This document shows, piece after piece, positions 1-64,000 of a stretch of 64,000 nt of DNA. The stretch covers positions 558,001-622,000 of the forward strand of contig NZ_CP099547.1 in assembly GCF_023973165.1 (NCBI RefSeq), given 5' to 3'. The position numbers and the translations under genes were made by a program. The DNA comes from Arcanobacterium pinnipediorum. Its GTDB lineage: Bacteria; Actinomycetota; Actinomycetes; Actinomycetales; Actinomycetaceae. The number at the start of each line of letters is the position of its first letter. Position 1 is the stretch's first letter. The notes under the pieces are model-generated. The model saw only the letters and a program-made list of their open reading frames with translations, was not told where the DNA came from and did not search any database.

Positions 1-662
1 AGAAATCAAGGCACGTGCCTAGGAACAAAACCCGGGGCACTTCATCACACCACACGCTACCCAAGTCGCTGACCACTTCCACGTCATCACATTAGCTAAC
101 CGAGCCCTTGATCGTGTACGCCGGGGTGTTCAACAACAAACACTTGGACACCGCGGACGAAAAACCGACCCGCTCTACCGTATAAGACGCCAACTTGTCT
201 ACGGACAAGAAAAACTCACCGATAAAACACAACATCGGATCGAATCACTTTTACGCTTAGGAGACCCTCATGGTGAAGTCGCTATCGCTTACCGTGTCAA
301 AGAACGCCTCCGAAATTTCTACGCTCAAGACAACATCACCACCGCTCAAACCATGCTTGATCAACTCATCAACCACACCAGCCAGGACTTCATGCCCCAA
401 GAAATCCAACAACTTAGCCGAACACTTAAAAACTGGTATCACCAGATCCTGGCCTACCACCACGCCCGCCTATCGAACTCGATCACCGAAGCCATGAACA
501 ACCTCATCAAACGCATCAAAAGAATCGGCTACGGATTTACCAACTTCACCAACTACCGCATCAGATGCCTTCTCTACGCAGGCAAACCCAACTGGCGACT
601 CCTCAACACAATCTTCCCCTAACCCCGCCAAAATCCGAAGAGCCGCTAAAACGCGAAGAGCC
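1..662 (+). mobile_element. Right end of an ISL3-family insertion sequence
   Basis: The C-terminal part of an ISL3-type transposase is followed by a terminal inverted repeat. Read inward from 662 on the minus strand the end is GGCTCTTCGCGTTTT, a typical ISL3 terminus; GAAGAGCC occurs twice (from 637 and from 655). The left end lies outside the window. The IS end abuts the 165-bp repeat at 663, so the IS seems to have inserted into, and cut short, that repeat. The same 15-bp terminus recurs at 62491. Confidence 0.75.
23..622 (+). pseudogene. ISL3-family transposase, C-terminal part
   Basis: One frame reads from just after an in-frame TAG (20-22) to the TAA at 620-622. It has ISL3 transposase hallmarks: ATQVADHFHV near the catalytic DDE region, a basic RRGVQQQTLGHRGRKTDPLY stretch, and the C-terminal ITEAMNNLIKRIKRIGYGF block ending in NYRIRCLLYAG. 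The TAG may be a nonsense change in a longer transposase or the first bases may be in a shifted frame; the window edge prevents a decision. The small overlapping reading frames here are out of phase with this one. Confidence 0.65.
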
Positions 663-827
663 GCTTTTCTCATGCCCAGAAATCGTGGCAACAGGGAAGC
701 GATTGTGCTCGGGAAGTGTTTCCGCAGGTCAGAGCTAACGCGCTAAACACTCGCTAATGGAAGTGTTTTTCTTGACCCCCTTGGGGCATAAGGGCTAACG
801 CAAACGCCGACTTATCATTTTCGACGT
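663..827 (+). repeat. Left copy of 165-bp direct repeat (candidate attL side)
   Basis: Matches 51851-52015 over its whole length with about 10 mismatches counted by eye and no gaps. Both copies end in the same 16 bases, TTATCATTTTCGACGT. The left copy starts exactly where the ISL3 terminus stops, so its true left extent is lost. It contains CTAACGC-type short repeats that could be recombinase arm sites. Confidence 0.75.
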
Positions 828-859
828 CTAAGTGGATACTTAGACGTCGAAAATGATAA
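812..859. repeat. Perfect 21-bp inverted repeat at the left element boundary
   Basis: Arms 812-832 and 839-859 are exact reverse complements with a 6-base spacer (TGGATA). The left arm contains the end of the direct repeat (TTATCATTTTCGACGT), whereas the right end of the element carries only one arm before tRNA-Gly. Serine recombinase sites are commonly imperfect inverted repeats, so this could be a hybrid attachment site. A terminator is the alternative, although no T-run follows the right arm. Confidence 0.6.
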
Positions 860-1591
860 AAGCTGTATGCGCCAAGTAAACCTCTTTTGAACAGGGGTTT
901 TGTTGTATGTAGGGCTGTTAGCTGGCGTGTTCTAGCCTCGGCGATCTAGCGTTCTTCGCTGTTCTGCTCGTTGGGGTGGCGCGCGTTCTTGGCTGAGGGG
1001 GTCTGCGAGCAGGCTCGCGTTAGCGAGTAATAAGCGAGGGGGCTTCTCAAGTGAATTCCTATATTCCATTATCGTTCAAGTGCTTTTGGATGTTGGCAAA
1101 GTCCTTATCCCGAGTGGTAAGTATCTGGTTGTAGTCACGTCACTAGGGGGGGGATATCTGGGCTGGCTGACAGTTATCTCGTACGCAATTCGTGCCGTGG
1201 AAAATGGCTGCCACGAGCTTATCGGCTTTGAACTCGATTGGGGCGCTAACCCTCAAAAATTATGGAAATTCAGTTTTCTTTAGGCTTAATATTCATGTAA
1301 TATTTAGGTGTGCAGGCACGATGGAGTATCTGCAAAATCAGCCTAGGGAGGTGGTCTGACGTTATAGGCATCAGGGTTCAAACGTACAGCGACCGTGTAT
1401 TGAACGCACTTTTTCAAGAGGTCTCAACCAGCTAGGTATTGGCAACTCTCATCACTCATCCTCCGCTACAGAGGACAAGTAACACCCGAGCGGTTAGCGC
1501 CACCAAACAAGATCGTCGCCGGATTGCATTCTCGCTGAAGCCCACAGAAAATCAGATGAATGATCAACTCTCTAACAGAAAGGAGAAATCG
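860..1591. other. Region without a confident gene
   Basis: About 730 bases upstream of the lanthipeptide genes. A 67-codon frame (1080-1283) lacks a good ribosome binding site and resembles nothing I know. GCGTTAGCGAGTA (1017-1029) is the reverse complement of the TACTCGCTAACGC motif found in the right-end repeat (51977-51989), so it may be part of the element's recombination region. The promoter for the lanthipeptide genes should lie here, but I cannot assign its boxes. Confidence 0.4.
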
Positions 1592-1735
1592 GTGACAAAA
1601 CAAAAAGAGAACTTCGATTCGAGCCATAAAACCGATGAAGATCGCTCTCTATGGAGGTGCGATGTGTGGCTCTTGCTGGGTCTCGGAATAGGGGGGGTCT
1701 TAGGGCTTCTCACCTACACACAAGGTTGGTTATAG
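1592..1735 (+). CDS. Small single-TM peptide at the head of the lanthipeptide locus
   Basis: A 47-residue peptide starting at GTG, chosen because a strong AAAGGAG (1579-1585) lies six bases upstream. The N-terminal half is charged and hydrophilic (Lys, Glu, Asp rich). The C-terminal half, WLLLGLGIGGVLGLL, is one membrane segment, giving an N-in or N-out anchored peptide. It is 26 bases upstream of the first precursor and so probably cotranscribed. Small membrane peptides in lantibiotic loci are often immunity (LanI/LanH-like) factors, and no LanFEG exporter is seen here, so immunity is a reasonable but unproven role. Confidence 0.5.
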   Translation: MTKQKENFDSSHKTDEDRSLWRCDVWLLLGLGIGGVLGLLTYTQGWL

Positions 1736-1761
1736 CTTATTTTACTTTGGAAGGATTAATT

Positions 1762-1980
1762 ATGAACAGCGAACATTTTGGCGCCTCGTTCACAGAACTT
1801 ACGCAAGAGGAAATGGACTTCATTACGGGAGCGAATGGTTCAGCACAACCCCATGCAACACCTACCGTGACAACCAGTTCATTTCCATGTATCAATATCA
1901 CCACTAGTTCCTGGGTCTGTATTAGTGGAGGTGTTTCTGCTCTCTCGGGACTAGTTTCATACACAAAGCGGTGCATATAA
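1762..1980 (+). CDS. Type II lanthipeptide precursor 1 (LanA1)
   Basis: 72 residues. The acidic leader contains TQEEMDFITGANGS, matching the ELxxEExxxxxGA/GG pattern of LanM/LanT substrates, with cleavage expected after GANGS (residue 27). The 45-residue core has 15 Ser/Thr and three Cys (C43, C53, C71), enough for up to three (methyl)lanthionines plus unbridged dehydro residues. It begins with ATPTVTTSS, shared with precursor 2. The start ATG follows GGAAGG. The upstream reading frame from 1651 is rejected because it lacks a ribosome site and overlaps the membrane peptide. Confidence 0.9.
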   Translation: MNSEHFGASFTELTQEEMDFITGANGSAQPHATPTVTTSSFPCINITTSSWVCISGGVSALSGLVSYTKRCI

Positions 1981-1993
1981 GGAGGTAAATGTC

Positions 1994-2212
1994 ATGAAAC
2001 AACACGAAGAACTCGGTCCCAGCTTCGAGGGGCTGTCGCAGGAGGAAATGGACTTTGTTACGGGCGCAATGGGTGGAATCACACCAAATGCGACACCGAC
2101 AGTAACAACCTCGTCCGTCCCTTGTGCGACTGTTAGCAAGGCCGTCTCGGGGGCACTAGTTAGCTGGACTGTCAGTTTCGTTGCGTCCGCTTGGACAAAA
2201 TGTAGAGACTGA
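1994..2212 (+). CDS. Type II lanthipeptide precursor 2 (LanA2)
   Basis: 72 residues, start ATG preceded by AAGGAGG (1979-1985). Leader SQEEMDFVTGAMGG has a canonical double-glycine site after residue 28. The 44-residue core has 15 Ser/Thr but only two Cys (C44, C70), so most dehydrated residues could not be bridged by Cys. It shares leader and ATPTVTTSS with precursor 1 but differs towards the C terminus, as in two-peptide lantibiotics. The many potential dehydro residues suit further processing, such as reduction to D-amino acids. Confidence 0.9.
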   Translation: MKQHEELGPSFEGLSQEEMDFVTGAMGGITPNATPTVTTSSVPCATVSKAVSGALVSWTVSFVASAWTKCRD

Positions 2213-2227
2213 CATGCTAATTATTTT

Positions 2228-2278
2228 TTAGAAGTTGGGGTGTGACTTAACTTCTAGTTCACACCCCAACTTCTAAAA
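2228..2278 (+). terminator. Strong stem-loop between precursors and lanM
   Basis: A perfect 19-bp stem (2228-2246 and 2260-2278) with a 13-base loop, lying 15 bases after the second precursor and 78 bases before lanM. No T-run follows, so it may act as a 3' stabiliser or partial terminator that keeps precursor mRNA in excess over lanM, a common arrangement in lantibiotic operons. Confidence 0.7.
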
Positions 2279-2355
2279 GTGTAAAACGTTGTAGCTCCGA
2301 TTTGAATCGACGTTCTCAACACCAGTGCAAAAATTGAAACGATAGGAAAGTAGTA

Positions 2356-5300
2356 ATGGATCCGTTAAATTTTATTGGTGCACTCGACCTCAATGAACGC
2401 TGTGTAGCTATCCAGCGCGCCATAGAGGATGATCGGCTCGAGCCTCGATTCGTAGAGCTGGCTTGGTTTCAGTGGATTGAACGAAAGAAATCGCTAACCA
2501 ATGACCAGATGAGCTCTGTGATGTCTATGCGAAAGTTTTCGCGAGAGATAATCTCGATGGCGAGCGACCCAAATCCAGATTCAGAAGTTAAAACAGTTCT
2601 CGCCGAAGCTGTTGAGGGGTCACATTGGTTTAAGGACATCTACCTTGACATGCAAAATCATAATTTCGATGAGGCTGCTGAAGTTGGTTATGCGCTACTC
2701 TATGCGCCATTCATTTCTCGTCTAGTTGAGTCCGTAACACCCTATATTAACGCATCAAATATTTTTACTGAGCGGATTCTCGAATCATTTATTATCAACT
2801 TGGCCAGTTCGCTTCATCGCCTTTGCGTGCGATGCGTAATTCATGCGTTACAGGTACACGGGGTAGTAGATGGTAGCAACGACGAAACAGGTGAACGTTT
2901 GGTCGACTTTCTTTCCACATACGCGCAACGTCAAAATCTTGAAACCTTTTATTCTGAATATCCGAATTTAGCGCGCTGTATGAGCGAAACGACTAGCCGC
3001 CACATTGATTTCACCTTAGAGATGTGCAGGAATCTCACTGATGTTTCCTCCCAGATTGGTCTTAGCCGAACTTGCCGCATTAGTAACATCACAATAGGAG
3101 AAGGGGATACTCATCGTGGAGGGCGTACCGTTGCGCGAGTTCAAACTGAAACTGATGACGTAATGTACTACAAACCTCACGTTTTAAAGTCAGAGAAATT
3201 ATTTCACCAAGTGGTCGAGCATCTCAATAACTATAGCGACCTTTTGCCACTTTCGCTTCCTAAAATCTGGTGGTTCAACGGGTTTTCTATTTCGCGAGAG
3301 GTTTCTTACCTTCCGTGCGAGAGTCATACCCAAGTGCAACGAGCCTATCGCCGATTTGGTGAATTATTGGGAATAAGTTATATTTTTCAGTTCACAGATT
3401 TGCATATGGAAAATCTTGTCATCTCGGGTGAACACCCCATCATTGTTGATGCGGAAACTTTCATCGCAAATCGACTTAGTTTTGATACTAGTGGCTTCTC
3501 AAAAGCATCTGCTGAAGTATTGAAACAAGCAGCACGATTTGTTACAAGCTCAATATTATTACCAAGCAAGATATATCTTGACGCTTCGCTCAGAAGTGTT
3601 GATTTAGGCGCTATTAGTGCTGGTGAACAGAATGTTGATGGCGTGCTGGTTCTTAAGGACGTAGACAATGTGAATGTGCGATTTGAACGTAGTTCAGGTG
3701 TCGTGCCGGCTGCTAAGAATCAAATTCGACATGGTGATTCGGTTACGGACTATCGTAAATACACAGATGAAGTGTTGCTAGGCTTCACCTCTGCCCTTGA
3801 CTGCATTTCACATTGTGCCGATGAACTAGTGAAGATTGTTCAAGGCTTCAGCGATGCTGAAAGTAGAGTTCTAATCCGGGCTACTAGTTCTTACGCTAGA
3901 CTACTTGACTTTTCACTACACCCGAGCTGTATGCAAGATCGCCGCGAGTCCGATAAGATTTTTGAAAATCTATTCGCAATGCCAGGCATTTCGCCTGAAA
4001 TTTATCTAGCCGAGTATTACGACATGTCTCATGGTGATGTGCCGTATTTCACGACCCCCATAAATTCCACCGACATAATAGATTCTCTTGGCAATCGCAT
4101 CGACAATGCATTCGAGGAAAGCGCACAACGTATTGTGGTTCACCATCTTCGTACGGGCGTTGATGCATTGTCCGTCAATGCGCAAAAAACTCTAATTCGT
4201 GCCAAGATTGGTTCGGTGGATGAGGCGACATCTGCAGATTCACTGGATTCAGATTTTCACGGATTTTCACGTAGCAAGAACCATGAACAATCGCTTGCAA
4301 TGTTCAAAGATACGATTTCTAAAATTGCCGATGCAGGTGTGAGATGCTCAGTCCAATCGAATATCGACAATTCTGTTTCGTGGCTCAGTTTGGATGAAGA
4401 CCATGACTTCATCCCTGTCCCCCTGCAAAGTGATGTGTACTCCGGTATGGCAGGGGTAGGTTTATTTTATCTCCAACTTGGAGATGTATTAGGGCGTGCA
4501 GATTATCTTCAAATGGCTGAGCGAATACGCGACACACTATTACTTCCACTACCATCAATGTCGCCCGGATTATCTGCATTTGTTGGTCCGACTTCCAGTG
4601 TCCCATTTGCTCTTAAACTGTACGCGTTGAACCAAAACCGAACAAATCGAAAATTTATGATTGACGGCATGACTAGTATTCGAAGTGTCGTGGAAAGCGG
4701 AAAGTTTGATGATTTTTCTTGGCTGACGGGTGTATCCAGTCTGCTACCGTTATTAATTGACTGCTACGAGATAACTGGTGATGACATTTGGTTGGGTCCT
4801 ACGCATGCCCTTGCCGATCAGCTTGCAGAATCTATTACAAAGATTTCGTTCAACGATGCGGGTGTAGCACATGGACAATTAGGTCTTGCGTTGAGTCTAA
4901 TGAGATACGGCACGGAGATGGACTCGCCGAGGCACACGGATGTCGCGAAGAGTGTTTTGAAAGTCGTGGGCGAGCACCCTTGGGGTCTTGAGGGGATTCG
5001 CTCGTATTGCAGAGGAATTGCCGGCTTCCTCCATGTTGTTAGCGATGCAGTCCAGAGTGGCGTTCTCGACAAGGAAGAATTGATTTTAGCTGCGGATGCT
5101 ACGGGATTCTTCAACTACGACCTGATGCGTAGTGATTGTCTCTGTCATGGGAATTGCGGTACTATTGACGCCGCAATTTCGGCGTACCAAGCATCTGGGG
5201 AAGAACGCTTTATAGAGTACGCATGGGACTTGGCGAGGGCAATGGTAGATCGAGCGAACATGGCCGGCGCTTTTGCGGTGGAAACTCGTCCTGGTTTCCC

Positions 5301-5406
5301 TAACGTAGGACTATTTAAATCTCTTACCGGTATAGGGTACACGCTTTTAAGGCTCACAAACGCGCATATTCCTAGTATTCTAGTCCTGTCAAAAGGTGGG
5401 GAGTGA
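2356..5406 (+). CDS. lanM: Class II lanthipeptide synthetase LanM
   Basis: 1016 residues, the usual LanM length. The N-terminal two thirds is the DUF4135 dehydratase, which phosphorylates Ser/Thr and eliminates phosphate; the kinase-like core DLHMENLVISGEHPIIVDAE is visible around residues 347-366. The C-terminal third is a LanC-like cyclase with zinc ligands C885 (YCRG) and C930-H931 (CHGNCG), which adds Cys thiols to dehydro residues. ATG follows AGGAAAG. A single LanM must modify both precursors; two-peptide systems often have two LanMs, but related precursors can share one. Confidence 0.95.
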   Translation: MDPLNFIGALDLNERCVAIQRAIEDDRLEPRFVELAWFQWIERKKSLTNDQMSSVMSMRKFSREIISMASDPNPDSEVKTVLAEAVEGSHWFKDIYLDMQNHNFDEAAEVGYALLYAPFISRLVESVTPYINASNIFTERILESFIINLASSLHRLCVRCVIHALQVHGVVDGSNDETGERLVDFLSTYAQRQNLETFYSEYPNLARCMSETTSRHIDFTLEMCRNLTDVSSQIGLSRTCRISNITIGEGDTHRGGRTVARVQTETDDVMYYKPHVLKSEKLFHQVVEHLNNYSDLLPLSLPKIWWFNGFSISREVSYLPCESHTQVQRAYRRFGELLGISYIFQFTDLHMENLVISGEHPIIVDAETFIANRLSFDTSGFSKASAEVLKQAARFVTSSILLPSKIYLDASLRSVDLGAISAGEQNVDGVLVLKDVDNVNVRFERSSGVVPAAKNQIRHGDSVTDYRKYTDEVLLGFTSALDCISHCADELVKIVQGFSDAESRVLIRATSSYARLLDFSLHPSCMQDRRESDKIFENLFAMPGISPEIYLAEYYDMSHGDVPYFTTPINSTDIIDSLGNRIDNAFEESAQRIVVHHLRTGVDALSVNAQKTLIRAKIGSVDEATSADSLDSDFHGFSRSKNHEQSLAMFKDTISKIADAGVRCSVQSNIDNSVSWLSLDEDHDFIPVPLQSDVYSGMAGVGLFYLQLGDVLGRADYLQMAERIRDTLLLPLPSMSPGLSAFVGPTSSVPFALKLYALNQNRTNRKFMIDGMTSIRSVVESGKFDDFSWLTGVSSLLPLLIDCYEITGDDIWLGPTHALADQLAESITKISFNDAGVAHGQLGLALSLMRYGTEMDSPRHTDVAKSVLKVVGEHPWGLEGIRSYCRGIAGFLHVVSDAVQSGVLDKEELILAADATGFFNYDLMRSDCLCHGNCGTIDAAISAYQASGEERFIEYAWDLARAMVDRANMAGAFAVETRPGFPNVGLFKSLTGIGYTLLRLTNAHIPSILVLSKGGE

Positions 5407-5410
5407 CATA

Positions 5411-6112
5411 ATGAGTAATGTCCTATTCATCCTGGGTTCCAGGAATGTCGAATCGAAACAGCTAGCGTTCGCAAGGTCGCTGGCGGGGCTTCTCATGAAA
5501 GATGGTGTCGATTGTGAAATATTGACACCTAATGACTGGAAACTTCACTCGGTGAAGGATGGCTCAGTGTTTGTTACGGGGATTGATAGCGCTGATGAAA
5601 TCGAGGAAGACTCCGGGAAATGGCTCAAGGAAAAATTAATTAGCTGTGACCTTCTTGTCCTTGGGACACCTGTATATGCACACGCCGTTTCAGCGGATAT
5701 CAAACTGCTTATTGAGCGAATCTCGGGTTGGTTGCATATCTTTCGCTTATTAGGAAAGCCTGGGGTCTCTATCGTTTCTGCCTCAAATAACGGATTTACC
5801 GAGGTGCAGAACTACCTTGAGTTCATCATGGAGAGTCTTGGGGTTGAGCTCATCGAGGACGTTGTGTTACTTGATCAGCAAGGGCGCTTTGATTCTCAAC
5901 TAAGGCAGGTCTATGAAGCTATACATAGAGCTTTGATGCCTGGTCGGAAACCAAGGGTAGGAAGAATAGCGGAGCAACAGTTTACCTATTATAAGCGCAT
6001 TTTCGCTAACCGCCCTCGCGACCTCGCCGAACCTAGGTACTGGGAGGAAAGAGGATGGTTCGATTACGACTCGTTGCAGCAGTATCTTAACTCAGGCGGT
6101 AGGTCTAAATGA
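5411..6112 (+). CDS. Flavodoxin-fold NAD(P)H/FMN reductase, candidate lanthipeptide tailoring enzyme
   Basis: 233 residues from the ATG at 5411 (GGAG eight bases upstream, four bases after lanM stops). It has the FMN phosphate loop ILGSRNVESKQLA at the N terminus and the NADPH-dependent FMN reductase motif LVLGTPVYAHAVSADIKLLI near residues 83-102. A C-terminal extension (about 170-233) is rich in basic and aromatic residues. Sandwiched between lanM and lanT with a 4-bp overlap to lanT, it probably acts on the peptide. Known LanJ enzymes reduce Dha/Dhb to D-Ala/D-Abu; whether this protein belongs to a described LanJ class cannot be settled here. The family assignment is firm, the substrate inferred. 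Confidence 0.75.
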   Translation: MSNVLFILGSRNVESKQLAFARSLAGLLMKDGVDCEILTPNDWKLHSVKDGSVFVTGIDSADEIEEDSGKWLKEKLISCDLLVLGTPVYAHAVSADIKLLIERISGWLHIFRLLGKPGVSIVSASNNGFTEVQNYLEFIMESLGVELIEDVVLLDQQGRFDSQLRQVYEAIHRALMPGRKPRVGRIAEQQFTYYKRIFANRPRDLAEPRYWEERGWFDYDSLQQYLNSGGRSK

Positions 6113-8244
6113 AAAAACGCATTCCTCTCGTCGAGCAGAACAATAAAAGCGAATGCGGCATTGCTGTCGTTGCAATGATATTGAAATACTTTGGCTTCAC
6201 GGTCACTCTTTTGGACTTAGAGCAGCGCTATGGAGTACCACGAGGGGGGACGTCGTTTTCAAATTTGGTGTCGATTCTGATTGACTACGGCATAAGATGT
6301 AAAGGCGTTCGAGTGCGCAATGCCAGCGATCTTGGATTGCTTAAAATGCCAGCTATCTGTCATTGGAACAGTGATCACTTTGTTGTATTTGAGAAGTATA
6401 GGAGGGGCGCATTTACAGTTATAGACCCAGCTCGCGGGAGATTGAAGTATTCTAAGCAAGAATTTGAAGACTCCTTCACGGGCATGGTTATACTAATCGA
6501 AGGAATAGATGTAAAATCTCGGTTAAAGCCAACTCGAACATTCTTCGGCAATTCAATTGTGGTGTTGGTAAGACAGCTGTCCGGTTCAGTATATTTTATT
6601 ACTGGTCTAACACTCGCAGCTCAAATGCTATCTCTTGCATTTGTTTTCGTCCAGCGTTGGGTAGTTGATAATATAACGAGTCTACAGAGCGGTGTTTCAC
6701 CGCTTGTACTGAGCCTATCTCTAGGATTTACGGCTCTCGTTTATTATATCCTCCAGAGTACCCGTATCTTATGTACAACTAAATTTCAACTGGCATTTGA
6801 GCGCCTTGTTCAGTTTAAATTTATGCAACGGATGATTGATTTTCCTATGAGGTTCTTCGCGATTCATGGGACTGGTGATCTACTGTTCCGAATTCATTCA
6901 ACGAGTCTTGTTCAGCAGATTATCTCGCAGAGGATTCTCACAGCTGTGGTTGACGTCATGTTTGCTTCGGTCTATTTGGTAGTGATGATAATGTTCTCGC
7001 CAATTTTAGCCTGTATTGTTATTATACAGACGGCTGTCATAGCAGCGATTTCTATAGCGTACTCGGTTAAGAACAGGAACCTAGTCTCACGCGGAGTTCA
7101 CCGTGAGGTCGCGGCGCAAGAAATTCTTGCAGAGTATTTTGGAGCTATTGAGACATATAAGTCATTGGGTATTGAGGAACAGGTTCTCAATCGCTGGAAA
7201 CGTAGCTTCCTTGATAAGCAGGTATTTGATTTGAAAAAGGGGATCCTTGCTGCACGACTGAACACAGTTGGCGAGGCGTTGAGCTTTATCCTTCCAATGG
7301 CGTTGCTCTGCGTAGGTCTTATGCTATCTCTTGAGGGCGACGTTTCACTTGGTACAGTAATTGGGTTTTTGTCGCTTTCCGGTGCATTCTTAACGCCAGT
7401 GACAACGGTGCTTGAGTCGCTTTCTCAGCTAATTACGGTCAAAACCTACATCTCGAAAGTGTCTGAGATTTTAGATTTTGCGCCTCCAGCTGGCGAGCGC
7501 TCAGGTTTGTTGGAGCTAAATGAGTTGCCAGCGTCAATCGAGGCTAAAGAGGTTTCATTCCGGTATAGCGCCTTTGAGCAGCTGTGTGTTGACAATCTCT
7601 CACTTTGTATCAATCGTGGCGATCGTATCGCAATAGTGGGGCCAAGCGGTTCAGGCAAAAGCACGCTTCTTAAGCTGTTGTCCGGAATGCTGTATCCATA
7701 TTCTGGAACTGTCACAGTCAATGGTGTTGATAGTAAGAAATTTCATAGGAATTCTTTATGTCGTTACGTTGCATATTCATCTCAGGATTCTTCTCTTTTT
7801 TCTGGTTCCATTCTCGAAAATATTTCCCTTAGTGAGAAATTGAGTGAGGCGGACTATTTAAAGCTCAGCGACATTTGCGATGAGCTAGGTGTTTCTGAGT
7901 TAGTCTCCAATAGCCCGATGGGTTTCTACACAAACATATCCAACGGAGGCTCCAATATTTCAGGTGGCCAGAAACAGCGAATCATACTAGCTCGATCCCT
8001 GTTTTCCGAGGCAGAATTCTTATTGCTTGATGAACCTACCAGTGCTCTCGACAGCTTATCGGAAACGAAAGTTTTTTCGTATCTTTCACGGATGTCTAAA
8101 ACTATTGTGGTCGTGGCGCATCGCTTAGAAACGATACGCCACTTTGACAAGATATTTGTCATGGATGAGGGAGCAGTTGTTGAGTCTGGTACCCACACTG
8201 AGCTTTTGGCTCAGGGCGGACTTTATTCAAGATTATACCGCTGA
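6109..8244 (+). CDS. lanT: LanT: peptidase C39-containing ABC transporter
   Basis: 711 residues. The N-terminal C39 cysteine peptidase has Q10, C16 (NKSECGIAVVA), the His region HWNSDHFVVF near residue 90 and VIDPARG for the Asp. It cuts leaders after the GG/GS motif and the transporter exports the product. A six-TM ABC membrane domain follows (about 150-440). The ATPase domain has Walker A GPSGSGKST near 510, signature ISGGQKQR, Walker B EFLLLDEPTSALD and a switch His in VVVAHRLE. It overlaps the reductase by ATGA. The last gene of the locus; no separate LanP or LanFEG follows. Confidence 0.95.
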   Translation: MKKRIPLVEQNNKSECGIAVVAMILKYFGFTVTLLDLEQRYGVPRGGTSFSNLVSILIDYGIRCKGVRVRNASDLGLLKMPAICHWNSDHFVVFEKYRRGAFTVIDPARGRLKYSKQEFEDSFTGMVILIEGIDVKSRLKPTRTFFGNSIVVLVRQLSGSVYFITGLTLAAQMLSLAFVFVQRWVVDNITSLQSGVSPLVLSLSLGFTALVYYILQSTRILCTTKFQLAFERLVQFKFMQRMIDFPMRFFAIHGTGDLLFRIHSTSLVQQIISQRILTAVVDVMFASVYLVVMIMFSPILACIVIIQTAVIAAISIAYSVKNRNLVSRGVHREVAAQEILAEYFGAIETYKSLGIEEQVLNRWKRSFLDKQVFDLKKGILAARLNTVGEALSFILPMALLCVGLMLSLEGDVSLGTVIGFLSLSGAFLTPVTTVLESLSQLITVKTYISKVSEILDFAPPAGERSGLLELNELPASIEAKEVSFRYSAFEQLCVDNLSLCINRGDRIAIVGPSGSGKSTLLKLLSGMLYPYSGTVTVNGVDSKKFHRNSLCRYVAYSSQDSSLFSGSILENISLSEKLSEADYLKLSDICDELGVSELVSNSPMGFYTNISNGGSNISGGQKQRIILARSLFSEAEFLLLDEPTSALDSLSETKVFSYLSRMSKTIVVVAHRLETIRHFDKIFVMDEGAVVESGTHTELLAQGGLYSRLYR

Positions 8245-8399
8245 CTTTCCCCATGGCATTTTTATTAGCGCATCTGTATCTTCCAATCGGAGTCTGTGTT
8301 ATAACTCCGGATTCCTGAAGTGTTTACATCCCTAAAGAAAACGGTCCAAAACCAGGTTCAGTCCAATTAGTAGTTTCCATAATGGCTTGTAATTGATCT

Positions 8400-10103
8400 T
8401 CATCGCGCACTTTCCTCTTTCTTGAGAGTCTTGCTGGGTTTCTTGTTCCATGTCCATCCGTAGAGTGCTTCGTGTTCTTTGCCGAGCTCGATTACTGCTG
8501 TCTGGGTGACAATCGCGTTGACTGCGGGCGCTTCTGTGTAGTGTTCGTCTTTGTCGAAGGCGATGAATATCTGCTTGTTGGTGAATTGTTGGTATAGTTC
8601 TAGGATTCTTCCGACGGTTGCGTCTTCGATGCTTTGGTGGAGTGGGTGATCGTGGATCACGTATGGAAGCGCGGTCAGCTCCAGCATGGCTAGGTCGAAC
8701 AGGATCAGGTTCTTTCCTGTGGTGCCGGTGCCGTCGTCGACTTCGGAGCCGTAGGTGTAGCTCTTGCCGGTGTCGGAGAATGTGAGCACTGGTGGGTACC
8801 AGTCTCCTGAGCCTTCATGGATGAACCGGTCGAGGTGTGCGATCTCTGCGTTGAGTTTCGTTTCGATCTCATGGTCGTAGCTCTTGCGGGTCTCATTCAG
8901 GCTGGTTTCAGCCTCTTTTTTCGCTGATTTGAGGTCTTGGGTTGCTTCCCATGCCTCTATTTGTTCCTTGACGAGTGCAAGCTGCCCGCCGATTTCCGCG
9001 TTACGGCGCAGTTCTTTCTCCGAGACGTGGATGGGCACATTCAAATCTCGAAGCTGTTGCTCGGCCTCCTTAATGTACGTGGTCAGTGAGGCGAGCTCTT
9101 GCTGGTAGGTGGTGATCTGGTCTTCTACTTCGTCGGAGACGATTTGGGCGATGGTGCGGTGGAAGCGCTGCACGTCTTCGATTCGCTCAAGGTCCGTGTC
9201 GGGGAAGAATACGTGCAGTTGTGCGAGATCTGGGTCGCTGATTGCAGGGAAATCTTCATTCAGGGACTGTGTGAGGCGCTGAATTTTTGCTTTCAGTCTG
9301 CCGTGTGTAATTCGTAGCCCGTGAAGGTGGCTTTTGATAGTGGCTGCTTGGTCAGAATGTTCGACGTCGAGTTCAAGCATGGCCTGATCGGTGCCTTTGA
9401 TGTGCGCGTCGAGTTCTGATTCGAGTTGGTGGACGTGCTTGACTGCTTGCGTGTATTCCTTCTTCAACCGCAGTTTTTGCGCTTGGAAGACACCAATCTT
9501 TTGGGTCTTTTGCACGGCTTTGAGGTTTTCCGTGGCCGTGGTGAGAGCTTGCTCGAGCTCTTTGAGGTAGTCGTAGACATCGAAAAGTTGACGCATCACA
9601 GCCAACCCAGTGGCGACTGGTTCACGGCCGGGGCCTTGCAGTGGGGTCTCAACGTTGCTCAGTGCTTTTTGCTGGATGCGGGCAAATCTCGTCACGATCT
9701 GCCGGAAGGAAGCATCCATGTCTGCTAGACCGTATTGCCGTTTGAGCCAGCCTACGTACTCGTCGAACTCCCACCGCTCAGCGGGGTTCTTGTATTCGGG
9801 GTCCTCATAGGTTTGGACGAATCCTGGCACGTTGGTGGTGCGCGAGAAGTAGTAGTCCACGTTGTTAAAGCGGAAGGTGAAGTAGATCGTGTGCGGGCCT
9901 TCAGCCTTCGCGCTGACGGCTTTGGATTTTGCAAATGTTGAGCCGCCGAACGCGTAGTCGACGATGAACAGCAGAGTGGACTTGCCGATCGAGTTCTGTG
10001 CGCTTTGCCCGCCGCGCACCGTGTTCAATCCCGGATGGAACACGATCGGCGGACGAACCTTGCCGTTATTGCGGAACTTGTCTGACCAGACGCTAACGAG
10101 CAC
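8400..10103 (-). CDS. ABC-three-component system ATPase (DUF2326/SMC-like)
   Basis: About 567 residues. An N-terminal half ATPase has the Walker A-like NSIGKSTLLFIVDYAFGG; a long coiled coil follows (about 180-430); the C-terminal half carries the signature-like region GTTGKNLILFDLAML and the Walker B-like YVIHDHPLHQS. This is the DUF2326 layout of ABC-3C conflict systems, related to SMC/RecN ATPases. Last gene of a minus-strand operon, overlapping the middle component. The start is uncertain: GTG at 10103 has better AGGGG spacing than the TTG at 10109. Role inferred from the family: sensing invading DNA and licensing the effector. Confidence 0.85.
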   Translation of the reverse strand: MLVSVWSDKFRNNGKVRPPIVFHPGLNTVRGGQSAQNSIGKSTLLFIVDYAFGGSTFAKSKAVSAKAEGPHTIYFTFRFNNVDYYFSRTTNVPGFVQTYEDPEYKNPAERWEFDEYVGWLKRQYGLADMDASFRQIVTRFARIQQKALSNVETPLQGPGREPVATGLAVMRQLFDVYDYLKELEQALTTATENLKAVQKTQKIGVFQAQKLRLKKEYTQAVKHVHQLESELDAHIKGTDQAMLELDVEHSDQAATIKSHLHGLRITHGRLKAKIQRLTQSLNEDFPAISDPDLAQLHVFFPDTDLERIEDVQRFHRTIAQIVSDEVEDQITTYQQELASLTTYIKEAEQQLRDLNVPIHVSEKELRRNAEIGGQLALVKEQIEAWEATQDLKSAKKEAETSLNETRKSYDHEIETKLNAEIAHLDRFIHEGSGDWYPPVLTFSDTGKSYTYGSEVDDGTGTTGKNLILFDLAMLELTALPYVIHDHPLHQSIEDATVGRILELYQQFTNKQIFIAFDKDEHYTEAPAVNAIVTQTAVIELGKEHEALYGWTWNKKPSKTLKKEESAR

Positions 10104-10314
10104 GGACAATCACCCCTGTCGTGGAGTCGAGGTTGATCTGTTTAAGAGCAAACAAGGCAGTGAGCGCATCGAGAACGTCCTCGATCGCGGGATTATCGAG
10201 CCTCGCGCGGAGCTCGCTGATGCTGACTGGCTCGGCCTCAAGAACAGTGAGGATGGGCGCGAATAGCGCGAGCGTGGACTCCCCAAACGGGTAGAGCTTG
10301 TTAGGAAAGCGCAT
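10093..10314 (-). CDS. ABC-3C middle component
   Basis: A 73-residue protein starting MRFPNKLYPFGESTLAL, the opening typical of the small winged-helix middle components that couple ABC-3C ATPases to effectors. The longer frame to 10554 overlaps the effector gene and is rejected. It overlaps the effector gene by 14 bp upstream and the ATPase gene by about 11 bp downstream, so the three are translationally coupled. Confidence 0.8.
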   Translation of the reverse strand: MRFPNKLYPFGESTLALFAPILTVLEAEPVSISELRARLDNPAIEDVLDALTALFALKQINLDSTTGVIVRAR

Positions 10315-11482
10315 ACTGAGGCTCCTTCCCGCTGGTGGCTGGTGGTTGCGGGGCTTCGAACACGTCACATTTTTGGATAAAGTAGGACACCACTGCCTGG
10401 CATGCGATGGGTTTGCCGCCGGTGGTGGTCTGTAGCCATTGCGTGAGCTGAGCGAACACGTCGTCCTGGGCAATGCCAAGGCGTTTGAGTCTGCGGTATT
10501 GAGAGTTGATCGAGTGTCGGATTTCGTCGAAGTCCCAGCCGTCGCTGTAGTCAATCTGTTTTAACGTCGCTTCGATGAAGGCGTACCACGTTGCGACGTG
10601 CGCTAAAACGGTCTCCTGCAACATGAAGTCATCTGGAATTTTTGTTTCGACTGCCAGTGGCTCTGTGATCGGCTGATGCAAATCGACTCGGTTAGCGCCG
10701 ACTATCTTCTCCAGAACTTGTCGTATCCACTGTTCCATCCCCTCCGGGGACATGGTTAGGCGAGATTTGAACTGCGAAACGAGTCGATCCTTGATTGCCT
10801 TGAGTTCTTGCACGGCTTGTGGGTTAGTTCCCGTGTGCATTGCATGGTGATGGGGGCAGAGCGCGATCAGATTCGCAGGAGATCGCGGATCACCTGCGGG
10901 ATCAATGACGGTTACCTCGAAGCTCGGGACCGCCACGCCTTGATCGTTGACCTGAAGAAGTTGGTCCATACAACCCAAGGCAGGGCAGGTAGACCCGGCT
11001 TCCATCTGCAACGCCTGACCCAAACGCTTGTGCGCTGCGACCGTTTGGATACGCCGAACCTTTTCTTGAGCATCCTCTACCAGCTGCCGGTTAGACACAG
11101 CCGCAGTTAATGCTCGTGTGAAGTAATCAGCGCACCATTCAGGGACACGATCCCACGTGATCGAAGGCTCGAACGGGTGGATCGCTTCCGCCATGCGTTC
11201 CAGCTGAGGTTGGCTACGCTCCTGCAACTTCGCAACGAGTCCGTAGGGCTCGAAATTTTGTCTCAAGACTGGCTCAGCAATATCTGAGTTGAAGGGCCTG
11301 TTGCCGCTGGCGATGTGGTTCAACGACGCAGCCGGAGGGGCCATCACTGGATCGTCATCAGTGCCCTCAAAACCCGGTTCTGCCTCACACACCAGAGACA
11401 GCAGACTCCGCATCCGTTCTTCCCGGTTGGATCCAAGGTCGAGATTCGAGCTCAACAGCTTAAAGAAGTCCTTGAACTCCAC
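10301..11482 (-). CDS. ABC-3C effector with HNH nuclease and ABC-3C C-terminal domain
   Basis: 393 residues, GTG start after GAGGAGG. The middle holds an HNH fold: CPALGC, then FEVTVIDPAGDP, then NLIALCPHHHAMH, with the paired zinc cysteines and catalytic His. The C-terminal ~110 residues end in YFIQKCDVFE, the conserved end of ABC-3C C-terminal domains. First gene of the operon. HNH effectors in these systems are predicted to cut invading nucleic acid. Four phased GTCTC repeats lie directly upstream. Confidence 0.85.
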   Translation of the reverse strand: MEFKDFFKLLSSNLDLGSNREERMRSLLSLVCEAEPGFEGTDDDPVMAPPAASLNHIASGNRPFNSDIAEPVLRQNFEPYGLVAKLQERSQPQLERMAEAIHPFEPSITWDRVPEWCADYFTRALTAAVSNRQLVEDAQEKVRRIQTVAAHKRLGQALQMEAGSTCPALGCMDQLLQVNDQGVAVPSFEVTVIDPAGDPRSPANLIALCPHHHAMHTGTNPQAVQELKAIKDRLVSQFKSRLTMSPEGMEQWIRQVLEKIVGANRVDLHQPITEPLAVETKIPDDFMLQETVLAHVATWYAFIEATLKQIDYSDGWDFDEIRHSINSQYRRLKRLGIAQDDVFAQLTQWLQTTTGGKPIACQAVVSYFIQKCDVFEAPQPPATSGKEPQYALS

Positions 11483-11494
11483 CAGCGCCTCCTC

Positions 11495-11532
11495 GTCTCA
11501 ACCCTGTCTCAATTGATGTCTCAGTTCGTCTC
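11495..11532. promoter_or_regulatory. Four helically phased GTCTC repeats upstream of the ABC-3C operon
   Basis: GTCTC occurs at 11495, 11506, 11518 and 11528, spaced 11, 12 and 10 bases, three of them as GTCTCA. They lie 13-50 bases upstream of the effector start codon. Spacing near one helical turn suggests a protein bound along one DNA face, that is, an operator. This is inference from pattern only. Confidence 0.45.
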
Positions 11533-11662
11533 GAGTGCCTCCGTAGCGTCATTGACAGTGGCAGCGAGCTAACTGAGCAAAACATCAGTCCCACTGATTC
11601 TACCGAAATTATCTCGCGGTTGCGAAGAATTATTGGCCCAGATCTGTGAGGAGGTGAAGCAC

Positions 11663-11806
11663 ATGGGTAAGAACCGTATGCAGACGTCTGCGAAGGTGGC
11701 GTCCAAGGCATCGAAGATTCTGACCGATGGCCGGTATGGCAAGGACTCGAAATCTGTTGCCGCGTCAGCGTTGGCGCAGGCCAAGCCATCCAAGCGCGGC
11801 AAGTAG
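11663..11806 (+). CDS. 47-residue basic phage protein
   Basis: MGKNRMQTSAKVASKASK at the start, then a Ser/Ala/Lys-rich chain ending in PSKRGK. It has an excellent GAGGAGG site eight bases before ATG. Very basic, so nucleic acid binding is possible. Small proteins of this type precede the replication genes of actinobacterial and Firmicutes prophages, but I know no function. Confidence 0.7.
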   Translation: MGKNRMQTSAKVASKASKILTDGRYGKDSKSVAASALAQAKPSKRGK

Positions 11807-12159
11807 CCGCAACCACTCCTGCTCTGGTGTGAGTGATTTTCGCACCAGAGCGGGTGGAGGCGGTAGCGCTGGTGGCCACCAGTACTGACGTTCTCCATGC
11901 CTGAGCGTGATTGTTCGGGAGTTCATCTGGCGGATGGGCAAGCCCTATGGCGGGTGCAGGCCGTGGGGTTGGACAAAAGATTCACTAGTGAGACCTGCTC
12001 TGGGAGCGCTCGGCGGGTCACCTCACCCAACCCTCTTTTTGTGAGGGCGGGTGGGGTGGCTCGCCTTTGTCGTCTTCCTAGCAGTTCTCACCAGTGATCT
12101 GAGCCAAACAGATCAGGTCTCCAAATCACCGGGATTCCCGGAGAAATGGAGATCCTTCG
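11807..12159 (+). other. 353-base leader region with a GC-rich hairpin
   Basis: No convincing gene; a 66-codon frame at 11897-12097 lacks a ribosome site. Around 12020-12060 an inverted pair (CACCTCACCC and GGGTGGGGTG, with inner CCCTC and GAGGG) folds round a T-rich loop, a candidate terminator or leader structure in front of the sigma-like gene. Confidence 0.45.
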
Positions 12160-12849
12160 ATGAAGGTCACTTTCAAGCACGAAGCGGAAAACAACAAGAA
12201 CGAGTCCATCACTGACACTTTCGATATCGACCCTGGTGAGTTCGCTCTCATGATCGCTACCGACCTTGAACAACGCGCCGCCGAATTGGGTGTTCCGCTT
12301 GATCAGGTCAAACCCCGCACACCGCAGAAGATTCTCGACGAGCTGTGGAACGCAGAAGAAGCGGCCACACATAAGGCGGTTCGTGGAGATCGTGGCAAAG
12401 GCAAGAAGAAGTGCACGTGCGGGGCTGGGTGCGGTCCTCGTCGTGGGTGCCGTCTGCCGAACAACACGCCGTTCTCGTATGAGCAGATGCTCGAAATCGA
12501 CCAAGACCCGGCCTCGCCAGGTATCAGTGCCGAGGACCAGGTCATTGAACGTGAAGACAGTGCTCAGCATGTCCGTGAGCTCGAGGCTATGCGTGACGCC
12601 ATCGCTGGGTTGGATCCTCAGCATCGTGAGGTGATGACTCGTCTGCTCGCAACCGACAAGCTCAACCAGGCGCAGGTGGCACGGGATATGGGGTTGACCC
12701 GTGCGCGGGTTTCGCAGCTGGTGGCAGAGGTGAAATCGCTGATTCGGCAGGTGGTTGAGGAGGCCCGATTTAACACTTTCGGCGGTGTCGGCAGTGGGGT
12801 GAAGGGAGAAGCCAACCGGGCTACTCCCACCAACATGGAAGAAAGGTAA
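12160..12849 (+). CDS. Phage sigma-70 region 4-like transcription factor
   Basis: 229 residues. A Lys/Cys-rich middle (KKKCTCGAGCGPRRGCR, about 86-102) may bind zinc. Residues about 155-195 form a region 4-type helix-turn-helix (LDPQHREVMTRLL, then LNQAQVARDMGLTRARVSQL). There is no region 2, so it may recruit host polymerase as a partial sigma or activator. The first gene of the rightward early block. Its last coding bases contain copy A of a 42-bp repeat found twice more in the element. Confidence 0.75.
   Translation: MKVTFKHEAENNKNESITDTFDIDPGEFALMIATDLEQRAAELGVPLDQVKPRTPQKILDELWNAEEAATHKAVRGDRGKGKKKCTCGAGCGPRRGCRLPNNTPFSYEQMLEIDQDPASPGISAEDQVIEREDSAQHVRELEAMRDAIAGLDPQHREVMTRLLATDKLNQAQVARDMGLTRARVSQLVAEVKSLIRQVVEEARFNTFGGVGSGVKGEANRATPTNMEER
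12767..12808 (+). repeat. 42-bp dispersed repeat, copy A
   Basis: Consists of GATTTAACACTT, an 8-base variable part, then GTCGGCAGTGGGGTGAAGGG and AG. Copy C (48297-48338) is identical in both constant parts; copy B (17689) is close. Copy A lies inside the 3' end of the sigma-like gene, copies B and C in front of regulatory genes. Confidence 0.7.
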
Positions 12850-12854
12850 GCCCA

Positions 12855-13091
12855 ATGACTCGACATATTCTCAAGCTTCATATTGCCCGGCGTATCCCTG
12901 ACGATCCCGGAATCGTCGCCACCAAAACCGTGACGCTACGTGAACGGCTCATGCGTCTGCTGCTTGGCACCCCGCGCAAAGTCATGATCCTTGTCCCCGG
13001 TGACTCGGTCAAGCAGATCGACATCACCGAAAACACTGACGACGACCTCATGGCGTTAGCGGATGCTCTCAAGGCAGGTGGATCCAAATGA
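12855..13091 (+). CDS. Small phage protein, unknown
   Basis: 78 residues with an amphipathic, Arg-rich centre (LRERLMRLLLGTPRKVMILVPG) followed by an acidic segment. GAAAGG lies eight bases upstream. It overlaps the next gene by four bases and is part of the early operon. I do not recognise a family. Confidence 0.65.
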   Translation: MTRHILKLHIARRIPDDPGIVATKTVTLRERLMRLLLGTPRKVMILVPGDSVKQIDITENTDDDLMALADALKAGGSK

Positions 13092-13501
13092 TGATGCCAG
13101 AACTCAATGCCTTTATTCGTGACGGAAACCAGGTCATGCGATCGCTTGCTGATTTGCTTGCTCGGGCTCAGCAGATTGCTGAGGAGAGCTTCGAAGATCA
13201 CGCAGGTATGTCAGGTGAACGTCCGGAGCTCGCATTGCAGATCAAGGAACCCGTCGAAACCATCACGGCCACGCAGGCCCAGCCAGAACTGCTTGTGGAC
13301 GATCCTGAGGTTGAGCCTGAACCAGTCGTGACGCTCGAAGAAGTACGTGCTTTTCTCTCTGACCTCTCGGCGCAAGGCCTCACTGCGAAAGTTCGGGAGC
13401 TGATCGTTGCGGCCGGTGCGGACAAGCTCTCCGCCGTGGATTCGTCGAAGCTTGGCTGGCTGCTCGAGCGGGCGAAGGAGATCGCTGATGGCACCATCTG
13501 A
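13088..13501 (+). CDS. Phage early protein, unknown
   Basis: 137 residues. An acidic Glu/Pro linker (about 50-80) separates an N-terminal helix from a C-terminal unit (TLEEVRAFLSDLSAQG to LLERAKEIADG) that resembles the short helical domain found in small phage proteins next to DUF2800/DUF2815 genes. Overlaps both neighbours, indicating tight translational coupling with the putative recombination nuclease. Function unknown; a partner or loader of that protein is possible. Confidence 0.65.
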   Translation: MMMPELNAFIRDGNQVMRSLADLLARAQQIAEESFEDHAGMSGERPELALQIKEPVETITATQAQPELLVDDPEVEPEPVVTLEEVRAFLSDLSAQGLTAKVRELIVAAGADKLSAVDSSKLGWLLERAKEIADGTI

Positions 13502-14624
13502 CCACGCATTATTGAGCGCCTCTGGTGCTCACAGGTGGCTCAACTGCACACCGTCGGCGCGCCTCGAATCCAACGAGCCGGAGTCGACGTCGAATGCTGC
13601 TGAGCAAGGAACCGCCGCTCACGCCCTGGCTGAACACAAACTCCGTCGCGCATTGAAGCAGCGTTCGAAGCGGCCAGTCTCGGACTGGATTGATGACGAG
13701 ATGGAAACCTTGACCGACGACTATGTCGCATACGTGCAAGAACACATCTCGATCGCTGAGGAGTCCTGTGGTGATCCGCAGGTGTTGATCGAGCAGCGCC
13801 TCGACTTCTCCCATATTGTGCCGGGAGGTTTTGGCACCGGGGACTGCGTCATCATCGCCGAACCTGTACTCCGGATTATCGATTTGAAGTACGGGCAAGG
13901 CGTGTTGGTTGAGGCGGACAACAATCCGCAGTTGATGCTCTATGCCCTCGGAGCGCTCCACACCTTCGGGGACCTCTACGACATCGAGACGGTGGCGGTG
14001 ACGATCTATCAGCCACGTCGGGCGAACGTCGACACCTGGGAAATCTCTGTTGCTGAGCTCGAGCACTGGGCCGAAACAGAAGTGAAGCCAAAGGCCGAGC
14101 TCGCCGCTGCTGGTGGCGGCGAGTTTTGTCCTGGTTCGTGGTGCCAGTTCTGCAAGATCGCGCCCACCTGCCGGGCACGAGCCGAAGCGAACCTTGCGCT
14201 GGCCAAGTTGGAGTTCGCCCCACCAGCAGAACTGAGTGACGCGGAGATTGCTGATGTCTTGGCGCGGATTCCGCAGCTCAAAACCTGGGCATCGGACGTG
14301 GAAGCCTACGCCCTGTCCAGAGCTGTCAACCAAGGCGTCACGTTTGAGGGGTTCAAGCTCGTTGCCGGACGTTCGATCCGCAAATACACCTCCGAAACCG
14401 AGGTGGCTGCAGCGGCTGAAGCAGCGGGCTATCGGGACATTTATGACCGCAAGCTCATCACCCTCACAGCCATGGAAACGCTGATGGGCAAATCCACCTT
14501 CAACGAGATCCTCGGCGACCTCGTAACCAAACCCGCGGGCAAGCCAACCCTGGTGCCTGCATCAGATAAACGGCCAGCGCTTGAACTGGTGAGCGCGGCC
14601 ACCGATTTTCAAACAAACAAGTAA
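13488..14624 (+). CDS. DUF2800 protein, PD-(D/E)XK (RecB/Cas4-like) nuclease
   Basis: 378 residues from ATG 13488, overlapping the previous gene by 14 bp. It starts SDHALLSASGAHRWLNCTPSA, as DUF2800 proteins do. Catalytic-type residues appear as GTGDCVII, IIDLKYGQG and NPQLMLYALGAL, and a Cys cluster (CPGSWCQFCKIAPTC, about 215-230) is typical of the iron-sulphur or zinc end of RecB/Cas4 nucleases. With the following DUF2815 protein it probably makes a recombination or replication pair, nuclease plus single-strand binder. Confidence 0.85.
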   Translation: MAPSDHALLSASGAHRWLNCTPSARLESNEPESTSNAAEQGTAAHALAEHKLRRALKQRSKRPVSDWIDDEMETLTDDYVAYVQEHISIAEESCGDPQVLIEQRLDFSHIVPGGFGTGDCVIIAEPVLRIIDLKYGQGVLVEADNNPQLMLYALGALHTFGDLYDIETVAVTIYQPRRANVDTWEISVAELEHWAETEVKPKAELAAAGGGEFCPGSWCQFCKIAPTCRARAEANLALAKLEFAPPAELSDAEIADVLARIPQLKTWASDVEAYALSRAVNQGVTFEGFKLVAGRSIRKYTSETEVAAAAEAAGYRDIYDRKLITLTAMETLMGKSTFNEILGDLVTKPAGKPTLVPASDKRPALELVSAATDFQTNK

Positions 14625-14646
14625 CAAGTAGAAAGCAGAAGAGATT

Positions 14647-15201
14647 ATGACAACGACCAATCCGACCCGTATCGTCACTGGCGAAGTTCGACTGTCCTAC
14701 GCACACGTGTGGGAGCCAAACTCCATCCAAGGCGGAAAGCCCAAGTACTCCGTCTCCCTGATCATCCCCAAGTCCGACACAGCCACGATCGCCGCGATCG
14801 AGAAGGCAGTGGACGCGGCCATCGAGCAGGGCATTGGCAAGTTTGGGGGCAAGCGCCCGAACAAGGCGGCCCTCAAGCTACCGCTACGTGATGGGGATAT
14901 TGAGCGTGACGACGAAGCCTACGCGAACGCCTATTTCCTCAATGCCAACTCACTGACCGCTCCGCAGATCGTCGACGAGCATGTGGCACCAATCTTGGAC
15001 CGCGCCGAGGTCTACTCCGGCTGCTACGCGCGAGTGTCCCTGTCCTTCTATGCGTTCAACACGAATGGCAACCGTGGCATTGCCTGCGGCCTGGGCAATA
15101 TCCAAAAGACCCGCGACGGTGAGTCCCTTGGCGGTGGGCGTGTCTCTGCTGAGACTGACTTTGGTGCCTTTGCCCCGGCCGACGACGACTTCCTGAACTG
15201 A
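14647..15201 (+). CDS. DUF2815 protein, likely phage ssDNA-binding protein
   Basis: 184 residues. GEVRLSYAHVWEPN at the N terminus, then KYSVSLIIPKSD and a glycine-rich core (RVSLSFYAFNTNGNRGIACGL), with an acidic C-terminal tail (APADDDFLN), as in single-strand binding proteins. This family regularly sits between DUF2800 and a polA-type gene, as here. The acidic tail suggests protein docking at the replication complex. Confidence 0.85.
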   Translation: MTTTNPTRIVTGEVRLSYAHVWEPNSIQGGKPKYSVSLIIPKSDTATIAAIEKAVDAAIEQGIGKFGGKRPNKAALKLPLRDGDIERDDEAYANAYFLNANSLTAPQIVDEHVAPILDRAEVYSGCYARVSLSFYAFNTNGNRGIACGLGNIQKTRDGESLGGGRVSAETDFGAFAPADDDFLN

Positions 15202-15212
15202 GAGGACGCAGC

Positions 15213-15404
15213 ATGTTTATGGAATGTTTCTGGGCCATCACCTTGGCTTACTGGGTTTACTACCTCATCCCGAACGGCGTTGTCGCTCTTGTTTCGTGGG
15301 TGATGGACAAGCGTGAAGAACGCCGATACGTGGCGATGCTCGAAGAAGAACGAGCACGCATCAAGGCAAGCAACATCGCGACGGCAGAAGCCTCGCCCTT
15401 GTAA
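15213..15404 (+). CDS. Small single-TM phage protein
   Basis: 63 residues: a hydrophobic N-terminal half (residues 3-30, MFMECFWAITLAYWVYYLI onward) and a charged helix with DKREERRY and EEERARIK. GAGAGGA precedes the start. Predicted to be membrane anchored with a cytoplasmic coiled helix. Function unknown. Confidence 0.6.
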   Translation: MFMECFWAITLAYWVYYLIPNGVVALVSWVMDKREERRYVAMLEEERARIKASNIATAEASPL

Positions 15405-15480
15405 GTAACCGATTCGTGGAGGGAACTGCCAATCTCGGTGGTTCCCTCCACTTTTCCCCTCTATGTGAAAGGAATGATCT

Positions 15481-17448
15481 ATGCACTCATTGGCCTGCGA
15501 TATTGAGACTTTCAGTCCCGTCCAGCTCGCCAAGACGGGCGTTTACCCGTATTCCGAACACCCAGACTTTGACCTGCTTCTCTTCGGCTACTCGATCGAC
15601 GGCGGGCCGGTCGAGGTGGTTGATCTTGCCAGCGGGCAGACCATCCCCGAAGGCGTTCTCGCGGCACTGGTGGATCCGGGTGTGGTCAAGTGGGCTCATA
15701 ACGCCGCCTTCGAGCGGGTCTGCTTGTCCGCATGGCTGCATCGCCATTACCCCAGCCTTCTCACTGAGGGGTTTCTTGATCCAGCGCAGTGGCGGTGCAC
15801 CATGATCTGGTCGGCCTACCTTGGCCTGCCTATGAGTTTGGACGCGGTGGCGACCGTCCTCAAGCTCGATGTTCAAAAAGATACTGCGGGGCGCAAGCTG
15901 ATCAAGCAGTTCTGCACACCTGCCATGCCCTCAGTCTTGAATGGCGGCAAACGCAGGAACCCACCATCCGCTGATCCGACTGGGTGGGCGCGGTTTATTG
16001 AGTACAACCGGCGCGACGTCGAGGTCGAACTCGCCATCCATGAGCGGCTTTCAGCGTTCCCGATGCCAGAGGCCGAGTGGAATACCTACGCGCTCGACCA
16101 ACGCATCAACGACACCGGGATCCTGCTCGACCACACGCTGGTCAACAACGCCGTCACCATCGACCACGCCCACCGCGACACACTCCTGCAACACGCGAAA
16201 GAACTCACGGGGTTGGAGAATCCAAACTCGCCCCTCCAGCTCAAAGACTGGCTCCATAACCATGGCTGCGAACTCGAATCACTATCGAAGGCTGACGTCG
16301 ATGCTGCCCTCGACACTGCTACTGGCGAGGTGAAAGAAGTCCTCGAACTGCGCGGCGATCTGGCAAAATCGAGCGTGAAGAAGTACCAGGCGATGCAGCA
16401 CGTCGCAGGAGACGACGGCCGTGCCCGTGGCCTGTTGCAGTTCTACGGGGCAGGACGCACCGGACGGTTCGCCGGACGTTTAGTGCAGGTGCAGAATCTC
16501 CCCAGGAATTATCTGCCTGATCTCGACACAGCACGAGTACTTGTACGTAGTGGCAACCTTGATGCGTTGGAGTTGCTCTACGACTCGGTACCTGACACGC
16601 TCAGCCAACTCATCCGCACCGCATTCATCCCTAGTCCCGGCAATCGGTTTATCGTTGCGGACTTTTCCGCAATCGAGGCGCGTGTTATCGCCTGGCTCGC
16701 AGGAGAAACAACCACCTTGGACGCGTTCCGTGAAGGTAAAGACCTCTACTGCGAAACCGCATCGCGCATGTTTGGCGTCCCAGTTGAAAAACACGGCGTT
16801 AATGGTGAGCTTCGTCAGAAGGGGAAGATTGCGGTGCTTGCCTGTGGCTATGGCGGCTCTGTCGGTGCACTTAAAGCAATGGGAGCACTCACCATGGGCT
16901 TAGCCGAACACGAGCTCAAACCGATCGTCGACGCATGGCGAGCCGCCAACCCACACATCGTGCAGCTCTGGGCAGACGTCGAAGAAGCAGCCATCGCCGC
17001 GATCACCTCACGCCAACCAATCCGGCTACGCAACCTGCGCTTTACCCTCGAGTCTGGCATTCTCTTCATCGAACTACCGTCCGGTAGGCGGTTGGCGTAT
17101 GTGCAGCCGCGCCTTGGTGAAAATCGTTGGGGTGGCACCTCGATCACCTACACCGGCACCACCACCGCCAGAAAATGGGGACAGCTCGAAACCTACGGCG
17201 GCAAGCTGGTCGAGAACATCGTCCAAGCCATCGCCCGCGACCTGCTCGTCACCGGCATGCACGCCGTCGCCAACGCAGGACACCAGATTGTGCTGCACGT
17301 GCACGACGAGATCGTCATCGACGAACCCACAGACTCAGGTTTCACCGTATCCGATGCATGCAAGCTCATGTCCACACTCCCAGCCTGGGCAGAAGGCCTA
17401 CCACTGGACGCGGACGGATACGAATGCGACTACTACCGCAAGGACTAA
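15481..17448 (+). CDS. Phage family A DNA polymerase with 3'-5' exonuclease
   Basis: 655 residues. The N terminus is DnaQ-like with exonuclease I motif ACDIETFS and HNAAFERV. The polymerase domain shows GAGRTGRFAGRLVQVQNLPR, motif A DFSAIEARVIAWLAGE, finger motif KGKIAVLACGYGG and palm motif C HVHDEIVI. No 5' nuclease domain, as usual for phage enzymes. AAAGGA lies upstream of ATG. It replicates the phage genome, likely with the primase-helicase at 18989. Confidence 0.95.
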   Translation: MHSLACDIETFSPVQLAKTGVYPYSEHPDFDLLLFGYSIDGGPVEVVDLASGQTIPEGVLAALVDPGVVKWAHNAAFERVCLSAWLHRHYPSLLTEGFLDPAQWRCTMIWSAYLGLPMSLDAVATVLKLDVQKDTAGRKLIKQFCTPAMPSVLNGGKRRNPPSADPTGWARFIEYNRRDVEVELAIHERLSAFPMPEAEWNTYALDQRINDTGILLDHTLVNNAVTIDHAHRDTLLQHAKELTGLENPNSPLQLKDWLHNHGCELESLSKADVDAALDTATGEVKEVLELRGDLAKSSVKKYQAMQHVAGDDGRARGLLQFYGAGRTGRFAGRLVQVQNLPRNYLPDLDTARVLVRSGNLDALELLYDSVPDTLSQLIRTAFIPSPGNRFIVADFSAIEARVIAWLAGETTTLDAFREGKDLYCETASRMFGVPVEKHGVNGELRQKGKIAVLACGYGGSVGALKAMGALTMGLAEHELKPIVDAWRAANPHIVQLWADVEEAAIAAITSRQPIRLRNLRFTLESGILFIELPSGRRLAYVQPRLGENRWGGTSITYTGTTTARKWGQLETYGGKLVENIVQAIARDLLVTGMHAVANAGHQIVLHVHDEIVIDEPTDSGFTVSDACKLMSTLPAWAEGLPLDADGYECDYYRKD

Positions 17449-17451
17449 CTC

Positions 17452-17643
17452 CTATTCGTCGCTGAGCAGCAAGTTCGGGTTAGTTTCCATGAATTCGCGC
17501 AGGTACACGGCGATCTGCTGATTCGCAGCGTTCGGTGCTGGGTCGTTGTCGAGGTCGCGCAGGTATTCCATGAAGGCAAAGAGGCGCATGTTTTTCGCCA
17601 TCGCCCACACCGTGGCCTTATCAATCTCACTCACACCACCCAT
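17452..17643 (-). CDS. Possible small protein opposite the operon
   Basis: 63 residues in a gap otherwise free of genes, immediately after the polymerase stop. The sequence (MAKNMRLFAFMEYLRDLDND, then IAVYLREFMETNP) has protein-like composition and predicted helices. No clear ribosome site is seen, and GTG starts a few codons in are alternatives. It may be real, but support is modest. Confidence 0.4.
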   Translation of the reverse strand: MGGVSEIDKATVWAMAKNMRLFAFMEYLRDLDNDPAPNAANQQIAVYLREFMETNPNLLLSDE

Positions 17644-17688
17644 GTTCGCCCGCGCACTATCGATTGTCTGCGGGGTATACCCGGCATG

Positions 17689-17728
17689 GATTTAACACTT
17701 GTGGGTTTGTCGGCAGTGTGGTGAGGCC
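17689..17728 (+). repeat. 42-bp dispersed repeat, copy B
   Basis: GATTTAACACTT and GTCGGCAGTG are kept, with GTGGGTTT between them; the end diverges (TGGTGAGG). It lies about 65 bases before the antirepressor start, in the gap after DNA polymerase, consistent with a regulatory leader. Confidence 0.6.
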
Positions 17729-17790
17729 CTTAACGCTTGTGCCGCCCGGCATGACTTTTTCTCTTCGGGGTCTCGGGAAGGAACCCCGCC

Positions 17791-18558
17791 ATGGGAAACC
17801 AGATTCAATCATTTACCAATGACGTGTTCGGCACCATCCGCACCATCACTAACGATGGCCAGATCCTGTTTTGTGGGAAGGACGTCGCTACCGCACTCGG
17901 ATACCAGGATCCGACGAACGCCGTAAAGCTGCACTGCCGTGGGGTGGCAAATTACCACCCCATCGAAGATGCACTCGGCCGAACCCAAAACGCCCGCTTC
18001 ATTACCGAAGGTGACCTCTACCGCCTCATCATCTCCTCCAAACTTCCAGCAGCGCAGAAGTTCGAAGCCTGGGTGTTCGATGAGGTGTTGCCGACGATTC
18101 GCCGCCACGGCATGTACGCATACGACGAACTCCTCGCCGATGATGAATTCCTTGAGCATGCCATCGCCACGCTGCGTGCCGAGCGAGCCAAGCGCCTCGC
18201 CGCAGAGCAAGCCTTACTTGAAGCGGCACCGAAAGTCTCCTACTACGACCTCGTGCTGCAATCCGATTCGTTGCTGACGACGACCGCGATTGCGAAGGAC
18301 TACGGGCTGAGCGCGAAGAAGCTCAACCGGATCCTGCGTGATGCTCACGTGCAGTTCCACCAGTCTGGTCGTTGGTTCCTCTACGCCAAGTACGCCGAGC
18401 AGGGATACACCCAGTCCAAGACCCACGAATACGGCGAGGGTCAGACTCGCACCCACATGTACTGGACGCAAAAGGGTCGCCTGTTTATCTACGACCTGCT
18501 CAAGAACCAGCTCGGGATCCTGCCGGTGATTGAGCGTGAAAGTCAGGTGCAAGCATGA
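17791..18558 (+). CDS. Phage antirepressor (Bro-N plus KilAC)
   Basis: 255 residues. The Bro-N domain (1-105) has ILFCGKDVATALGYQDPTNAV, LYRLIISSKLPAAQKFEAWV and EVLPTIRRHGMY. The KilA-C type domain (about 145-255) has TTTAIAKDYGLSAKKLNRIL and YWTQKGRLFIYDLL. Such proteins regulate the switch out of lysogeny or bind DNA directly. It follows repeat copy B and overlaps the next gene by four bases. Confidence 0.9.
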   Translation: MGNQIQSFTNDVFGTIRTITNDGQILFCGKDVATALGYQDPTNAVKLHCRGVANYHPIEDALGRTQNARFITEGDLYRLIISSKLPAAQKFEAWVFDEVLPTIRRHGMYAYDELLADDEFLEHAIATLRAERAKRLAAEQALLEAAPKVSYYDLVLQSDSLLTTTAIAKDYGLSAKKLNRILRDAHVQFHQSGRWFLYAKYAEQGYTQSKTHEYGEGQTRTHMYWTQKGRLFIYDLLKNQLGILPVIERESQVQA

Positions 18559-18992
18559 GCACGACGGCTCTCGATATTGGGTTTTCAAAGAAGAACACCG
18601 AAGGGTACCTGGATCTAACGAGCTACCACGCTTTGAAAAAGCTCCAGCGTGAACAATTCGGATACCGTCCACTCATCTACATCTGCTCGCCTTACTCCTG
18701 CAACACGCAAGCGAACGTTGAGCTCGCCCGCCAATTCTGCGCCTTCGCAGTGGCGGCGGGCAAGATCCCGTTCGCCCCACACCTGCACTATCCGCAGTTC
18801 ATGGATGACGACGATCCTGATCAGCGTGAGTTAGCGATGTTTTTCAACAGGGTGCTGCTCGCCAAGTGCGAAGCCCTGTGGGCGTATGTCGGACACGTCA
18901 GCCCTGGTATGCGTCTGGAGATCGGGTGGGCGCGCGACCTCGAGTTGCCGATTAAGTTTTTCGATTCTGATTTCAAGGAGGTCACCCCATGA
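18555..18992 (+). CDS. DUF4406/deoxyribosyltransferase-like phage protein
   Basis: 145 residues with YICSPYSCNTQANVELARQF near residue 41, APHLHYPQF and PGMRLEIGWAR. This is the fold of nucleoside 2-deoxyribosyltransferase-like proteins (DUF4406/DUF7768), which act on nucleotides or nucleosides. In phages it may alter the nucleotide pool. Embedded by 4-bp overlaps between antirepressor and primase genes. Confidence 0.75.
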   Translation: MSTTALDIGFSKKNTEGYLDLTSYHALKKLQREQFGYRPLIYICSPYSCNTQANVELARQFCAFAVAAGKIPFAPHLHYPQFMDDDDPDQRELAMFFNRVLLAKCEALWAYVGHVSPGMRLEIGWARDLELPIKFFDSDFKEVTP

Positions 18993-21250
18993 CCACGCCC
19001 TTCACCTTGTTCGCCGCCACGGTTACCGGCGTTCAGAACAACAACCACTACCCAAACCAACATCTGGTCGCCGACGCGGCATCCCTGTCTGCAGCCGCTG
19101 CCTTTGATCATGTGGCAGCCACGTATGTGAATAAGCGCCGCTCATCGGCAGCGTTCATCTCCTCGGATTGCGTGGTGATGGATATCGACAACGACCACAC
19201 CGAAACCCAAACCGACTGGATCACCCCAGAACGCTTGGGTGAGCTCATGTCTGGTGTGGAGTTCATGACCGCCACTTCTCGCAACCACATGAAATCAAAG
19301 GGTGTGCTCTCGGCGCGGCCGCGTTTCCACGTCTACTTCCCAATCCGAGAAGTACGCGACGCGGACGAGTATGCGGGGTTGAAGCACCGCCTCGCGAGCA
19401 GGTTTGGGTTCTTCGATCGCAACGCTCTCGATGCAGGAAGGTTTATCTACGGCACGTCGAACCCGGTGGTTACAGTGAATGGGGGCGACCAGTTGCTTGA
19501 TGGCTGGTTGGATATGGCTGATGAGCAGGACGTGTTCGCCGCCTTCGACCAGAGCACTTTGGTCATTGGCGAAGGCTCTCGCAACGCCACCCTCTCGCGC
19601 TTCGCAGGCAGGGTGCTCATCCGCTACGGCGAGACCGACCAAGCCCGCGACCTCTTCGACCGGAAAGCCAACCTGTGCGAACCACCGCTCAGTGACAGTG
19701 AGCTGACGACGATTTGGAATAGTGCCTGTAGGTTTGCTTCGAAAGTCGCCTCCGACCCGGGCTATCTGCCGCCCGAGGCGTATGAAGCATTGGCGGGTTT
19801 GCGTCCGGATGATTTTTCCGATGTCGGTCAGGCAGACACATTAGCTGGCGAATATGCGAACAAGATCCGCTACTCACTAGCCACCAAGTGGCTCGTCTAC
19901 GACCGGGGCGTGTGGGATGAGAACGACCTGTCCGCACAAGGCGTGGTTCAGGAGCTAACCTCCCGCCAACTCGAAGAAGCAGACCGCCTCATCGCATCCA
20001 CGTGGGAGACCATGACAGCAACCGGCGCAGATATCGTGATGGCCTCAGCCTCGTCGAAAGCACGCGGACTTGCCAAGCTCACGCCAGTGCAGGCGGCCGC
20101 GTTTCGGACCTGGGATGAGGCAAAGAACTACCACAAGTTCGTTCTCTCCAGGCGCTTGTCCCGCAACATTACGGCCACGTTGAAAGAAGCCGGGCCAATC
20201 TTGCAGGTACGTATCCGCGACCTCGACGTCGACCCCTACCAGCTCAACACCCCAACCGGGACGTGGGATCTCCGCGACGGTGCCAGCCACGAGCACAACC
20301 CGGCAGATCTGCTGACCAAGCAGACCGCTGTTGGGCCAAGCGATGACGGCGCACAGATCTGGGCTGACGCGCTCGATGTGTTCTTTCAAGGAGACGTCGA
20401 GTTGATTGGTTACGTGCAGCGTATTGTCGGCTTGGCGGTGATCGGGCAGGTCTTCGTTGAAGCTCTCGTGATCGCCTATGGGGATGGACGTAACGGCAAA
20501 TCCACGTTTTGGAACACGATTGCCCGCGTGTTGGGTACGTATTCGGGTACGATCTCAGCTGACGCGCTCACGGTTGGGGTTCGCCGTAACGTCAAACCTG
20601 AACTCGCTGAAGCTCGAGGTAAACGTCTCTTGATCGCGGCTGAAACCGAAGAAGGCATGCGCCTATCGACCTCGAACGTCAAACAGCTTGCATCAACCGA
20701 TCAGATCTCGGCAGAGAAAAAGTTCAAGGATCCTTTCGCCTTTACTCCTTCCCACACGCTGGTTTTGTATACGAACCATCTGCCGCGTGTGGGAGCCATG
20801 GACGCAGGCATCTGGCGCAGGCTCATCGTCATCCCGTTTAACGCCACTATCGAAGGCGTTACGGATGTAAAGAACTATGCCGACCACCTCTACGAACACG
20901 CTGGCGGGGCGATCCTTGCGTGGATTATGCAAGGAGCTCGCCTCATCCATGCCGAGGGCTACAAGCTCATCCCGCCGCCTCAGGTCGTTCAAGCCTCACA
21001 GGCCTATAAGGAAGACAACGACTGGTTCTCCCAGTTCCTTGAAGACTCATGCGACGTCGAGGACGGATTGTCAGAGCGCGCTGGTGACCTCTACCAGGCG
21101 TATCGGGCGTGGGCGCAAAACACCTCCGGGTGGGCGCGCCCCATGGTTGACTTCAACGCTGCGGTCGAACAGGCCGGATTCGTGCGGAAAAAGAACAAGC
21201 ACGGCATGTACGTCTACGGGCTCGCAATCAAATCCGAGTTCGACAACTAA
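18989..21250 (+). CDS. Phage primase-helicase (AEP primase plus D5/P4-type SF3 helicase)
   Basis: 753 residues. The N terminus resembles a primase-polymerase with VVMDIDNDH and PRFHVYFPIR. The D5_N region follows, then an SF3 helicase with Walker A GDGRNGKSTFWNTIARVLG (about 495), Walker B-like RLLIAAETEEG, and the P4-type arginine finger region IWRRLIVIPF (about 613). It starts and unwinds the fork and primes the family A polymerase upstream. Confidence 0.9.
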   Translation: MTTPFTLFAATVTGVQNNNHYPNQHLVADAASLSAAAAFDHVAATYVNKRRSSAAFISSDCVVMDIDNDHTETQTDWITPERLGELMSGVEFMTATSRNHMKSKGVLSARPRFHVYFPIREVRDADEYAGLKHRLASRFGFFDRNALDAGRFIYGTSNPVVTVNGGDQLLDGWLDMADEQDVFAAFDQSTLVIGEGSRNATLSRFAGRVLIRYGETDQARDLFDRKANLCEPPLSDSELTTIWNSACRFASKVASDPGYLPPEAYEALAGLRPDDFSDVGQADTLAGEYANKIRYSLATKWLVYDRGVWDENDLSAQGVVQELTSRQLEEADRLIASTWETMTATGADIVMASASSKARGLAKLTPVQAAAFRTWDEAKNYHKFVLSRRLSRNITATLKEAGPILQVRIRDLDVDPYQLNTPTGTWDLRDGASHEHNPADLLTKQTAVGPSDDGAQIWADALDVFFQGDVELIGYVQRIVGLAVIGQVFVEALVIAYGDGRNGKSTFWNTIARVLGTYSGTISADALTVGVRRNVKPELAEARGKRLLIAAETEEGMRLSTSNVKQLASTDQISAEKKFKDPFAFTPSHTLVLYTNHLPRVGAMDAGIWRRLIVIPFNATIEGVTDVKNYADHLYEHAGGAILAWIMQGARLIHAEGYKLIPPPQVVQASQAYKEDNDWFSQFLEDSCDVEDGLSERAGDLYQAYRAWAQNTSGWARPMVDFNAAVEQAGFVRKKNKHGMYVYGLAIKSEFDN

Positions 21251-21387
21251 CCCCATGGTGACGAGCTGTGACGAACCATTCCCTACCTTACGCATGTGAA
21301 ATTACATGGTGTTTTTCTCTATATAAAAGGTTAGGAACGACTCGTCACATGCCATCACCCCTGAAAATACGAACTCAAGGAGTGACT

Positions 21388-21666
21388 ATGAACGAACGAA
21401 GCATAGAACACCAGCTCAAGAAAATCGTTGAAGCCTCTGGTGGCTTGTGCTGGAAGCTTGTCTGCCCTGGAACCACAGGCGTACCTGACCGGATATGCCT
21501 GATGAACAGCCGGATCGTGTTTGTTGAGCTGAAAGCATCAGGAAAACAACCTCGCCCAATCCAAGTGCGTCGGATGAACCAGCTACGCGACCAAGGATTC
21601 CAGACCTTCATCGTCGATTCGGTGGACGGCATACGGGAGGTGCTTGATGCACTATCAGCCACATAA
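21388..21666 (+). CDS. VRR-NUC domain endonuclease
   Basis: 92 residues from ATG 21388 after CAAGGAG. Motifs: EHQLKKIVEASGGLCWKL, GVPDRICLM, VFVELKASGKQPRPIQ and the final helix. The PD...ExK triad is D34, E48 and K50 by my count. Stand-alone VRR-NUC proteins pair with the SNF2 helicase in phage replication modules; the genes overlap by 20 bp here. Likely processes branched DNA. Confidence 0.9.
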   Translation: MNERSIEHQLKKIVEASGGLCWKLVCPGTTGVPDRICLMNSRIVFVELKASGKQPRPIQVRRMNQLRDQGFQTFIVDSVDGIREVLDALSAT

Positions 21667-23023
21667 CTACCAAACCACCGCGACCCAATACATCATCGAC
21701 CACCCCGAAGCAGCGATCCTCCTCGGAATGGGCTTAGGCAAGAGTGTCATCACGTTGACGGCGATCTGGCAGCTCATGCTCGACTACTTCACCGTCCGCC
21801 GCGTCCTCGTCATCGCACCCTTACGTGTTGCTCGCGATACGTGGCCCGCAGAAGTAGCCAAGTGGGATCACCTTGACGGTCTCACCGTCGCGGTCGCTGT
21901 CGGAACCAAACACGACCGGCTTGACGCGTTAGCTGCGTCTGCGATGGTGACTGTCATCAACCGTGAAAACATCCCATGGCTCATCGGCCAACTCGGCAAT
22001 AGCTGGCCGTTCGACATGGTCATCATCGACGAACTCTCCAGCTTCAAAAACCACCGAGCCAAAAGGTTCACGGCGCTGGTGAAAATGCGACCCTATGTGA
22101 AGCGGTGGGTCGGGCTGACCGGTACGCCCGCATCGAACGGGCTGATGGATGTGTGGGCGCAATTCCGTCTCCTCGACGGCGGGCAACGTTTGGGTAGGTT
22201 CATTACCCGTTATCGCGAGCGCTGGTTCGTGCCTGATAAGCGTAATGGGATGCAGGTGTTTACCTACAAGCCGCGTGTGGGTGCTGAGGATGAGATCTAC
22301 GGAGCGATCGGTGACATGACGTTGTCGATGAGAACCACCGACCATCTGCAGCTGCCGGAGCTGACGGTGACGACGATGCCCGTGACGTTGGAGCCGAAAG
22401 AACGACGCGTGTATGAGCAACTCAAGGCCGATCTCGTCCTCCAACTTGATGGGGAGACGGTTGACGCCGCGAATGCCGCCGCCTTGTCGGGGAAGCTCCT
22501 GCAGTTAGCGTCGGGCGCGATCTACACCGGCGACGGTCAGTGGGCGGGCGTGCATGAGCGGAAGCTTGACGCTCTCGAAGACCTCATCGAAGCAGCCAAC
22601 GGGTCTCCGCTGTTGGTGGCGTATTGGTTTGCTCATGACCGCGAGCGCATCACCGCCCAGCTCCCGCAAGCACGGGAGCTCAAAACGAGCGCGGATATCG
22701 AGGCCTGGAACAGAGGCGAGATCACGCTTGGGCTGATACATCCCGCGAGCGCGGGTCACGGGCTGAACTTGCAGGCGGGCGGGCATCTGCTGGTGTGGTT
22801 CTCACTGACCTGGAGTTTGGAGCTCTACCAGCAAACCAACGCGCGGATCTATCGGCAAGGGCAGAGTGAGCCGGTCACGATCACGCACCTGGTCGCTGAA
22901 GGGACGCTCGATGAAGCCGTCCTCAAAGCCCTCGATGCGAAAGACGCTACACAGGCTGCGTTGATTGACGCGGTCACACACGAAATCCGCACAACCACTG
23001 AAAGGACAAGCTCATGCATGTGA
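21647..23023 (+). CDS. SNF2-family phage helicase
   Basis: 458 residues from ATG 21647 (GGGAGG six bases upstream; a TTG three bases earlier is less likely). Motif I ILLGMGLGKSVITL, motif II VIIDELSSFKN (DExx with S), motif III GLTGTPASNG, motif V HAGHGLNL-like (ASAGHGLNLQ) and motif VI QQTNARIYRQGQ. The late motifs lie in the second RecA domain. Works with VRR-NUC in replication or recombination. Confidence 0.95.
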   Translation: MHYQPHNYQTTATQYIIDHPEAAILLGMGLGKSVITLTAIWQLMLDYFTVRRVLVIAPLRVARDTWPAEVAKWDHLDGLTVAVAVGTKHDRLDALAASAMVTVINRENIPWLIGQLGNSWPFDMVIIDELSSFKNHRAKRFTALVKMRPYVKRWVGLTGTPASNGLMDVWAQFRLLDGGQRLGRFITRYRERWFVPDKRNGMQVFTYKPRVGAEDEIYGAIGDMTLSMRTTDHLQLPELTVTTMPVTLEPKERRVYEQLKADLVLQLDGETVDAANAAALSGKLLQLASGAIYTGDGQWAGVHERKLDALEDLIEAANGSPLLVAYWFAHDRERITAQLPQARELKTSADIEAWNRGEITLGLIHPASAGHGLNLQAGGHLLVWFSLTWSLELYQQTNARIYRQGQSEPVTITHLVAEGTLDEAVLKALDAKDATQAALIDAVTHEIRTTTERTSSCM

Positions 23024-23472
23024 TGACGAAATACCTCGACACAAAGAAAGCCGCGATCGCCGCCCTGCAGGATTATGCGGTGATGGAGCAGATTATCGAG
23101 AGTACCGACGACGCCATCAAAACCGCTTATGCTGACGCGTCCAGCCCCGCATCCCCACGTATGGACGGCACACCACCATCAGGTGATCTCCACGCTTCAG
23201 AGAACAGGATCGTTGCCAGCATTGAGCGGATCGATGCGTACAAGGCCCGCTACTTGCAGGCTCGTCAGTACATGGACTGGTTTCTGCCCGCGTGGGAAGT
23301 CATCGCTGAAGACGACCGGTACATCCTCGAAGGGTTCTTCCTCAGCGAGGGGACACAGGACGAGAAGGTGTCGATGATCGCCGATCACTTCTACGTCGAA
23401 CGTGACACCGTCTATCGGCGTAAGAATCGTGCCCTCGACAGGTTCGCCACCGCCTTGTACGGGCAGCTCTAG
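23014..23472 (+). CDS. ArpU/RinA-like late transcription activator (DUF1492-type)
   Basis: 152 residues, ATG 23014 after AAAGGA, overlapping the helicase end by 10 bp. N-terminal helical bundle, then a C-terminal region-4-like HTH (ILEGFFLSEGTQDEKVSMIADHFYVERDTVYRRKNRAL). Proteins of this kind sit between early and late genes and switch on packaging and head genes. A hairpin follows. Confidence 0.8.
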   Translation: MHVMTKYLDTKKAAIAALQDYAVMEQIIESTDDAIKTAYADASSPASPRMDGTPPSGDLHASENRIVASIERIDAYKARYLQARQYMDWFLPAWEVIAEDDRYILEGFFLSEGTQDEKVSMIADHFYVERDTVYRRKNRALDRFATALYGQL

Positions 23473-23548
23473 CGTTAGCGGGTATCCGAAACATGCGATA
23501 GAAAACCGCATATCAGTGTGAGAACATGTAAGTGGTTGAAAAGTAGGA

Positions 23549-23584
23549 GAAGCCCCAAGAACCCACACGGGAACTTGGGGCTTC
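23549..23584 (+). terminator. Hairpin after the early operon
   Basis: Perfect 11-bp stem GAAGCCCCAAG / CTTGGGGCTTC with a 14-base loop, between the late activator and the HNH gene. No real T-run follows, so it may be a weak terminator, an antitermination site or a processing site. Confidence 0.6.
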
Positions 23585-23611
23585 ACCATGCTAGGGAAAG
23601 GAGCCAGTGCG

Positions 23612-23989
23612 ATGCCAATCAAACCAGCCTCCCCGTGCTCCCACCCCGGATGCCCAGCACTGACCCGCGAACGCTACTGCGAGACCCATGCCAAGGCTGA
23701 GGATGTGCGGTATCGGAAGTATCAGCGTGATCGGAAGATCAACCGCCGCTACGGGTCGCGGTGGCGTAAGATCCGCGCTGCCTACGTCGCCCAGCACCCG
23801 CTCTGCGAAGACTGCCTCGAGGCCGGTCGGTACACACCCGTGCAGGAAGTCCACCACGTGCTCCCGCTTGAACACGGCGGCACCCACGACTTCGACAACC
23901 TGCGGAGCTTGTGCAAGCCCTGCCATTCACGCCAGAGCGCGCTCGATGATGACCGGTGGAGGCAAGCGCCTCGGGTCTACACGTATTAG
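23612..23989 (+). CDS. HNH endonuclease of the packaging module
   Basis: 125 residues from ATG 23612 (AAAGGAG eight bases upstream). Zinc pair CSHPGCP and CETH at the N terminus, then the HNH unit: LCEDCLEAG, VHHVLPLEHGGTHDFDNL and LCKPCHSRQS. Phage HNH proteins next to terminase genes take part in DNA packaging cleavage. It overlaps the minus-strand gene after it by four bases. Confidence 0.9.
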   Translation: MPIKPASPCSHPGCPALTRERYCETHAKAEDVRYRKYQRDRKINRRYGSRWRKIRAAYVAQHPLCEDCLEAGRYTPVQEVHHVLPLEHGGTHDFDNLRSLCKPCHSRQSALDDDRWRQAPRVYTY

Positions 23990-24237
23990 CCAACGGAGTC
24001 GATGGCGTTCTTCGCTGTCACGAGGTCTGCTCCGGTGCGTTCACGGTACGCCTTGATGGCCTCGACCTTACGTCCAGAGGTGGCAAGCTGACGTTCCTCA
24101 GCTGACACGCCGAAAACGTCGACATTGCTTGCCTCATCGCCGAGGCGTTCCTTCAATTGCGCAACGAGTATCAAGAGTCGCTGATTCTCGCGCCGTAAAC
24201 GCTCGATTTCCCGAGCCTGATCAAACCATTTGCCCAT
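23986..24237 (-). CDS. Coiled coil plus L7/L12-like C-terminal domain protein
   Basis: 83 residues. The N-terminal REIERLRRENQRLLILVAQL is a short coiled coil. The C-terminal RKVEAIKAYRERTGADLVTA matches the helical hairpin of ribosomal protein L7/L12 C-terminal domains, which bind translation factors. AGAGGG precedes the ATG. Minus strand and convergent with the HNH gene, thus a probable inserted cargo gene. Function unknown. Confidence 0.65.
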   Translation of the reverse strand: MGKWFDQAREIERLRRENQRLLILVAQLKERLGDEASNVDVFGVSAEERQLATSGRKVEAIKAYRERTGADLVTAKNAIDSVG

Positions 24238-24405
24238 CGTTCGCCCTCTCTAAAGAAGCCGTCTTCGTCGTTTCCATTTTCTCACAGACGGGTAGGGGCG
24301 GTCAGATCTCTACGACCTGGTCGGAGGTCAGCGGGCGGGGCCAACCGTGCGCAAAATGAACGAATCAAACAGGGTATTGACCCCGTCGTGCTGAGTTGGC
24401 GCGTT

Positions 24406-24972
24406 TTACGGTTTCTGTTTTGGGGTTTTCGGGTGTGATTTGTTGGCTTTCTGGTGGGCGCGCAGTTTCTTAATGGCCCAGGCGTAGTGGCTGGGTGCTG
24501 CTGAGACCATGTAGGAGCCTAACGAGGTGGTTCCTGTCCACGGGAAGTACTTTTTAGTGAACAGTTCCTCATCGGTGAAGCTTTCGATGAGCTCGAGGAT
24601 CTGTGAATGGCTCGAGGTCAGCATCTCTTGAATCTCACTCAGCGGCGTGTCTTGGTAGTGCTCCCAGATTTGCGTGTTCAGGGCTGGCGTGGTCCGCCAC
24701 GTGTGCGGCGGGGGCAGGAATGGGCAGGCGGTCCCGTTTTGATTGGCTTCAACGAAGTCGAACAGCATTTTTTGCCACGCGTAGAGGTGGGCAAGGACGT
24801 CGCGCAGATTCTTGTCCCTGCCCCAGTGGGCTTCATGATGGTCGAAGTCAGCGCCGAAAAACAGGCTGACACTTTCTATCTCGGGTCGCATGGAGTCAAT
24901 TAACGCCTGCAGCACGTCCCATTGGGAAGTGGTTGCTTCCAGCAGTTCTGTTTTCGTTTTCGCTCGGGCCAT
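24406..24972 (-). CDS. ClbS/DfsB-family four-helix protein
   Basis: 188 residues from ATG 24972 (MARAKTKTELLEATTSQWD). DLRDVLAHLYAWQKMLF-type helix (here LRDVLAHLYAWQKML) and FTDEELFTKKYFPWTGTTSLGSYMVSAAPSHYAWAIKKL match ClbS/DfsB (DUF1706) proteins. ClbS itself hydrolyses the colibactin warhead and protects DNA; most family members have no known substrate. The basic tail KKLRAHQKANKSHPKTPKQK is notable. Located between HNH and terminase as cargo. Confidence 0.85.
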   Translation of the reverse strand: MARAKTKTELLEATTSQWDVLQALIDSMRPEIESVSLFFGADFDHHEAHWGRDKNLRDVLAHLYAWQKMLFDFVEANQNGTACPFLPPPHTWRTTPALNTQIWEHYQDTPLSEIQEMLTSSHSQILELIESFTDEELFTKKYFPWTGTTSLGSYMVSAAPSHYAWAIKKLRAHQKANKSHPKTPKQKP

Positions 24973-25022
24973 ACCTAATTGAAACACAGGACTGCACGAA
25001 ATTAGTAGAGGAGGCTTAGGGC

Positions 25023-25595
25023 GTGGCGAAAGATGGCACTAACCGTGGCGGACGCCGCGTGAGAGCAGGAGCGAAGCCTGAACCTTTGAATGAGAAGCTC
25101 GCAGCAGGCCGCCCAGCTACCCGCCTTGAAGGCCCACTCAATGAGCCGTTCGATTTCGAGGGCGGCGATATTGGTGATGGCGCGGTGCTTGCTGGTGAGG
25201 TCATGCCCGAGCCGTCGGATTATCTTTCTGAGGTGCAGCGTGATGGTAAGCCGCTCGGTGCTGATTTGGTGTATCGGGAAACATGGCAGTGGCTTGATGT
25301 CCGTGGCTGTTCGCAGTTTGTGGCACCACGGCTGATTGAGGCGTATGCGCAGGCGTTTGCTCGGTATGTGCAGTGTGAGCAGGCGATTTCCAAGTTCGGT
25401 CTGTTGGGTAAGCATCCGACGACGGGTGCTGCGATCGCGTCTCCGTTCGTTGCTATGTCCCAGAGCTTTGGTAAGCAGGCGAATGTGTATTGGTATGAGA
25501 TTTACGAGATTGTGCGTGCTACGTGCACGAGTGATTATTCGGGCGGCGCTCCTGGTGATGATGTGATGGAGCAGTTGCTTAAAGCCCGCTCCTAA
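25023..25595 (+). CDS. terS: Terminase small subunit (P27-like)
   Basis: 190 residues, GTG start after GAGGAGG. Basic N terminus (NRGGRRVRAGAKPEP), ETWQWLDVRGCSQFVAPRLI, then helices including YVQCEQAISKFGLLGKHPTTG and ASPFVAMSQSFGKQANVYWYEIYEIV, as in P27-type small terminases. It recognises phage DNA for packaging. Unusually separated from the large subunit (29340) by metK, a methyltransferase and three small genes. Confidence 0.85.
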   Translation: MAKDGTNRGGRRVRAGAKPEPLNEKLAAGRPATRLEGPLNEPFDFEGGDIGDGAVLAGEVMPEPSDYLSEVQRDGKPLGADLVYRETWQWLDVRGCSQFVAPRLIEAYAQAFARYVQCEQAISKFGLLGKHPTTGAAIASPFVAMSQSFGKQANVYWYEIYEIVRATCTSDYSGGAPGDDVMEQLLKARS

Positions 25596-25613
25596 ACGCC
25601 CTTTGATTTTTGT

Positions 25614-25643
25614 GTGCCTGCCCCGGATGGGCGGGCACTTTTT
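25614..25643 (+). terminator. Rho-independent-like terminator
   Basis: 10-bp stem (25614-25623 with 25629-25638, one G-T pair), loop CGGAT, then TTTTT. It lies between terS and metK, so metK and the methyltransferase may depend on readthrough or a promoter in the short gap. Confidence 0.7.
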
Positions 25644-25676
25644 CGTGCCCTGATTTTTTAGAAAGTGAGTGTGTGT

Positions 25677-26861
25677 ATGTCTACGAAGACTGCTGAGGCT
25701 GTGTGTGTTGGCCATCCCGATAAGCTCTGCGACTTGATCGCCGATACCATCCTTGACGACATTCTCTACGAAGACCCCGCCGCACACGTCGCAGTAGAAG
25801 TCATGGCCTCTGGCCATCGGATCATCGTCACCGGCGAGATCACCACGGTCAAGCGGCCGCGTATTCGCCAGTCCGTGCGTTACGCGCTGGTGAAGGCGGG
25901 GTATGTGCCATGGAAGTTCCTCGTGTTCGTGTGGACACGCAGACAGTCCCCAGACATCAACGCCGGAGTATCGAAGTCGCTTGAAGCACGGTTCGGTGAT
26001 GACACCGAATTCGCACTCCAAGGAGCTGGCGATCAAGGCACTGTCTACGGTTACGCCACGAATGAGACGCGAGAGCGTTTGCCATTGCCGCTCGTGCTCT
26101 CACATGAGATCTGTGCCCGCCTCGATAAGGCTCGCAAGGACGGCACGATCACCGGCATCAAGTCCGACGGCAAAGCGCAGGTGAGTGTCCGCTACGACGA
26201 CGCCGGACAACCCGTAGCGATCGAAACCGTGGTGGTGTCCATCCAGCACGAGGTGGCGAAGGATTTGGACGAGCTCTTGGCTGAGGTGAAAACTCTCATC
26301 GTCGCACCCGCTTGCAAGCCGTATCTGCCGATTAGCGCTGACACGGACATCCTCGTCAACCCATCAGGATCGTTCACGATTGGCGGGCCGAAAGCTGACA
26401 CTGGACTCACGGGTCGCAAGCTGATGGTCGACACTTACGGCGGTCTTGCCCCACATGGCGGCGGTGCGTTTTCTGGCAAGGACGCCTCGAAGGTTGACCG
26501 GTCGGGTGCATACATGGCGCGCCTGATCGCAAAAACCATTGTTGATGCTCGCTTGGCTCGCGAGTGCCAAGTGGCGATTTCGTATGCGATTGGGAAGGCC
26601 GACCCGGTGGCTTTCACCGTCGATACGCTCGGCACGGGTGAGTATTCGGACGAGATCCTCACTAAGGCTGCTTCCGAGGTGTTCGCGCTTCGCCCCGGTG
26701 CGATTATTGATGCTCTTGGTCTGCGAGCACCCGGCTATATGCGCTACTCAACCTATGGGCACTTCGGCCATGCCAGGCTGTATTGGGAGAACTCGTTCGC
26801 TCACGTTGACGCGCTAGAGAAGGCGGTGACCAAGTATGCTTATGAAAACAATGCCGATTAG
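25677..26861 (+). CDS. metK: S-adenosylmethionine synthetase (prophage copy)
   Basis: About 394 residues from ATG 25677 (GTG 25665 is an alternative). GHPDKLCDLIADTILDDIL, GAGDQGTVYGYATNET, the phosphate-loop-like GGGAFSGKDASKVDRSGAYMAR (split here as GGGAFSGKD and KVDRSGAYMAR) and SYAIGKADPVA are present. Makes SAM from ATP and methionine. It overlaps the methyltransferase gene by 26 bp, so its SAM probably feeds that enzyme. Shorter N-terminal region than many housekeeping MetK, as in phage copies. Confidence 0.95.
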   Translation: MSTKTAEAVCVGHPDKLCDLIADTILDDILYEDPAAHVAVEVMASGHRIIVTGEITTVKRPRIRQSVRYALVKAGYVPWKFLVFVWTRRQSPDINAGVSKSLEARFGDDTEFALQGAGDQGTVYGYATNETRERLPLPLVLSHEICARLDKARKDGTITGIKSDGKAQVSVRYDDAGQPVAIETVVVSIQHEVAKDLDELLAEVKTLIVAPACKPYLPISADTDILVNPSGSFTIGGPKADTGLTGRKLMVDTYGGLAPHGGGAFSGKDASKVDRSGAYMARLIAKTIVDARLARECQVAISYAIGKADPVAFTVDTLGTGEYSDEILTKAASEVFALRPGAIIDALGLRAPGYMRYSTYGHFGHARLYWENSFAHVDALEKAVTKYAYENNAD

Positions 26862-28083
26862 TGAGCTGAAACCCGCTGACTACAACCCCCGCAAGGACCT
26901 GAAGCCCGGTGATGCCGAGTATGAGAAGCTCAAGCGTTCCCTGACCGAGTTCGGCTATGTTGAACCGGTCATTTGGAACCAGACGACTGGCCATGTCGTC
27001 GGCGGTCATCAACGTCTGAAGGTCCTCGAAAACCTTGGACACACGGACGTTGACGTGATTGTTGTTGAGTATGACGAGACGCGGGAGAAAGCCCTTAATA
27101 TCGCGTTGAACAAGATCAGCGGTGAATGGGACAACGACAAACTCGCGCTCCTTATTGCTGACCTTGACGCGAGTGATTTCGATGCGGAACTGACTGGTTT
27201 TGACGACGCCGAGATCGCCCAACTCATCGGCTCGTTGGACGAAGGCGAAGTCGAAGACGACGAGTTCGACCTCACCGCAGCGTTAGAAGCCGCCGCGTTT
27301 GTCCAACGCGGGGATGTGTGGACAGTAGGCCGCCACCGGTTGGTATGCGGCGACGCCACCTCACAAACCGATGTTGAACTGTTGATGGGTGGTAAGAAAG
27401 CCAACTTGGTGTTGACTGATCCGCCGTATAACGTCGCTTTTGAATCTGGTTCTGGCTTGTCGATTAAGAATGACAAGATGGCTGGCGATAAGTTCTACGA
27501 CTTCCTCCACGCAGCGTTAACTAACATGGCTGGGGTGTGTGAGAAAAGCGCATCCGCTTACGTGTTCCACGCTGACACTGAAGGGCTAAATTTCCGCCGC
27601 GCCTTCCTAGAGGCAGGCTTCTACCTGTCCGGATGTTGCATTTGGGTGAAAGACTCCCTTGTTCTCGGTCGATCTCCCTACCAGTGGCAACACGAGCCAG
27701 TTCTGTTTGGTTGGGTGAAAACGGGTAAGCATCGCTGGTATGCGGATCGGAAGCAGACGACGATCTGGAACTTCGCCAAACCCCGCAAAAACAGTGACCA
27801 TCCGACGTCCAAGCCCCTGGACTTGCTGGCGTATCCGATACAGAATTCGACGCAGGCGAATGCGATCGTGCTCGATACCTTCGCAGGCTCAGGATCGACA
27901 TTGATGGCGTGCGAGGCTGCCGACCGCATTGCCTACTGCATGGAGCTGGACGAGAAATATGCCTCCGTTATCCTCAGGCGGTATGCCGAACATACTGGGG
28001 ACGCGGCTGGGGTCACGTGTCTGCGAGGCGGTAAAGAGTATGCGTATTTGGATCTGGTGAAGGATGTCGAACGGGAGGGATGA
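26836..28083 (+). CDS. DNA methyltransferase with N-terminal ParB domain
   Basis: 415 residues. ParB/sulfiredoxin-like N terminus (1-110): ADYNPRKDLKPGD, GHVVGGHQRLKVLE. An acidic linker follows. The N6/N4 methyltransferase domain has DPPY (LVLTDPPYNVAF, about 197), QHEPVLFGW, HPTSKPLDLLAYPI and FAGSGSTLMACE, a beta-class order (catalytic DPPY first, SAM motif last). No restriction partner is nearby, so it may protect phage DNA or mark packaging sites. Confidence 0.95.
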   Translation: MLMKTMPISELKPADYNPRKDLKPGDAEYEKLKRSLTEFGYVEPVIWNQTTGHVVGGHQRLKVLENLGHTDVDVIVVEYDETREKALNIALNKISGEWDNDKLALLIADLDASDFDAELTGFDDAEIAQLIGSLDEGEVEDDEFDLTAALEAAAFVQRGDVWTVGRHRLVCGDATSQTDVELLMGGKKANLVLTDPPYNVAFESGSGLSIKNDKMAGDKFYDFLHAALTNMAGVCEKSASAYVFHADTEGLNFRRAFLEAGFYLSGCCIWVKDSLVLGRSPYQWQHEPVLFGWVKTGKHRWYADRKQTTIWNFAKPRKNSDHPTSKPLDLLAYPIQNSTQANAIVLDTFAGSGSTLMACEAADRIAYCMELDEKYASVILRRYAEHTGDAAGVTCLRGGKEYAYLDLVKDVEREG

Positions 28084-28112
28084 TCATCTCTCTTTTTCGT
28101 TGATATACAGGG

Positions 28113-28152
28113 CGAAAATGACTGGATAAGCGCCCACACCTATGGCTGTATG
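28113..28152 (+). promoter_or_regulatory. Promoter-like box, copy 1
   Basis: CGAAAATGACTGGATAAG followed by TGTATG exactly 21 bases after GACTGG. It shares TGGCTGTAT and ATGAGTAAACAAGA with copy 2 (28629) and the box plus spacing with copy 3 (48923). Lies upstream of the 28190 gene. A phage-specific promoter or activator site is inferred. Confidence 0.5.
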
Positions 28153-28189
28153 TTACATGAGTAAACAAGAACAGCTAGGGAGGATGGTC

Positions 28190-28477
28190 ATGCACAACGA
28201 GAAGACCACGATGGAACACCTGCAGATGGCAACCGACAGTTATGGCGCGGTGATCGCTTACGGGGACTTCGTCCTTGCCTCAGCATATAGGCATCTTGGC
28301 AAAGGCAAGACAGGTAATGATGCCCGCGTCTACAAGCTCGCCCAGCAGCCCATTCCCGGCTGGGGGCCTCAGGCGCGAGGCTTCATCGAATGCGAACTCG
28401 ATCTCGTCGCCGAAGCTAGCGAGCTGTTCGCTGATGCCGGACACGCCATCGCTTGGGCCCTGGACCACACCAACTAA
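28190..28477 (+). CDS. Phage protein, unknown
   Basis: 95 residues from ATG 28190 (GGGAGG six bases upstream; earlier ATGs at 28142 and 28184 lack spacing). Contains YGAVIAYGDFVLASAYRHLG and ECELDLVAEASELFADAGH, helical throughout. Preceded by promoter-like box copy 1. Unknown function in the packaging region. Confidence 0.6.
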   Translation: MHNEKTTMEHLQMATDSYGAVIAYGDFVLASAYRHLGKGKTGNDARVYKLAQQPIPGWGPQARGFIECELDLVAEASELFADAGHAIAWALDHTN

Positions 28478-28628
28478 CCAGCGCGTTCCGGCCACAACCG
28501 GCTAGGGCGCGGCTCTTTGAGTTTGACGCTCACGCACGAGCGGGGCATGTAACTTCGGTCTTGTTTGGCCCATGACAGCGCTTCGTGTGCCAGTGGCGAT
28601 TCACTGCTATTTTCCCTTGGTAATATGC

Positions 28629-28668
28629 CGAAAACGACTGGATAAGAGCGTCGCTTTATGGCTATATA
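28629..28668 (+). promoter_or_regulatory. Promoter-like box, copy 2
   Basis: CGAAAACGACTGGATAAG, then TATATA 21 bases after GACTGG, then ATGACTAAACAAGA. The whole 80-base block aligns with copy 1 up to the start codon region, so two adjacent genes share one duplicated upstream region. Confidence 0.5.
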
Positions 28669-28703
28669 TACATGACTAAACAAGACAATAATGGAGCAGG
28701 GTC

Positions 28704-29042
28704 ATGAACACGGTTACCAGTCACGACGAAGCCTCTGAGGCCTGGTTTTTCCTCACCGACATGATTCGGTTTTGTAACCACAACCTGGATTGGGCAGAAA
28801 GGCTGATCGCAGCCGGCGCACCTTTCAAGGCAGGCGACGCGGCCGAATACGCAGTTGACGCCTTCAACACGGCTCTCGAACAGCGCACCGCCCTCATCCA
28901 AGCCACGGGAGGCAACCTGACTCCAACCCAAGCAGATGCTTGCGAGCAAGCCCTGGCCTTGCAACACAAAGTCAGTGACCTTTGCGGGCGTCGCACACGC
29001 GCCTGCCAAACTGCTTACAAACACGGCAAGCAGGCCAAGTAA
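28704..29042 (+). CDS. Phage protein, unknown
   Basis: 112 residues, all-helical in appearance, with WAERLIAAGAPFKAGDAAEY and RTRACQTAYKHGKQ at the C terminus. GGAGCAGGG precedes ATG. It has the same duplicated upstream block as the 28190 gene, but the proteins themselves are not obviously similar. Ends by sharing one base with the next gene. Confidence 0.6.
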   Translation: MNTVTSHDEASEAWFFLTDMIRFCNHNLDWAERLIAAGAPFKAGDAAEYAVDAFNTALEQRTALIQATGGNLTPTQADACEQALALQHKVSDLCGRRTRACQTAYKHGKQAK

Positions 29043-29236
29043 TGAACAGCTTTGAACGCGACCGGAAAACCATCCGAGGCGGCGACACCATCGAGGTCAT
29101 GCGCCGCCGCAAGGCCGAGATCACTGTCCTGGAAGCGAAGCTCAGGCGAGAGAAAAACGGCTTCCGCGCATCCATCATTGCTTACCAGCTCAACCAGCGC
29201 CGGATGGAGTACCGGCTGCTCGACGAGCTGATCTAA
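29042..29236 (+). CDS. Small basic coiled-coil phage protein
   Basis: 64 residues, Arg/Lys/Glu rich (EVMRRRKAEITVLEAKLRRE, YQLNQRRMEYRLLDEL). Overlaps the previous stop by one base. Immediately before the large terminase, so perhaps a packaging accessory, but this is only positional. Confidence 0.6.
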   Translation: MNSFERDRKTIRGGDTIEVMRRRKAEITVLEAKLRREKNGFRASIIAYQLNQRRMEYRLLDELI

Positions 29237-29339
29237 ACCCCACACAGTGCCTGAACCTCCACGGTTTAGGCGCGCTGTGCTCTGACCACGCCTCAGCTTC
29301 TGGGGCTTTTCTTCTGGCAATCGAGAGGAGGCGACCTGC

Positions 29340-30944
29340 GTGAGAACGCTCACCGACTACACTCCCACCCGGTTTATGGCTGATGGTTCGCGCTATGACA
29401 AGCGCAAAGCCGACTATGCGGTCGCTTTCATTCAAGCTTTGAAGCATACGAAGGGCCGCTGGTCAGGTAAACCCTTCCGGCTCATTGATTGGCAAGAGCA
29501 GATCATCCGCGACCTGTTCGGCACCGTCAAAGAAGACGGCTACCGGCAATTCACCACCGCCTATGTCGAGATACCCAAGAAAATGGGCAAGTCCGAGCTC
29601 GCCGCAGCTGTCGCGCTGCTCTTGACGTGTGGGGATGGTGAAGAACGCGCTGAAGTCTACGGGTGTGCAGCAGACCGCCAGCAAGCATCCATCGTGTTCG
29701 AGGTGGCCGCAGACATGATCCGCATGAGCCCGGCACTATCGAAGCGCGTGAAGATCCTGGCCTCCCAGAAGCGCATCATTTACAAGCCCACCAACAGCTT
29801 CTACCAGGTACTCTCTGCTGAGGCGTATTCGAAGCACGGGTTCAACATCTCCGGCGTCGTCTTCGACGAACTCCACACCCAACCAGGCCGTGCCTTGTTC
29901 GACGTTATGACGAAAGGATCGGGCGACGCAAGAACCCAGCCACTGTATTTCCTGATCACAACTGCAGGCACCGACACGCACAGTATTTGTTATGAGCAGC
30001 ATGAGAAGGCCGAAGACATTCTCGCTGGCAAGAAGCATGACCCGACGTTCTACCCGGTGATTTATGGTGCCGACGCGCAAGATGACTGGACAGATGAGAA
30101 GGTGTGGCATAAGGCTAACCCGAGCTTAGGGATCACTGTCCCGATCGAGAAAGTCCGCCAAGCCTGCACGTCCGCGAGACAGAATCCGGCTGAAGAAAAC
30201 ACCTTCAGACAACTGCGTTTAAACCAGTGGGTCAAACAAAGCGTGCGGTGGATGCCCATGCACGTCTGGAACCAAAACTCAGCACCCGTTGATCTATCCG
30301 ACCTCGAGGGGCGAGTGTGTTACGGCGGGCTCGACCTTGCCTCCACAACGGATATCACCGCGTTCGTGCTCGTCTTCCCACCCCAAACCGGGGATGAACC
30401 GTATGTGATCGCGCCATGGTTTTGGATCCCGCAAGACAACCTCACACTCCGCGTCAACCGTGATCACGTGCCCTACGACCTGTGGCAACAGCAAGGCTTC
30501 TTGCAGACCACGGAAGGAAACGTCGTTCACTACGGCGCGATCGAAGCCTTCATCGAAGAACTAGGCACACGGTTCGATATTCGTGAGACTGCGTTCGACC
30601 GTTGGGGCGCTGTCCAAATGTCCCAAAACCTCGAAGGGCTCGGTTTCACGGTGGTTCCGTTCGGGCAGGGCTTCAAAGACATGAGCCCACCGTCAAAGGA
30701 GCTGATGAAGCTCGCGCTTGAAGGTCGGTTAGCTCATGGCGGGCACCCGGTATTGAGCTGGATGGTGGACAACATTCACGTCCGCCAAGATCCGGCAGGC
30801 AACATCAAGCCTGACAAGCAGAAATCGACCGAGAAGATCGACGGCGTGGTCGCCACGATCATGGCTCTCGACCGAGCAATTCGAAACGGCAGCGCACCCA
30901 CTTTGGGCAGTGTTTATGATGAGCGCGGGCTACTCGTACTCTAG
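29340..30944 (+). CDS. terL: Terminase large subunit
   Basis: 534 residues, GTG start after GAGAGGAGG. Walker A-like EIPKKMGKSELAAAVALLL (about 80), Walker B GVVFDELHTQPG (about 180), coupling motif FLITTAGTD, then the nuclease domain with GGLDLASTTDITAFVLVF (first Asp) and late acidic residues. Pumps DNA into HK97-type proheads and cuts it. Terminase_1 family. Confidence 0.95.
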   Translation: MRTLTDYTPTRFMADGSRYDKRKADYAVAFIQALKHTKGRWSGKPFRLIDWQEQIIRDLFGTVKEDGYRQFTTAYVEIPKKMGKSELAAAVALLLTCGDGEERAEVYGCAADRQQASIVFEVAADMIRMSPALSKRVKILASQKRIIYKPTNSFYQVLSAEAYSKHGFNISGVVFDELHTQPGRALFDVMTKGSGDARTQPLYFLITTAGTDTHSICYEQHEKAEDILAGKKHDPTFYPVIYGADAQDDWTDEKVWHKANPSLGITVPIEKVRQACTSARQNPAEENTFRQLRLNQWVKQSVRWMPMHVWNQNSAPVDLSDLEGRVCYGGLDLASTTDITAFVLVFPPQTGDEPYVIAPWFWIPQDNLTLRVNRDHVPYDLWQQQGFLQTTEGNVVHYGAIEAFIEELGTRFDIRETAFDRWGAVQMSQNLEGLGFTVVPFGQGFKDMSPPSKELMKLALEGRLAHGGHPVLSWMVDNIHVRQDPAGNIKPDKQKSTEKIDGVVATIMALDRAIRNGSAPTLGSVYDERGLLVL

Positions 30945-30946
30945 CG

Positions 30947-31270
30947 TTACTTTGCTCGTTTCTTGGGTTCGGGTAGCTCGGGCAGCATGGCTGTGATGGT
31001 TGCGGCGATCTTTTCGGGATTATCGGTATCGACGACAATCATGTCCTTCGCGCCGGGATACGGAGCCTCAAACGTGCTATCTGCACACAGGGCTTTGCTT
31101 GAGGGCGTGACTTTCAGCATGAAGCGGTTGTCGTAGATTCCGCCGAATAGGATGCCGTTGGCGTAGAGCAGGTATTCGCCCATCATCTTCCGACTCGACA
31201 CCTGATCGACTTCGGAAAGCAGATCAAGGACGTACTCCAAGTACGACTCGTCACTAGCTATGGCACACAC
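30947..31270 (-). CDS. TfoX N-terminal domain protein
   Basis: 107 residues: YLEYVLDLLSEVDQVSSRKM, then MGEYLLYANGILFGGIYDNR and FMLKVTPSSKAL, the TfoX/Sxy N-terminal fold. There is no C-terminal TfoX domain. The start is an atypical GTG; the family's usual first Met aligns with ATA (Ile4), suggesting a lost ATG. Minus strand between terminase and portal genes, convergent with terL, so a cargo insertion. Role unknown. Confidence 0.85.
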   Translation of the reverse strand: MCAIASDESYLEYVLDLLSEVDQVSSRKMMGEYLLYANGILFGGIYDNRFMLKVTPSSKALCADSTFEAPYPGAKDMIVVDTDNPEKIAATITAMLPELPEPKKRAK

Positions 31271-31316
31271 CTCTCATTCTCGTATTGCTTTGATTATCTC
31301 AGAAAGGTAAGCACAC

Positions 31317-32621
31317 ATGGGTTTCCTGAATTGGCTGCGTGGTGACACCACCCGCACCGCTGACGATCACGCGATCAGCTCTGGTTACAGCTTTTTCTTC
31401 GGGGCCACGAGCTCTGGTCGTCCGGTGACGGAACGCAGCGCGATGCAAATGACTGCGGTGTATTCGTGTGTGCGTATTTTGGCTGAGGCTATTGCGGGGT
31501 TGCCGTTGCATGTTTACCGTCAGGACGCGGATGGGTCGAAGGTGAAGGCACTGGATCATCCTTTGTATCGGCTTCTTCATGATGAGCCGAATCCGGAGAT
31601 GACGTCCTTCGTGTTCCGCGAAACCCTCATGACCCATTTGCTGCTGTGGGGTAATGCGTTTGCTCAGGTGATCCGTAACGGCCGCGACGACGTCATTGGA
31701 CTCTATCCGCTCATGCCAAACAGGATGACCGTCGGCCGTGACGAGCAAGGTCGCCTTTATTACGAGTATCAGCGCACGTGGGACGAACCATCCGGCAGAT
31801 TCGAAACCGTCACGCTGCAGGCTTGCGATGTGCTCCATATTCCGGGGCTCGGCTTTGATGGGCTGGTCGGATATAGCCCGATTGCGATGGCGAAGAACGC
31901 CATCGGCCTTGCTCAAGCGACCGAAGACTACGGGGCGAGCTTTTTTGCGAATGGTGCGGCTCCGGGTGGTGTGTTGGAGCATCCGGGCACGATCAAAGAC
32001 CCGGCGCGGGTTCGTGAGTCGTGGCAGTCCACGTTTGGCGGCGCGAAGAACGGGAACAAGATCGCGGTGCTCGAGGAGGGCATGAAGTACACGCCCATAT
32101 CCGTGTCCCCTGAGCAGGCACAATTTTTAGAGACGAGGAAGTTTCAGGTGGGCGAAATCGCCCGTATCTTCCGTATCCCACCGCACATGATCGGCGACCT
32201 CGAAAAGAGTTCTTTTTCCAACATTGAGCAGCAGTCGTTGGAGTTTGTGAAATACACGTTGGACCCGTGGGTGATCCGCTGGGAGCAAGCCATCACGAAA
32301 ACACTGCTGAGCGAGCGTGAGAAGCCGGGCGTGTATGTGAAGTTCAACCTCGAAGGCTTACTGCGAGGTGACTACAAGTCACGCATGGATGGGTATGCGG
32401 TGGCGAGACAGAACGGGTGGATGAGCGCCAACGATATCCGCGAATTAGAAAACCTCGACCGCATCAGCATCGAGGCAGGCGGAGACCTGTACTTGGTGAA
32501 TGGGAACATGCTCCCGCTCGGTCTCGCAGGGGCCTACGCGCAGACAACCGCATCTGAGCCGGAGTCTGAACTGGCCCAGGAACCTTCGAGTAACGAGCTT
32601 CCCCTAAGGAGGAGGATATGA
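31317..32621 (+). CDS. HK97-family portal protein
   Basis: 434 residues. RSAMQMTAVYSCVRILAEAI at the N terminus, LPLHVYRQ, LLHDEPNPEMTSFVFRETLM, LLLWGNAFAQVIRN, then the stem/crown with GEIARIFRIPPHMIGDLEKS and FSNIEQQSLEFVKYTL. Forms the dodecameric DNA gate. AAAGG lies upstream; the end overlaps the protease gene by four bases. Confidence 0.95.
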   Translation: MGFLNWLRGDTTRTADDHAISSGYSFFFGATSSGRPVTERSAMQMTAVYSCVRILAEAIAGLPLHVYRQDADGSKVKALDHPLYRLLHDEPNPEMTSFVFRETLMTHLLLWGNAFAQVIRNGRDDVIGLYPLMPNRMTVGRDEQGRLYYEYQRTWDEPSGRFETVTLQACDVLHIPGLGFDGLVGYSPIAMAKNAIGLAQATEDYGASFFANGAAPGGVLEHPGTIKDPARVRESWQSTFGGAKNGNKIAVLEEGMKYTPISVSPEQAQFLETRKFQVGEIARIFRIPPHMIGDLEKSSFSNIEQQSLEFVKYTLDPWVIRWEQAITKTLLSEREKPGVYVKFNLEGLLRGDYKSRMDGYAVARQNGWMSANDIRELENLDRISIEAGGDLYLVNGNMLPLGLAGAYAQTTASEPESELAQEPSSNELPLRRRI

Positions 32622-33493
32622 GACGTTTTTGGAACTGGCTCACACCCGAGCCACACAACGATAGCCCGGACGCAGGTAGTGTCCGGGTTTTGCGCATTCA
32701 CGGCACAATCGCCGAAGAATCCTGGTTCGACGACGACATCACCCCAGGTATCTTCGCATCAGAGCTGAACGCGGGTAGCGGGCCGGTGACAATCTGGCTC
32801 AACAGTCCCGGAGGGGACGTGGTTGCTGCGGCACAGATCTACAACATGCTCATCGACTACCCAGGAACAGTCACCGTCAACATTGACGGGATCGCCGCTA
32901 GTGCCGCGTCTGTGATCGCCATGGCCGCAAGCCGCGTGGCCATGAGCCCGGTGTCGATGCTCATGATTCACAACCCCGCGACGATGGCGGTCGGCGACAA
33001 GGACGAACTCGCCAAGGCGATGAGCATGCTTGATTCGGTCAAAGAATCAATCCTCAACGCCTACCAGGTCAAAACCAGAATGAGCCGGGCGAAGCTGTCC
33101 AAGCTCATGGACGCCGAAACCTGGATGGACGCGCGAGCCGCGATCGACATGGGCTTCGCCGACGAACTTCTCACAGGCCAACGCAACCCCATGTTTGCGG
33201 TCTCGCCTGAGAAGTCCGACGACCCGGACGATGACGAGGATGAGGTGGAGTCGCCCGATGAACCCGACGAAGACGACGACAAGCCGAAGCGCCCGCCGTT
33301 CCCGCCCAAGAACGAGGCCCTGGGTGTGGTGTTTTCACGCCGCGCCAGCGAGCAACGCCTCGTCGCGCATTTGACCGCCTCGTCGCCGCCGTCGAAGCCG
33401 GTGCGCCCACCACGCCCCACTGCTGGGCCCGCTGTGCCTGTTGGTCGGCGGGTTTGTGATTTGTACGCCGAATTGATCAATCAACCCCATTGA
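32618..33493 (+). CDS. ClpP-like prohead maturation protease
   Basis: 291 residues. ClpP fold with LNSPGGDVVAAAQIYNML, catalytic Ser in GIAASAASVIAMA (about 95), His in MLMIHNPATMAVGD (about 120), and the following Asp region. The C-terminal third is very acidic (DDPDDDEDEVESPDEPDEDDD segments) then basic, and may be a scaffold or delta-like part. Processes capsid during head maturation. Confidence 0.92.
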   Translation: MRRFWNWLTPEPHNDSPDAGSVRVLRIHGTIAEESWFDDDITPGIFASELNAGSGPVTIWLNSPGGDVVAAAQIYNMLIDYPGTVTVNIDGIAASAASVIAMAASRVAMSPVSMLMIHNPATMAVGDKDELAKAMSMLDSVKESILNAYQVKTRMSRAKLSKLMDAETWMDARAAIDMGFADELLTGQRNPMFAVSPEKSDDPDDDEDEVESPDEPDEDDDKPKRPPFPPKNEALGVVFSRRASEQRLVAHLTASSPPSKPVRPPRPTAGPAVPVGRRVCDLYAELINQPH

Positions 33494-33507
33494 AAGGACC
33501 AATACTC

Positions 33508-34737
33508 ATGACTACTTCACTTTCTGTTTCTGATCTTCGTACTAAGCGCTCCGATGTGTGGGAGCGTGCGAAGGCTTTCCTCGATGAGCGCCGCGACAGC
33601 GTTACTGGCTGTTTGTCGGCGGAAGACGATCAGGCTTACGCGAAGATGGAAGCCGAGATCGACCAGCTCACCAACGAGATCGCACGCTCGGATCGAGCTC
33701 TGCGCCGCGACGCTGATCTGGCCAAGGCAACCAATATGCCGCTGACATCCATGCCGGGAATCAACCCAGACAATGACGAGGTAAAGCCGTCTGCGCCGCG
33801 CGCGACCGCTGCTTACAAGCGGGCGTTTTGGGATGCGATGCGCCTGAACGTCTCGCCGATGGAGGTGCGCAACGCACTATCGGAAGGCGTCGATACTGAG
33901 GGCGGCTATCTGGTGCCCGACGAGTTCGAACGCACACTGATTTCTTCGCTTCAGGATCAGAACATCATGCGAGGCTTGGCGAAGGTTATCCAAACCACCT
34001 CGGGGGACCGCAAGATTCCGGTCGTCTCGACGCATGGAACTGCTGGGTGGCTTGATGAGGGCAAGCCCTATACCGAGTCGGATGAAGCGTTCACGCAGGT
34101 GACGCTGAGCGCGTTTAAGCTCGGCACCTTCCTCAAGATTTCAGAGGAACTCTTGAACGATGCTGCGTTCAATGTCGAGCAATACCTGGCGGCCGAGTTT
34201 GCTCGCCGTATCGGCGCTGCTGAAGAAGAAGCCTTCCTAGTCGGTGATGGTAAGAGCAAACCGACAGGTATCTTCAACGCCACTGGCGGCGGCCAGTCTG
34301 CTGTAACGACGGGCAAGGTGACGGATATTACGGCTGATGAGCTCATCGACCTGCACTACGGCTTGCGCGCCCCGTACCGCAAGAACGCGGTGTGGCTGAT
34401 GAACGACTCCACCGTGAAGACCGTGCGCAAGCTCAAGGACGGCAACGGCCAATACCTATGGCAGCCAGCCCTGACCGCCGGGACGCCTGATCTGGTTCTC
34501 GGCCGCCCAGTTCACACGTCCACATTCGTGCCTGAGATTAAGGCTGGGGCGTCGACGGTGGCGTTCGGTGACTTGTCGTATTACTGGATCGCCGACCGAC
34601 AGGGACGCTCCTTTAAGCGGCTCAACGAACTGTTCGCAACCACCGGACAGGTGGGCTTCCTGGCTTCCCAGCGCTTGGACGGAAAGCTCGTCTTGCCTGA
34701 AGCGGTCAAGCTGTTGACTCAGAAGACTGGAGCCTAA
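33508..34737 (+). CDS. HK97-family major capsid protein
   Basis: 409 residues from ATG 33508 (AAAGGA ten bases upstream). N-terminal ~100 residues form a coiled-coil delta/scaffold domain (LRTKRSDVWERAKAFLDERR), followed by the HK97 fold with GGYLVPDEFERTLI, KISEELLNDAAFNVEQYLAA, EEAFLVGDGKSKPTGIF and a C-terminal FLASQRLDGKLVLPEAVKLL. The delta domain is expected to be removed by the preceding protease. Confidence 0.95.
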   Translation: MTTSLSVSDLRTKRSDVWERAKAFLDERRDSVTGCLSAEDDQAYAKMEAEIDQLTNEIARSDRALRRDADLAKATNMPLTSMPGINPDNDEVKPSAPRATAAYKRAFWDAMRLNVSPMEVRNALSEGVDTEGGYLVPDEFERTLISSLQDQNIMRGLAKVIQTTSGDRKIPVVSTHGTAGWLDEGKPYTESDEAFTQVTLSAFKLGTFLKISEELLNDAAFNVEQYLAAEFARRIGAAEEEAFLVGDGKSKPTGIFNATGGGQSAVTTGKVTDITADELIDLHYGLRAPYRKNAVWLMNDSTVKTVRKLKDGNGQYLWQPALTAGTPDLVLGRPVHTSTFVPEIKAGASTVAFGDLSYYWIADRQGRSFKRLNELFATTGQVGFLASQRLDGKLVLPEAVKLLTQKTGA

Positions 34738-34760
34738 CCATGGAGAGGAGGTGACCGCAC

Positions 34761-35078
34761 GTGACCACGGTTGATTTGGTTGCGCAGGTGAAGGCGAACC
34801 TGCTTATCACCTTCGATGACGACGACACACTGATTGGTGCCCTAGTCAATGCGGCCACCTCCTACGCCTGTTCCTTCCAGCACCTGCCCGAAAACCACTA
34901 CGAAACGCGCGAGATGAGCGGGGCGACTCGGCAGGGCATTGTCATGCTCGCTTCTCATTTCTATGAGTCGCGTGATGGTTCCACGGCAGGATTTTGGGCT
35001 GATAAACCGGATGCTGCGCGGGCGGTATGGAATGCGGTGAACAACCTGCTACGCCTAGACAGGGAGTGGAAGGTGTAA
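34761..35078 (+). CDS. Head-tail connector (gp6-like)
   Basis: 105 residues, GTG start after GAGAGGAGG. VKANLLITFDDDDTLIGALV and the helix GIVMLASHFYESRDGS are typical of gp6/gp15-type adaptor proteins that bind the portal. The next genes follow adaptor order. Confidence 0.85.
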   Translation: MTTVDLVAQVKANLLITFDDDDTLIGALVNAATSYACSFQHLPENHYETREMSGATRQGIVMLASHFYESRDGSTAGFWADKPDAARAVWNAVNNLLRLDREWKV

Positions 35079-35080
35079 AC

Positions 35081-35410
35081 ATGGCTTCCCTTGGATCCAT
35101 GACCACCAAGATTGATCTCATCACCCCAACGACTATGCGGGACACAGCAGGGTTCACGACCAAGCGGGACGACATCCAAGCGACAGTTCGGGCACAGATC
35201 GAGGTTCGGCATGCATCGAGCGCGTGGGTGAACCGCGTCGCCTACACGACAGCCGACGTTCTCGTCCGTATCCGCACCATTCCCGGACTATCCGTGACCA
35301 CGGATATGGAGATCAGCGGCCCAGATGGCAGGTACGTGATTGACGCGGTCGAGGTGATCGGCAGGTATGTAGAGATCCTTGCTCACCAAACTACGCCTGA
35401 AGGGAGATAG
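35081..35410 (+). CDS. Head closure protein (SPP1 gp16-like)
   Basis: 109 residues from ATG 35081, two bases after the preceding stop. Beta-rich with IDLITPTTMRDTAGFTTKRD and VRAQIEVRHASSAWVN, and a final DAVEVIGRYVEILAHQ. Matches phage head-tail adaptor/closure proteins in length and position. Confidence 0.8.
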   Translation: MASLGSMTTKIDLITPTTMRDTAGFTTKRDDIQATVRAQIEVRHASSAWVNRVAYTTADVLVRIRTIPGLSVTTDMEISGPDGRYVIDAVEVIGRYVEILAHQTTPEGR

Positions 35411-35412
35411 CT

Positions 35413-35850
35413 ATGGCTAAAATGCAGATTCGCTTACCGAACGCGTTCATTGATTCCCTCGATGCTGCCAGCCGGGTGCTCGAGGCTTCTGCAGATGAAG
35501 TACTCCAAGCGGGAGCAGCAGTCGTTGAGTCGCGCATGCGAGCCAATCTCACCGGCGCGATCGGACGGGCCACCAAGCATACCTCCCGCTCAACAGGGCA
35601 GTTACTTAGTGCATTGGGAACGACCTCGGTGAAGGCGAACTCTCAAGGAGATCACAACATCAAGGTCGGGTTTGCTGAGAACCGCCGAGACGGGAGGTCG
35701 AACGCGTTGATCGCTAACGTGCTCGAACACGGCCGATCCAATCAATCCGCCCGTCCGTTCCTCGCACCCACCCGGTCACAAACCCGCAAGGGAGCGATTG
35801 AAGCCATGAAAACAGTGTTCACTGCGAAGATTGAACAGGTGGGGCCATGA
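35413..35850 (+). CDS. HK97 gp10-like tail-completion protein
   Basis: 145 residues. A central TKHTSRSTGQLLSALGTTSV and C-terminal LEHGRSNQSARPFLAPTRSQ are characteristic of the HK97 gp10 family, which joins head connector to tail. Two bases separate it from the closure gene; it overlaps the next by four. Confidence 0.88.
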   Translation: MAKMQIRLPNAFIDSLDAASRVLEASADEVLQAGAAVVESRMRANLTGAIGRATKHTSRSTGQLLSALGTTSVKANSQGDHNIKVGFAENRRDGRSNALIANVLEHGRSNQSARPFLAPTRSQTRKGAIEAMKTVFTAKIEQVGP

Positions 35851-36191
35851 CCGCATTATTGGAACGCCTCACCAACATCGCCGACAAGCTCGGGCTACCG
35901 TTCGAAGTTGGCCTGTGCGCGACCACGCCAGCACCGCAGACGTATCTGGTAGCAACCCCACTGGCAGACACGTTCGAGGTGTTTGCCGATAATCAACCCG
36001 GTCTTGAGGTCGAAGAAGTTCGCCTCGCTTTGTTCACGCGCGGGAATTACCTCGACCTGCGCAACCGCATCACACGCGCCCTGCTCGACGCAGGACTGAC
36101 GATCACCGGCCGCACCTATGTCGGCTTCGAAAACGACACCGGATTCCACCATTACGCGATAGACGTCGCAACCCACCACACCTACAGATAA
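35847..36191 (+). CDS. Tail terminator-like protein
   Basis: 114 residues between gp10-like and major tail genes, the slot of the tail terminator. Contains LADTFEVFADNQPGLEVEEV, LFTRGNYLDLRNRITRALLD and GFHHYAIDVA. Identification rests on order, size and beta-alpha pattern. Confidence 0.7.
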   Translation: MTALLERLTNIADKLGLPFEVGLCATTPAPQTYLVATPLADTFEVFADNQPGLEVEEVRLALFTRGNYLDLRNRITRALLDAGLTITGRTYVGFENDTGFHHYAIDVATHHTYR

Positions 36192-36202
36192 GGAACACAA
36201 CC

Positions 36203-36796
36203 ATGGCAACGATTGGTCTCGACAAGCTCTACTACGCGCGCATAACCGAAAACCCCGATACGGGTGAGGAAACCTACGCAAAACCCAAACCGCTGGCTAA
36301 AGCCATCAGCGCAGAACTCTCCGTCGAGGTCGCTGAAGCAATCCTGTATGCCGATGACGGCCCGTCCGAGATTGTCAAGGAGTTTAAATCCGGCACCCTG
36401 ACTTTGGGGATTGATGATCTGGGTGGTGAAGCTGCTGCCGCACTCACAGGCGCGAGCGTGGATGCGAACGGCGTGCTCATCTCTGCCTCCGAGGATGGCG
36501 GTGCTCCGGTGGCGATCGGTTTCCGCGCCGCACGCTCCAATGGGAAGTATCAGTATTTTTGGCTTTACCGGGTCAAGTTCGCCCTGCCCACCGAAACATT
36601 GGCCACCAAAGCCGACTCCATCACGTTCTCCACCCCAAGCATTGAGGGCACGATTTTGCGCCGTAACAAGCCCGATAGTAAGGGGCGGCATCCGTGGAAG
36701 GCCGAAGTCACCGAAGGTGGCCCCGGTGTGAAACCGGAGACGATCACTAATTGGTATGCACAGGTTTACGAACCTGCCGCTTCAACCGAAGACTAA
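36203..36796 (+). CDS. Major tail tube protein (phi13-type)
   Basis: 197 residues. ATIGLDKLYYARITENPDTG at the start, then VEVAEAILYADDGPSEIVKE and VAIGFRAARSNGKYQYFWLY, matching the phi13-family tube protein. Polymerises round the tape measure. ATG after AAGGA. Confidence 0.9.
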   Translation: MATIGLDKLYYARITENPDTGEETYAKPKPLAKAISAELSVEVAEAILYADDGPSEIVKEFKSGTLTLGIDDLGGEAAAALTGASVDANGVLISASEDGGAPVAIGFRAARSNGKYQYFWLYRVKFALPTETLATKADSITFSTPSIEGTILRRNKPDSKGRHPWKAEVTEGGPGVKPETITNWYAQVYEPAASTED

Positions 36797-36808
36797 GGAG
36801 CGTAAGCC

Positions 36809-37225
36809 ATGACAACCAAGAAGAACACTGATTCTGGTGTTGAACCAGAGCGCTCTGCGATCGTCTCGATCGGTGGGGAGGATTACGAGCTCGTGCTCAC
36901 GACGAAAGCCACGCGTCTGATCGCCGAGCGTTACGGCGGGCTCGAACATTTGGGTGACGCGCTCGAAACCTCGGACGATTTGGGTAAAACGTTGGCGCAA
37001 GTAATTTGGCTGATCACCTTGCTGGCTAACCAGTCAGTATTGATTCACAACTATCGCCACCCGGATAAGAAGCGCCCAGAGCTGAGCGAGGACGAGGTAG
37101 AGCTCCTTACCGTCCCTGCCGATTTGGCGGATTATCGCGGTGCGATCGCCGACGCCCTCCAGCGAGGCACACGCCGAGACATCCTGACCGAGCCAGCCCC
37201 AAAAGCACCAGCGGTGGACGCATAG
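36809..37225 (+). CDS. Tail assembly chaperone, short (gpG-like) product
   Basis: 138 residues. SIGGEDYELVLTTKATRLIA, then ERYGGLEHLGDALETSDDLG and VIWLITLLANQSVLIHNY. Helical chaperone that coats the tape measure. Near its end lies the slippery heptamer C CCA AAA (37198-37204) that allows a longer product. Confidence 0.85.
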   Translation: MTTKKNTDSGVEPERSAIVSIGGEDYELVLTTKATRLIAERYGGLEHLGDALETSDDLGKTLAQVIWLITLLANQSVLIHNYRHPDKKRPELSEDEVELLTVPADLADYRGAIADALQRGTRRDILTEPAPKAPAVDA

Positions 37226-37419
37226 TCGAAAACGACCAAGCTGTGTTCACACGGCTGACCTACATCGGCATGGCCCACCTCCACCTGTCACGGGTGGAGG
37301 TGGGCTTAACCGTGTTCGGAGAACTCCTCGACCTCGTCGACTGCTGGCGGTTAGAGACCGGCCGAGCCCAGCCGTTGCGTCAATGGTTTATCGAGGACGT
37401 CATCCCAGCTGGGATCTAG
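36809..37419 (+). CDS. Tail assembly chaperone, -1 frameshift (gpGT-like) product
   Basis: A -1 shift at C CCA AAA (37198-37204) joins frame 2 to a frame that continues through VENDQAVFTRLTYIGMAHLH and VFGELLDLVDCWRLETG to TAG at 37417-37419. The extension has no start of its own, is coding-like, and is in the position of the lambda T part. The heptamer is in the correct zero-frame phase. Frequency of shifting is unknown. Confidence 0.75.
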
Positions 37420-37802
37420 CAGTCGAACTCTCCCGTCATTCGATAATGAATAATTCTGCTCGTCGCGTCCGACACCTTCTCGCGAAACGGCAAGAACACG
37501 GCTTGATATGCGGCGGGTGCACAGGCAATAAGGACCAGAACGCCGAGCAGAACCACAATCCAGACATCCAACGAACGCGTGTCAAGTTTGTATGCAGCAA
37601 ACACTGCAGCAACCATCGAGAATGCCAACGGTGCTGCCTCTACCTTCATTGGCTTCAAATGAGCATAGCGAAGATATTGGCGTTCTTCGGCAGTCAGATC
37701 TTTCTCCGTTAAGAAATGGTCATCCTGACGCGGTTTGGGCGCATTTTCGATCTTACTGAACTTGTTCTTAACCGCTTTTTCGAAGACGTCGTAGTTACTC
37801 AT
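37416..37802 (-). CDS. Membrane protein inserted between tail chaperone and tape measure
   Basis: 128 residues from ATG 37802 (ATG 37832 adds ten). Soluble N-terminal half (about 1-60), then two membrane segments (APLAFSMVAAVFAAYKL and VWIVVLLGVLVLIACAPAAY). On the minus strand in a block where all else is plus; its stop shares CTAG with the frameshift product's stop. Candidate moron, such as a superinfection exclusion factor. No family recognised. Confidence 0.65.
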   Translation of the reverse strand: MSNYDVFEKAVKNKFSKIENAPKPRQDDHFLTEKDLTAEERQYLRYAHLKPMKVEAAPLAFSMVAAVFAAYKLDTRSLDVWIVVLLGVLVLIACAPAAYQAVFLPFREKVSDATSRIIHYRMTGEFDC

Positions 37803-37859
37803 TTCTTCACTGTCCCTCGTGTCTAGCGACATAGCTACCCAAAACTGAAAGGCAATCTG

Positions 37860-40538
37860 ATGGCTGACAGCTCGTTTGGTTTGAAGATTGGGCTTGAGGG
37901 TGAGCGTGAGTTTAAGCGAGCGATCACGGATATTAACCGTGAGATGCGGGTGCTTGGCTCGGAGATGAAGCTCGTGGCGTCTTCGTTTGATAAGAACGAC
38001 AAGTCCGCCGAAGCTCTCACCGCCCGTAACCAGGTGCTCGGTAAAGAGATCGAGGCTCAAAAGTCGAAGATTGAGACCCTGCGTGCCGCGCTCGAAAACT
38101 CTGCCTCATCGTTTGGTGAGAACGATAGCCGGACGAAGAATTGGCAGATCCAACTCAACAATGCCCAGGCTACACTCAACGACCTAGAGGGTGAGCTCAA
38201 AGCCAACAATGATGCCTTATCGGATTTCGGGGATGAGGCTGACGGTGCCGGTGATGATGCTAAGGGGGCGGCGAAGGACGCAGGGCGTCTTGAGGGCGCG
38301 GTGGATGATCTCGGTGACGAGATGGACACCACCAGCTCTAAGACCCGCATTTTCGGTGATGTCCTGAAAGCCAATCTCGCCTCAGAAGCCATCATCGCAG
38401 GCGTTAAAGGTATTGGGCATGCGATCGCCAGTATTGGGCGCGGCATGGTTGGCGCCTTGAAGGAGGGCGTGGAATATAACGCCCGCATGGAGCAATACAC
38501 CACCTCATTTACGACCATGCTGGGTGATCAGGCCAAAGCTCAGCAGCTGGTTAATGATTTGAAGGTGGAGGCGGCTAAGACTCCGTTTGGTATGGAGGGT
38601 CTTGCCTCGAACATGCAAACCCTCCTTAGCTTCGGCATGAGTCTGGAGGATGCGAAGAAACACCTGCACGAGATCGGCGACATTAGCCAGGGTGATGCGG
38701 TAAAGATGGAATCGCTGACGCTTGCCTTCGCCCAGATGAGTAGCACGGGCAAGTTGACGGGTCAGGACTTGCTGCAGATGATCAACGCCGGATTCAACCC
38801 CTTAGAGGAAATCAGCCGCAAAACGGGCAAGTCCATCGGTGAACTCAAGGAGGATATGGCCAAGGGCGCCATATCGGCTGACATGGTCGCGGACGCCTTC
38901 GCTTCTGCGACTGCTGAGGGCGGACGTTTCTACGGGGCCATGGACGCCCAGTCACAGACGTTTTCTGGGCAGCTCGCGACGATGCAGGACGGGGTCGAGA
39001 ACCTCAAGGGCCTCCTCGCAAGCGGATTGTCGGAGGCGTTGGCGGGTTCGGTGTTGCCGATGGTTAACGGCTGGATTGATGAACTCACCGCTGCTTTTGA
39101 AGAAGGTGGAACACCCGCCCTCATCGACACCCTCGGCACCGTGTTACAGGAAGCATTGGCGTTTATTGCTGAGCAGTTGCCCATGGTTGTCGAGACCGGC
39201 ATGTCAATCCTGACCGCCCTGCTCGATGGCATCATCGAAGTCCTCCCGCAGGTGGCGGAGACGGCGGTGACATTGATTATCGCGCTGGTCGAGGCAATCA
39301 TCGAAGCCCTACCGTCCTTGTTGGAGGCGGCGATTCAAATCATCGCTACCTTGGTCTCCGGAATTGGCGAAGCACTACCGGAGCTTGTTCCTGCGGCTGT
39401 GGAGATGCTTGTCGCTTTGGTGCAGATCCTGGTCGATAACCTCCCATTGCTTCTTGATGCGGCGTTGCAGCTCATCACCGGACTAGCAGAAGGCTTGATC
39501 GCAGCCATCCCCGTGATTATTGAGGCACTGCCACAGATCATCACCGGCATCATCACCTTCCTTGTCGGTGCGATCCCACAAATCATCCAAGCAGGCATTC
39601 ATCTCTTGACTGCTTTGATTGGGGCTTTACCAACAATTATTACCGCGATCGTCGCTGCCTTGCCGCAGGTTATCACCGCAATCGTGAATGGAGTTGTCGG
39701 TGCGATACCTCAACTTATCGACGCTGGTATCAGGTTGTTTACTGCTCTGATTGGTGCGCTGCCACAGATTATTACGACGATTGTGGCAGCGCTGCCGCAA
39801 ATTATTGCCAGCATTGTGTCGGCGATTGGTGGGGCGATCCCGCAACTCGTCCAAGCAGGCATCCAACTCTTGACCGCGTTGGTGCGGGCGCTGCCGCAGA
39901 TCATCTCCACGATCGTCGCAGCAATCCCACAGATCATTTCTGGGATTGTGTCGGCTGTCGGGCAGGGTGTTTCTGCAATGGCTGAAGCGGGCAAAAACCT
40001 CGTCTACGGCCTGTGGAACGGCATCCAATCCCTGGCTGGGTGGCTGTGGGATTCGGTCTCGAACTGGGCATCAGGGATTTGGGACTCGATCACCGGCTTC
40101 TTTGGCATTCACAGCCCGTCTCGGAAGATGGCGTGGGCAGGTCGGATGCTTGTCGAAGGCCTGGCAGGTTCCATCAAGACTGACGGGAATAAGGCTGTCA
40201 CCGCTGCCTCTGGTTTAGCTAAGGACACGATGGACGCGTTCGCCGACCTTGAAGACGGACTTCATGTACCGATCGACGCTGTCGCGGACCTGCAAGTACC
40301 GGCCGTTGATCTCACCCCACAACCGCTAACGTTCAGCCGCGACACGCGTGGCGGGACTGATAGTGAGCGTGTGGATGTGGCGGGGATTGTGGATGCGACC
40401 GCAAAGCGGATTCTGGGCTCTTTGGATATTTCGGTGACGTTGTCGGATGGGACGCTGGTGGGCAAACTCGCGCCAGAAATCGACAAACAGTTGGCTCGCC
40501 TAGACCGCAGGCAGACCGTGATGGCAGGAGGCTACTAA
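37860..40538 (+). CDS. Tail tape measure protein
   Basis: 892 residues. Coiled-coil N terminus (EFKRAITDINREMRVLGSEM), then the tape-measure core (MEQYTTSFTTMLGDQAKAQQ, LTGQDLLQMINAGFNPLEEI). The centre (about 430-700) is a long run of hydrophobic repeats with ALPQIITTIVAALPQIIASI and similar units. The C terminus has FFGIHSPSRKMAWAG. Its length sets the tail length. Confidence 0.95.
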   Translation: MADSSFGLKIGLEGEREFKRAITDINREMRVLGSEMKLVASSFDKNDKSAEALTARNQVLGKEIEAQKSKIETLRAALENSASSFGENDSRTKNWQIQLNNAQATLNDLEGELKANNDALSDFGDEADGAGDDAKGAAKDAGRLEGAVDDLGDEMDTTSSKTRIFGDVLKANLASEAIIAGVKGIGHAIASIGRGMVGALKEGVEYNARMEQYTTSFTTMLGDQAKAQQLVNDLKVEAAKTPFGMEGLASNMQTLLSFGMSLEDAKKHLHEIGDISQGDAVKMESLTLAFAQMSSTGKLTGQDLLQMINAGFNPLEEISRKTGKSIGELKEDMAKGAISADMVADAFASATAEGGRFYGAMDAQSQTFSGQLATMQDGVENLKGLLASGLSEALAGSVLPMVNGWIDELTAAFEEGGTPALIDTLGTVLQEALAFIAEQLPMVVETGMSILTALLDGIIEVLPQVAETAVTLIIALVEAIIEALPSLLEAAIQIIATLVSGIGEALPELVPAAVEMLVALVQILVDNLPLLLDAALQLITGLAEGLIAAIPVIIEALPQIITGIITFLVGAIPQIIQAGIHLLTALIGALPTIITAIVAALPQVITAIVNGVVGAIPQLIDAGIRLFTALIGALPQIITTIVAALPQIIASIVSAIGGAIPQLVQAGIQLLTALVRALPQIISTIVAAIPQIISGIVSAVGQGVSAMAEAGKNLVYGLWNGIQSLAGWLWDSVSNWASGIWDSITGFFGIHSPSRKMAWAGRMLVEGLAGSIKTDGNKAVTAASGLAKDTMDAFADLEDGLHVPIDAVADLQVPAVDLTPQPLTFSRDTRGGTDSERVDVAGIVDATAKRILGSLDISVTLSDGTLVGKLAPEIDKQLARLDRRQTVMAGGY

Positions 40539-40540
40539 TC

Positions 40541-41233
40541 ATGTTCGGCTTCACCCTGGGCAACCAGACCACTTCTGCTTCGCTTGGCCTGCGGCTCACA
40601 GCACCCGTCGCTATCCCTGCGTCGGTGCGGGCGGTGGATGATATTGAGGTGGCAGGTCGCGCCGGGATGCTCACGCGGTTTACGGGGTGGGAGGATAGCG
40701 AGATTGACCTTGACCTCGCCGTTCCCATTCGCGGCGGGCTGGACAGGTATCGGATAGCTGCCCACCAACTCACCCATGCCCAGACCATCTCTTTTACTGG
40801 TGAGTCGGGTGTGTATCGGAAGGTCAAGCACTGCGAAGTCAGTGAGCTGCGGCGGGAGTTGTCGGGGTGGGGGTTGTTCACCGCGCGTTTGACCTGCCAA
40901 CCCTTCGCCTACCTGGCGAGTGGGCTTGTACCGGTGACGCTGACCAGCTCTGGGACCATCACGAACCCCGGCTTGTTGGATGCTGATCCCCTCATCACTA
41001 TCAGCGGGACTGGAGCCTTGTCCTTGACGATCAACACAAGCATTTATCACGTGAACTCACCGGCCGGGCAGGTCACGCTCGACAGTGAACGTCTCGTCGC
41101 ACATGTTGGCGGGAAGGTGCAGACTGATGCGCTCACCGAAGCCTTCCCAGTCCTTCGGCCTGGACCCAATCGGATTACGCTCGGCGCTGGTATTTCGAAG
41201 ATCGTGATTGTGCCGAATTGGCGCAACCCCTAA
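40541..41233 (+). CDS. Distal tail protein (Dit)
   Basis: 230 residues, two bases after the tape measure. MLTRFTGWEDSEIDLDLAVP, YRKVKHCEVSELRRELSGWG and a C-terminal galectin-like beta region are typical of siphovirus Dit. It forms the hub between tail tube and baseplate. Confidence 0.85.
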   Translation: MFGFTLGNQTTSASLGLRLTAPVAIPASVRAVDDIEVAGRAGMLTRFTGWEDSEIDLDLAVPIRGGLDRYRIAAHQLTHAQTISFTGESGVYRKVKHCEVSELRRELSGWGLFTARLTCQPFAYLASGLVPVTLTSSGTITNPGLLDADPLITISGTGALSLTINTSIYHVNSPAGQVTLDSERLVAHVGGKVQTDALTEAFPVLRPGPNRITLGAGISKIVIVPNWRNP

Positions 41234-41310
41234 ACCACCGCTCACTACCTCTCTTTGACGGCCACCCCTTAGCCTGGGTGGTCGTTGTGTTTTGTTTGGA
41301 AGGCTCCCTT

Positions 41311-44300
41311 ATGATTACGGTTCACGACCGCACCGCCACCACATTCACCACCACCGGCCTCGGCCTACTCGACCGAGAAATCATCAACCCCATCGTGGTT
41401 GAGGAACTCGGCGGTGAATTCTCCCTGACCTTCACCTACCCAGCAGACGGCCCTGCAGCTACGCACCTAACGCTAGAGAACATTGTGGCCGCGCCGGTGC
41501 CGGGGTTGACACTCAGGCAGGGCTTCCGGATCAGCGAGGTTGTCACCACCCTTGAGGGACTGTTGGAGATCACGGCGTTTCATGTGTTCTATGATCTGGC
41601 CGCGAACCTGATCGCCGATACCTTCGTGGTGAATAAGACTGCGAAAGGTGCACTGGCGCAGATCTTGGCGGCGGCGAACACCAGCCATGGTTTCACTGCC
41701 ACATCCTCGGATACGGTGACGCACTCGTCGGCGCGGATGGTGCGCATGCCCATCGCCACAGCGCTCATGGATGCTGGAGAGGACAACACGTTCGCCTCGC
41801 GTTGGGGAGGCGAGATTGCGCGGGACAACTGGCTGATCCACCACACGCCCATGCGCGGAGCCAACCACGGGGTGGTCATCCGTGATCGGAAGAACCTCAC
41901 CGGGTTTGAGTCGGCTGTTGATTTTTCGACGGTGGTGACGCGGATTTTGCCGGTCGGATACGACGGCCTGCTCCTGCCTGAACTGTATGTTGATAGCCCA
42001 AAACTTGATGATTATGTGGTGCCGCGTATCAGGGTGATCCGCTACGGTCAGGTCAAAGCCATCACGGATAAGGACAACCCGCGTGAGGGTGAGCTCCCAC
42101 TCGACCAAGCACACGAGCAGCTGCGCCGCCTGGCTATAGCAGAATTCAGCACAAGACACATTGATGAGCCGTCGGGCTCGTATAAGGTACGGTTCGTTGA
42201 CCTCGCCACCACCCGTGAATATGCCGACCTCGCGCGGCTGGAAACCGTGGAGATTGGCGACACCGTCACCATCCGCCACACCGATCTTGGGATTGCGCTG
42301 ACGGCGCGGGTAGGTTCTTACGAATACAACCCACTATCGGGTCAATACATTTCGGTCGAACTTGGCTCCACCGCTCGGAAGTTTACGTCTGTCACCCGGC
42401 AGGTCAAGACCGCCATCAGCACGGCCGTTTCAGCGTCGGATGCGGCAGGATTCGCGTTAGCTAGCGCGGATGGGAAGAACACCAACCACTACGGCACCAC
42501 CCAACCCGAGAGGGCGCAGCTTGGTGACACATGGTTCAAGAGCAACGGTGAGATGACGGAGATCTGGATCTACAAGATCACCGATACCGGCCAGCCTGGC
42601 TGGGTCGCCCTCGCCACCGATCTGAATCATGCCCAGATCAGTGCGGAGCTGGATGCTGCCCGCAAAGAAGTGATCGACGTTAAGGCTGAGACAATCCGGG
42701 TTGATAGTGCGATGAGCATGTTGAGTGGTCGTCTCGACGAAGCCAAAACAGAGCTTTCTGAAGCCCGCAGCGACGCGCAAGCAGCACGAGATCAAGCCGT
42801 GAAGGTGAACCAGTTTGCGACCGAGATCGCCACTGTTGTCGACCAACACACGACTGACCTTCAAGTAGCGAAGAATGCGGCAGAACATGCTCAACTCACA
42901 GCTACCAAGGTCGAGGACACGGCGAAGCAGATCGACACGAAGCTCTCTGCAGCCAGTAGCGAGTTGGCATCGACCAAGCAGGCTGTGAGCAAAGCAGCGT
43001 TTGATGTGGTGAGTGCTCGTAAGCGCGCGGACGAGGCTTACACGCTCGCCTCGGGCAGGCCGACCACGGCGCAGGTGAATTCGTTGATTGCTGCCTCGGC
43101 GAATACGAAAAACACCATCACCTACTCTGATTCTACGCCATCTGGGTCAGGGAGCCGTGTTGGTGATACGTGGTGGTGGCAGGTCGGTGGTGAGCTGCGT
43201 GGTCAGTGGCAATGGGACGGAACAACCTGGGTACCACGGAAACTGCGTCACGAGATCATCGCCTCCGTCGACACCGCAACCCTGGTTGCAGGCAGTGCCC
43301 GGATGGGTAAAGCCGTCGTGGAGCGCATTGTCGGTGACGCAGCCTTCTTCGGCATATTAGCGGCGAACCGGATTGTTGTGGGTGATGCGTCGAATCTGTG
43401 GCGCGATCAAGACTTCACCGCCACCTACCCAGGGTGGAGCCGCACAGGTGAAGGTTTCCTCACTCGCACCTCGACCGGCACCTATATCGCTGACTACTTC
43501 GCGTCCACCGATATTTCGGCGCGGCCCGGTGAAAAGTATTCAGTGACGTTCGAGTGCGAACGCACTGATCCAGGCCAGAGCGTCCAGCTCGTATATCGAC
43601 GCCATTACATTCCCTACAATTCGTGGCCGAACTCAGGAGCCGCCGCCACGCTGCGAGCAAACGAAACCACCGTCGTCTCCAGTGTGATCACTGTGCCAGG
43701 GGATGTGGACGCGCTGCGTTTCGGTTTCGCCCTCGGCGCTGGGCCTTCTGGGGTGGCAGTCACAATCCGCTCCGTTCGGATTAGGCGTTTAACCCCGAGC
43801 GTGCTGATTGAGAACGGGGCGATCACCGGCGAGAAAATCGCGGCCAACGCCATCACCGCCGTCAACATTCAGGCAGGGGCAGTCACCAGCGACAAACTCA
43901 CGATCAGAGATGGGTTTATCACAAACGCCATGATCGCGAACGCTGCCATTACGGACGCCAAGATCGCCAATTTGTCGGCATCGAAGATCACCACCGGCAC
44001 GTTGAACGCCGCCCGCATCGCAGCAGGCTCTATCACGTCCGACAAGCTGACCATCGCCAATGGTTTTATCACGAACGTGATGATCGCCAACGCGGCCATC
44101 ACAGACGCGAAAATCGCTTCCTTGTCAGCAAACAAGATCACCACCGGAACACTGTCGGCTGACCGCATCGCAGCAGGCAGTATTACCTCTGACAAGCTGA
44201 CGATCAATGATGGGTTTATTACGAATGCGATGATCGCTAACGCGGCGATCACGGACGCGAAAATCGGGTCGCTCTCGGCAAGCAAGCTCACGACCGGAAC

Positions 44301-45180
44301 CTTGTCGGCTGCACGGATCGCGGCCGGTTCCATCACGTCTGACAAGTTGACGATCGCCAACGGGTTTATCCAGAACGCGATGATCAAAGACCTCGCGGTC
44401 ACATCCGCGAAGATCGCTTCACTGGATGCTGGGAAAATCACCACCGGCTATCTCAACGCCGCTCGGATTGGTGCCAGGTCAATTACGGCAGACAAACTTG
44501 CCACCAACGCCATTCAAGTAGGACTGGCAGGCTGGACACAATCGATCCGCATCACACCCACGCAGATCGCCTGGTATAACGGGTCCACGCTGGAAGGAAC
44601 GATCACGAGTGCAGGAATGCGGTTTTGGTACGACACACGTTTCCTTGGCACGATGGGACATTCACACAAAAACGGGAACACATCAATACGTGGAATATCC
44701 AATCAACTCGAATACACCGGTGACTACATCACCTGGTCGTATAAGAAACAAGCCAGTGACGAGTCGTATACGACGATGTTGACGTTGGATCCGAAAGGAA
44801 AATTCAACGGCAGCCCCGGCATCCACCTGGGGGCCGATATACGCACAAGCGGGTACAAATTCTATACCGACCAGGGACGCTACCTGACATTAGAAGACTG
44901 TACGTTAACCGGGGAAGGCACACATCCTGGCTGGGTTGGCCCTAGCCGGTTATCAAAAATTGTTTTCCATACCTATGACGTCATGGTTGTCACCAACGGC
45001 TCGTATTACAACATGACGCGCTTGTTTGATCGCACCAAAGATCTCATGTCGCGGATGAACGCGATCCTGAGCCTGCTGAACCAAGGGTGGATCAAGTCGA
45101 TTTCTGGAAGCGGTTCGAATATCACGTGGCAGTACTTCTCCAACACCGGCCTGTCAGCCATGTCCACCACCCTCGCATAA
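41311..45180 (+). CDS. Tail-associated lysin/fibre protein (Tal-like) with 50-residue repeats
   Basis: 1289 residues from ATG 41311 (GGAAGG upstream). The N-terminal ~370 residues are a gp27-like hub with prophage-endopeptidase tail features (GLLDREIINPIVVEELGGEF). Helical stalk (about 470-590), a GDTWW domain (about 610-650), a carbohydrate-binding-like beta domain, four 50-residue repeats (43888-44487) and a C-terminal adhesin. Contacts and probably binds the host surface. Confidence 0.88.
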   Translation: MITVHDRTATTFTTTGLGLLDREIINPIVVEELGGEFSLTFTYPADGPAATHLTLENIVAAPVPGLTLRQGFRISEVVTTLEGLLEITAFHVFYDLAANLIADTFVVNKTAKGALAQILAAANTSHGFTATSSDTVTHSSARMVRMPIATALMDAGEDNTFASRWGGEIARDNWLIHHTPMRGANHGVVIRDRKNLTGFESAVDFSTVVTRILPVGYDGLLLPELYVDSPKLDDYVVPRIRVIRYGQVKAITDKDNPREGELPLDQAHEQLRRLAIAEFSTRHIDEPSGSYKVRFVDLATTREYADLARLETVEIGDTVTIRHTDLGIALTARVGSYEYNPLSGQYISVELGSTARKFTSVTRQVKTAISTAVSASDAAGFALASADGKNTNHYGTTQPERAQLGDTWFKSNGEMTEIWIYKITDTGQPGWVALATDLNHAQISAELDAARKEVIDVKAETIRVDSAMSMLSGRLDEAKTELSEARSDAQAARDQAVKVNQFATEIATVVDQHTTDLQVAKNAAEHAQLTATKVEDTAKQIDTKLSAASSELASTKQAVSKAAFDVVSARKRADEAYTLASGRPTTAQVNSLIAASANTKNTITYSDSTPSGSGSRVGDTWWWQVGGELRGQWQWDGTTWVPRKLRHEIIASVDTATLVAGSARMGKAVVERIVGDAAFFGILAANRIVVGDASNLWRDQDFTATYPGWSRTGEGFLTRTSTGTYIADYFASTDISARPGEKYSVTFECERTDPGQSVQLVYRRHYIPYNSWPNSGAAATLRANETTVVSSVITVPGDVDALRFGFALGAGPSGVAVTIRSVRIRRLTPSVLIENGAITGEKIAANAITAVNIQAGAVTSDKLTIRDGFITNAMIANAAITDAKIANLSASKITTGTLNAARIAAGSITSDKLTIANGFITNVMIANAAITDAKIASLSANKITTGTLSADRIAAGSITSDKLTINDGFITNAMIANAAITDAKIGSLSASKLTTGTLSAARIAAGSITSDKLTIANGFIQNAMIKDLAVTSAKIASLDAGKITTGYLNAARIGARSITADKLATNAIQVGLAGWTQSIRITPTQIAWYNGSTLEGTITSAGMRFWYDTRFLGTMGHSHKNGNTSIRGISNQLEYTGDYITWSYKKQASDESYTTMLTLDPKGKFNGSPGIHLGADIRTSGYKFYTDQGRYLTLEDCTLTGEGTHPGWVGPSRLSKIVFHTYDVMVVTNGSYYNMTRLFDRTKDLMSRMNAILSLLNQGWIKSISGSGSNITWQYFSNTGLSAMSTTLA
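43888..44487 (+). repeat. Four tandem 150-bp units in the tail fibre gene
   Basis: Units start at 43888, 44038, 44188 and 44338 at the Ser codon of SDKLTI, each exactly 150 bases (50 residues: SDKLTI, GFITNAMIANAAITDAKI, SASKITTGTL, ARIAAGSIT). Synonymous differences between units show long divergence. A partial fifth start (ADKLAT) follows at 44488. Confidence 0.85.
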
Positions 45181-45197
45181 GTAAAGGAAACACGTTC

Positions 45198-45620
45198 ATG
45201 AAGATCATGCTCGCCAACCACCATCTACAACCCATCGCAGACCTGCTCACCCAGATGCCATTGAAGGCGGCGCAGTCCCGTGCTCGCTCGAAGCTCCTGA
45301 CGTTGGTGAAGGAGGCGATTGCCCGGTTTGGGGAAGACGAATACGACCTCGTCACCGCCTATGCGACCCTCGACGAGAGTGGTCGCCCAGTGTTCGCAGA
45401 CGACGGCACGTTCGTGCTCGCTGATCCGAACAAGACGGGCGAGTTCCTCGAGGCGCGTGCCGCGTTGCTAGCCTCGGTTGCGGAAGTCTCCGGCCCGACC
45501 TACGACGGCCACGACAAGGACGTGAAAGCACTCCTCGATGGCTATGACGGTGAACTGTCCGGCGAAGCGGCTGAGGCATATGACGTCCTCTACGACGCGA
45601 TCACCAAGGAGAACCAATGA
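45198..45620 (+). CDS. DUF1617-like phage tail-region protein
   Basis: 140 residues from ATG 45198 (AAAGGA). LANHHLQPIADLLTQMPLKA followed by RSKLLTLVKEAIARFGEDEY matches small DUF1617 proteins found after tail fibre genes. Overlaps the next gene by four bases. Function unknown. Confidence 0.7.
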   Translation: MKIMLANHHLQPIADLLTQMPLKAAQSRARSKLLTLVKEAIARFGEDEYDLVTAYATLDESGRPVFADDGTFVLADPNKTGEFLEARAALLASVAEVSGPTYDGHDKDVKALLDGYDGELSGEAAEAYDVLYDAITKENQ

Positions 45621-45838
45621 GAGTCGAAGGAGACAACACTAAGTTGACCGAACCAGCCGACGACAGCTCGACCCCGGATGAGGGCGAGGTGCAGATGCCG
45701 ATCGTCCCGGTCGAATCCGATGCCACACCTGCACCACCAGCAAGGCAGCTTGAGGAAACCACGTTGCCTGAGCCGCAGGCAGCGGCATTTGACTTGAGCG
45801 TGCCGATTCTCGAGGTTTTGACCGACCCGACCATGTAA
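45617..45838 (+). CDS. Acidic, proline-rich small protein
   Basis: 73 residues with low complexity (Glu, Pro, Asp, Thr), start ATG overlapping the previous stop. Sits where XkdX-type proteins occur in other phages, but no domain is visible. Likely expressed because of the coupling. Confidence 0.55.
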   Translation: MRVEGDNTKLTEPADDSSTPDEGEVQMPIVPVESDATPAPPARQLEETTLPEPQAAAFDLSVPILEVLTDPTM

Positions 45839-45918
45839 CCCGCTGCGCTATACCGATTTTTGATGCCTTCACCCAGGTGGGTGTGGGCAATTTTTTATGC
45901 CCACAGAAAGGACCACCA

Positions 45919-46380
45919 ATGTCTCTTCACGCCATCTGGCACGCCATCCAAACCGGGATCGCTGGTATCGGTGCCTGGCTCGCCGCCTACCTCGGAGGAC
46001 TCGACGGCCTCGCCTATGCCCTGATCGTCTTCGCCATCGCCGACTACATCACCGGCGTACTGGCAGCTATCAGTGAGCGCCGACTCTCCAGCTCGGTCGG
46101 TTTTCGAGGAATCTCGCGCAAAATCCTCATCTTCACCCTCGTTGGCCTGGCACACCTGATCGACGTCCATATTCTCGGCGCGCCTGGGGTTCTGCGGGCG
46201 GCGGTCATTTTCTTCTACCTGTCCAACGAAGGCATCTCGCTGATCGAGAACGCCACCCGACTCGGCCTGCCCGTTCCAGCCCAAATGCGCCAAGCACTCG
46301 ATGCGATCGCTAACCGCGCCGAGACCCGACCATCCCTGACCCAACCAACCACTGAAACCACGAAGGAGAACTCGCTATGA
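45919..46380 (+). CDS. Phage holin
   Basis: 153 residues from ATG 45919 (AAAGGA). Three membrane segments: GIGAWLAAYLGGLDGLAYAL onward, KILIFTLVGLAHLIDVHILG and VLRAAVIFFYLSNEGISLIE, with the IADYITGVLAAI motif of the phage_holin_4/toxin-secretion family. Overlaps the endolysin gene by four bases; makes the lysis pore. Confidence 0.92.
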   Translation: MSLHAIWHAIQTGIAGIGAWLAAYLGGLDGLAYALIVFAIADYITGVLAAISERRLSSSVGFRGISRKILIFTLVGLAHLIDVHILGAPGVLRAAVIFFYLSNEGISLIENATRLGLPVPAQMRQALDAIANRAETRPSLTQPTTETTKENSL

Positions 46381-47210
46381 AGAATTGGACCACACTCGAG
46401 GCTGACATCGACCTCATCATGAACAAGCACTACACCAAGGGACGCAACGGTAGGCGGATCGATAAGGTCATCATCCACCACAACGCAGGCAACCTCACCA
46501 TCCGAGGCTGTTATGAGGTGTGGCAGTCCCGGCCTGCCTCGGCCCACTATCAAGTCCAAACCGACGGCACAATCGGCCAGCTCGTATGGGATCGCGATAC
46601 TGCCTGGCATGCAGGCAACTTCGCCGCCAACACCACCAGTATTGGCATCGAACACGCAGATGTTTCTTCCGATCCTTGGTCGGTATCCGAGGCCTGCCTC
46701 GACAACGGAGCACATCTCGTTGCGGCGATCTGCCAGTACTACGGACTGGGCCGACCGACCTGGGGCAAGAACGTTTTCGGACATTGTGATTTCTCGGCCA
46801 CTGCTTGCCCAGCCTCCCTGGCAGGTTCCCAGCATGCCACCTACATGGCCCGCGCCCAGTATTGGTACGACCAGATGACCGGGACGGCCGTGGTATCTGC
46901 GCCCGCACCAGTGGAGCCTACACCTGCAGCACCGAACATCGATGCTCTCGCCGATGCGGTGATTCGCGGTCAATACGGGAACGGGGAGGAACGCCAACGC
47001 CGCCTCGGAAACCTCTACGGTGCCGTCCAAGCTCGCGTGAACGAAAAGCTCTCAGGTGCCGGTCTGTCTAAGCCTGCCGGGCCAAACATTGATGCTTTGG
47101 CCGACGCCGTCATTCGCGGTGAGTACGGCAACGGCGAGGAGCGTAAGCGCCGCCTCGGAAACCTCTACAGTGCCGTGCAGGCGCGAGTGAACCAAAAGCT
47201 CGGCTACTGA
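46377..47210 (+). CDS. Endolysin: N-acetylmuramoyl-L-alanine amidase with two CW_7 repeats
   Basis: 277 residues. Amidase_2 domain (1-165): VIIHHNAGNLT, SAHYQVQTDG, WHAGNFAANTTSIGIEHAD, GHCDFSATACPASL (zinc ligands H..H..C). Two C-terminal CW_7 repeats, each IDALADAVIRG then YGNGEERKRRLGNLY, bind the cell wall. Zinc amidase cutting the Mur-peptide bond at lysis. No signal peptide, hence holin-dependent. Confidence 0.95.
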   Translation: MKNWTTLEADIDLIMNKHYTKGRNGRRIDKVIIHHNAGNLTIRGCYEVWQSRPASAHYQVQTDGTIGQLVWDRDTAWHAGNFAANTTSIGIEHADVSSDPWSVSEACLDNGAHLVAAICQYYGLGRPTWGKNVFGHCDFSATACPASLAGSQHATYMARAQYWYDQMTGTAVVSAPAPVEPTPAAPNIDALADAVIRGQYGNGEERQRRLGNLYGAVQARVNEKLSGAGLSKPAGPNIDALADAVIRGEYGNGEERKRRLGNLYSAVQARVNQKLGY

Positions 47211-47233
47211 CACACGTCGCTATGGCGAAACTT

Positions 47234-47274
47234 AGCCCCGCTGCTACCCGTTATGGGTGGTGGCGGGGCTTTTA
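47234..47274 (+). terminator. Terminator after the lysis genes
   Basis: Outer stem AGCCCCGC / GCGGGGCT (47234-47241, 47263-47270), inner ACCC/GGGT round GTTAT, followed by TTTTAG. Also separates the convergent GIY-YIG pseudogene. Confidence 0.75.
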
Positions 47275-47287
47275 GTCATTTCTGGGC

Positions 47288-48193
47288 TTAGTTGTCTGTG
47301 ATTTCGAGTTCGTTTCGTTCGAGTTCACGTAGCGTGATGCCTTGATCGTTTTTCCAGTAGACCTTGCTGCTTGTTGATGCTCCAGTGAGGAAATCCGAGG
47401 CCGCTGAGGGAGAGCTGAATAGTGTGTCTTGAAGGAGTTCGAAGTCAGGGCTGATGCGCTCGGCGTATTTAGCTCGGTTCGCCTTCGCTGAATCTGGTGC
47501 AGAGTGTGTCATTTCTTCGCGGAGCTTCGATCCGGCAAGGACGACGAAACCGTCGGCGGTCTGGCGTCCACGTCCTGAAGCACCCGAGCCGTCTAGATAC
47601 AGCAGTGGCTCGACCTGTTCGATGCTTGTAGTCGTGGCGTCTGCCGTTGTTTTAGCTTCATCTGCCGGGTCGAATAGACGGTATCCAAGGGAGCGGATCG
47701 CGATCTTGGCGAACTCGATGAACTCGTTGAGCTCTGCTTCCTTCTCTTCGGTGACTTTGCCCGGTGATGGGTCGTTGCTGTTGGCGGTGCGTACACGGCC
47801 TGCTTTGAGTGCTTGCTGGTAGAACGCATTTTCCAGATAGGAGATCTCGGTAGGGCCAAAGGAATCATCGGAGGTGATGATCATGATCGCGTGCGTGAAA
47901 TAGTCGAGCTTTTCTTCGCCCACATGTTCGATGGTCCGTGCCAATATGCCTTTGCTGTTTTTGCGTTCCCTAGCCTGACCGATATAGGCCTTTTCTTCGC
48001 CAGTCTCATCATCGCTACCCAGCAGGATGTAGACGCCGGTTTGGTTGAGCTCGGGGCGATCCTTGCTCTTGGCTAAGTCAGTGCGCGGGATCAGGTAGAC
48101 CTTCCCTGTTCAGTTCGTCAGTGAAGACTTGATACGCCCAGATGGCGAACCATCCATCAAGAACAACGTCACTGTTTTCGCTGCCGCCACCAT
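47288..48193 (-). pseudogene. GIY-YIG nuclease (DUF4357-type) broken by one nonsense codon
   Basis: Full-length frame from ATG 48193 (GGAGGTTG upstream) begins with AKTVTLFLMDGSPSGRIKSS, then LTN-stop-TGKVYLIPRT. The TGA at 48110-48112 sits where the family has Trp (LTNWTG), so one G-to-A change explains it. The GIY-YIG core GVYILLG and KAYIGQA follows; the rest reads intact to 47288. Internal restart at ATG 47944 would miss the catalytic part. About 301 codons, normal length. Confidence 0.8.
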
Positions 48194-48296
48194 CAACCTC
48201 CGGCCTCACTCATTTCACATACACACCAAATTCTAGATGGCAGCACTGGTTAACACACTTTTCACAGGCCACTTCGCACGGCGGGCACGCTCAGGT

Positions 48297-48338
48297 GATT
48301 TAACACTTGCGGGTTTGTCGGCAGTGGGGTGAAGGGAG
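48297..48338 (+). repeat. 42-bp dispersed repeat, copy C
   Basis: Same constant parts as copy A with GCGGGTTT in the variable window. Ends in GAAGGGAG, which also acts as the ribosome site for the gene at 48349, so the repeat delivers a translation start region. Confidence 0.7.
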
Positions 48339-48348
48339 TGACCCCACT

Positions 48349-48732
48349 GTGAAGAACATTGAAGAAGAACGTATCCGTAACCTGCGTGCGGCGGGATGGG
48401 GATATAAGGCGATTGCCGATTTTTGCGCCTTGACCCGCGACCAGGTCCGCTCATATTGCACCAGCCGAAATCTCGAGGCCGGTTCAGTGGTGGTTGAGCG
48501 GGTGTGCCAGTGGTGTGCCAGCCCTATTCGGGGAGGTGCTCGTGCTCGGTTTTGCTCACCCGTATGCAGACATAAAGCTTGGCGGGAACGACAGAAAACC
48601 GAGCCAGTGCGCGGGCGGTCCTGTGCGCACTGCGGCCACCGCTTCGCGATCGTGGACAAGCCAGACCAAAAGTACTGCTGTCACGCTTGTTATGTACGTG
48701 CTCGCTTTGGCACCCGAGGTGGGCGCTCATGA
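48349..48732 (+). CDS. HTH plus zinc-finger regulator
   Basis: 127 residues, GTG start after GAAGGGAG. HTH of sigma-region-4 type (EERIRNLRAAGWGYKAIADF, ALTRDQVRSYC) followed by two Cys clusters (CQWCASP ... CSPVCRHKAW and CAHCGHRF ... YCCHAC). Likely a DNA-binding regulator near the recombinases, possibly controlling integration or excision. Confidence 0.7.
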   Translation: MKNIEEERIRNLRAAGWGYKAIADFCALTRDQVRSYCTSRNLEAGSVVVERVCQWCASPIRGGARARFCSPVCRHKAWRERQKTEPVRGRSCAHCGHRFAIVDKPDQKYCCHACYVRARFGTRGGRS

Positions 48733-48938
48733 ACACGCTCGCCACCCCGGTCGACCAGATGACAAGGCCCGAGGTGTTCGCCCGAGAAATCGCCTTCATT
48801 GCCGACGCTCACGTCTTGAGCATGCTGGCAGGTCGAGGAGTGCTAACCCCCGCAGAGTATCGGCGTGCCTATCGGTTGTTGTTCCAGACGTGGAGCCCGA
48901 TCTATCAGTCACAGATTGTGGGCGAAACGACTGGATAA
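48729..48938 (+). CDS. Small SHOCT-like protein before the recombinases
   Basis: 69 residues. The C-terminal half MLAGRGVLTPAEYRRAYRLL resembles SHOCT-type short domains found in small genes next to serine recombinases. Overlaps the previous gene by four bases. Its last codons overlap the promoter-like box copy 3. Confidence 0.6.
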   Translation: MNTLATPVDQMTRPEVFAREIAFIADAHVLSMLAGRGVLTPAEYRRAYRLLFQTWSPIYQSQIVGETTG

Positions 48939-48961
48939 ACATTGGTTTTCGAGCGTGTATA
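48923..48961 (+). promoter_or_regulatory. Promoter-like box, copy 3, before the recombinases
   Basis: CGAAACGACTGGATAA then TGTATA 21 bases after GACTGG, the same spacing as copies 1 and 2. It is followed by AAAGGAG and the first recombinase start. Probably drives integrase expression. Confidence 0.55.
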
Positions 48962-48984
48962 GACCTAACGCGAAAGGAGAAAAT

Positions 48985-50235
48985 GTGGCACAGGTTAGTG
49001 TGGTGACACCGGTTCGGCCGCCTGCCCCGAAGCTGGTCAACGTAGCAGCATACGCGAGGGTCTCAACCAACGGTACGGAGCAGTTAGCGTCATTGTCGGC
49101 GCAGGTTTCGTATTATTCGCGCCTGATCCAATCCACACCCGGATGGGCCTACGTCGGGGTGTTCACGGACGAGGGTATTACGGGTACGTCAACGAAATCC
49201 CGGCAAGGCTTGGCCGACCTGATGAACGCTGCCAGAGCAGGAAAGATCGATCTTGTGTTGTGTAAATCGATCTCACGCCTTGCCCGAAACACTGTCGACC
49301 TGCTCGCTACGGTTCGTGAGCTGAAAGACCTTGGCGTGGCTGTGCGCTTCGAACGCGAACGCATCGACACCCTCAGCGCTGACGGGGAACTCCTGCTGAC
49401 CTTGTTGGCGTCGTTTGCTCAAGAAGAATCACGTTCACTATCCCACAACGTCAAATGGGCAATCCGTAACCGGTACAAGAATGGTGGAACAAACTCCTTC
49501 GTCGTCTACGGCTACCACTGGGCAGCCGGCAAGTTCGCCATCATTGATGAAGAAGCTGAGATTGTGCGCCTCCTGTTCTCCAACTACCTCAAGGGGATTA
49601 GCCCCGAAAAGACAGCCGCGATCCTTAATGAGCAAGGTGTGCGTTCGCGCGGTGGAGGACGCTTTTACGGGTCCGTGTTTCGCCGCATGCTCGAAAACGA
49701 GCGCTACAAGGGCTGCCAAATGCTGCAGAAAATGTATCGCCCTACGATCCAAGCACCCACACGTTCCCTCAACGACGGGGAGTTGCCGCGCTACTGGGTC
49801 GATCAAGCCCTCCCGCCAATCATTGACGAGGTGATGTTTGACGCGGTGCAAGCAGAAATCGCCTATCGGCGCGAAGCTGGCCCGGCTGCGACCCCGTCAA
49901 AGAACACGGGCGTGTTCACCGGGCGGATTTACTGTCGGGCGTGCGGGAAGAACTATCAACGCAAAACCCGCACCTACAAGTCTGGAACCTCGTACAAGTT
50001 CTGGAGATGCTGGAGTGCCTGCACCGGGAACGGCAACCCCTGTAGCGGGCACAACCTACGCGAAACACTCATTGAACGCGCCTGCGCAGATGTGCTCGGC
50101 ACCCAAAGTTTCGACCCTGTGTCGGTTGATGAGCAGATCGTGATGATTGAAGCTTTCCCACACCAGCTCACATTCCACCTTACGGATGGAACTATGACGC
50201 CGGTGGGCTTAACCAGTGAGGGGAGGCTGGCATGA
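48985..50235 (+). CDS. Serine recombinase A (large)
   Basis: 416 residues, GTG start after AAAGGAG. Resolvase domain: VAAYARVSTNG with catalytic Ser, LVLCKSISRLARNTVDLLAT, DTLSADGELLLTLLASFAQEESRSLS. Recombinase domain (YGYHWAAGKFAIIDEEAEIV) and zinc ribbon CRACGKNYQRKTR ... CWSAC. The coiled coil is short or missing, so it may act with the second recombinase. ATGA overlap with the next gene. Confidence 0.92.
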   Translation: MAQVSVVTPVRPPAPKLVNVAAYARVSTNGTEQLASLSAQVSYYSRLIQSTPGWAYVGVFTDEGITGTSTKSRQGLADLMNAARAGKIDLVLCKSISRLARNTVDLLATVRELKDLGVAVRFERERIDTLSADGELLLTLLASFAQEESRSLSHNVKWAIRNRYKNGGTNSFVVYGYHWAAGKFAIIDEEAEIVRLLFSNYLKGISPEKTAAILNEQGVRSRGGGRFYGSVFRRMLENERYKGCQMLQKMYRPTIQAPTRSLNDGELPRYWVDQALPPIIDEVMFDAVQAEIAYRREAGPAATPSKNTGVFTGRIYCRACGKNYQRKTRTYKSGTSYKFWRCWSACTGNGNPCSGHNLRETLIERACADVLGTQSFDPVSVDEQIVMIEAFPHQLTFHLTDGTMTPVGLTSEGRLA

Positions 50236-51803
50236 CCCGCACAGTCACCGCGATACCCGCAACAAAGAAACCCGGGACTGTCACAACCACATCCGGGGTA
50301 CCGGCACGCAGAAGGGTCGCCGCCTACGCGCGAGTCTCTACCGAGATGGAAGAACAAACCTCATCGTATGAGGCGCAAATCGACTACTACACCACCTACA
50401 TTCGCTCCCGCAATGATTGGCAGTTCGCGGGCATGTATTCCGATGAAGGTATTTCTGGCACCTCCATGAAGCGCCGTGAAGGATTCCAAACCATGATCGA
50501 TGACGCACTGGCAGGCAAAATCGACCTGATCCTCACCAAGAGTGTCTCCCGGTTTGCTCGCAACACCGTCGACTCCTTGACCACCGTGCGCAAGCTCAAA
50601 GACGCAGGCGTCGAAGTCTATTTTCAGAAGGAAAACATTTACACCTTTGATGCCAAAGGCGAACTCTTGATTACGATCATGAGTTCACTGGCTCAAGAAG
50701 AATCCCGCTCTATCTCCGAGAACGTCACCTGGGGACACAGGAAGCGTTTTGCCGATGGGAAAGTCATGGTGCCCTACAAGTCACTGCTCGGATATAAGAA
50801 AGGAGCGGATGGCAGCCTTGTCATTGACGAGACCCAGGCACCAACCGTCCGGCTGATCTACCAACTTTTCCTTGACGGGATGGCGATCAGCGAGATCAAA
50901 TCTGAACTCACTGCGCGCAGGATTCTCACCCCGCGCGGGAAAGAAGTGTGGTCAACATCGACAGTGCGCTCAATCCTGTCCAACGAAAAATACAAAGGCG
51001 ACGCACTGCTTCAAAAGACGTTCACCACAGATTTCTTAACCAAACGCATGAAAGTCAACGAGGGTGAAGTGCCCCAATACTACGTGTCGGGCAACCACGA
51101 GCCGATCATCGAACCGCGCATCTGGGATCAGGTGCAATACGAGCTCGCCACCAGGCATGGCAACATTTCTTCAGCGAAAGTCGGCTTATTCTCCACCCGG
51201 CTCAAATGCGCCCAATGTGGAGCGTGGTATGGGCGTAAGACGTGGGCGTCGAACACGAAATACAAGTACACAGTCTGGCAATGCAATCACAAATACGTAG
51301 GTGAACGCCCTTGTAGTACTGCGACCGTGAAAGACGAGCAGATCAAGAATGCCTTCGTTCAAGCCTTAAATCAGCTGATCGCCCATCAACCACAGCAAAG
51401 CTGCCTGCCGCAGGTGCTTGGGGACATGTTTAATACGAGCCGTTTGGAAGAGCAAGCCGCCGCATGCCAAACAAAACTCGCGGAGCTCACCGATCAGATC
51501 GAGGCGTTGATTATCGAAAACCAGCGAAACGCGCTCGATCAAGATGCCTACCAATCTAAGTTCACCGAGCTAGATGCGACCTACCGTAAGACGCTCGCAC
51601 GCAAAGCGAGCCTGGAAGCGGATATTGCAGCGAACACCGCCAAACATGCTGCCGTGACTGCTGCCCTAGGCGATCTGACGGGTGAGCCAGTGAGCGAGTT
51701 TCACCCCGCGCAGTGGAGCGCACTCATCGACCACGCTGTGGTTAGTGAGGATGCGATCCGGTTCGTGTTCCGGGTTGGTGAGGAAGTGAGCGTCCAGCTT
51801 TAG
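50232..51803 (+). CDS. Serine recombinase B (large, with coiled coil)
   Basis: 523 residues. RVAAYARVSTEMEEQTSSYE (catalytic Ser), LILTKSVSRFARNTVDSLTT, SSLAQEESRSISENVTWGHR, recombinase domain, zinc ribbon CAQCGAWYGRK ... WQCNHKY, and a coiled coil (about 400-480) as in large serine integrases such as Tn4451 TnpX and phage integrases. Ends 48 bases before the right direct repeat. Both A and B seem intact. Confidence 0.93.
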   Translation: MTRTVTAIPATKKPGTVTTTSGVPARRRVAAYARVSTEMEEQTSSYEAQIDYYTTYIRSRNDWQFAGMYSDEGISGTSMKRREGFQTMIDDALAGKIDLILTKSVSRFARNTVDSLTTVRKLKDAGVEVYFQKENIYTFDAKGELLITIMSSLAQEESRSISENVTWGHRKRFADGKVMVPYKSLLGYKKGADGSLVIDETQAPTVRLIYQLFLDGMAISEIKSELTARRILTPRGKEVWSTSTVRSILSNEKYKGDALLQKTFTTDFLTKRMKVNEGEVPQYYVSGNHEPIIEPRIWDQVQYELATRHGNISSAKVGLFSTRLKCAQCGAWYGRKTWASNTKYKYTVWQCNHKYVGERPCSTATVKDEQIKNAFVQALNQLIAHQPQQSCLPQVLGDMFNTSRLEEQAAACQTKLAELTDQIEALIIENQRNALDQDAYQSKFTELDATYRKTLARKASLEADIAANTAKHAAVTAALGDLTGEPVSEFHPAQWSALIDHAVVSEDAIRFVFRVGEEVSVQL

Positions 51804-51822
51804 ATCTGAAATGAAGATTCTG

Positions 51823-51856
51823 GCCCGTTCGTGCATGAGTGCGCGGACGGGCTTTT
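51823..51856 (+). terminator. Terminator of the recombinase operon
   Basis: 12-bp stem (51823-51834 with 51841-51852, G-T pairs included), loop ATGAGT, then TTTTCT. The T-run lies within the beginning of the right direct repeat. Confidence 0.75.
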
Positions 51857-52015
51857 CTCATGCCCAGAAATCGTGGCAACAGGGAAGCGATAGTGCTCGG
51901 GAAGTGTTTCCACAGGTCAGAACTAACGCGCTACACACTCGCTAACGCAAGCGTTTTTCTTGACCCCCTTGGGGCATACTCGCTAACGCAAACGCCGACT
52001 TATCATTTTCGACGT
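51851..52015 (+). repeat. Right copy of 165-bp direct repeat (candidate attR side)
   Basis: Begins in the recombinase terminator and ends nine bases before the tRNA-Gly discriminator base. ACTCGCTAACGCAA occurs twice (from about 51941 and 51978), spaced near 36 bases. Left partner 663-827. Confidence 0.75.
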
Positions 52016-52023
52016 TATAATGG

Positions 52024-52094
52024 AGCGGGCGACGGGAATCGAACCCGCCTCTGCAGCTTGGGAAGCTGCCATTCTACCGATGAACTACGCCCGC
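52024..52094 (-). tRNA. tRNA-Gly(CCC)
   Basis: GCGGGCG acceptor, D arm TAGTTCATCGGTAGAA, anticodon stem GCAGC with loop TTCCCAA (anticodon CCC), TTCGATTC T loop. CCA is encoded at 52021-52023. Its 3' end faces the right end of the element. Confidence 0.95.
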
Positions 52095-52292
52095 AGTGGC
52101 GAAAGCCAACGATATAACTATACACATTTCATCCCCGAGCGTCATGTTGTGTGCAACAACGGCACTATGTGTGCGTGTTACCCGAGTGCTTAGGGCATAG
52201 GGCATAGCAAAACGCTTTGGTGTAGGCAGTACTCTAGTGCTACCCGAGTCCAGGAGGCACAGCGGTGAAAGTATCAACAATCGGGTAGCAGC

Positions 52293-52982
52293 TTAGCGTC
52301 TCAAACCCGGACTATTTTCAGTCAGATACCTCAAGACTGCACGCACCCGCCGGTTTTCCTCCCCAGGCGCAAGTCCGAGTTTGCTGAAAATATTCGCTAC
52401 ATGTTTGGATACGGCAGCTGCTGACAAAAACAGTTCGGTTTGAATTTGTGCATTCGATAAACCACGCGCCATCAATTCTAAAACTTCACTTTCGCGTGAG
52501 GTCAGTGCAGTTAGCGCCGTCGATCGCCCTCGGATCAGCCCGGCGGCAACTTCTGGATCGACGACGACGCCACCACTTGCAACCATATCCAGCGAAGCTA
52601 CAAAATCAGTAACCTTTGACACGCGCTCTTTAAGTAAATATCCGATTCCGCCACGTGCCATACCATGCGCGGCACCAAACAATGATGCGGCATAGGCTGG
52701 AGCCACATATTGTGATAACACCATAACCGCTAGGTGCGGGTAGGCAGTGCGTAGCTCGTCAGCAGCCCGCAATCCGTCGTCGGTCATTGTTGGTGGCATA
52801 CGCACATCAGTGAGCACAACGTCAATCTGCCCGCCGTCGTCCATAATCGTGCGCACCCCGGAAACAAGTTCGGGGGCAGAACTGGCCTGGCCAACAATCT
52901 CGTAGCCGACTCGTTGCAAAATGCCCGATAGACCTTCGCGCATCAGTGTAGCGTCGTCGGCAATAAAAATCTTGGTAGTCAC
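52293..52982 (-). CDS. NarL/LuxR-type response regulator
   Basis: 229 residues, GTG start overlapping the kinase stop. Receiver: IFIADDATLMREGLSGIL, phospho-Asp in VVLTDVRMPP, Lys in GYLLKERVS. C-terminal LuxR HTH: LTSRESEVLELMARGLSNAQ and AAAVSKHVANIFSKLGL. Partner of the kinase at 52979; probable target the divergent ABC transporter. Confidence 0.93.
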   Translation of the reverse strand: MTTKIFIADDATLMREGLSGILQRVGYEIVGQASSAPELVSGVRTIMDDGGQIDVVLTDVRMPPTMTDDGLRAADELRTAYPHLAVMVLSQYVAPAYAASLFGAAHGMARGGIGYLLKERVSKVTDFVASLDMVASGGVVVDPEVAAGLIRGRSTALTALTSRESEVLELMARGLSNAQIQTELFLSAAAVSKHVANIFSKLGLAPGEENRRVRAVLRYLTENSPGLRR

Positions 52983-53722
52983 TGATTTTCTCCTGGCTCT
53001 AAAACGATACCCGATTCTCCAAAACGTAACAGCAGCGGGATTGTTCCCGTAACTTTAGTCGGCCCGCCAGGCGGGGAAGAAACGTCCAACGTTCCGCCAA
53101 ATGCTGCCAAGCGTTCTCGCAAACCGCCTAAGCCGTGTCCCGATACTATCCGTGCCCCACCCGGCCCGGTATCAACAATTGATACATGCAAATCTTCGTC
53201 GGCGGCCAACATGATGGTTGCTTCAGCGTTTGGCGCATGCTTTGCTATATTCGTTAATGCTTCGGCTATTAAAAAGTAGGCTGCAGCTACCACACCTTCA
53301 GCTAATTGTGGGAGGGGATGCGGAATAACAACTCGAACCGGTAACTCGCTGCGTTCAGCAATATCGTGAACTGCACTCGCTAAGCCCATATCTGAAAGTA
53401 TTTTGGGGTGTACGTTATTGACTGTGGCACGCAACGAAGCTAGCCCGGACTCGTTTGCTGACTTAGCGCGCGCGATAATCTCTGGTAAGTCGGCAAGCTC
53501 GGCAGGCAGATCGCCGGCGAGGGAAACGATTAATTCTATTTCGCCGAGCGCTATTGCGGTGGCGACGAGGTATTGCTGGGCGCCGTCGTGGAGATCGCGT
53601 TCGATTCGGCGTCGTTCGATTTCAAATGCGGCCACTATTTCGCGACGTGACTCAGTTAAGTGCGCAATTTGGTTCGCATACGAACCGCTATGTTTAGCTC
53701 GTAGCCGATCGAAGAAACCCAT
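52979..53722 (-). CDS. NarL-family sensor histidine kinase
   Basis: 247 residues. HisKA_3 box RRRIERDLHDGAQQYLVATA (His42), HATPase motifs EALTNIAKHAPNA, VDTGPGG and GHGLGGLRERLAAFGG. No membrane or sensor domain at the N terminus, so cytoplasmic; may sense transporter state. Confidence 0.92.
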   Translation of the reverse strand: MGFFDRLRAKHSGSYANQIAHLTESRREIVAAFEIERRRIERDLHDGAQQYLVATAIALGEIELIVSLAGDLPAELADLPEIIARAKSANESGLASLRATVNNVHPKILSDMGLASAVHDIAERSELPVRVVIPHPLPQLAEGVVAAAYFLIAEALTNIAKHAPNAEATIMLAADEDLHVSIVDTGPGGARIVSGHGLGGLRERLAAFGGTLDVSSPPGGPTKVTGTIPLLLRFGESGIVLEPGENQ

Positions 53723-53770
53723 ACGACTAATATAGCTGGTAGGCGCCGAGCTTACCGCTTCACATTGTCA

Positions 53771-53790
53771 TAGTAGAGCTAGGTCTACTA
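53771..53790. promoter_or_regulatory. Palindrome between the two-component and ABC genes
   Basis: TAGTAGA-GCTAGG-TCTACTA, perfect 7-bp arms, in the divergent gap. Candidate binding site for the adjacent regulator. Confidence 0.45.
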
Positions 53791-53846
53791 AAAGATGGTA
53801 GGTGGCACTATGGTGAAAAACTCTGGAGCAGACAAAACTTATTGTT

Positions 53847-54530
53847 ATGAACGAAAAGAATCTCCGCGCTCGCGGTTTAATGAAAACATATGGTGACGTC
53901 CATGCTTTGGCGGGCGTCGATATTGATATCCCTCAGGGTGAGCATGTGGCAGTTATGGGGCCTTCGGGTTCTGGTAAGTCTACGTTGCTCCACGTGCTTT
54001 CTGGCATTTTGTCTAGTGATGAAGGCACAGTGCGGATTGGGGATTTGGACATTTCTGCGATGAATGACCCGCAACGTTCGCAGATGCGTCGTTCAGTTCT
54101 CGGTTTTGTTTTCCAAGATGGTCAGCTTGTTCCGGAATTGACGGCGCGGGAAAATGTTGCTTTTCCGTTGTTGTTGAATGGTGTTTCGCGCCGCAAAGCA
54201 TTAAAGACGGCGGAGGGGTGGCTTGATCGGTTGGGTGTTCGTTCCCAGGCAGCTAAGCGCCCCGGGGAGATGTCTGGTGGTCAGGCTCAGCGTGTAGCGA
54301 TTGCGCGTGCGCTGGTTCATAACCCAGCGATTTTGTTTGCTGATGAGCCAACTGGTGCACTCGACCAGGCTACTGGGCATGAGGTTATGCAGTTATTGAC
54401 GGCGACGGCGAAAATGAACGGTACCACCCTCGTCGTTATTACTCACGATACGCAGGTGGCTTCGTGGTGTCAGCGTCTTGTGGAAATCCGTGACGGTTTG
54501 ATTCATTACGATGGGGCGGTGACCCGATGA
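53847..54530 (+). CDS. ABC transporter ATP-binding protein (MacB/LolD type)
   Basis: 227 residues. Walker A GPSGSGKST, Q-loop VFQDGQLVPELTAREN, signature MSGGQAQRVAIARAL, Walker B AILFADEPTGALD, switch VVITHD. Overlaps the permease by four bases. No clear ribosome site at ATG 53847; a leaderless transcript is possible. Probably peptide or antibiotic efflux. Confidence 0.93.
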   Translation: MNEKNLRARGLMKTYGDVHALAGVDIDIPQGEHVAVMGPSGSGKSTLLHVLSGILSSDEGTVRIGDLDISAMNDPQRSQMRRSVLGFVFQDGQLVPELTARENVAFPLLLNGVSRRKALKTAEGWLDRLGVRSQAAKRPGEMSGGQAQRVAIARALVHNPAILFADEPTGALDQATGHEVMQLLTATAKMNGTTLVVITHDTQVASWCQRLVEIRDGLIHYDGAVTR

Positions 54531-55921
54531 GCCCGTTATCTTTAGCTACTATGCTTACGCGGGCGCGGCTAGCGGCGCGCACGGGCAGCGGGATTCTCGA
54601 TATTTTCGCCATTGCCGCGTTTTCGGTTTCAGCTTGGTTGACGTTGACGACGCTGGGTGGGGTAGCGATGTTTTATTCGCGTCAAGATGCGATTAACCAG
54701 GCAGTGGTACGCGAGTTTAACGGCACTTTGGACACTGAAGTAATCGGAAGTATTTATTTTTCGCTCTCAATTGTTGCGTTGGCGTTGTTGATTGTTCCGC
54801 TGACCTCGCTCGGCGGGGGTGCAGCTCGGTTGGGTGCTGGTGGCCGTGAGCGACGCCTGGCTTCGTTGCGCCTGATCGGCATGAGTGCCCGGCAAGTTAT
54901 TGTGATGTCGATTGTGGAGAGTATGATCCAGGCATCGTTAGGTTTTGTGCTGGGTTTAGGGCTGTATTACGTAACGTTGCCAGCATGGAAGAATATCACG
55001 TTTGGTACGTTGCCGATTTCGAGCTATGACATGTTGTTACCCTGGTGGGTACAGTGTTTGACGTATCTCTTGGTGATCGTTATTGCGGTGGTTTCAACAA
55101 TTGTTGGGTTACAGCGAGTATCTATTTCTCCGCTAGGGGTAGCTCAGCGGATCATTCCAGCCAAGGTTAAGATGTGGCGGATGGGAATCGTTGTGACGAC
55201 GTTGATTATTTTGGTTTATGTGACGTCGACGTTTACAGTTTCGCGGGCGATGTTGGGTTCGATTATTTCAATCGCAGTTGCTTTCGTTTTGTTTTTTGGT
55301 GGCATCGCGATTGCGGGTCCGTTGTTTATTCAGTTGACGATGCGTCCACTTGTTTTTACTGGTTCACCGGCACGGTTGGTCGGTATTCGCCGGGTGGTTT
55401 CAGATTCGCGTGCGGCGTGGCGTAATATTTCGGCGGTGGCTTTGATTGGGGCTGTGGCAACCTTGGTGACGACGTTGACGGTGGTGTCAATCGACGCTCC
55501 TGATAAGGCAGTGGAACGTTCTTATGTTGCCATGGTTTCGCACGATATTACGCAAGGGGTCTATATCGCGTTTGCTTTCGCGTTGATTATTGGCGCGGTG
55601 TCTACCTCGATCCATCAGGTTTCGGATGTCTTTGATCGGGCCGAGGAGTCTAGAGCGTTGGTGTATGTTGGTACACCGTTGGCGACGTTGATTCGGGCCC
55701 GGTTTATCCAGGTGATGTATCCGTTGATTGCGGTGTTGATTATCGTCAGCGTTTTGTCGGCTATTCCTGCTCTTATTAATCCAGTGATGGGTAATTGGGA
55801 TAATTTGAGGGTTTTGCTCATCATGATGGGTTTAGGGATCGGTTTGACGCTGGGTTGTGTTGCGGTAACGATTCCTATCCAACGGCGCATAGTTGCGATG
55901 CGTGTTCGACGCAACGATTAG
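54527..55921 (+). CDS. FtsX-family ABC permease
   Basis: 464 residues, about eight to ten membrane segments. FtsX domain with GGAARLGAGGRERRLASLRL and LIGMSARQVIVM near residue 115, and a second copy at the C terminus with SRALVYVGTPLATLIRARFI. Partner of the preceding ATPase. Confidence 0.9.
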   Translation: MSPLSLATMLTRARLAARTGSGILDIFAIAAFSVSAWLTLTTLGGVAMFYSRQDAINQAVVREFNGTLDTEVIGSIYFSLSIVALALLIVPLTSLGGGAARLGAGGRERRLASLRLIGMSARQVIVMSIVESMIQASLGFVLGLGLYYVTLPAWKNITFGTLPISSYDMLLPWWVQCLTYLLVIVIAVVSTIVGLQRVSISPLGVAQRIIPAKVKMWRMGIVVTTLIILVYVTSTFTVSRAMLGSIISIAVAFVLFFGGIAIAGPLFIQLTMRPLVFTGSPARLVGIRRVVSDSRAAWRNISAVALIGAVATLVTTLTVVSIDAPDKAVERSYVAMVSHDITQGVYIAFAFALIIGAVSTSIHQVSDVFDRAEESRALVYVGTPLATLIRARFIQVMYPLIAVLIIVSVLSAIPALINPVMGNWDNLRVLLIMMGLGIGLTLGCVAVTIPIQRRIVAMRVRRND

Positions 55922-56101
55922 AAGTGCCATTCCTTTGAGTTTCGCCAGCCTGAGATAAAAATCTAGGCTGGCGTTCTCGCAATCTGTGCCTTTTATCCTA
56001 GTGAAGGTAAATATCTTGAGCTATGATATTCGGTATAGGATAAGAAATAAGTTCGGAGCCTCCGAACAATACGCGGTAATCCGCTTGAGAAAGGGAAAAG
56101 G

Positions 56102-57961
56102 ATGAACATTCCTGAGATTCTCCAGGCTGCTGGTCTTCGCAACCAAGCAGTAGAAGAGTATGTGACATATTGGGCTGGTATCACTCAACCCGATGCTATC
56201 GAAGTAATTAACGCTTCCGATGATGAGCGTATCGTCAACGAGGCTCTAGCGGCAGGAGAAATCTTCCCAGCCGGAAAAGACCGCTACTACTCACGTTCCT
56301 ATTACAAGGATACTGCTCGCTCCGAAGAACGAACCGTTGTGGCAACTCACCGCCCAACCGATGCCGGAGTTTACAACAACTGGCGTGATGCTAAAGAAGT
56401 CACGGAGCGCCAAATCGAGCACATGCGCGGTGCTTCGAAGGGTAAAACGATGTACGTCGTTCCTTACCTCATGGCCCCTGTAGGCTCACCGCTTGAAGAT
56501 TACGCTCGCGGCGTTGAACTCACCGATAACCGTACCGTAGCAATCCACATGATTCGTATGGCTCGAGTCGGTGTAGAGTATCTCAACGATTTAGAAGACC
56601 CATCGAAGTTCGTGCGTGCAGTCCACGTAACCGGCGATCTCGAAAACCTCGGCCAAGGAACCGACAATGATCAGCGACTTTTTGCCACAGTTGCTGATGA
56701 GCGAACCATCCTCCACTACGGTTCGTCATATGGCGGTAACGCACTCCTTGGCAAGATCGCTCACGGTCTACGTCAAGGCTCCTTCGATGGTTGGTTTTCT
56801 GGCGAATTCCTCGGCGAACAATTCATGCTTATCGGAATCAAAGACAAGCAAGAAGATCACACATACTATGTCTGCGGAGGATTCCCATCAGCTTCGGGTA
56901 AGACCAACCTTGCAATGATGCTTGCCCCAGAAGCTCTCGGCGATCGCTATGAAGTCTACTTCTACGGCGATGACATCGTCTGGTTGCGTGTTGATCCAGA
57001 AGATGGCCGACTCTACGGTATGAACCCAGAATTCGGTGCCTTCGGCGTCGCTAAGGATACCAACTGGGATACTAACCCAACCGCAATGGAGTCCTTGGCT
57101 CCTGGAACACGTACCTTGTTCACCAACGTCGCCTACAACCCAGATCTTGAAGACGTCTGGTGGGAAGGCAAGACCCCAGATTATCCAGAAGATGTTACCG
57201 GCTGGCTGGACTGGAAGGGTGAACCAATTTCACAGCGTCCACTCGATCGTCAGCGTTCCTCAGCTAAGGGGGATGAGTGGGCACATCCGAACTCTCGCTT
57301 CACAACTACGCTTGCCAACGTGCCAAATGTGGCGCCCGATTATGATGCGCCTGCTGGCGTGCCGATCGACGCCATTATTTTCGGTGGCCGAGTAGCAAAC
57401 CGTGAGCCGTTGATCCGTGCAATTACTGATATTGCTGAAGGCGTTTACGATGGTCTCACCATGGGTGTTCAGGCCACATTCGCTGCGGAAGGCAAAGAAG
57501 GCGTATTGCGCTACGATCCAATGTCGATGCGTCCATTCATGTCTTACGCCGAAGGCGATTATGCTGCACACTGGCTAAAGATCATCGGTCAAGCTAAAGA
57601 AACCCCGATTTTTGCGCACGTCAACTGGTTCCAGCGTGACCCGCAAGATGGTCATTTCCGCTGGCCAGGTTACCGCGATAACCTCCGCGCATTGCTGTGG
57701 TTGTTGGATCTTAAAGAAGGGCGCGCAACTGGCCGCGAAACGCCAGTTGGTATCGTGCCGTTGATTGAAGAGCTCAACCTCGATGGTTTCACTGGTTCGC
57801 GCGAAGATCTCGAAGTATTGCTTGAGATCGATCCACAGTTGTGGGAGCAAGAGATCCAGGCACGTAAAGAACATCTTGAGCAGTTCCCGAATCTTCCACA
57901 AGAAATCTGGGATGCCCATGAGAAGGTGGCCCGCGCGGTGCACGAAGCTCACGAGAAGTAA
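56102..57961 (+). CDS. pckG: Phosphoenolpyruvate carboxykinase (GTP)
   Basis: 619 residues, normal length. Oxaloacetate + GTP to PEP + GDP + CO2, first step of gluconeogenesis. P-loop at residues 261-268 reads FPSASGKT; the family's hyperreactive Cys (FPSACGKT) is Ser265 here. Metal and nucleotide sites YGDDIVWLRVD, NPEFGAFGVA, FGGRVANREPL are intact. AGAAAGGGAAAAGG precedes ATG. A host gene. Confidence 0.96.
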   Translation: MNIPEILQAAGLRNQAVEEYVTYWAGITQPDAIEVINASDDERIVNEALAAGEIFPAGKDRYYSRSYYKDTARSEERTVVATHRPTDAGVYNNWRDAKEVTERQIEHMRGASKGKTMYVVPYLMAPVGSPLEDYARGVELTDNRTVAIHMIRMARVGVEYLNDLEDPSKFVRAVHVTGDLENLGQGTDNDQRLFATVADERTILHYGSSYGGNALLGKIAHGLRQGSFDGWFSGEFLGEQFMLIGIKDKQEDHTYYVCGGFPSASGKTNLAMMLAPEALGDRYEVYFYGDDIVWLRVDPEDGRLYGMNPEFGAFGVAKDTNWDTNPTAMESLAPGTRTLFTNVAYNPDLEDVWWEGKTPDYPEDVTGWLDWKGEPISQRPLDRQRSSAKGDEWAHPNSRFTTTLANVPNVAPDYDAPAGVPIDAIIFGGRVANREPLIRAITDIAEGVYDGLTMGVQATFAAEGKEGVLRYDPMSMRPFMSYAEGDYAAHWLKIIGQAKETPIFAHVNWFQRDPQDGHFRWPGYRDNLRALLWLLDLKEGRATGRETPVGIVPLIEELNLDGFTGSREDLEVLLEIDPQLWEQEIQARKEHLEQFPNLPQEIWDAHEKVARAVHEAHEK

Positions 57962-57990
57962 GAGTGACCTTTTAGCCACATTTTAATACC

Positions 57991-58032
57991 CAACTGCAGG
58001 AACAGTTTCTTCCCATACTGTTCCTGCAGTTG
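57991..58032 (+). terminator. Hairpin after pckG
   Basis: Perfect 15-bp stem (57991-58005 with 58018-58032) and 12-base loop. Little T-run, but position 30 bases after the stop supports termination. Confidence 0.7.
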
Positions 58033-58092
58033 TATGTCCGGGCAGGAGTTTTACCTTCGTTGGTGTTTCTCTGGTGTGGGTAGGATAAGAGC

Positions 58093-58914
58093 ATGAACGT
58101 CTTCGATGCCATGGCAGTTACATTAGTTATTGCGGGTTGGGCCATTGTGGTGTGGGGATTTCGGCGCTACGCTACTAATCCCAGACGCCGCCATACGGGA
58201 GCCTTTTTCATCGCTGGCCCGGGTTTAGTTTCGATTGCCTGTGTGGTGGTGTTGGCCGGTGGCAACCTGGCACCTGCTTTGCTATCAGCTGGTTACTGGT
58301 TCGTCCTTGCCTCAGGATACCTCGGGCTACTTTTGCTCGGTTTCGCCTGGTTTTCCCGGCATGCTCAGGCTCGAGACAGTGCGCAATCTTTCGACGTCGT
58401 TATCGTATTGGGAGCAGGTTTAATCGGTGATCGGGTCAGCCCGCTCTTAGCACGCCGCGTTGATCGTGGCATAGAACTTGTGCGCGCATCTGCCCAGCGC
58501 GGTAAACAGCCATTGTTGATCTGTTCGGGTGGGCGAGGAGACGATGAGGTTATTTCCGAAGCTCAAGCGATGGAAACGTATGCGCGCGAGGTCACTTCGG
58601 TACCGATTCGGATCTGGCGCGAGGAAAGCTCAACCTCCACCTACGAAAATCTTATGTATTCGGCTTCGATAGTACGCGATGTGTGCACACCCTCCTCGCG
58701 CGTAGGAGTGGCAACGAGTAACTACCACGTACTTCGTACCCAGGTGTTGGTGCGCAGGCTAGGGCTTGACTGGGCTATCTTCGGCGCACCTGCTCCCACC
58801 TATCTGACATCGGTGAGTTTTCTGCGCGAGTTTGTTGCACTTTCGCTTGTGTGGTGGCCTTATGTTTATGGTCCTCTGGTTGTGCTTACAGGGGCTGTTG
58901 TTATTCTTCGATAA
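58093..58914 (+). CDS. YdcF/ElyC-family membrane protein (DUF218)
   Basis: 273 residues. Three N-terminal membrane segments, then the DUF218 domain: VVIVLGAGLIGDRVSPLLAR, LLICSGGRGDDEVISEAQAM, EESSTSTYENLMYS, VGVATSNYHVLRTQVLVRRL, and a last membrane helix. Envelope biogenesis role is suspected for the family. It converges on and overlaps the next gene by 14 bp. Confidence 0.88.
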   Translation: MNVFDAMAVTLVIAGWAIVVWGFRRYATNPRRRHTGAFFIAGPGLVSIACVVVLAGGNLAPALLSAGYWFVLASGYLGLLLLGFAWFSRHAQARDSAQSFDVVIVLGAGLIGDRVSPLLARRVDRGIELVRASAQRGKQPLLICSGGRGDDEVISEAQAMETYAREVTSVPIRIWREESSTSTYENLMYSASIVRDVCTPSSRVGVATSNYHVLRTQVLVRRLGLDWAIFGAPAPTYLTSVSFLREFVALSLVWWPYVYGPLVVLTGAVVILR

Positions 58915-59959
58915 TGCTTTGGCCTAACCATTGGTCTAGACCGTCATCGGGTTCAGCGAAAAGCATTTCGGTTTGCGTGGCAAGCGCCTGGGCGAAGGCT
59001 TGTTCTATTTGTTGTGTTCGTTCTGGTTTGCCGTTTCCGACGACGACGATATGGGTAGTAGCTGCAGAGTTTGGTTCCCACACTCCAGCGTTAGAGATAG
59101 CTACCTGTGTGCCAAGTGCATCCCAGGAACAGATGACGTCGGGGCGTGCTGGAACCCAGAAGCAGCCGCGTGCATAGACGTTGAGTTCGCAGATTAGCTC
59201 AGCGAAATCGAAAAGGCGTTGCGGATGTAGGGCTTTTGTTGAGGTGAGATCGAGTGTCCATGTTCCATGGATTTGCGGGCCGCCCCATGCCTGGAGAGTA
59301 GATGGGTGAATGCGGGTTAAAGCTCGCTGTGGTTCATGGGTTATATCTGAAACCAGCTCTTCGACGTCGTCTTCGAAGGGGTGAGCGAGCAGGGTATCGT
59401 GTGGACGCAGATGTTCTACGAGTTCGCCTCCTGGGCTTTGGTGGTCTCCGCTGAGCAAGACGAGATCAGCATAGCCGGTATTTATTGCATGAACTTCGGC
59501 AAGGCAACGCTCATCGCCCGCAATGAGCTGAGCGTCGCGCTCAGTGAGCGGAATGTGGGTCAGTAATTCGTCGAGAGCGTTCGTGGCGTCTAAAGCGTGC
59601 ATAACTGCTCCGAGACTGGTTGTGCTGTGTTTTAGATCGTCGGTGAGTGCGGGACACAGGTGAGGCAGTTCGATTCCGAGGGGGAGTATGAGAAAGATGT
59701 TTGATGTTAGTATGTCGGGCTGGTTGAGGAAGGCAATGATTGCTTGACGCACTGCGCAGGTAACACACTGGCCTTGAAGCTCGAGGGTGATTTCGCTGTG
59801 TACGGCGTTAGAAAAGATGAGTTTTCCGATGTCGCAGGTCGCATGGTTTTGTTCCAGTCGCGTTTGCCAGATGTTATCTGGTGTTGTAACTAGGGTTAAG
59901 GCAAGGAGGTCGGAGAGGATTGGATCAGCACTAGATATGAGATGTAATGTGCGGTGCAT
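58901..59959 (-). CDS. CobW C-terminal domain protein, zinc-response partner
   Basis: 352 residues from ATG 59959 (AAGGAG six bases upstream). Contains QCVTCAVRQAIIAFL (CxxC like the metal motif of COG0523 proteins), and CobW_C-type IHPSTLQAWGGPQIHGTWTL plus GCFWVPARPDVICSWDALG. The N-terminal P-loop is not recognisable, so GTPase activity is doubtful. Divergent from the zinc-free ribosomal proteins across Zur-like boxes. Confidence 0.75.
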   Translation of the reverse strand: MHRTLHLISSADPILSDLLALTLVTTPDNIWQTRLEQNHATCDIGKLIFSNAVHSEITLELQGQCVTCAVRQAIIAFLNQPDILTSNIFLILPLGIELPHLCPALTDDLKHSTTSLGAVMHALDATNALDELLTHIPLTERDAQLIAGDERCLAEVHAINTGYADLVLLSGDHQSPGGELVEHLRPHDTLLAHPFEDDVEELVSDITHEPQRALTRIHPSTLQAWGGPQIHGTWTLDLTSTKALHPQRLFDFAELICELNVYARGCFWVPARPDVICSWDALGTQVAISNAGVWEPNSAATTHIVVVGNGKPERTQQIEQAFAQALATQTEMLFAEPDDGLDQWLGQSIIEE

Positions 59960-59993
59960 CATAAGCTCCTTACGTGCGGGAATATTGCCTTAT

Positions 59994-60044
59994 TGAGAAT
60001 CGTTATCTATTATTGCATGAGTAGGCGTTTGAGAACAATTCTCA
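59994..60044. promoter_or_regulatory. Two Zur/Fur-like boxes
   Basis: TGAGAACAATTCTCA (60030-60044) is a perfect palindrome with 3-base centre. TGAGAATCGTTATCTA (59994-60009) is a weaker version. They lie between the CobW-like gene and rpsN, so zinc depletion should induce both directions. Confidence 0.75.
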
Positions 60045-60057
60045 TTAAGGGGTGTTT

Positions 60058-60363
60058 GTGGCAAAGAAATCTAAAATCGCAGCCGAACAGCAACGGCGAG
60101 CCAAAGTCGCGCGATATGCTCAGCTACGCACAGAATTAAAACGGGCATCAGTTGACGTCAATCTCTCGACAGAAGAGCGACACGTTGCGCTGGCTAAACT
60201 CCATGCGCTGCCGCGTGACGCTTCACCGACAAGACTACGTAACCGTGACGTCGTCGACGGCAGACCGCGCGGATATATTGGCAAGTTTGGCTTGTCTCGG
60301 GTTAGGTTCCGCAAAATGGCGTTAGCGGGCAAACTACCAGGCGTCACAAAATCGTCTTGGTGA
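60058..60363 (+). CDS. rpsN: Ribosomal protein S14, zinc-independent form
   Basis: 101 residues from GTG 60058 (AAGGGG six bases upstream). [20 protein letters not shown] and the end [20 protein letters not shown]. Long type without CxxC motifs. Replaces the zinc-binding S14 under zinc limitation (family knowledge). Confidence 0.93.
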
Positions 60364-60437
60364 AAAAAGCGGTGATGTATTAACGAATTGCCCGGCACAC
60401 TGCAGTGATACTGGCGGTGCGGGAGAAAGAAGGAATA

Positions 60438-60560
60438 ATGAAAGTTCGAGCCTCGTTACACAGTTTAGCGAACCAGCCAGGATCGAAAGTGGTCCGACGT
60501 CGTGGCCGCGTCTACGTGATTAATAAGCTCAATCCGAAATTTAAGGGGAGGCAAGGATAA
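60438..60560 (+). CDS. rpmJ: Ribosomal protein L36, type B (zinc-free)
   Basis: 40 residues: [19 protein letters not shown], then [20 protein letters not shown]. Lacks the Cys cluster of L36 type A. GAAGGA lies upstream. Stop overlaps the next ATG by one base (TAATG). Confidence 0.92.
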
Positions 60561-60793
60561 TGGCAACATACTGCCAAGTAACTGGGCGGCGGGTGCGGTT
60601 TGGAAAATCCGTTTCCCACTCGCATAAACGCACCAGTAGGCGCTTTAATCCGAACTTGCAGACCAAACGTTACTATGTGCCGTCGTTAAAACGAACAGTC
60701 ACATTGACGTTAAGTGCAAAGGGCATTAAAACAATTGATTCGCGAGGAATTGATTCAGTAGTTGCCGAACTCATTCGGCACGGAGAGTTGTGA
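60560..60793 (+). CDS. rpmB: Ribosomal protein L28
   Basis: 77 residues: [20 protein letters not shown], then [13 protein letters not shown]. Only one Cys, so zinc-free form. In operon with L36 and L33. Confidence 0.93.
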
Positions 60794-60802
60794 GGTAGTC
60801 CC

Positions 60803-60970
60803 ATGGCAAAAACATCCGATGTACGCCCGGTAATCAAACTTGTCTCGAGTGCTGGTACTGGTTTTACGTATGTGACTAAGAAAAACCGTCGCAATGATCC
60901 AGAGCGGATGGTGCTCAAAAAGTATGATCCAGTTATCCGCCAGCATGTGGAATTCAAAGAATCACGCTAG
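60803..60970 (+). CDS. rpmG: Ribosomal protein L33, zinc-independent form
   Basis: 55 residues: [39 protein letters not shown]. No Cys pair. GAGGTAG lies upstream. The stop region GAATCACGCTAG recurs 31 bases later. Confidence 0.93.
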
Positions 60971-61013
60971 AGGTAGCGGCAAAATTTAACGAATCACGCT
61001 AGTGGTAGAACAA

Positions 61014-61045
61014 GTGTGGCCCGCAGGAATTCCTGCGGGCCACAC
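61014..61045. terminator. Bidirectional terminator palindrome
   Basis: A 32-base perfect palindrome centred on GGAATTCC between the convergent L33 and surface-protein genes. Confidence 0.75.
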
Positions 61046-61097
61046 TCTAGTTATGAAGTTAGGTAGAAGTATAGCGTTACACTCTATCTAACGCAGA

Positions 61098-61853
61098 TCA
61101 GTGGTTGCGACGGCGAACTGCTACTACACCACCGATAGTGGAGAGAGTTGCAATACCGGCCAGAGCGCCTAGTGCAACACCAGTCTTAGCGAGTTCACCC
61201 TTCTTAGCTTCGTCAACCTTCTTAGCTTCTGCTAGAGCCTTAACGAGATCTGGGTATGGCTTAGCAAGTTCAGCAGCCCTGTTGTAGAGTTCCTTTGAGT
61301 AAGGCTTTGCACGCCAAGCCTTCAGAGCAGCCTGAGCTTCCTTGAATTGCTTTTCGGACTCAAGTTCGAAACCATCGCGGCCGTTATCCGTTTGGTCTTC
61401 GGTACCTTCAGCCATATCTTCTTCGGCTGTCTTATCCTTGAGGAAGTCAGTGAGGCCAGCGGTGGCGTTCTCGATATTGGCCTTTGCGGTCTCAAGATTC
61501 ATCAGCAACTCATCGTAGCCCTGAGCGGCTGCTTTTGCTTCTTCGTAGTTTGTAGAAGTTGGCATCGAGCGATACTTAGCGACTGCAGCTTCGGCAGCTT
61601 TGAAGCGTTCTTGCTCCTGCTTGTCAGCTTCTGCACCGAAACCATCCTGATCAGCGATTGCATCTTCTTCAGTGCCGAGGGTTTCGGGCTCTGGAATTGG
61701 ATCTTCACCTACAAGGGCGCGAACGTTTGGGTCGGCCTTGAGGCAAGCGATACGTGCGGACATTGGAGTAAGGTTATCGCAGCTGCCATCCTTGACTGCG
61801 AAAGCCGGGGTTGTAAGACCGAGGCTTGCTACGCAAAATTTTAGTTTCCCATG
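61098..61853 (-). pseudogene. Sortase-anchored surface protein with frameshifted signal peptide
   Basis: The C terminus has LAKTG (sortase-type motif), a hydrophobic stretch GVALGALAGIATLSTIGGVV and RRRNH, so a wall-anchored protein. The body is helical with acidic repeats (YEEAKAAAQGYDELLMNLET). Upstream of the first in-frame ATG (61763) the same frame encodes KLKFCVASLGLTTPAFA, a signal peptide, but no ATG/GTG/TTG lies between it and a TAG at 61866-61868. An ATG at 61852 is off by one frame, so an indel is likely. Confidence 0.65.
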
Positions 61854-61904
61854 CGAGCTGACGCACTAATGTCCATTTTAGTGGTTACTTCGGTAATTAG
61901 ACAC

Positions 61905-61929
61905 GCCTGAGATTGCACCGTTCTCAGGC
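61905..61929. terminator. Small hairpin
   Basis: GCCTGAGA / TCTCAGGC stem with 9-base loop, in a 215-base gene-free gap between the surface-protein remnant and tRNA-Gly. Nothing else is seen in the gap. Confidence 0.4.
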
Positions 61930-62086
61930 AATTCCCAGACTCGTTCAGAAAGTATTGAGATGGTGTATGAGATTAATCACTTGTTGCTAATTACCTAGCA
62001 TCAATACGAGATGAAACGAATTATGGCCATGAAGGGAAAGGGTGGCGGAGGTAAATGAATGTGGATGCGGGGGATGATATGAAAAG

Positions 62087-62157
62087 AGCGAGTGACGAGA
62101 ATCGAACTCGCGTCATCTGCTTGGAAGGCAGAGGCTTTACCATTAAGCTACACTCGC
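62087..62157 (-). tRNA. tRNA-Gly(UCC)
   Basis: GCGAGTG acceptor, TAGCTTAATGGTAAAGCC D arm, stem TCTGC with loop CTTCCAA (anticodon TCC), GTTCGATTC T arm. CCA not encoded. Confidence 0.95.
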
Positions 62158-62295
62158 TTGCCAGTCGAAACTGACTAAATGACTATAGCAAGACGAGGAG
62201 CAAAAGTGCAAAATTAATTCAGCGAACGTGATCTGAGACTCAAGTTTTGAATCAATTATGAATTTCCTACAAACTGTTTTAAAGTTTTTAGAGCA

Positions 62296-62369
62296 CGGGA
62301 TATAGCGCAGGTTGGTAGCGCGTCCGCTTTGGGAGCGGAAGGTCGTGGGTTCAAATCCCGCTATCCCGA
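62296..62369 (+). tRNA. tRNA-Pro(UGG)
   Basis: CGGGATA acceptor, GCGCAGGTTGGTAGCGC D arm, TCCGC stem with loop TTTGGGA (anticodon TGG), GGTTCAAATCC T arm; CCA encoded at 62370-62372. Confidence 0.96.
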
Positions 62370-62376
62370 CCATCGA

Positions 62377-62416
62377 AATCCCCTGAGATATGTTCGAATA
62401 TCTCAGGGGATTTTTT
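62377..62416 (+). terminator. Terminator after tRNA-Pro
   Basis: 15-bp perfect stem (62377-62391 with 62398-62412), loop GTTCGA, followed by a run of six T including stem ends. Confidence 0.9.
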
Positions 62417-62490
62417 CGGAATCGACTCATAGTCTCACGGGCATCTGGAAAAAGATTTACCCGTATAGAGACCTATCGCGCCGTATTCCC

Positions 62491-62701
62491 GGCTCTTCGC
62501 GTTTTGGTGGGGTGTGGAGATGTAGAAGTGGTGAAGGTAGTTCATGCTTAGAGTGTGAATCAAAAACTTGAACGTACCTTCACCGCTTATGATCCTACCG
62601 TAATTCTTGCTCGGCTTGTGAGTTTGAAAGATATTCGTGTTGTGGTCTCAGCATCGCGTGTGTTGCGTGAATCTTCGATGTGTTCTGGAACCATGGACTA
62701 G
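62491..62701 (+). mobile_element. Left-end remnant of an ISL3-family element
   Basis: GGCTCTTCGCGTTTT at 62491 equals the terminus of the IS at 648-662. A GTG at 62555 opens a 48-codon frame with DPTVILARLVSLKDIRVVVS, like an ISL3 transposase N terminus, then the frame ends at TAG 62699-62701. The rest of the element is missing. Confidence 0.65.
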
Positions 62702-63354
62702 CTATCCCATACCAGGTAAACAGACACGTATGCCGATCTTATCAACAAACCCCAGCTTACCTACCAGCTAATCCATCTAAACTTCAGCTTGCCTACCAGC
62801 TAATCAATCCAAAATGCAGCTCATCAACAAGCGAATCTGCTCAAATCCCACACTAGTTCTCTTACACTTCATCCACACACCACACTTCTATCGGCCGTCA
62901 CCCGCTGTAATCCCACTCCATCTACTATCCAGCCCCCTCTTCCAGCCCGGATAAGACCATAACGTGTTACGAAACCGGGGAATACGGGGCGATAGGGTCG
63001 TATATGGGGACATCTCCCCGTATTCCCCGGTTTTAAAACATGTTCTGAGCGGGCGGTGGGCAATCAGGGCGGTTTGAGATAGTTGGAAGGATTTTTATGC
63101 GCATTGATACAGTTGGGGGAGATTGTCGTATCGAATCTTCTAGATGCCGTTAGGCAAAACCTGTGTCTACATTCATTGCCGCTTAATGCAGACCAAACCC
63201 CTTATGTGTTTTAGAATAGGACGGTATGCGCAAACGCAACGCGCCGATCCGGTGTTGTTATGTAAAAGCAAAAGCATTGCGCCTCTGACAGATGTTCACC
63301 CAACAGTGAACCCAATGGGCTACGGCCCCCGAATACGTGAGTGGAGAAATCCCA
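62702..63354. other. Gene-free region before tig
   Basis: Contains two ~35-bp direct repeats near 62754-62825 (CAGCTTACCTACCAGCTAAT and close variant), a large palindrome at 62972-63033, and the tig promoter region with TTTTAGAATAGG near 63210. No convincing gene on either strand. Confidence 0.5.
62972..63033. repeat. 18-bp perfect palindrome with structured loop
   Basis: Arms 62972-62989 and 63016-63033 are exact reverse complements; the 26-base loop contains GGGGACATCTCCCC partly overlapping the arm, so alternate folds exist. Its reverse complement resembles the bases just left of the IS remnant (62470-62490). Confidence 0.65.
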
Positions 63355-64000
63355 GTGAAGAATTCCGTTGAGTACCTCAGCGAGACCCGCGCCAAGTTAA
63401 ACGTCGAAATCTCAGCCGAAGAATTTGGCCCAGATTACGAAAAGGCTGCGAAGACTCTCGCCAAGCAGGTCAATATCCCAGGCTTCCGCCCAGGTCATGC
63501 CCCACGTCGCATCTTAGAAGCGAAGATCGGCAAAGGCTATATTATCGAGCAAGCCATCAACGATAGCATGGACAAATTCTATCAGCAGGCAGTAGCCGAA
63601 GCTGATCTGTACCCGATGTCGCGCCCAGAAATCGCCATTGATGAAGTCCCTGAAATGAAGGGAAAGGACGATAAGACCGCCCTGAAGTTCACCGTTGAAG
63701 TTGATGTGCGCCCGGAAATCATCCTCGCTGATCCGGCAACTTTAACCGTGAAGGTTTCCGGCTTGGAAGTCTCTGATGATGATGTCACCGCCGAGCTCGA
63801 TGCACTTCGCGAGCGTTTTGCAACTTTGACCAACGTTGAGCGCGCCGCGCAAAAGGGCGATCATGTCAATATTGACATGGTTGCTACCATTGACGGTCAA
63901 GAGATTGATGACGTCTCCGGCGTTTCCTACAAGATCGGTGATGGCAATATGCTTCAAGGTCAGGATGAAGCCCTGACCGGCGCAAAGGCAGGCGACGAAG
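63355..64000 (+). CDS. tig: Trigger factor (N-terminal part, cut by window end)
   Basis: 215 residues seen, GTG start with GGAG upstream. Ribosome-binding domain with signature NIPGFRPGHAPRRILEAKIG (about 41-60), then VEVDVRPEIILAD and the start of the FKBP domain (KKGD-like AQKGDHVNIDMVATIDG). Peptidyl-prolyl isomerase and nascent-chain chaperone at the ribosome exit. Continues beyond the window. Confidence 0.95.
   Translation, partial: MKNSVEYLSETRAKLNVEISAEEFGPDYEKAAKTLAKQVNIPGFRPGHAPRRILEAKIGKGYIIEQAINDSMDKFYQQAVAEADLYPMSRPEIAIDEVPEMKGKDDKTALKFTVEVDVRPEIILADPATLTVKVSGLEVSDDDVTAELDALRERFATLTNVERAAQKGDHVNIDMVATIDGQEIDDVSGVSYKIGDGNMLQGQDEALTGAKAGDE

What the first reader, a model, noticed from the sequence alone, without database searches (positions are those of the whole stretch)
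1592..8244. Lanthipeptide locus as cargo of a siphovirus-type prophage
Two related precursors, one LanM, a flavin reductase and LanT lie inside the repeats that bound the phage element, at the end that would meet the recombinases in the circle. Lantibiotic genes carried by a complete tailed prophage are unusual; an antagonism trait linked to phage spread would be a distinct form of lysogenic conversion.
Basis: partly seen in the sequence, partly recalled or inferred. Interest (0 to 1): 0.72.

Follow-up and report, generated by a model that had tools for sequence, protein, structure and literature searches.

The report
Lantibiotic genes in prophage defence slot
A complete-looking bacterial virus parked in this genome carries, at one end, genes for making and exporting a small, probably antibacterial peptide, in a slot where many of its relatives carry anti-virus defence genes, so the virus probably pays its host with a weapon, which is a known kind of bargain seen here in a new setting.

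Summary
A class II lanthipeptide cluster (small membrane ORF, two LanA precursors, LanM, FMN reductase, C39-peptidase LanT; 1592-8244) lies inside a 51.2 kb tailed prophage at the 3' end of tRNA-Gly(CCC), between TGGA cores at 833-836 and 52021-52024. The 174 nt repeat is only partly att: its left copy looks like the right end of an older, mostly deleted element of the same family.

Cargo status is supported comparatively. In Arcanobacterium sp. SUG972 the same cluster (82% nt) precedes the same early phage genes, behind a related left end. Two lan-less siblings have that left end and those early genes, with type III restriction plus Hachiman between them. Of 99 related prophage loci with at least 5 kb of upstream sequence, 59 carry a relative of one of three defence systems upstream of an early gene. 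In the window the cluster shares the slot with an ABC-3C system. Lan genes are under purifying selection (dN/dS 0.08-0.16).

Most likely: a secreted lantibiotic as lysogenic-conversion cargo. Phage-borne bacteriocins are known (sublancin in SPbeta), so this is a new member of a known kind. Bioactivity, immunity and excision are untested.

The parts
663..836 (.). left copy of the 174 nt repeat; probably the right end of an older element of the same family, starting at what looks like an IS end; its last 4 bases TGGA are the att core
   Evidence: IS identity inferred
812..859 (.). attL palindrome: older element's half plus this phage's left-end half
   Evidence: inverted repeat I2
837..1040 (.). 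conserved left end of the phage family
   Evidence: 70% to a left end in G001 and 73% to that in G031; alignment of seven ends
1592..1735 (+). small ORF with one hydrophobic stretch, counterpart in SUG972 (57% identical over 42 aa, dN/dS 0.28); candidate immunity peptide (inference)
   Evidence: no Pfam hit
1762..1980 (+). LanA1 precursor
   Evidence: Pfam Mersacidin PF16934 5e-8; TIGR03893 1e-7, just under its cut-off
1994..2212 (+). LanA2 precursor
   Evidence: TIGR03893 lant_SP_1948 1e-9, above its cut-off; no Pfam hit
2226..2278 (+). perfect 20 bp hairpin between lanA2 and lanM, likely an attenuator that keeps precursor above enzyme (inference)
   Evidence: z -8.4; SUG972 equivalent z -3.8
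2356..5406 (+). LanM class II synthetase
   Evidence: TIGR03897 3e-151; DUF4135 + LANC_like; PDB CylM 1e-70
5411..6112 (+). FMN reductase, possible LanJ-type dehydroamino-acid reductase (inference)
   Evidence: PF03358 1e-17; PDB SP1951 1e-26
6109..8244 (+). LanT: C39 peptidase plus ABC exporter
   Evidence: PF03412, PF00664, PF00005
8400..11482 (-). ABC-3C defence-type system (DUF2326 ATPase 8400-10109, MC7 10093-10554, CTD11 10301-11482)
   Evidence: Pfam; weak PADLOC matches for two of the three
11649..24384 (+). early/replication block shared with G001 and G031: sigma-like, DUF2815, DNA polymerase, primase-helicase and others
   Evidence: DUF2800/DUF2815 names recalled
29340..47210 (+). 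terminase, portal, capsid, major tail, tape measure, tail, endolysin
   Evidence: PHROGs
48865..50235 (+). large serine recombinase 1
50232..51803 (+). large serine recombinase 2
   Evidence: 90% aa in G001 and G118, 89% in G031
51851..52024 (.). phage right end and attR
52021..52094 (-). tRNA-Gly(CCC), integration target

Best explanation
This is an intact-looking temperate siphovirus-type prophage of an actinobacterium (same family as Arcanobacterium), 51.2 kb, integrated at tRNA-Gly(CCC), most likely by its pair of large serine recombinases. It carries a secreted class II lanthipeptide cluster as cargo in a swappable accessory slot between its left att end and its early genes. LanM dehydrates and cyclises two related precursors, the FMN reductase probably reduces some dehydro residues, and LanT cuts the leader and exports the peptides. 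The lysogen would kill or inhibit neighbours, and the phage gains by favouring its host. Shown here: position inside att, conserved synteny in a second diverged prophage, alternative defence cargo in siblings, intact catalytic motifs, purifying selection. Inferred: peptide production, antibacterial activity, immunity by the small ORF, and packaging of the whole element.
For: Element bounds and att core. Domain and family hits. SUG972 has the same cluster, 82% nt over 6.67 kb, followed by the same early genes; a left end (3 mismatches to the core, but aligned along its flank) lies 1.8 kb to its left. The right half of that prophage is best placed on contig C10, at tRNA-Gly(CCC) with a 90% identical recombinase, because both contig breaks fall near the same phage position. 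Siblings G001 and G031: same left end and early genes, slot filled with type III restriction and Hachiman genes. In 8 of 8 further genome loci with an exact left-end motif the same defence genes lie between that end and the early genes. dN/dS 0.08-0.16 for the five lan genes; their dS (0.65-1.23) falls within the range of the nine scored phage genes (0.58-2.13). No direct repeats of 16 nt or more bound the cluster itself. LanM catalytic and zinc positions that I recall from CylM and NisC are among the invariant columns of an 11-member alignment.
Against: Most lan genes have lower GC (0.44-0.54) than the phage genes (0.54-0.60), so the cluster probably came from elsewhere. No immunity, regulator or trimming-protease family was recognised in the cluster's proteins, and promoter-like sites are no more than chance. 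The SUG972 prophage is split over two MAG contigs, and joining them is inferred. A third carrier, G119, has only the 3' part of the cluster at a contig end, near-identical to SUG972, with a doubtful junction beside a CRISPR array. G001 is not a clean sibling on the right: its recombinase block ends about 8.6 kb before the tRNA att, with other DNA between. No expression, induction or circle-junction data exist here.
Confidence: 0.8

Rival explanations
1. The lan cluster is a separate element (with its own ends) that landed beside or inside the phage, so it is not true phage cargo.
For: Lower GC than the phage; att remnants at this tRNA show that separate elements do pile up here.
Against: No att core (up to 3 mismatches) between 861 and 51998 in the window, no flanking repeats around the cluster in either locus, no recombinase seen between the left end and the early genes, and the same fused order in SUG972 with different genes between cluster and early genes.
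Confidence: 0.1
2. The lanthipeptide is an anti-phage (superinfection) defence rather than a weapon against bacteria: it acts inside or around the lysogen against other phages, like its slot neighbours.
For: It occupies a slot where 59 of 99 related prophage loci with at least 5 kb upstream hold a relative of ABC-3C, Hachiman or type III restriction and sits beside ABC-3C here. Anti-phage lanthipeptides have been reported in Streptomyces, near defence systems (PMC12360287, passages).
Against: A C39-peptidase exporter is present and selected, and precursors and LanM resemble those of secreted lantibiotics. [quoted passage not shown]
Confidence: 0.12
3. The prophage is defective and domesticated; the cluster is simply a chromosomal island trapped in a dead phage.
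For: Older element remnants and an IS-like end lie directly to the left; no induction data.
Against: Terminase, portal, capsid, tail, tape measure, endolysin, replication and both recombinase genes are open frames with family hits, and the same cargo is found in a diverged relative.
Confidence: 0.15

Closest known systems
Pneumococcal lantibiotic locus sp_1948/sp_1949 (FMN reductase SP1951)
   Same: Two LanA precursors matching TIGR03893 (lant_SP_1948), and an FMN reductase whose only PDB match is SP1951; sp_1948 and sp_1949 are listed as LanA1 and LanA2 with LanT as putative exporter (PMC7595303, passages).
   Different: Listed there as an accessory pneumococcal locus, next to PhrA (sp_1947); no such signalling gene was recognised here. 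That SP1951 belongs to the same cluster, and which genes are its LanM and LanT, is recalled or inferred from the numbering.
Sublancin 168 on Bacillus prophage SPbeta
   Same: A modified, secreted antibacterial peptide encoded by a temperate phage and proposed as a mutualistic trait (PMC6391423, abstract).
   Different: Sublancin is a glycocin, not a lanthipeptide; different phage, phylum and immunity gene.
Class I lanthipeptide clusters in Streptomyces prophages
   Same: Lanthipeptide clusters inside actinobacterial prophages; putative BGCs in 13 of 2112 (PMC10023795, passages).
   Different: Class I there, class II with two precursors here; the words Arcanobacterium and Actinomycetaceae do not occur in that paper's main text.
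Class II lanM neighbourhoods enriched in mobility and defence genes
   Same: lanM close to recombinases and anti-phage systems (PMC12715929, passages).
   Different: That survey is statistical over 40 kb regions; here both share one defined prophage slot.

Membership tests
Class II lanthipeptide biosynthetic cluster | bifunctional LanM with dehydratase and LanC domains | tested here: met
   TIGR03897 505 bits (cut-off 304), DUF4135 + LANC_like
Class II lanthipeptide biosynthetic cluster | catalytic and zinc residues kept | tested here: met
   D251, H253, K273, D348, H350, N353, R504, T510, C885, C930, H931 invariant in 11 LanM; roles recalled
Class II lanthipeptide biosynthetic cluster | LanA precursor with GG/GA-type leader and Ser/Thr/Cys core | tested here: met
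   family hits and alignment; cleavage site not tested
Class II lanthipeptide biosynthetic cluster | C39-peptidase exporter LanT | tested here: met
   PF03412 plus ABC domains
Class II lanthipeptide biosynthetic cluster | dedicated immunity | tested here: inconclusive
   no known immunity family; only a conserved small ORF at 1592-1735
Class II lanthipeptide biosynthetic cluster | modified, bioactive product | not testable with these tools
   needs mass spectrometry and an inhibition assay
Two-component lantibiotic (alpha plus beta) | one alpha-type and one beta-type peptide | tested here: inconclusive
   both precursors match the same TIGR03893 (A2-type) family and are 50% identical; no alpha type identified
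D-amino-acid lantibiotic with LanJB | flavin-dependent LanJB reductase acting on the peptide | not tested
   only the FMN reductase family is shown; LanJB definition from PMC11519912, passages
Temperate siphovirus prophage | terminase, portal, capsid, tape measure, tail, lysis and integration genes | tested here: met
   PHROGs hits for 10 of 10 proteins tested
Temperate siphovirus prophage | att sites at a tRNA | tested here: met
   TGGA core at tRNA-Gly in the window; like right ends at tRNA-Gly in G031 and G118, and in G001 with 8.6 kb of other DNA between phage and att
Temperate siphovirus prophage | induction and particles | not testable with these tools
   no reads or cultures
Sublancin-type glycocin | S-glycosyltransferase | tested here: not met
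   no glycosyltransferase family among the five cluster proteins scanned (and the rows shown); feature recalled

The most novel reading that the evidence does not exclude
The prophage slot treats weapons and shields as interchangeable, and the lanthipeptide itself works as an anti-phage system of the lysogen (superinfection exclusion), which would make it a phage-borne lanthipeptide defence.
Probability: 0.12. Interest if true: 0.8.

Novelty: new member of a known kind. Interest (0 to 1): 0.45.

Why it matters
It gives a comparative case (same phage family, same left end, same slot, different cargo) in which a lantibiotic synthetase, found in 182 of 72,556 plasmid records but 1 of 50,697 phage records, is linked to phage spread and placed beside anti-phage defence. 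That makes the question whether temperate phages trade bacteriocins and defence systems as equivalent host benefits directly testable by deleting one slot gene at a time.

Tried and rejected
Separate-element reading: looked for att cores and flanking repeats, none found. Close LanM in IMG/VR: none with the single sequence or with an 11-member alignment (that scan used one short pattern, so it is a weak negative). LanM in phage records: only OR846606.1, an unverified, unannotated wastewater contig, not pursued. The genome-contig scan returned one relative, SUG972. Attempt to find the chromosomal partner of the SUG972 left flank in five other genomes of its genus: only matches of 26-77 nt, the longest in G120 on a different contig from its tRNA flank, so its attB stays unknown. 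An ABC operon in G019 (L307) in the same slot looked LanT-like (28% over 627 aa), but I saw no C39-like start in the part of its sequence printed (not scanned with a domain library), so I did not count it. The recombinase-1 row of the dN/dS table shows dN near dS at 88% identity, an alignment artefact, and was dropped. G119 was not counted as an independent case: 99.97% identical to SUG972 over 3670 bp and incomplete. A three-mismatch core hit in the left flank of the window was disregarded. No structure prediction was run.
Full report
WHAT IS THERE. The window is 558001-622000 of a 1.95 Mb single-contig genome. The closest relative with a name in my searches is Arcanobacterium sp. SUG972, the same contig as in genome G118, which is in the same family as the window's genome and a different genus of the reference set. 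A small ORF with one hydrophobic stretch precedes them (1592-1735). A perfect 20 bp hairpin lies between lanA2 and lanM (z -8.4; the SUG972 equivalent z -3.8), as expected of an attenuator; that role is inferred.

THE ELEMENT. The bounding repeats are 174 nt, 92% identical, and end at TGGA, the 3' end of tRNA-Gly(CCC). A scan for the 17 nt core with up to 3 mismatches over the window and 20 kb and 14 kb on its sides finds it at 811 and 51999, an inverted half at 844, an older left-end-like site at genome 553871, and one three-mismatch hit in the left flank that I disregarded. The left copy is therefore most likely the right end of an earlier element of the same family, starting at an IS-like end at 643-663, and the present element runs from the TGGA core at 833 to the one at 52021: 51,188 bp. 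G031 has the same right-end structure directly at tRNA-Gly(TCC), and G118 at tRNA-Gly(CCC); in G001 the att at tRNA-Gly(CCC) is separated from the phage recombinases by about 8.6 kb of other DNA. All 10 proteins sent to PHROGs matched phage families: polymerase, primase-helicase, terminase, portal, capsid, tape measure, major tail, tail, endolysin, integrase. The two recombinases are large serine recombinases resembling Ccr and XisF proteins below those models' cut-offs.

THE CLUSTER IS CARGO. (1) In SUG972 6.67 kb of the cluster are 82% identical and are followed by the same early genes, with HTH and IrrE-type genes in place of ABC-3C. A related left end lies 1.8 kb to its left; it has 3 mismatches to the core but aligns along its flank. 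Its contig stops at window position about 24.4 kb, and another contig starts near 25 kb and runs to a recombinase 90% identical and tRNA-Gly(CCC). I infer one prophage split in assembly. (2) G001 and G031 have the window's left end (70% and 73%) and early genes (81-86% in the first blocks), but between them a type III restriction system and Hachiman genes. PADLOC was run on the four G001 proteins; G031 has relatives of all four (63-98% aa). (3) Among 120 related prophage loci (80 IMG/VR, the best 80 of 244 confirmed; 40 genome loci, the top 44 of 59 minus the window, G118:C3, G001 and G031), 99 have at least 5 kb upstream of the DUF2815 gene, and 59 of these hold a relative of ABC-3C, Hachiman or type III restriction there (tblastn E up to 1e-4); 40 do not. 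Over all 120 the counts are ABC-3C 32, Hachiman 27, type III restriction 22, overlapping. Most of these loci show no recognisable left end, so not every hit is proven to lie inside the element; in the 8 with an exact left-end motif the restriction and Hachiman genes lie between end and early genes in 8 of 8. Some loci from the two collections may be the same genome. None of the 120 has LanM; one (G119) has LanT and part of the reductase. (4) LanM of any kind is in 18 of 213 family genomes, the window's own included, but only SUG972 is close (81%); the next is 29%. (5) The lan genes are under purifying selection, dN/dS 0.08-0.16, with dS 0.65-1.23 against 0.58-2.13 for the nine phage genes scored (a tenth row dropped as artefact), so the cluster was not exchanged very recently between the two.

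RESULTS AGAINST OR LIMITING. Lan GC is mostly lower than phage GC. G119 has only the 3' part of the cluster, near-identical to SUG972, with a contig that runs from a CRISPR array into 141 nt of the cluster, probably a misassembly. The SUG972 left flank could not be placed in five other genomes of its genus. No recognised immunity genes. Promoter-like sites are at chance level.

HOW IT LIKELY WORKS. LanM is complete, with its recalled catalytic and zinc positions invariant in 11 homologues; its PDB matches are CylM and LicM2. The reductase's only PDB match is SP1951 and both precursors match lant_SP_1948 (A1 slightly under the cut-off), which points to the pneumococcal sp_1948/1949 locus (PMC7595303, passages) as the closest cluster type. 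Pfam's Mersacidin family, matched by A1, is described as two-component Enterococcus faecalis cytolysin; haemolytic activity is neither shown nor claimed. Two A2-type precursors, 50% identical, without an alpha type make a classical two-component pair uncertain. Export by LanT suggests a secreted peptide; the small membrane ORF may give immunity (inference).

COMPARISON WITH PRINT. Prophage-encoded bacteriocins are known: sublancin of SPbeta (PMC6391423, abstract and section list). Phage-borne biosynthetic clusters were the subject of Dragos 2021, which I saw only as a cited title. Actinobacterial prophages with class I lanthipeptides are reported (PMC10023795, passages), as is lanM near defence genes (PMC12715929, passages). 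Anti-phage lanthipeptides exist in Streptomyces (PMC12360287, passages). Searches for Arcanobacterium with bacteriocin (54 papers, 15 listed) and with lanthipeptide (2 papers, 1 listed) listed none on this cluster by title or abstract start. Verdict: real, well supported as phage cargo, a new member of a known kind, with the shared offence/defence slot as the most interesting feature.

Noticed in passing
window 8400-11482: ABC-3C system (DUF2326, MC7, CTD11) next to the lan cluster in the same slot; relatives lie upstream of the early genes in 32 of 120 related prophage loci.
   Followed up: partly
G118:C10:176372-179532 (L077): Radical SAM, M50-type peptidase and ABC transporter genes in a possible second cargo site between early and late phage genes (window about 24.4 kb), perhaps another peptide-modification cluster in the same SUG972 prophage.
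   Followed up: partly
genome 553871-558663 (L003:15871 to window 663): Apparent remnant of an older element of the same phage family with an Rv2525c-like glycoside hydrolase gene, left of the present prophage: tandem stacking at tRNA-Gly.
   Followed up: partly
L324 (G119:C50) end: CRISPR array running directly into 141 nt of the lan reductase gene at a contig end; probably a misassembly.
   Followed up: partly
L033 (G001), left of tRNA-Gly at 7164-7237: About 8.6 kb of extra DNA between the G001 prophage's recombinases and the tRNA att, with an ABC transporter gene 31% like the LanT C-terminal part.
   Followed up: no
L307 (G019) 8022-12237: Operon of ABC transporter genes directly beside ABC-3C in the same prophage slot.
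   Followed up: partly
window 46918-47201: 134 nt tandem duplication (81%) in the 3' part of the endolysin gene; cross-matches suggest that siblings have it too.
   Followed up: no
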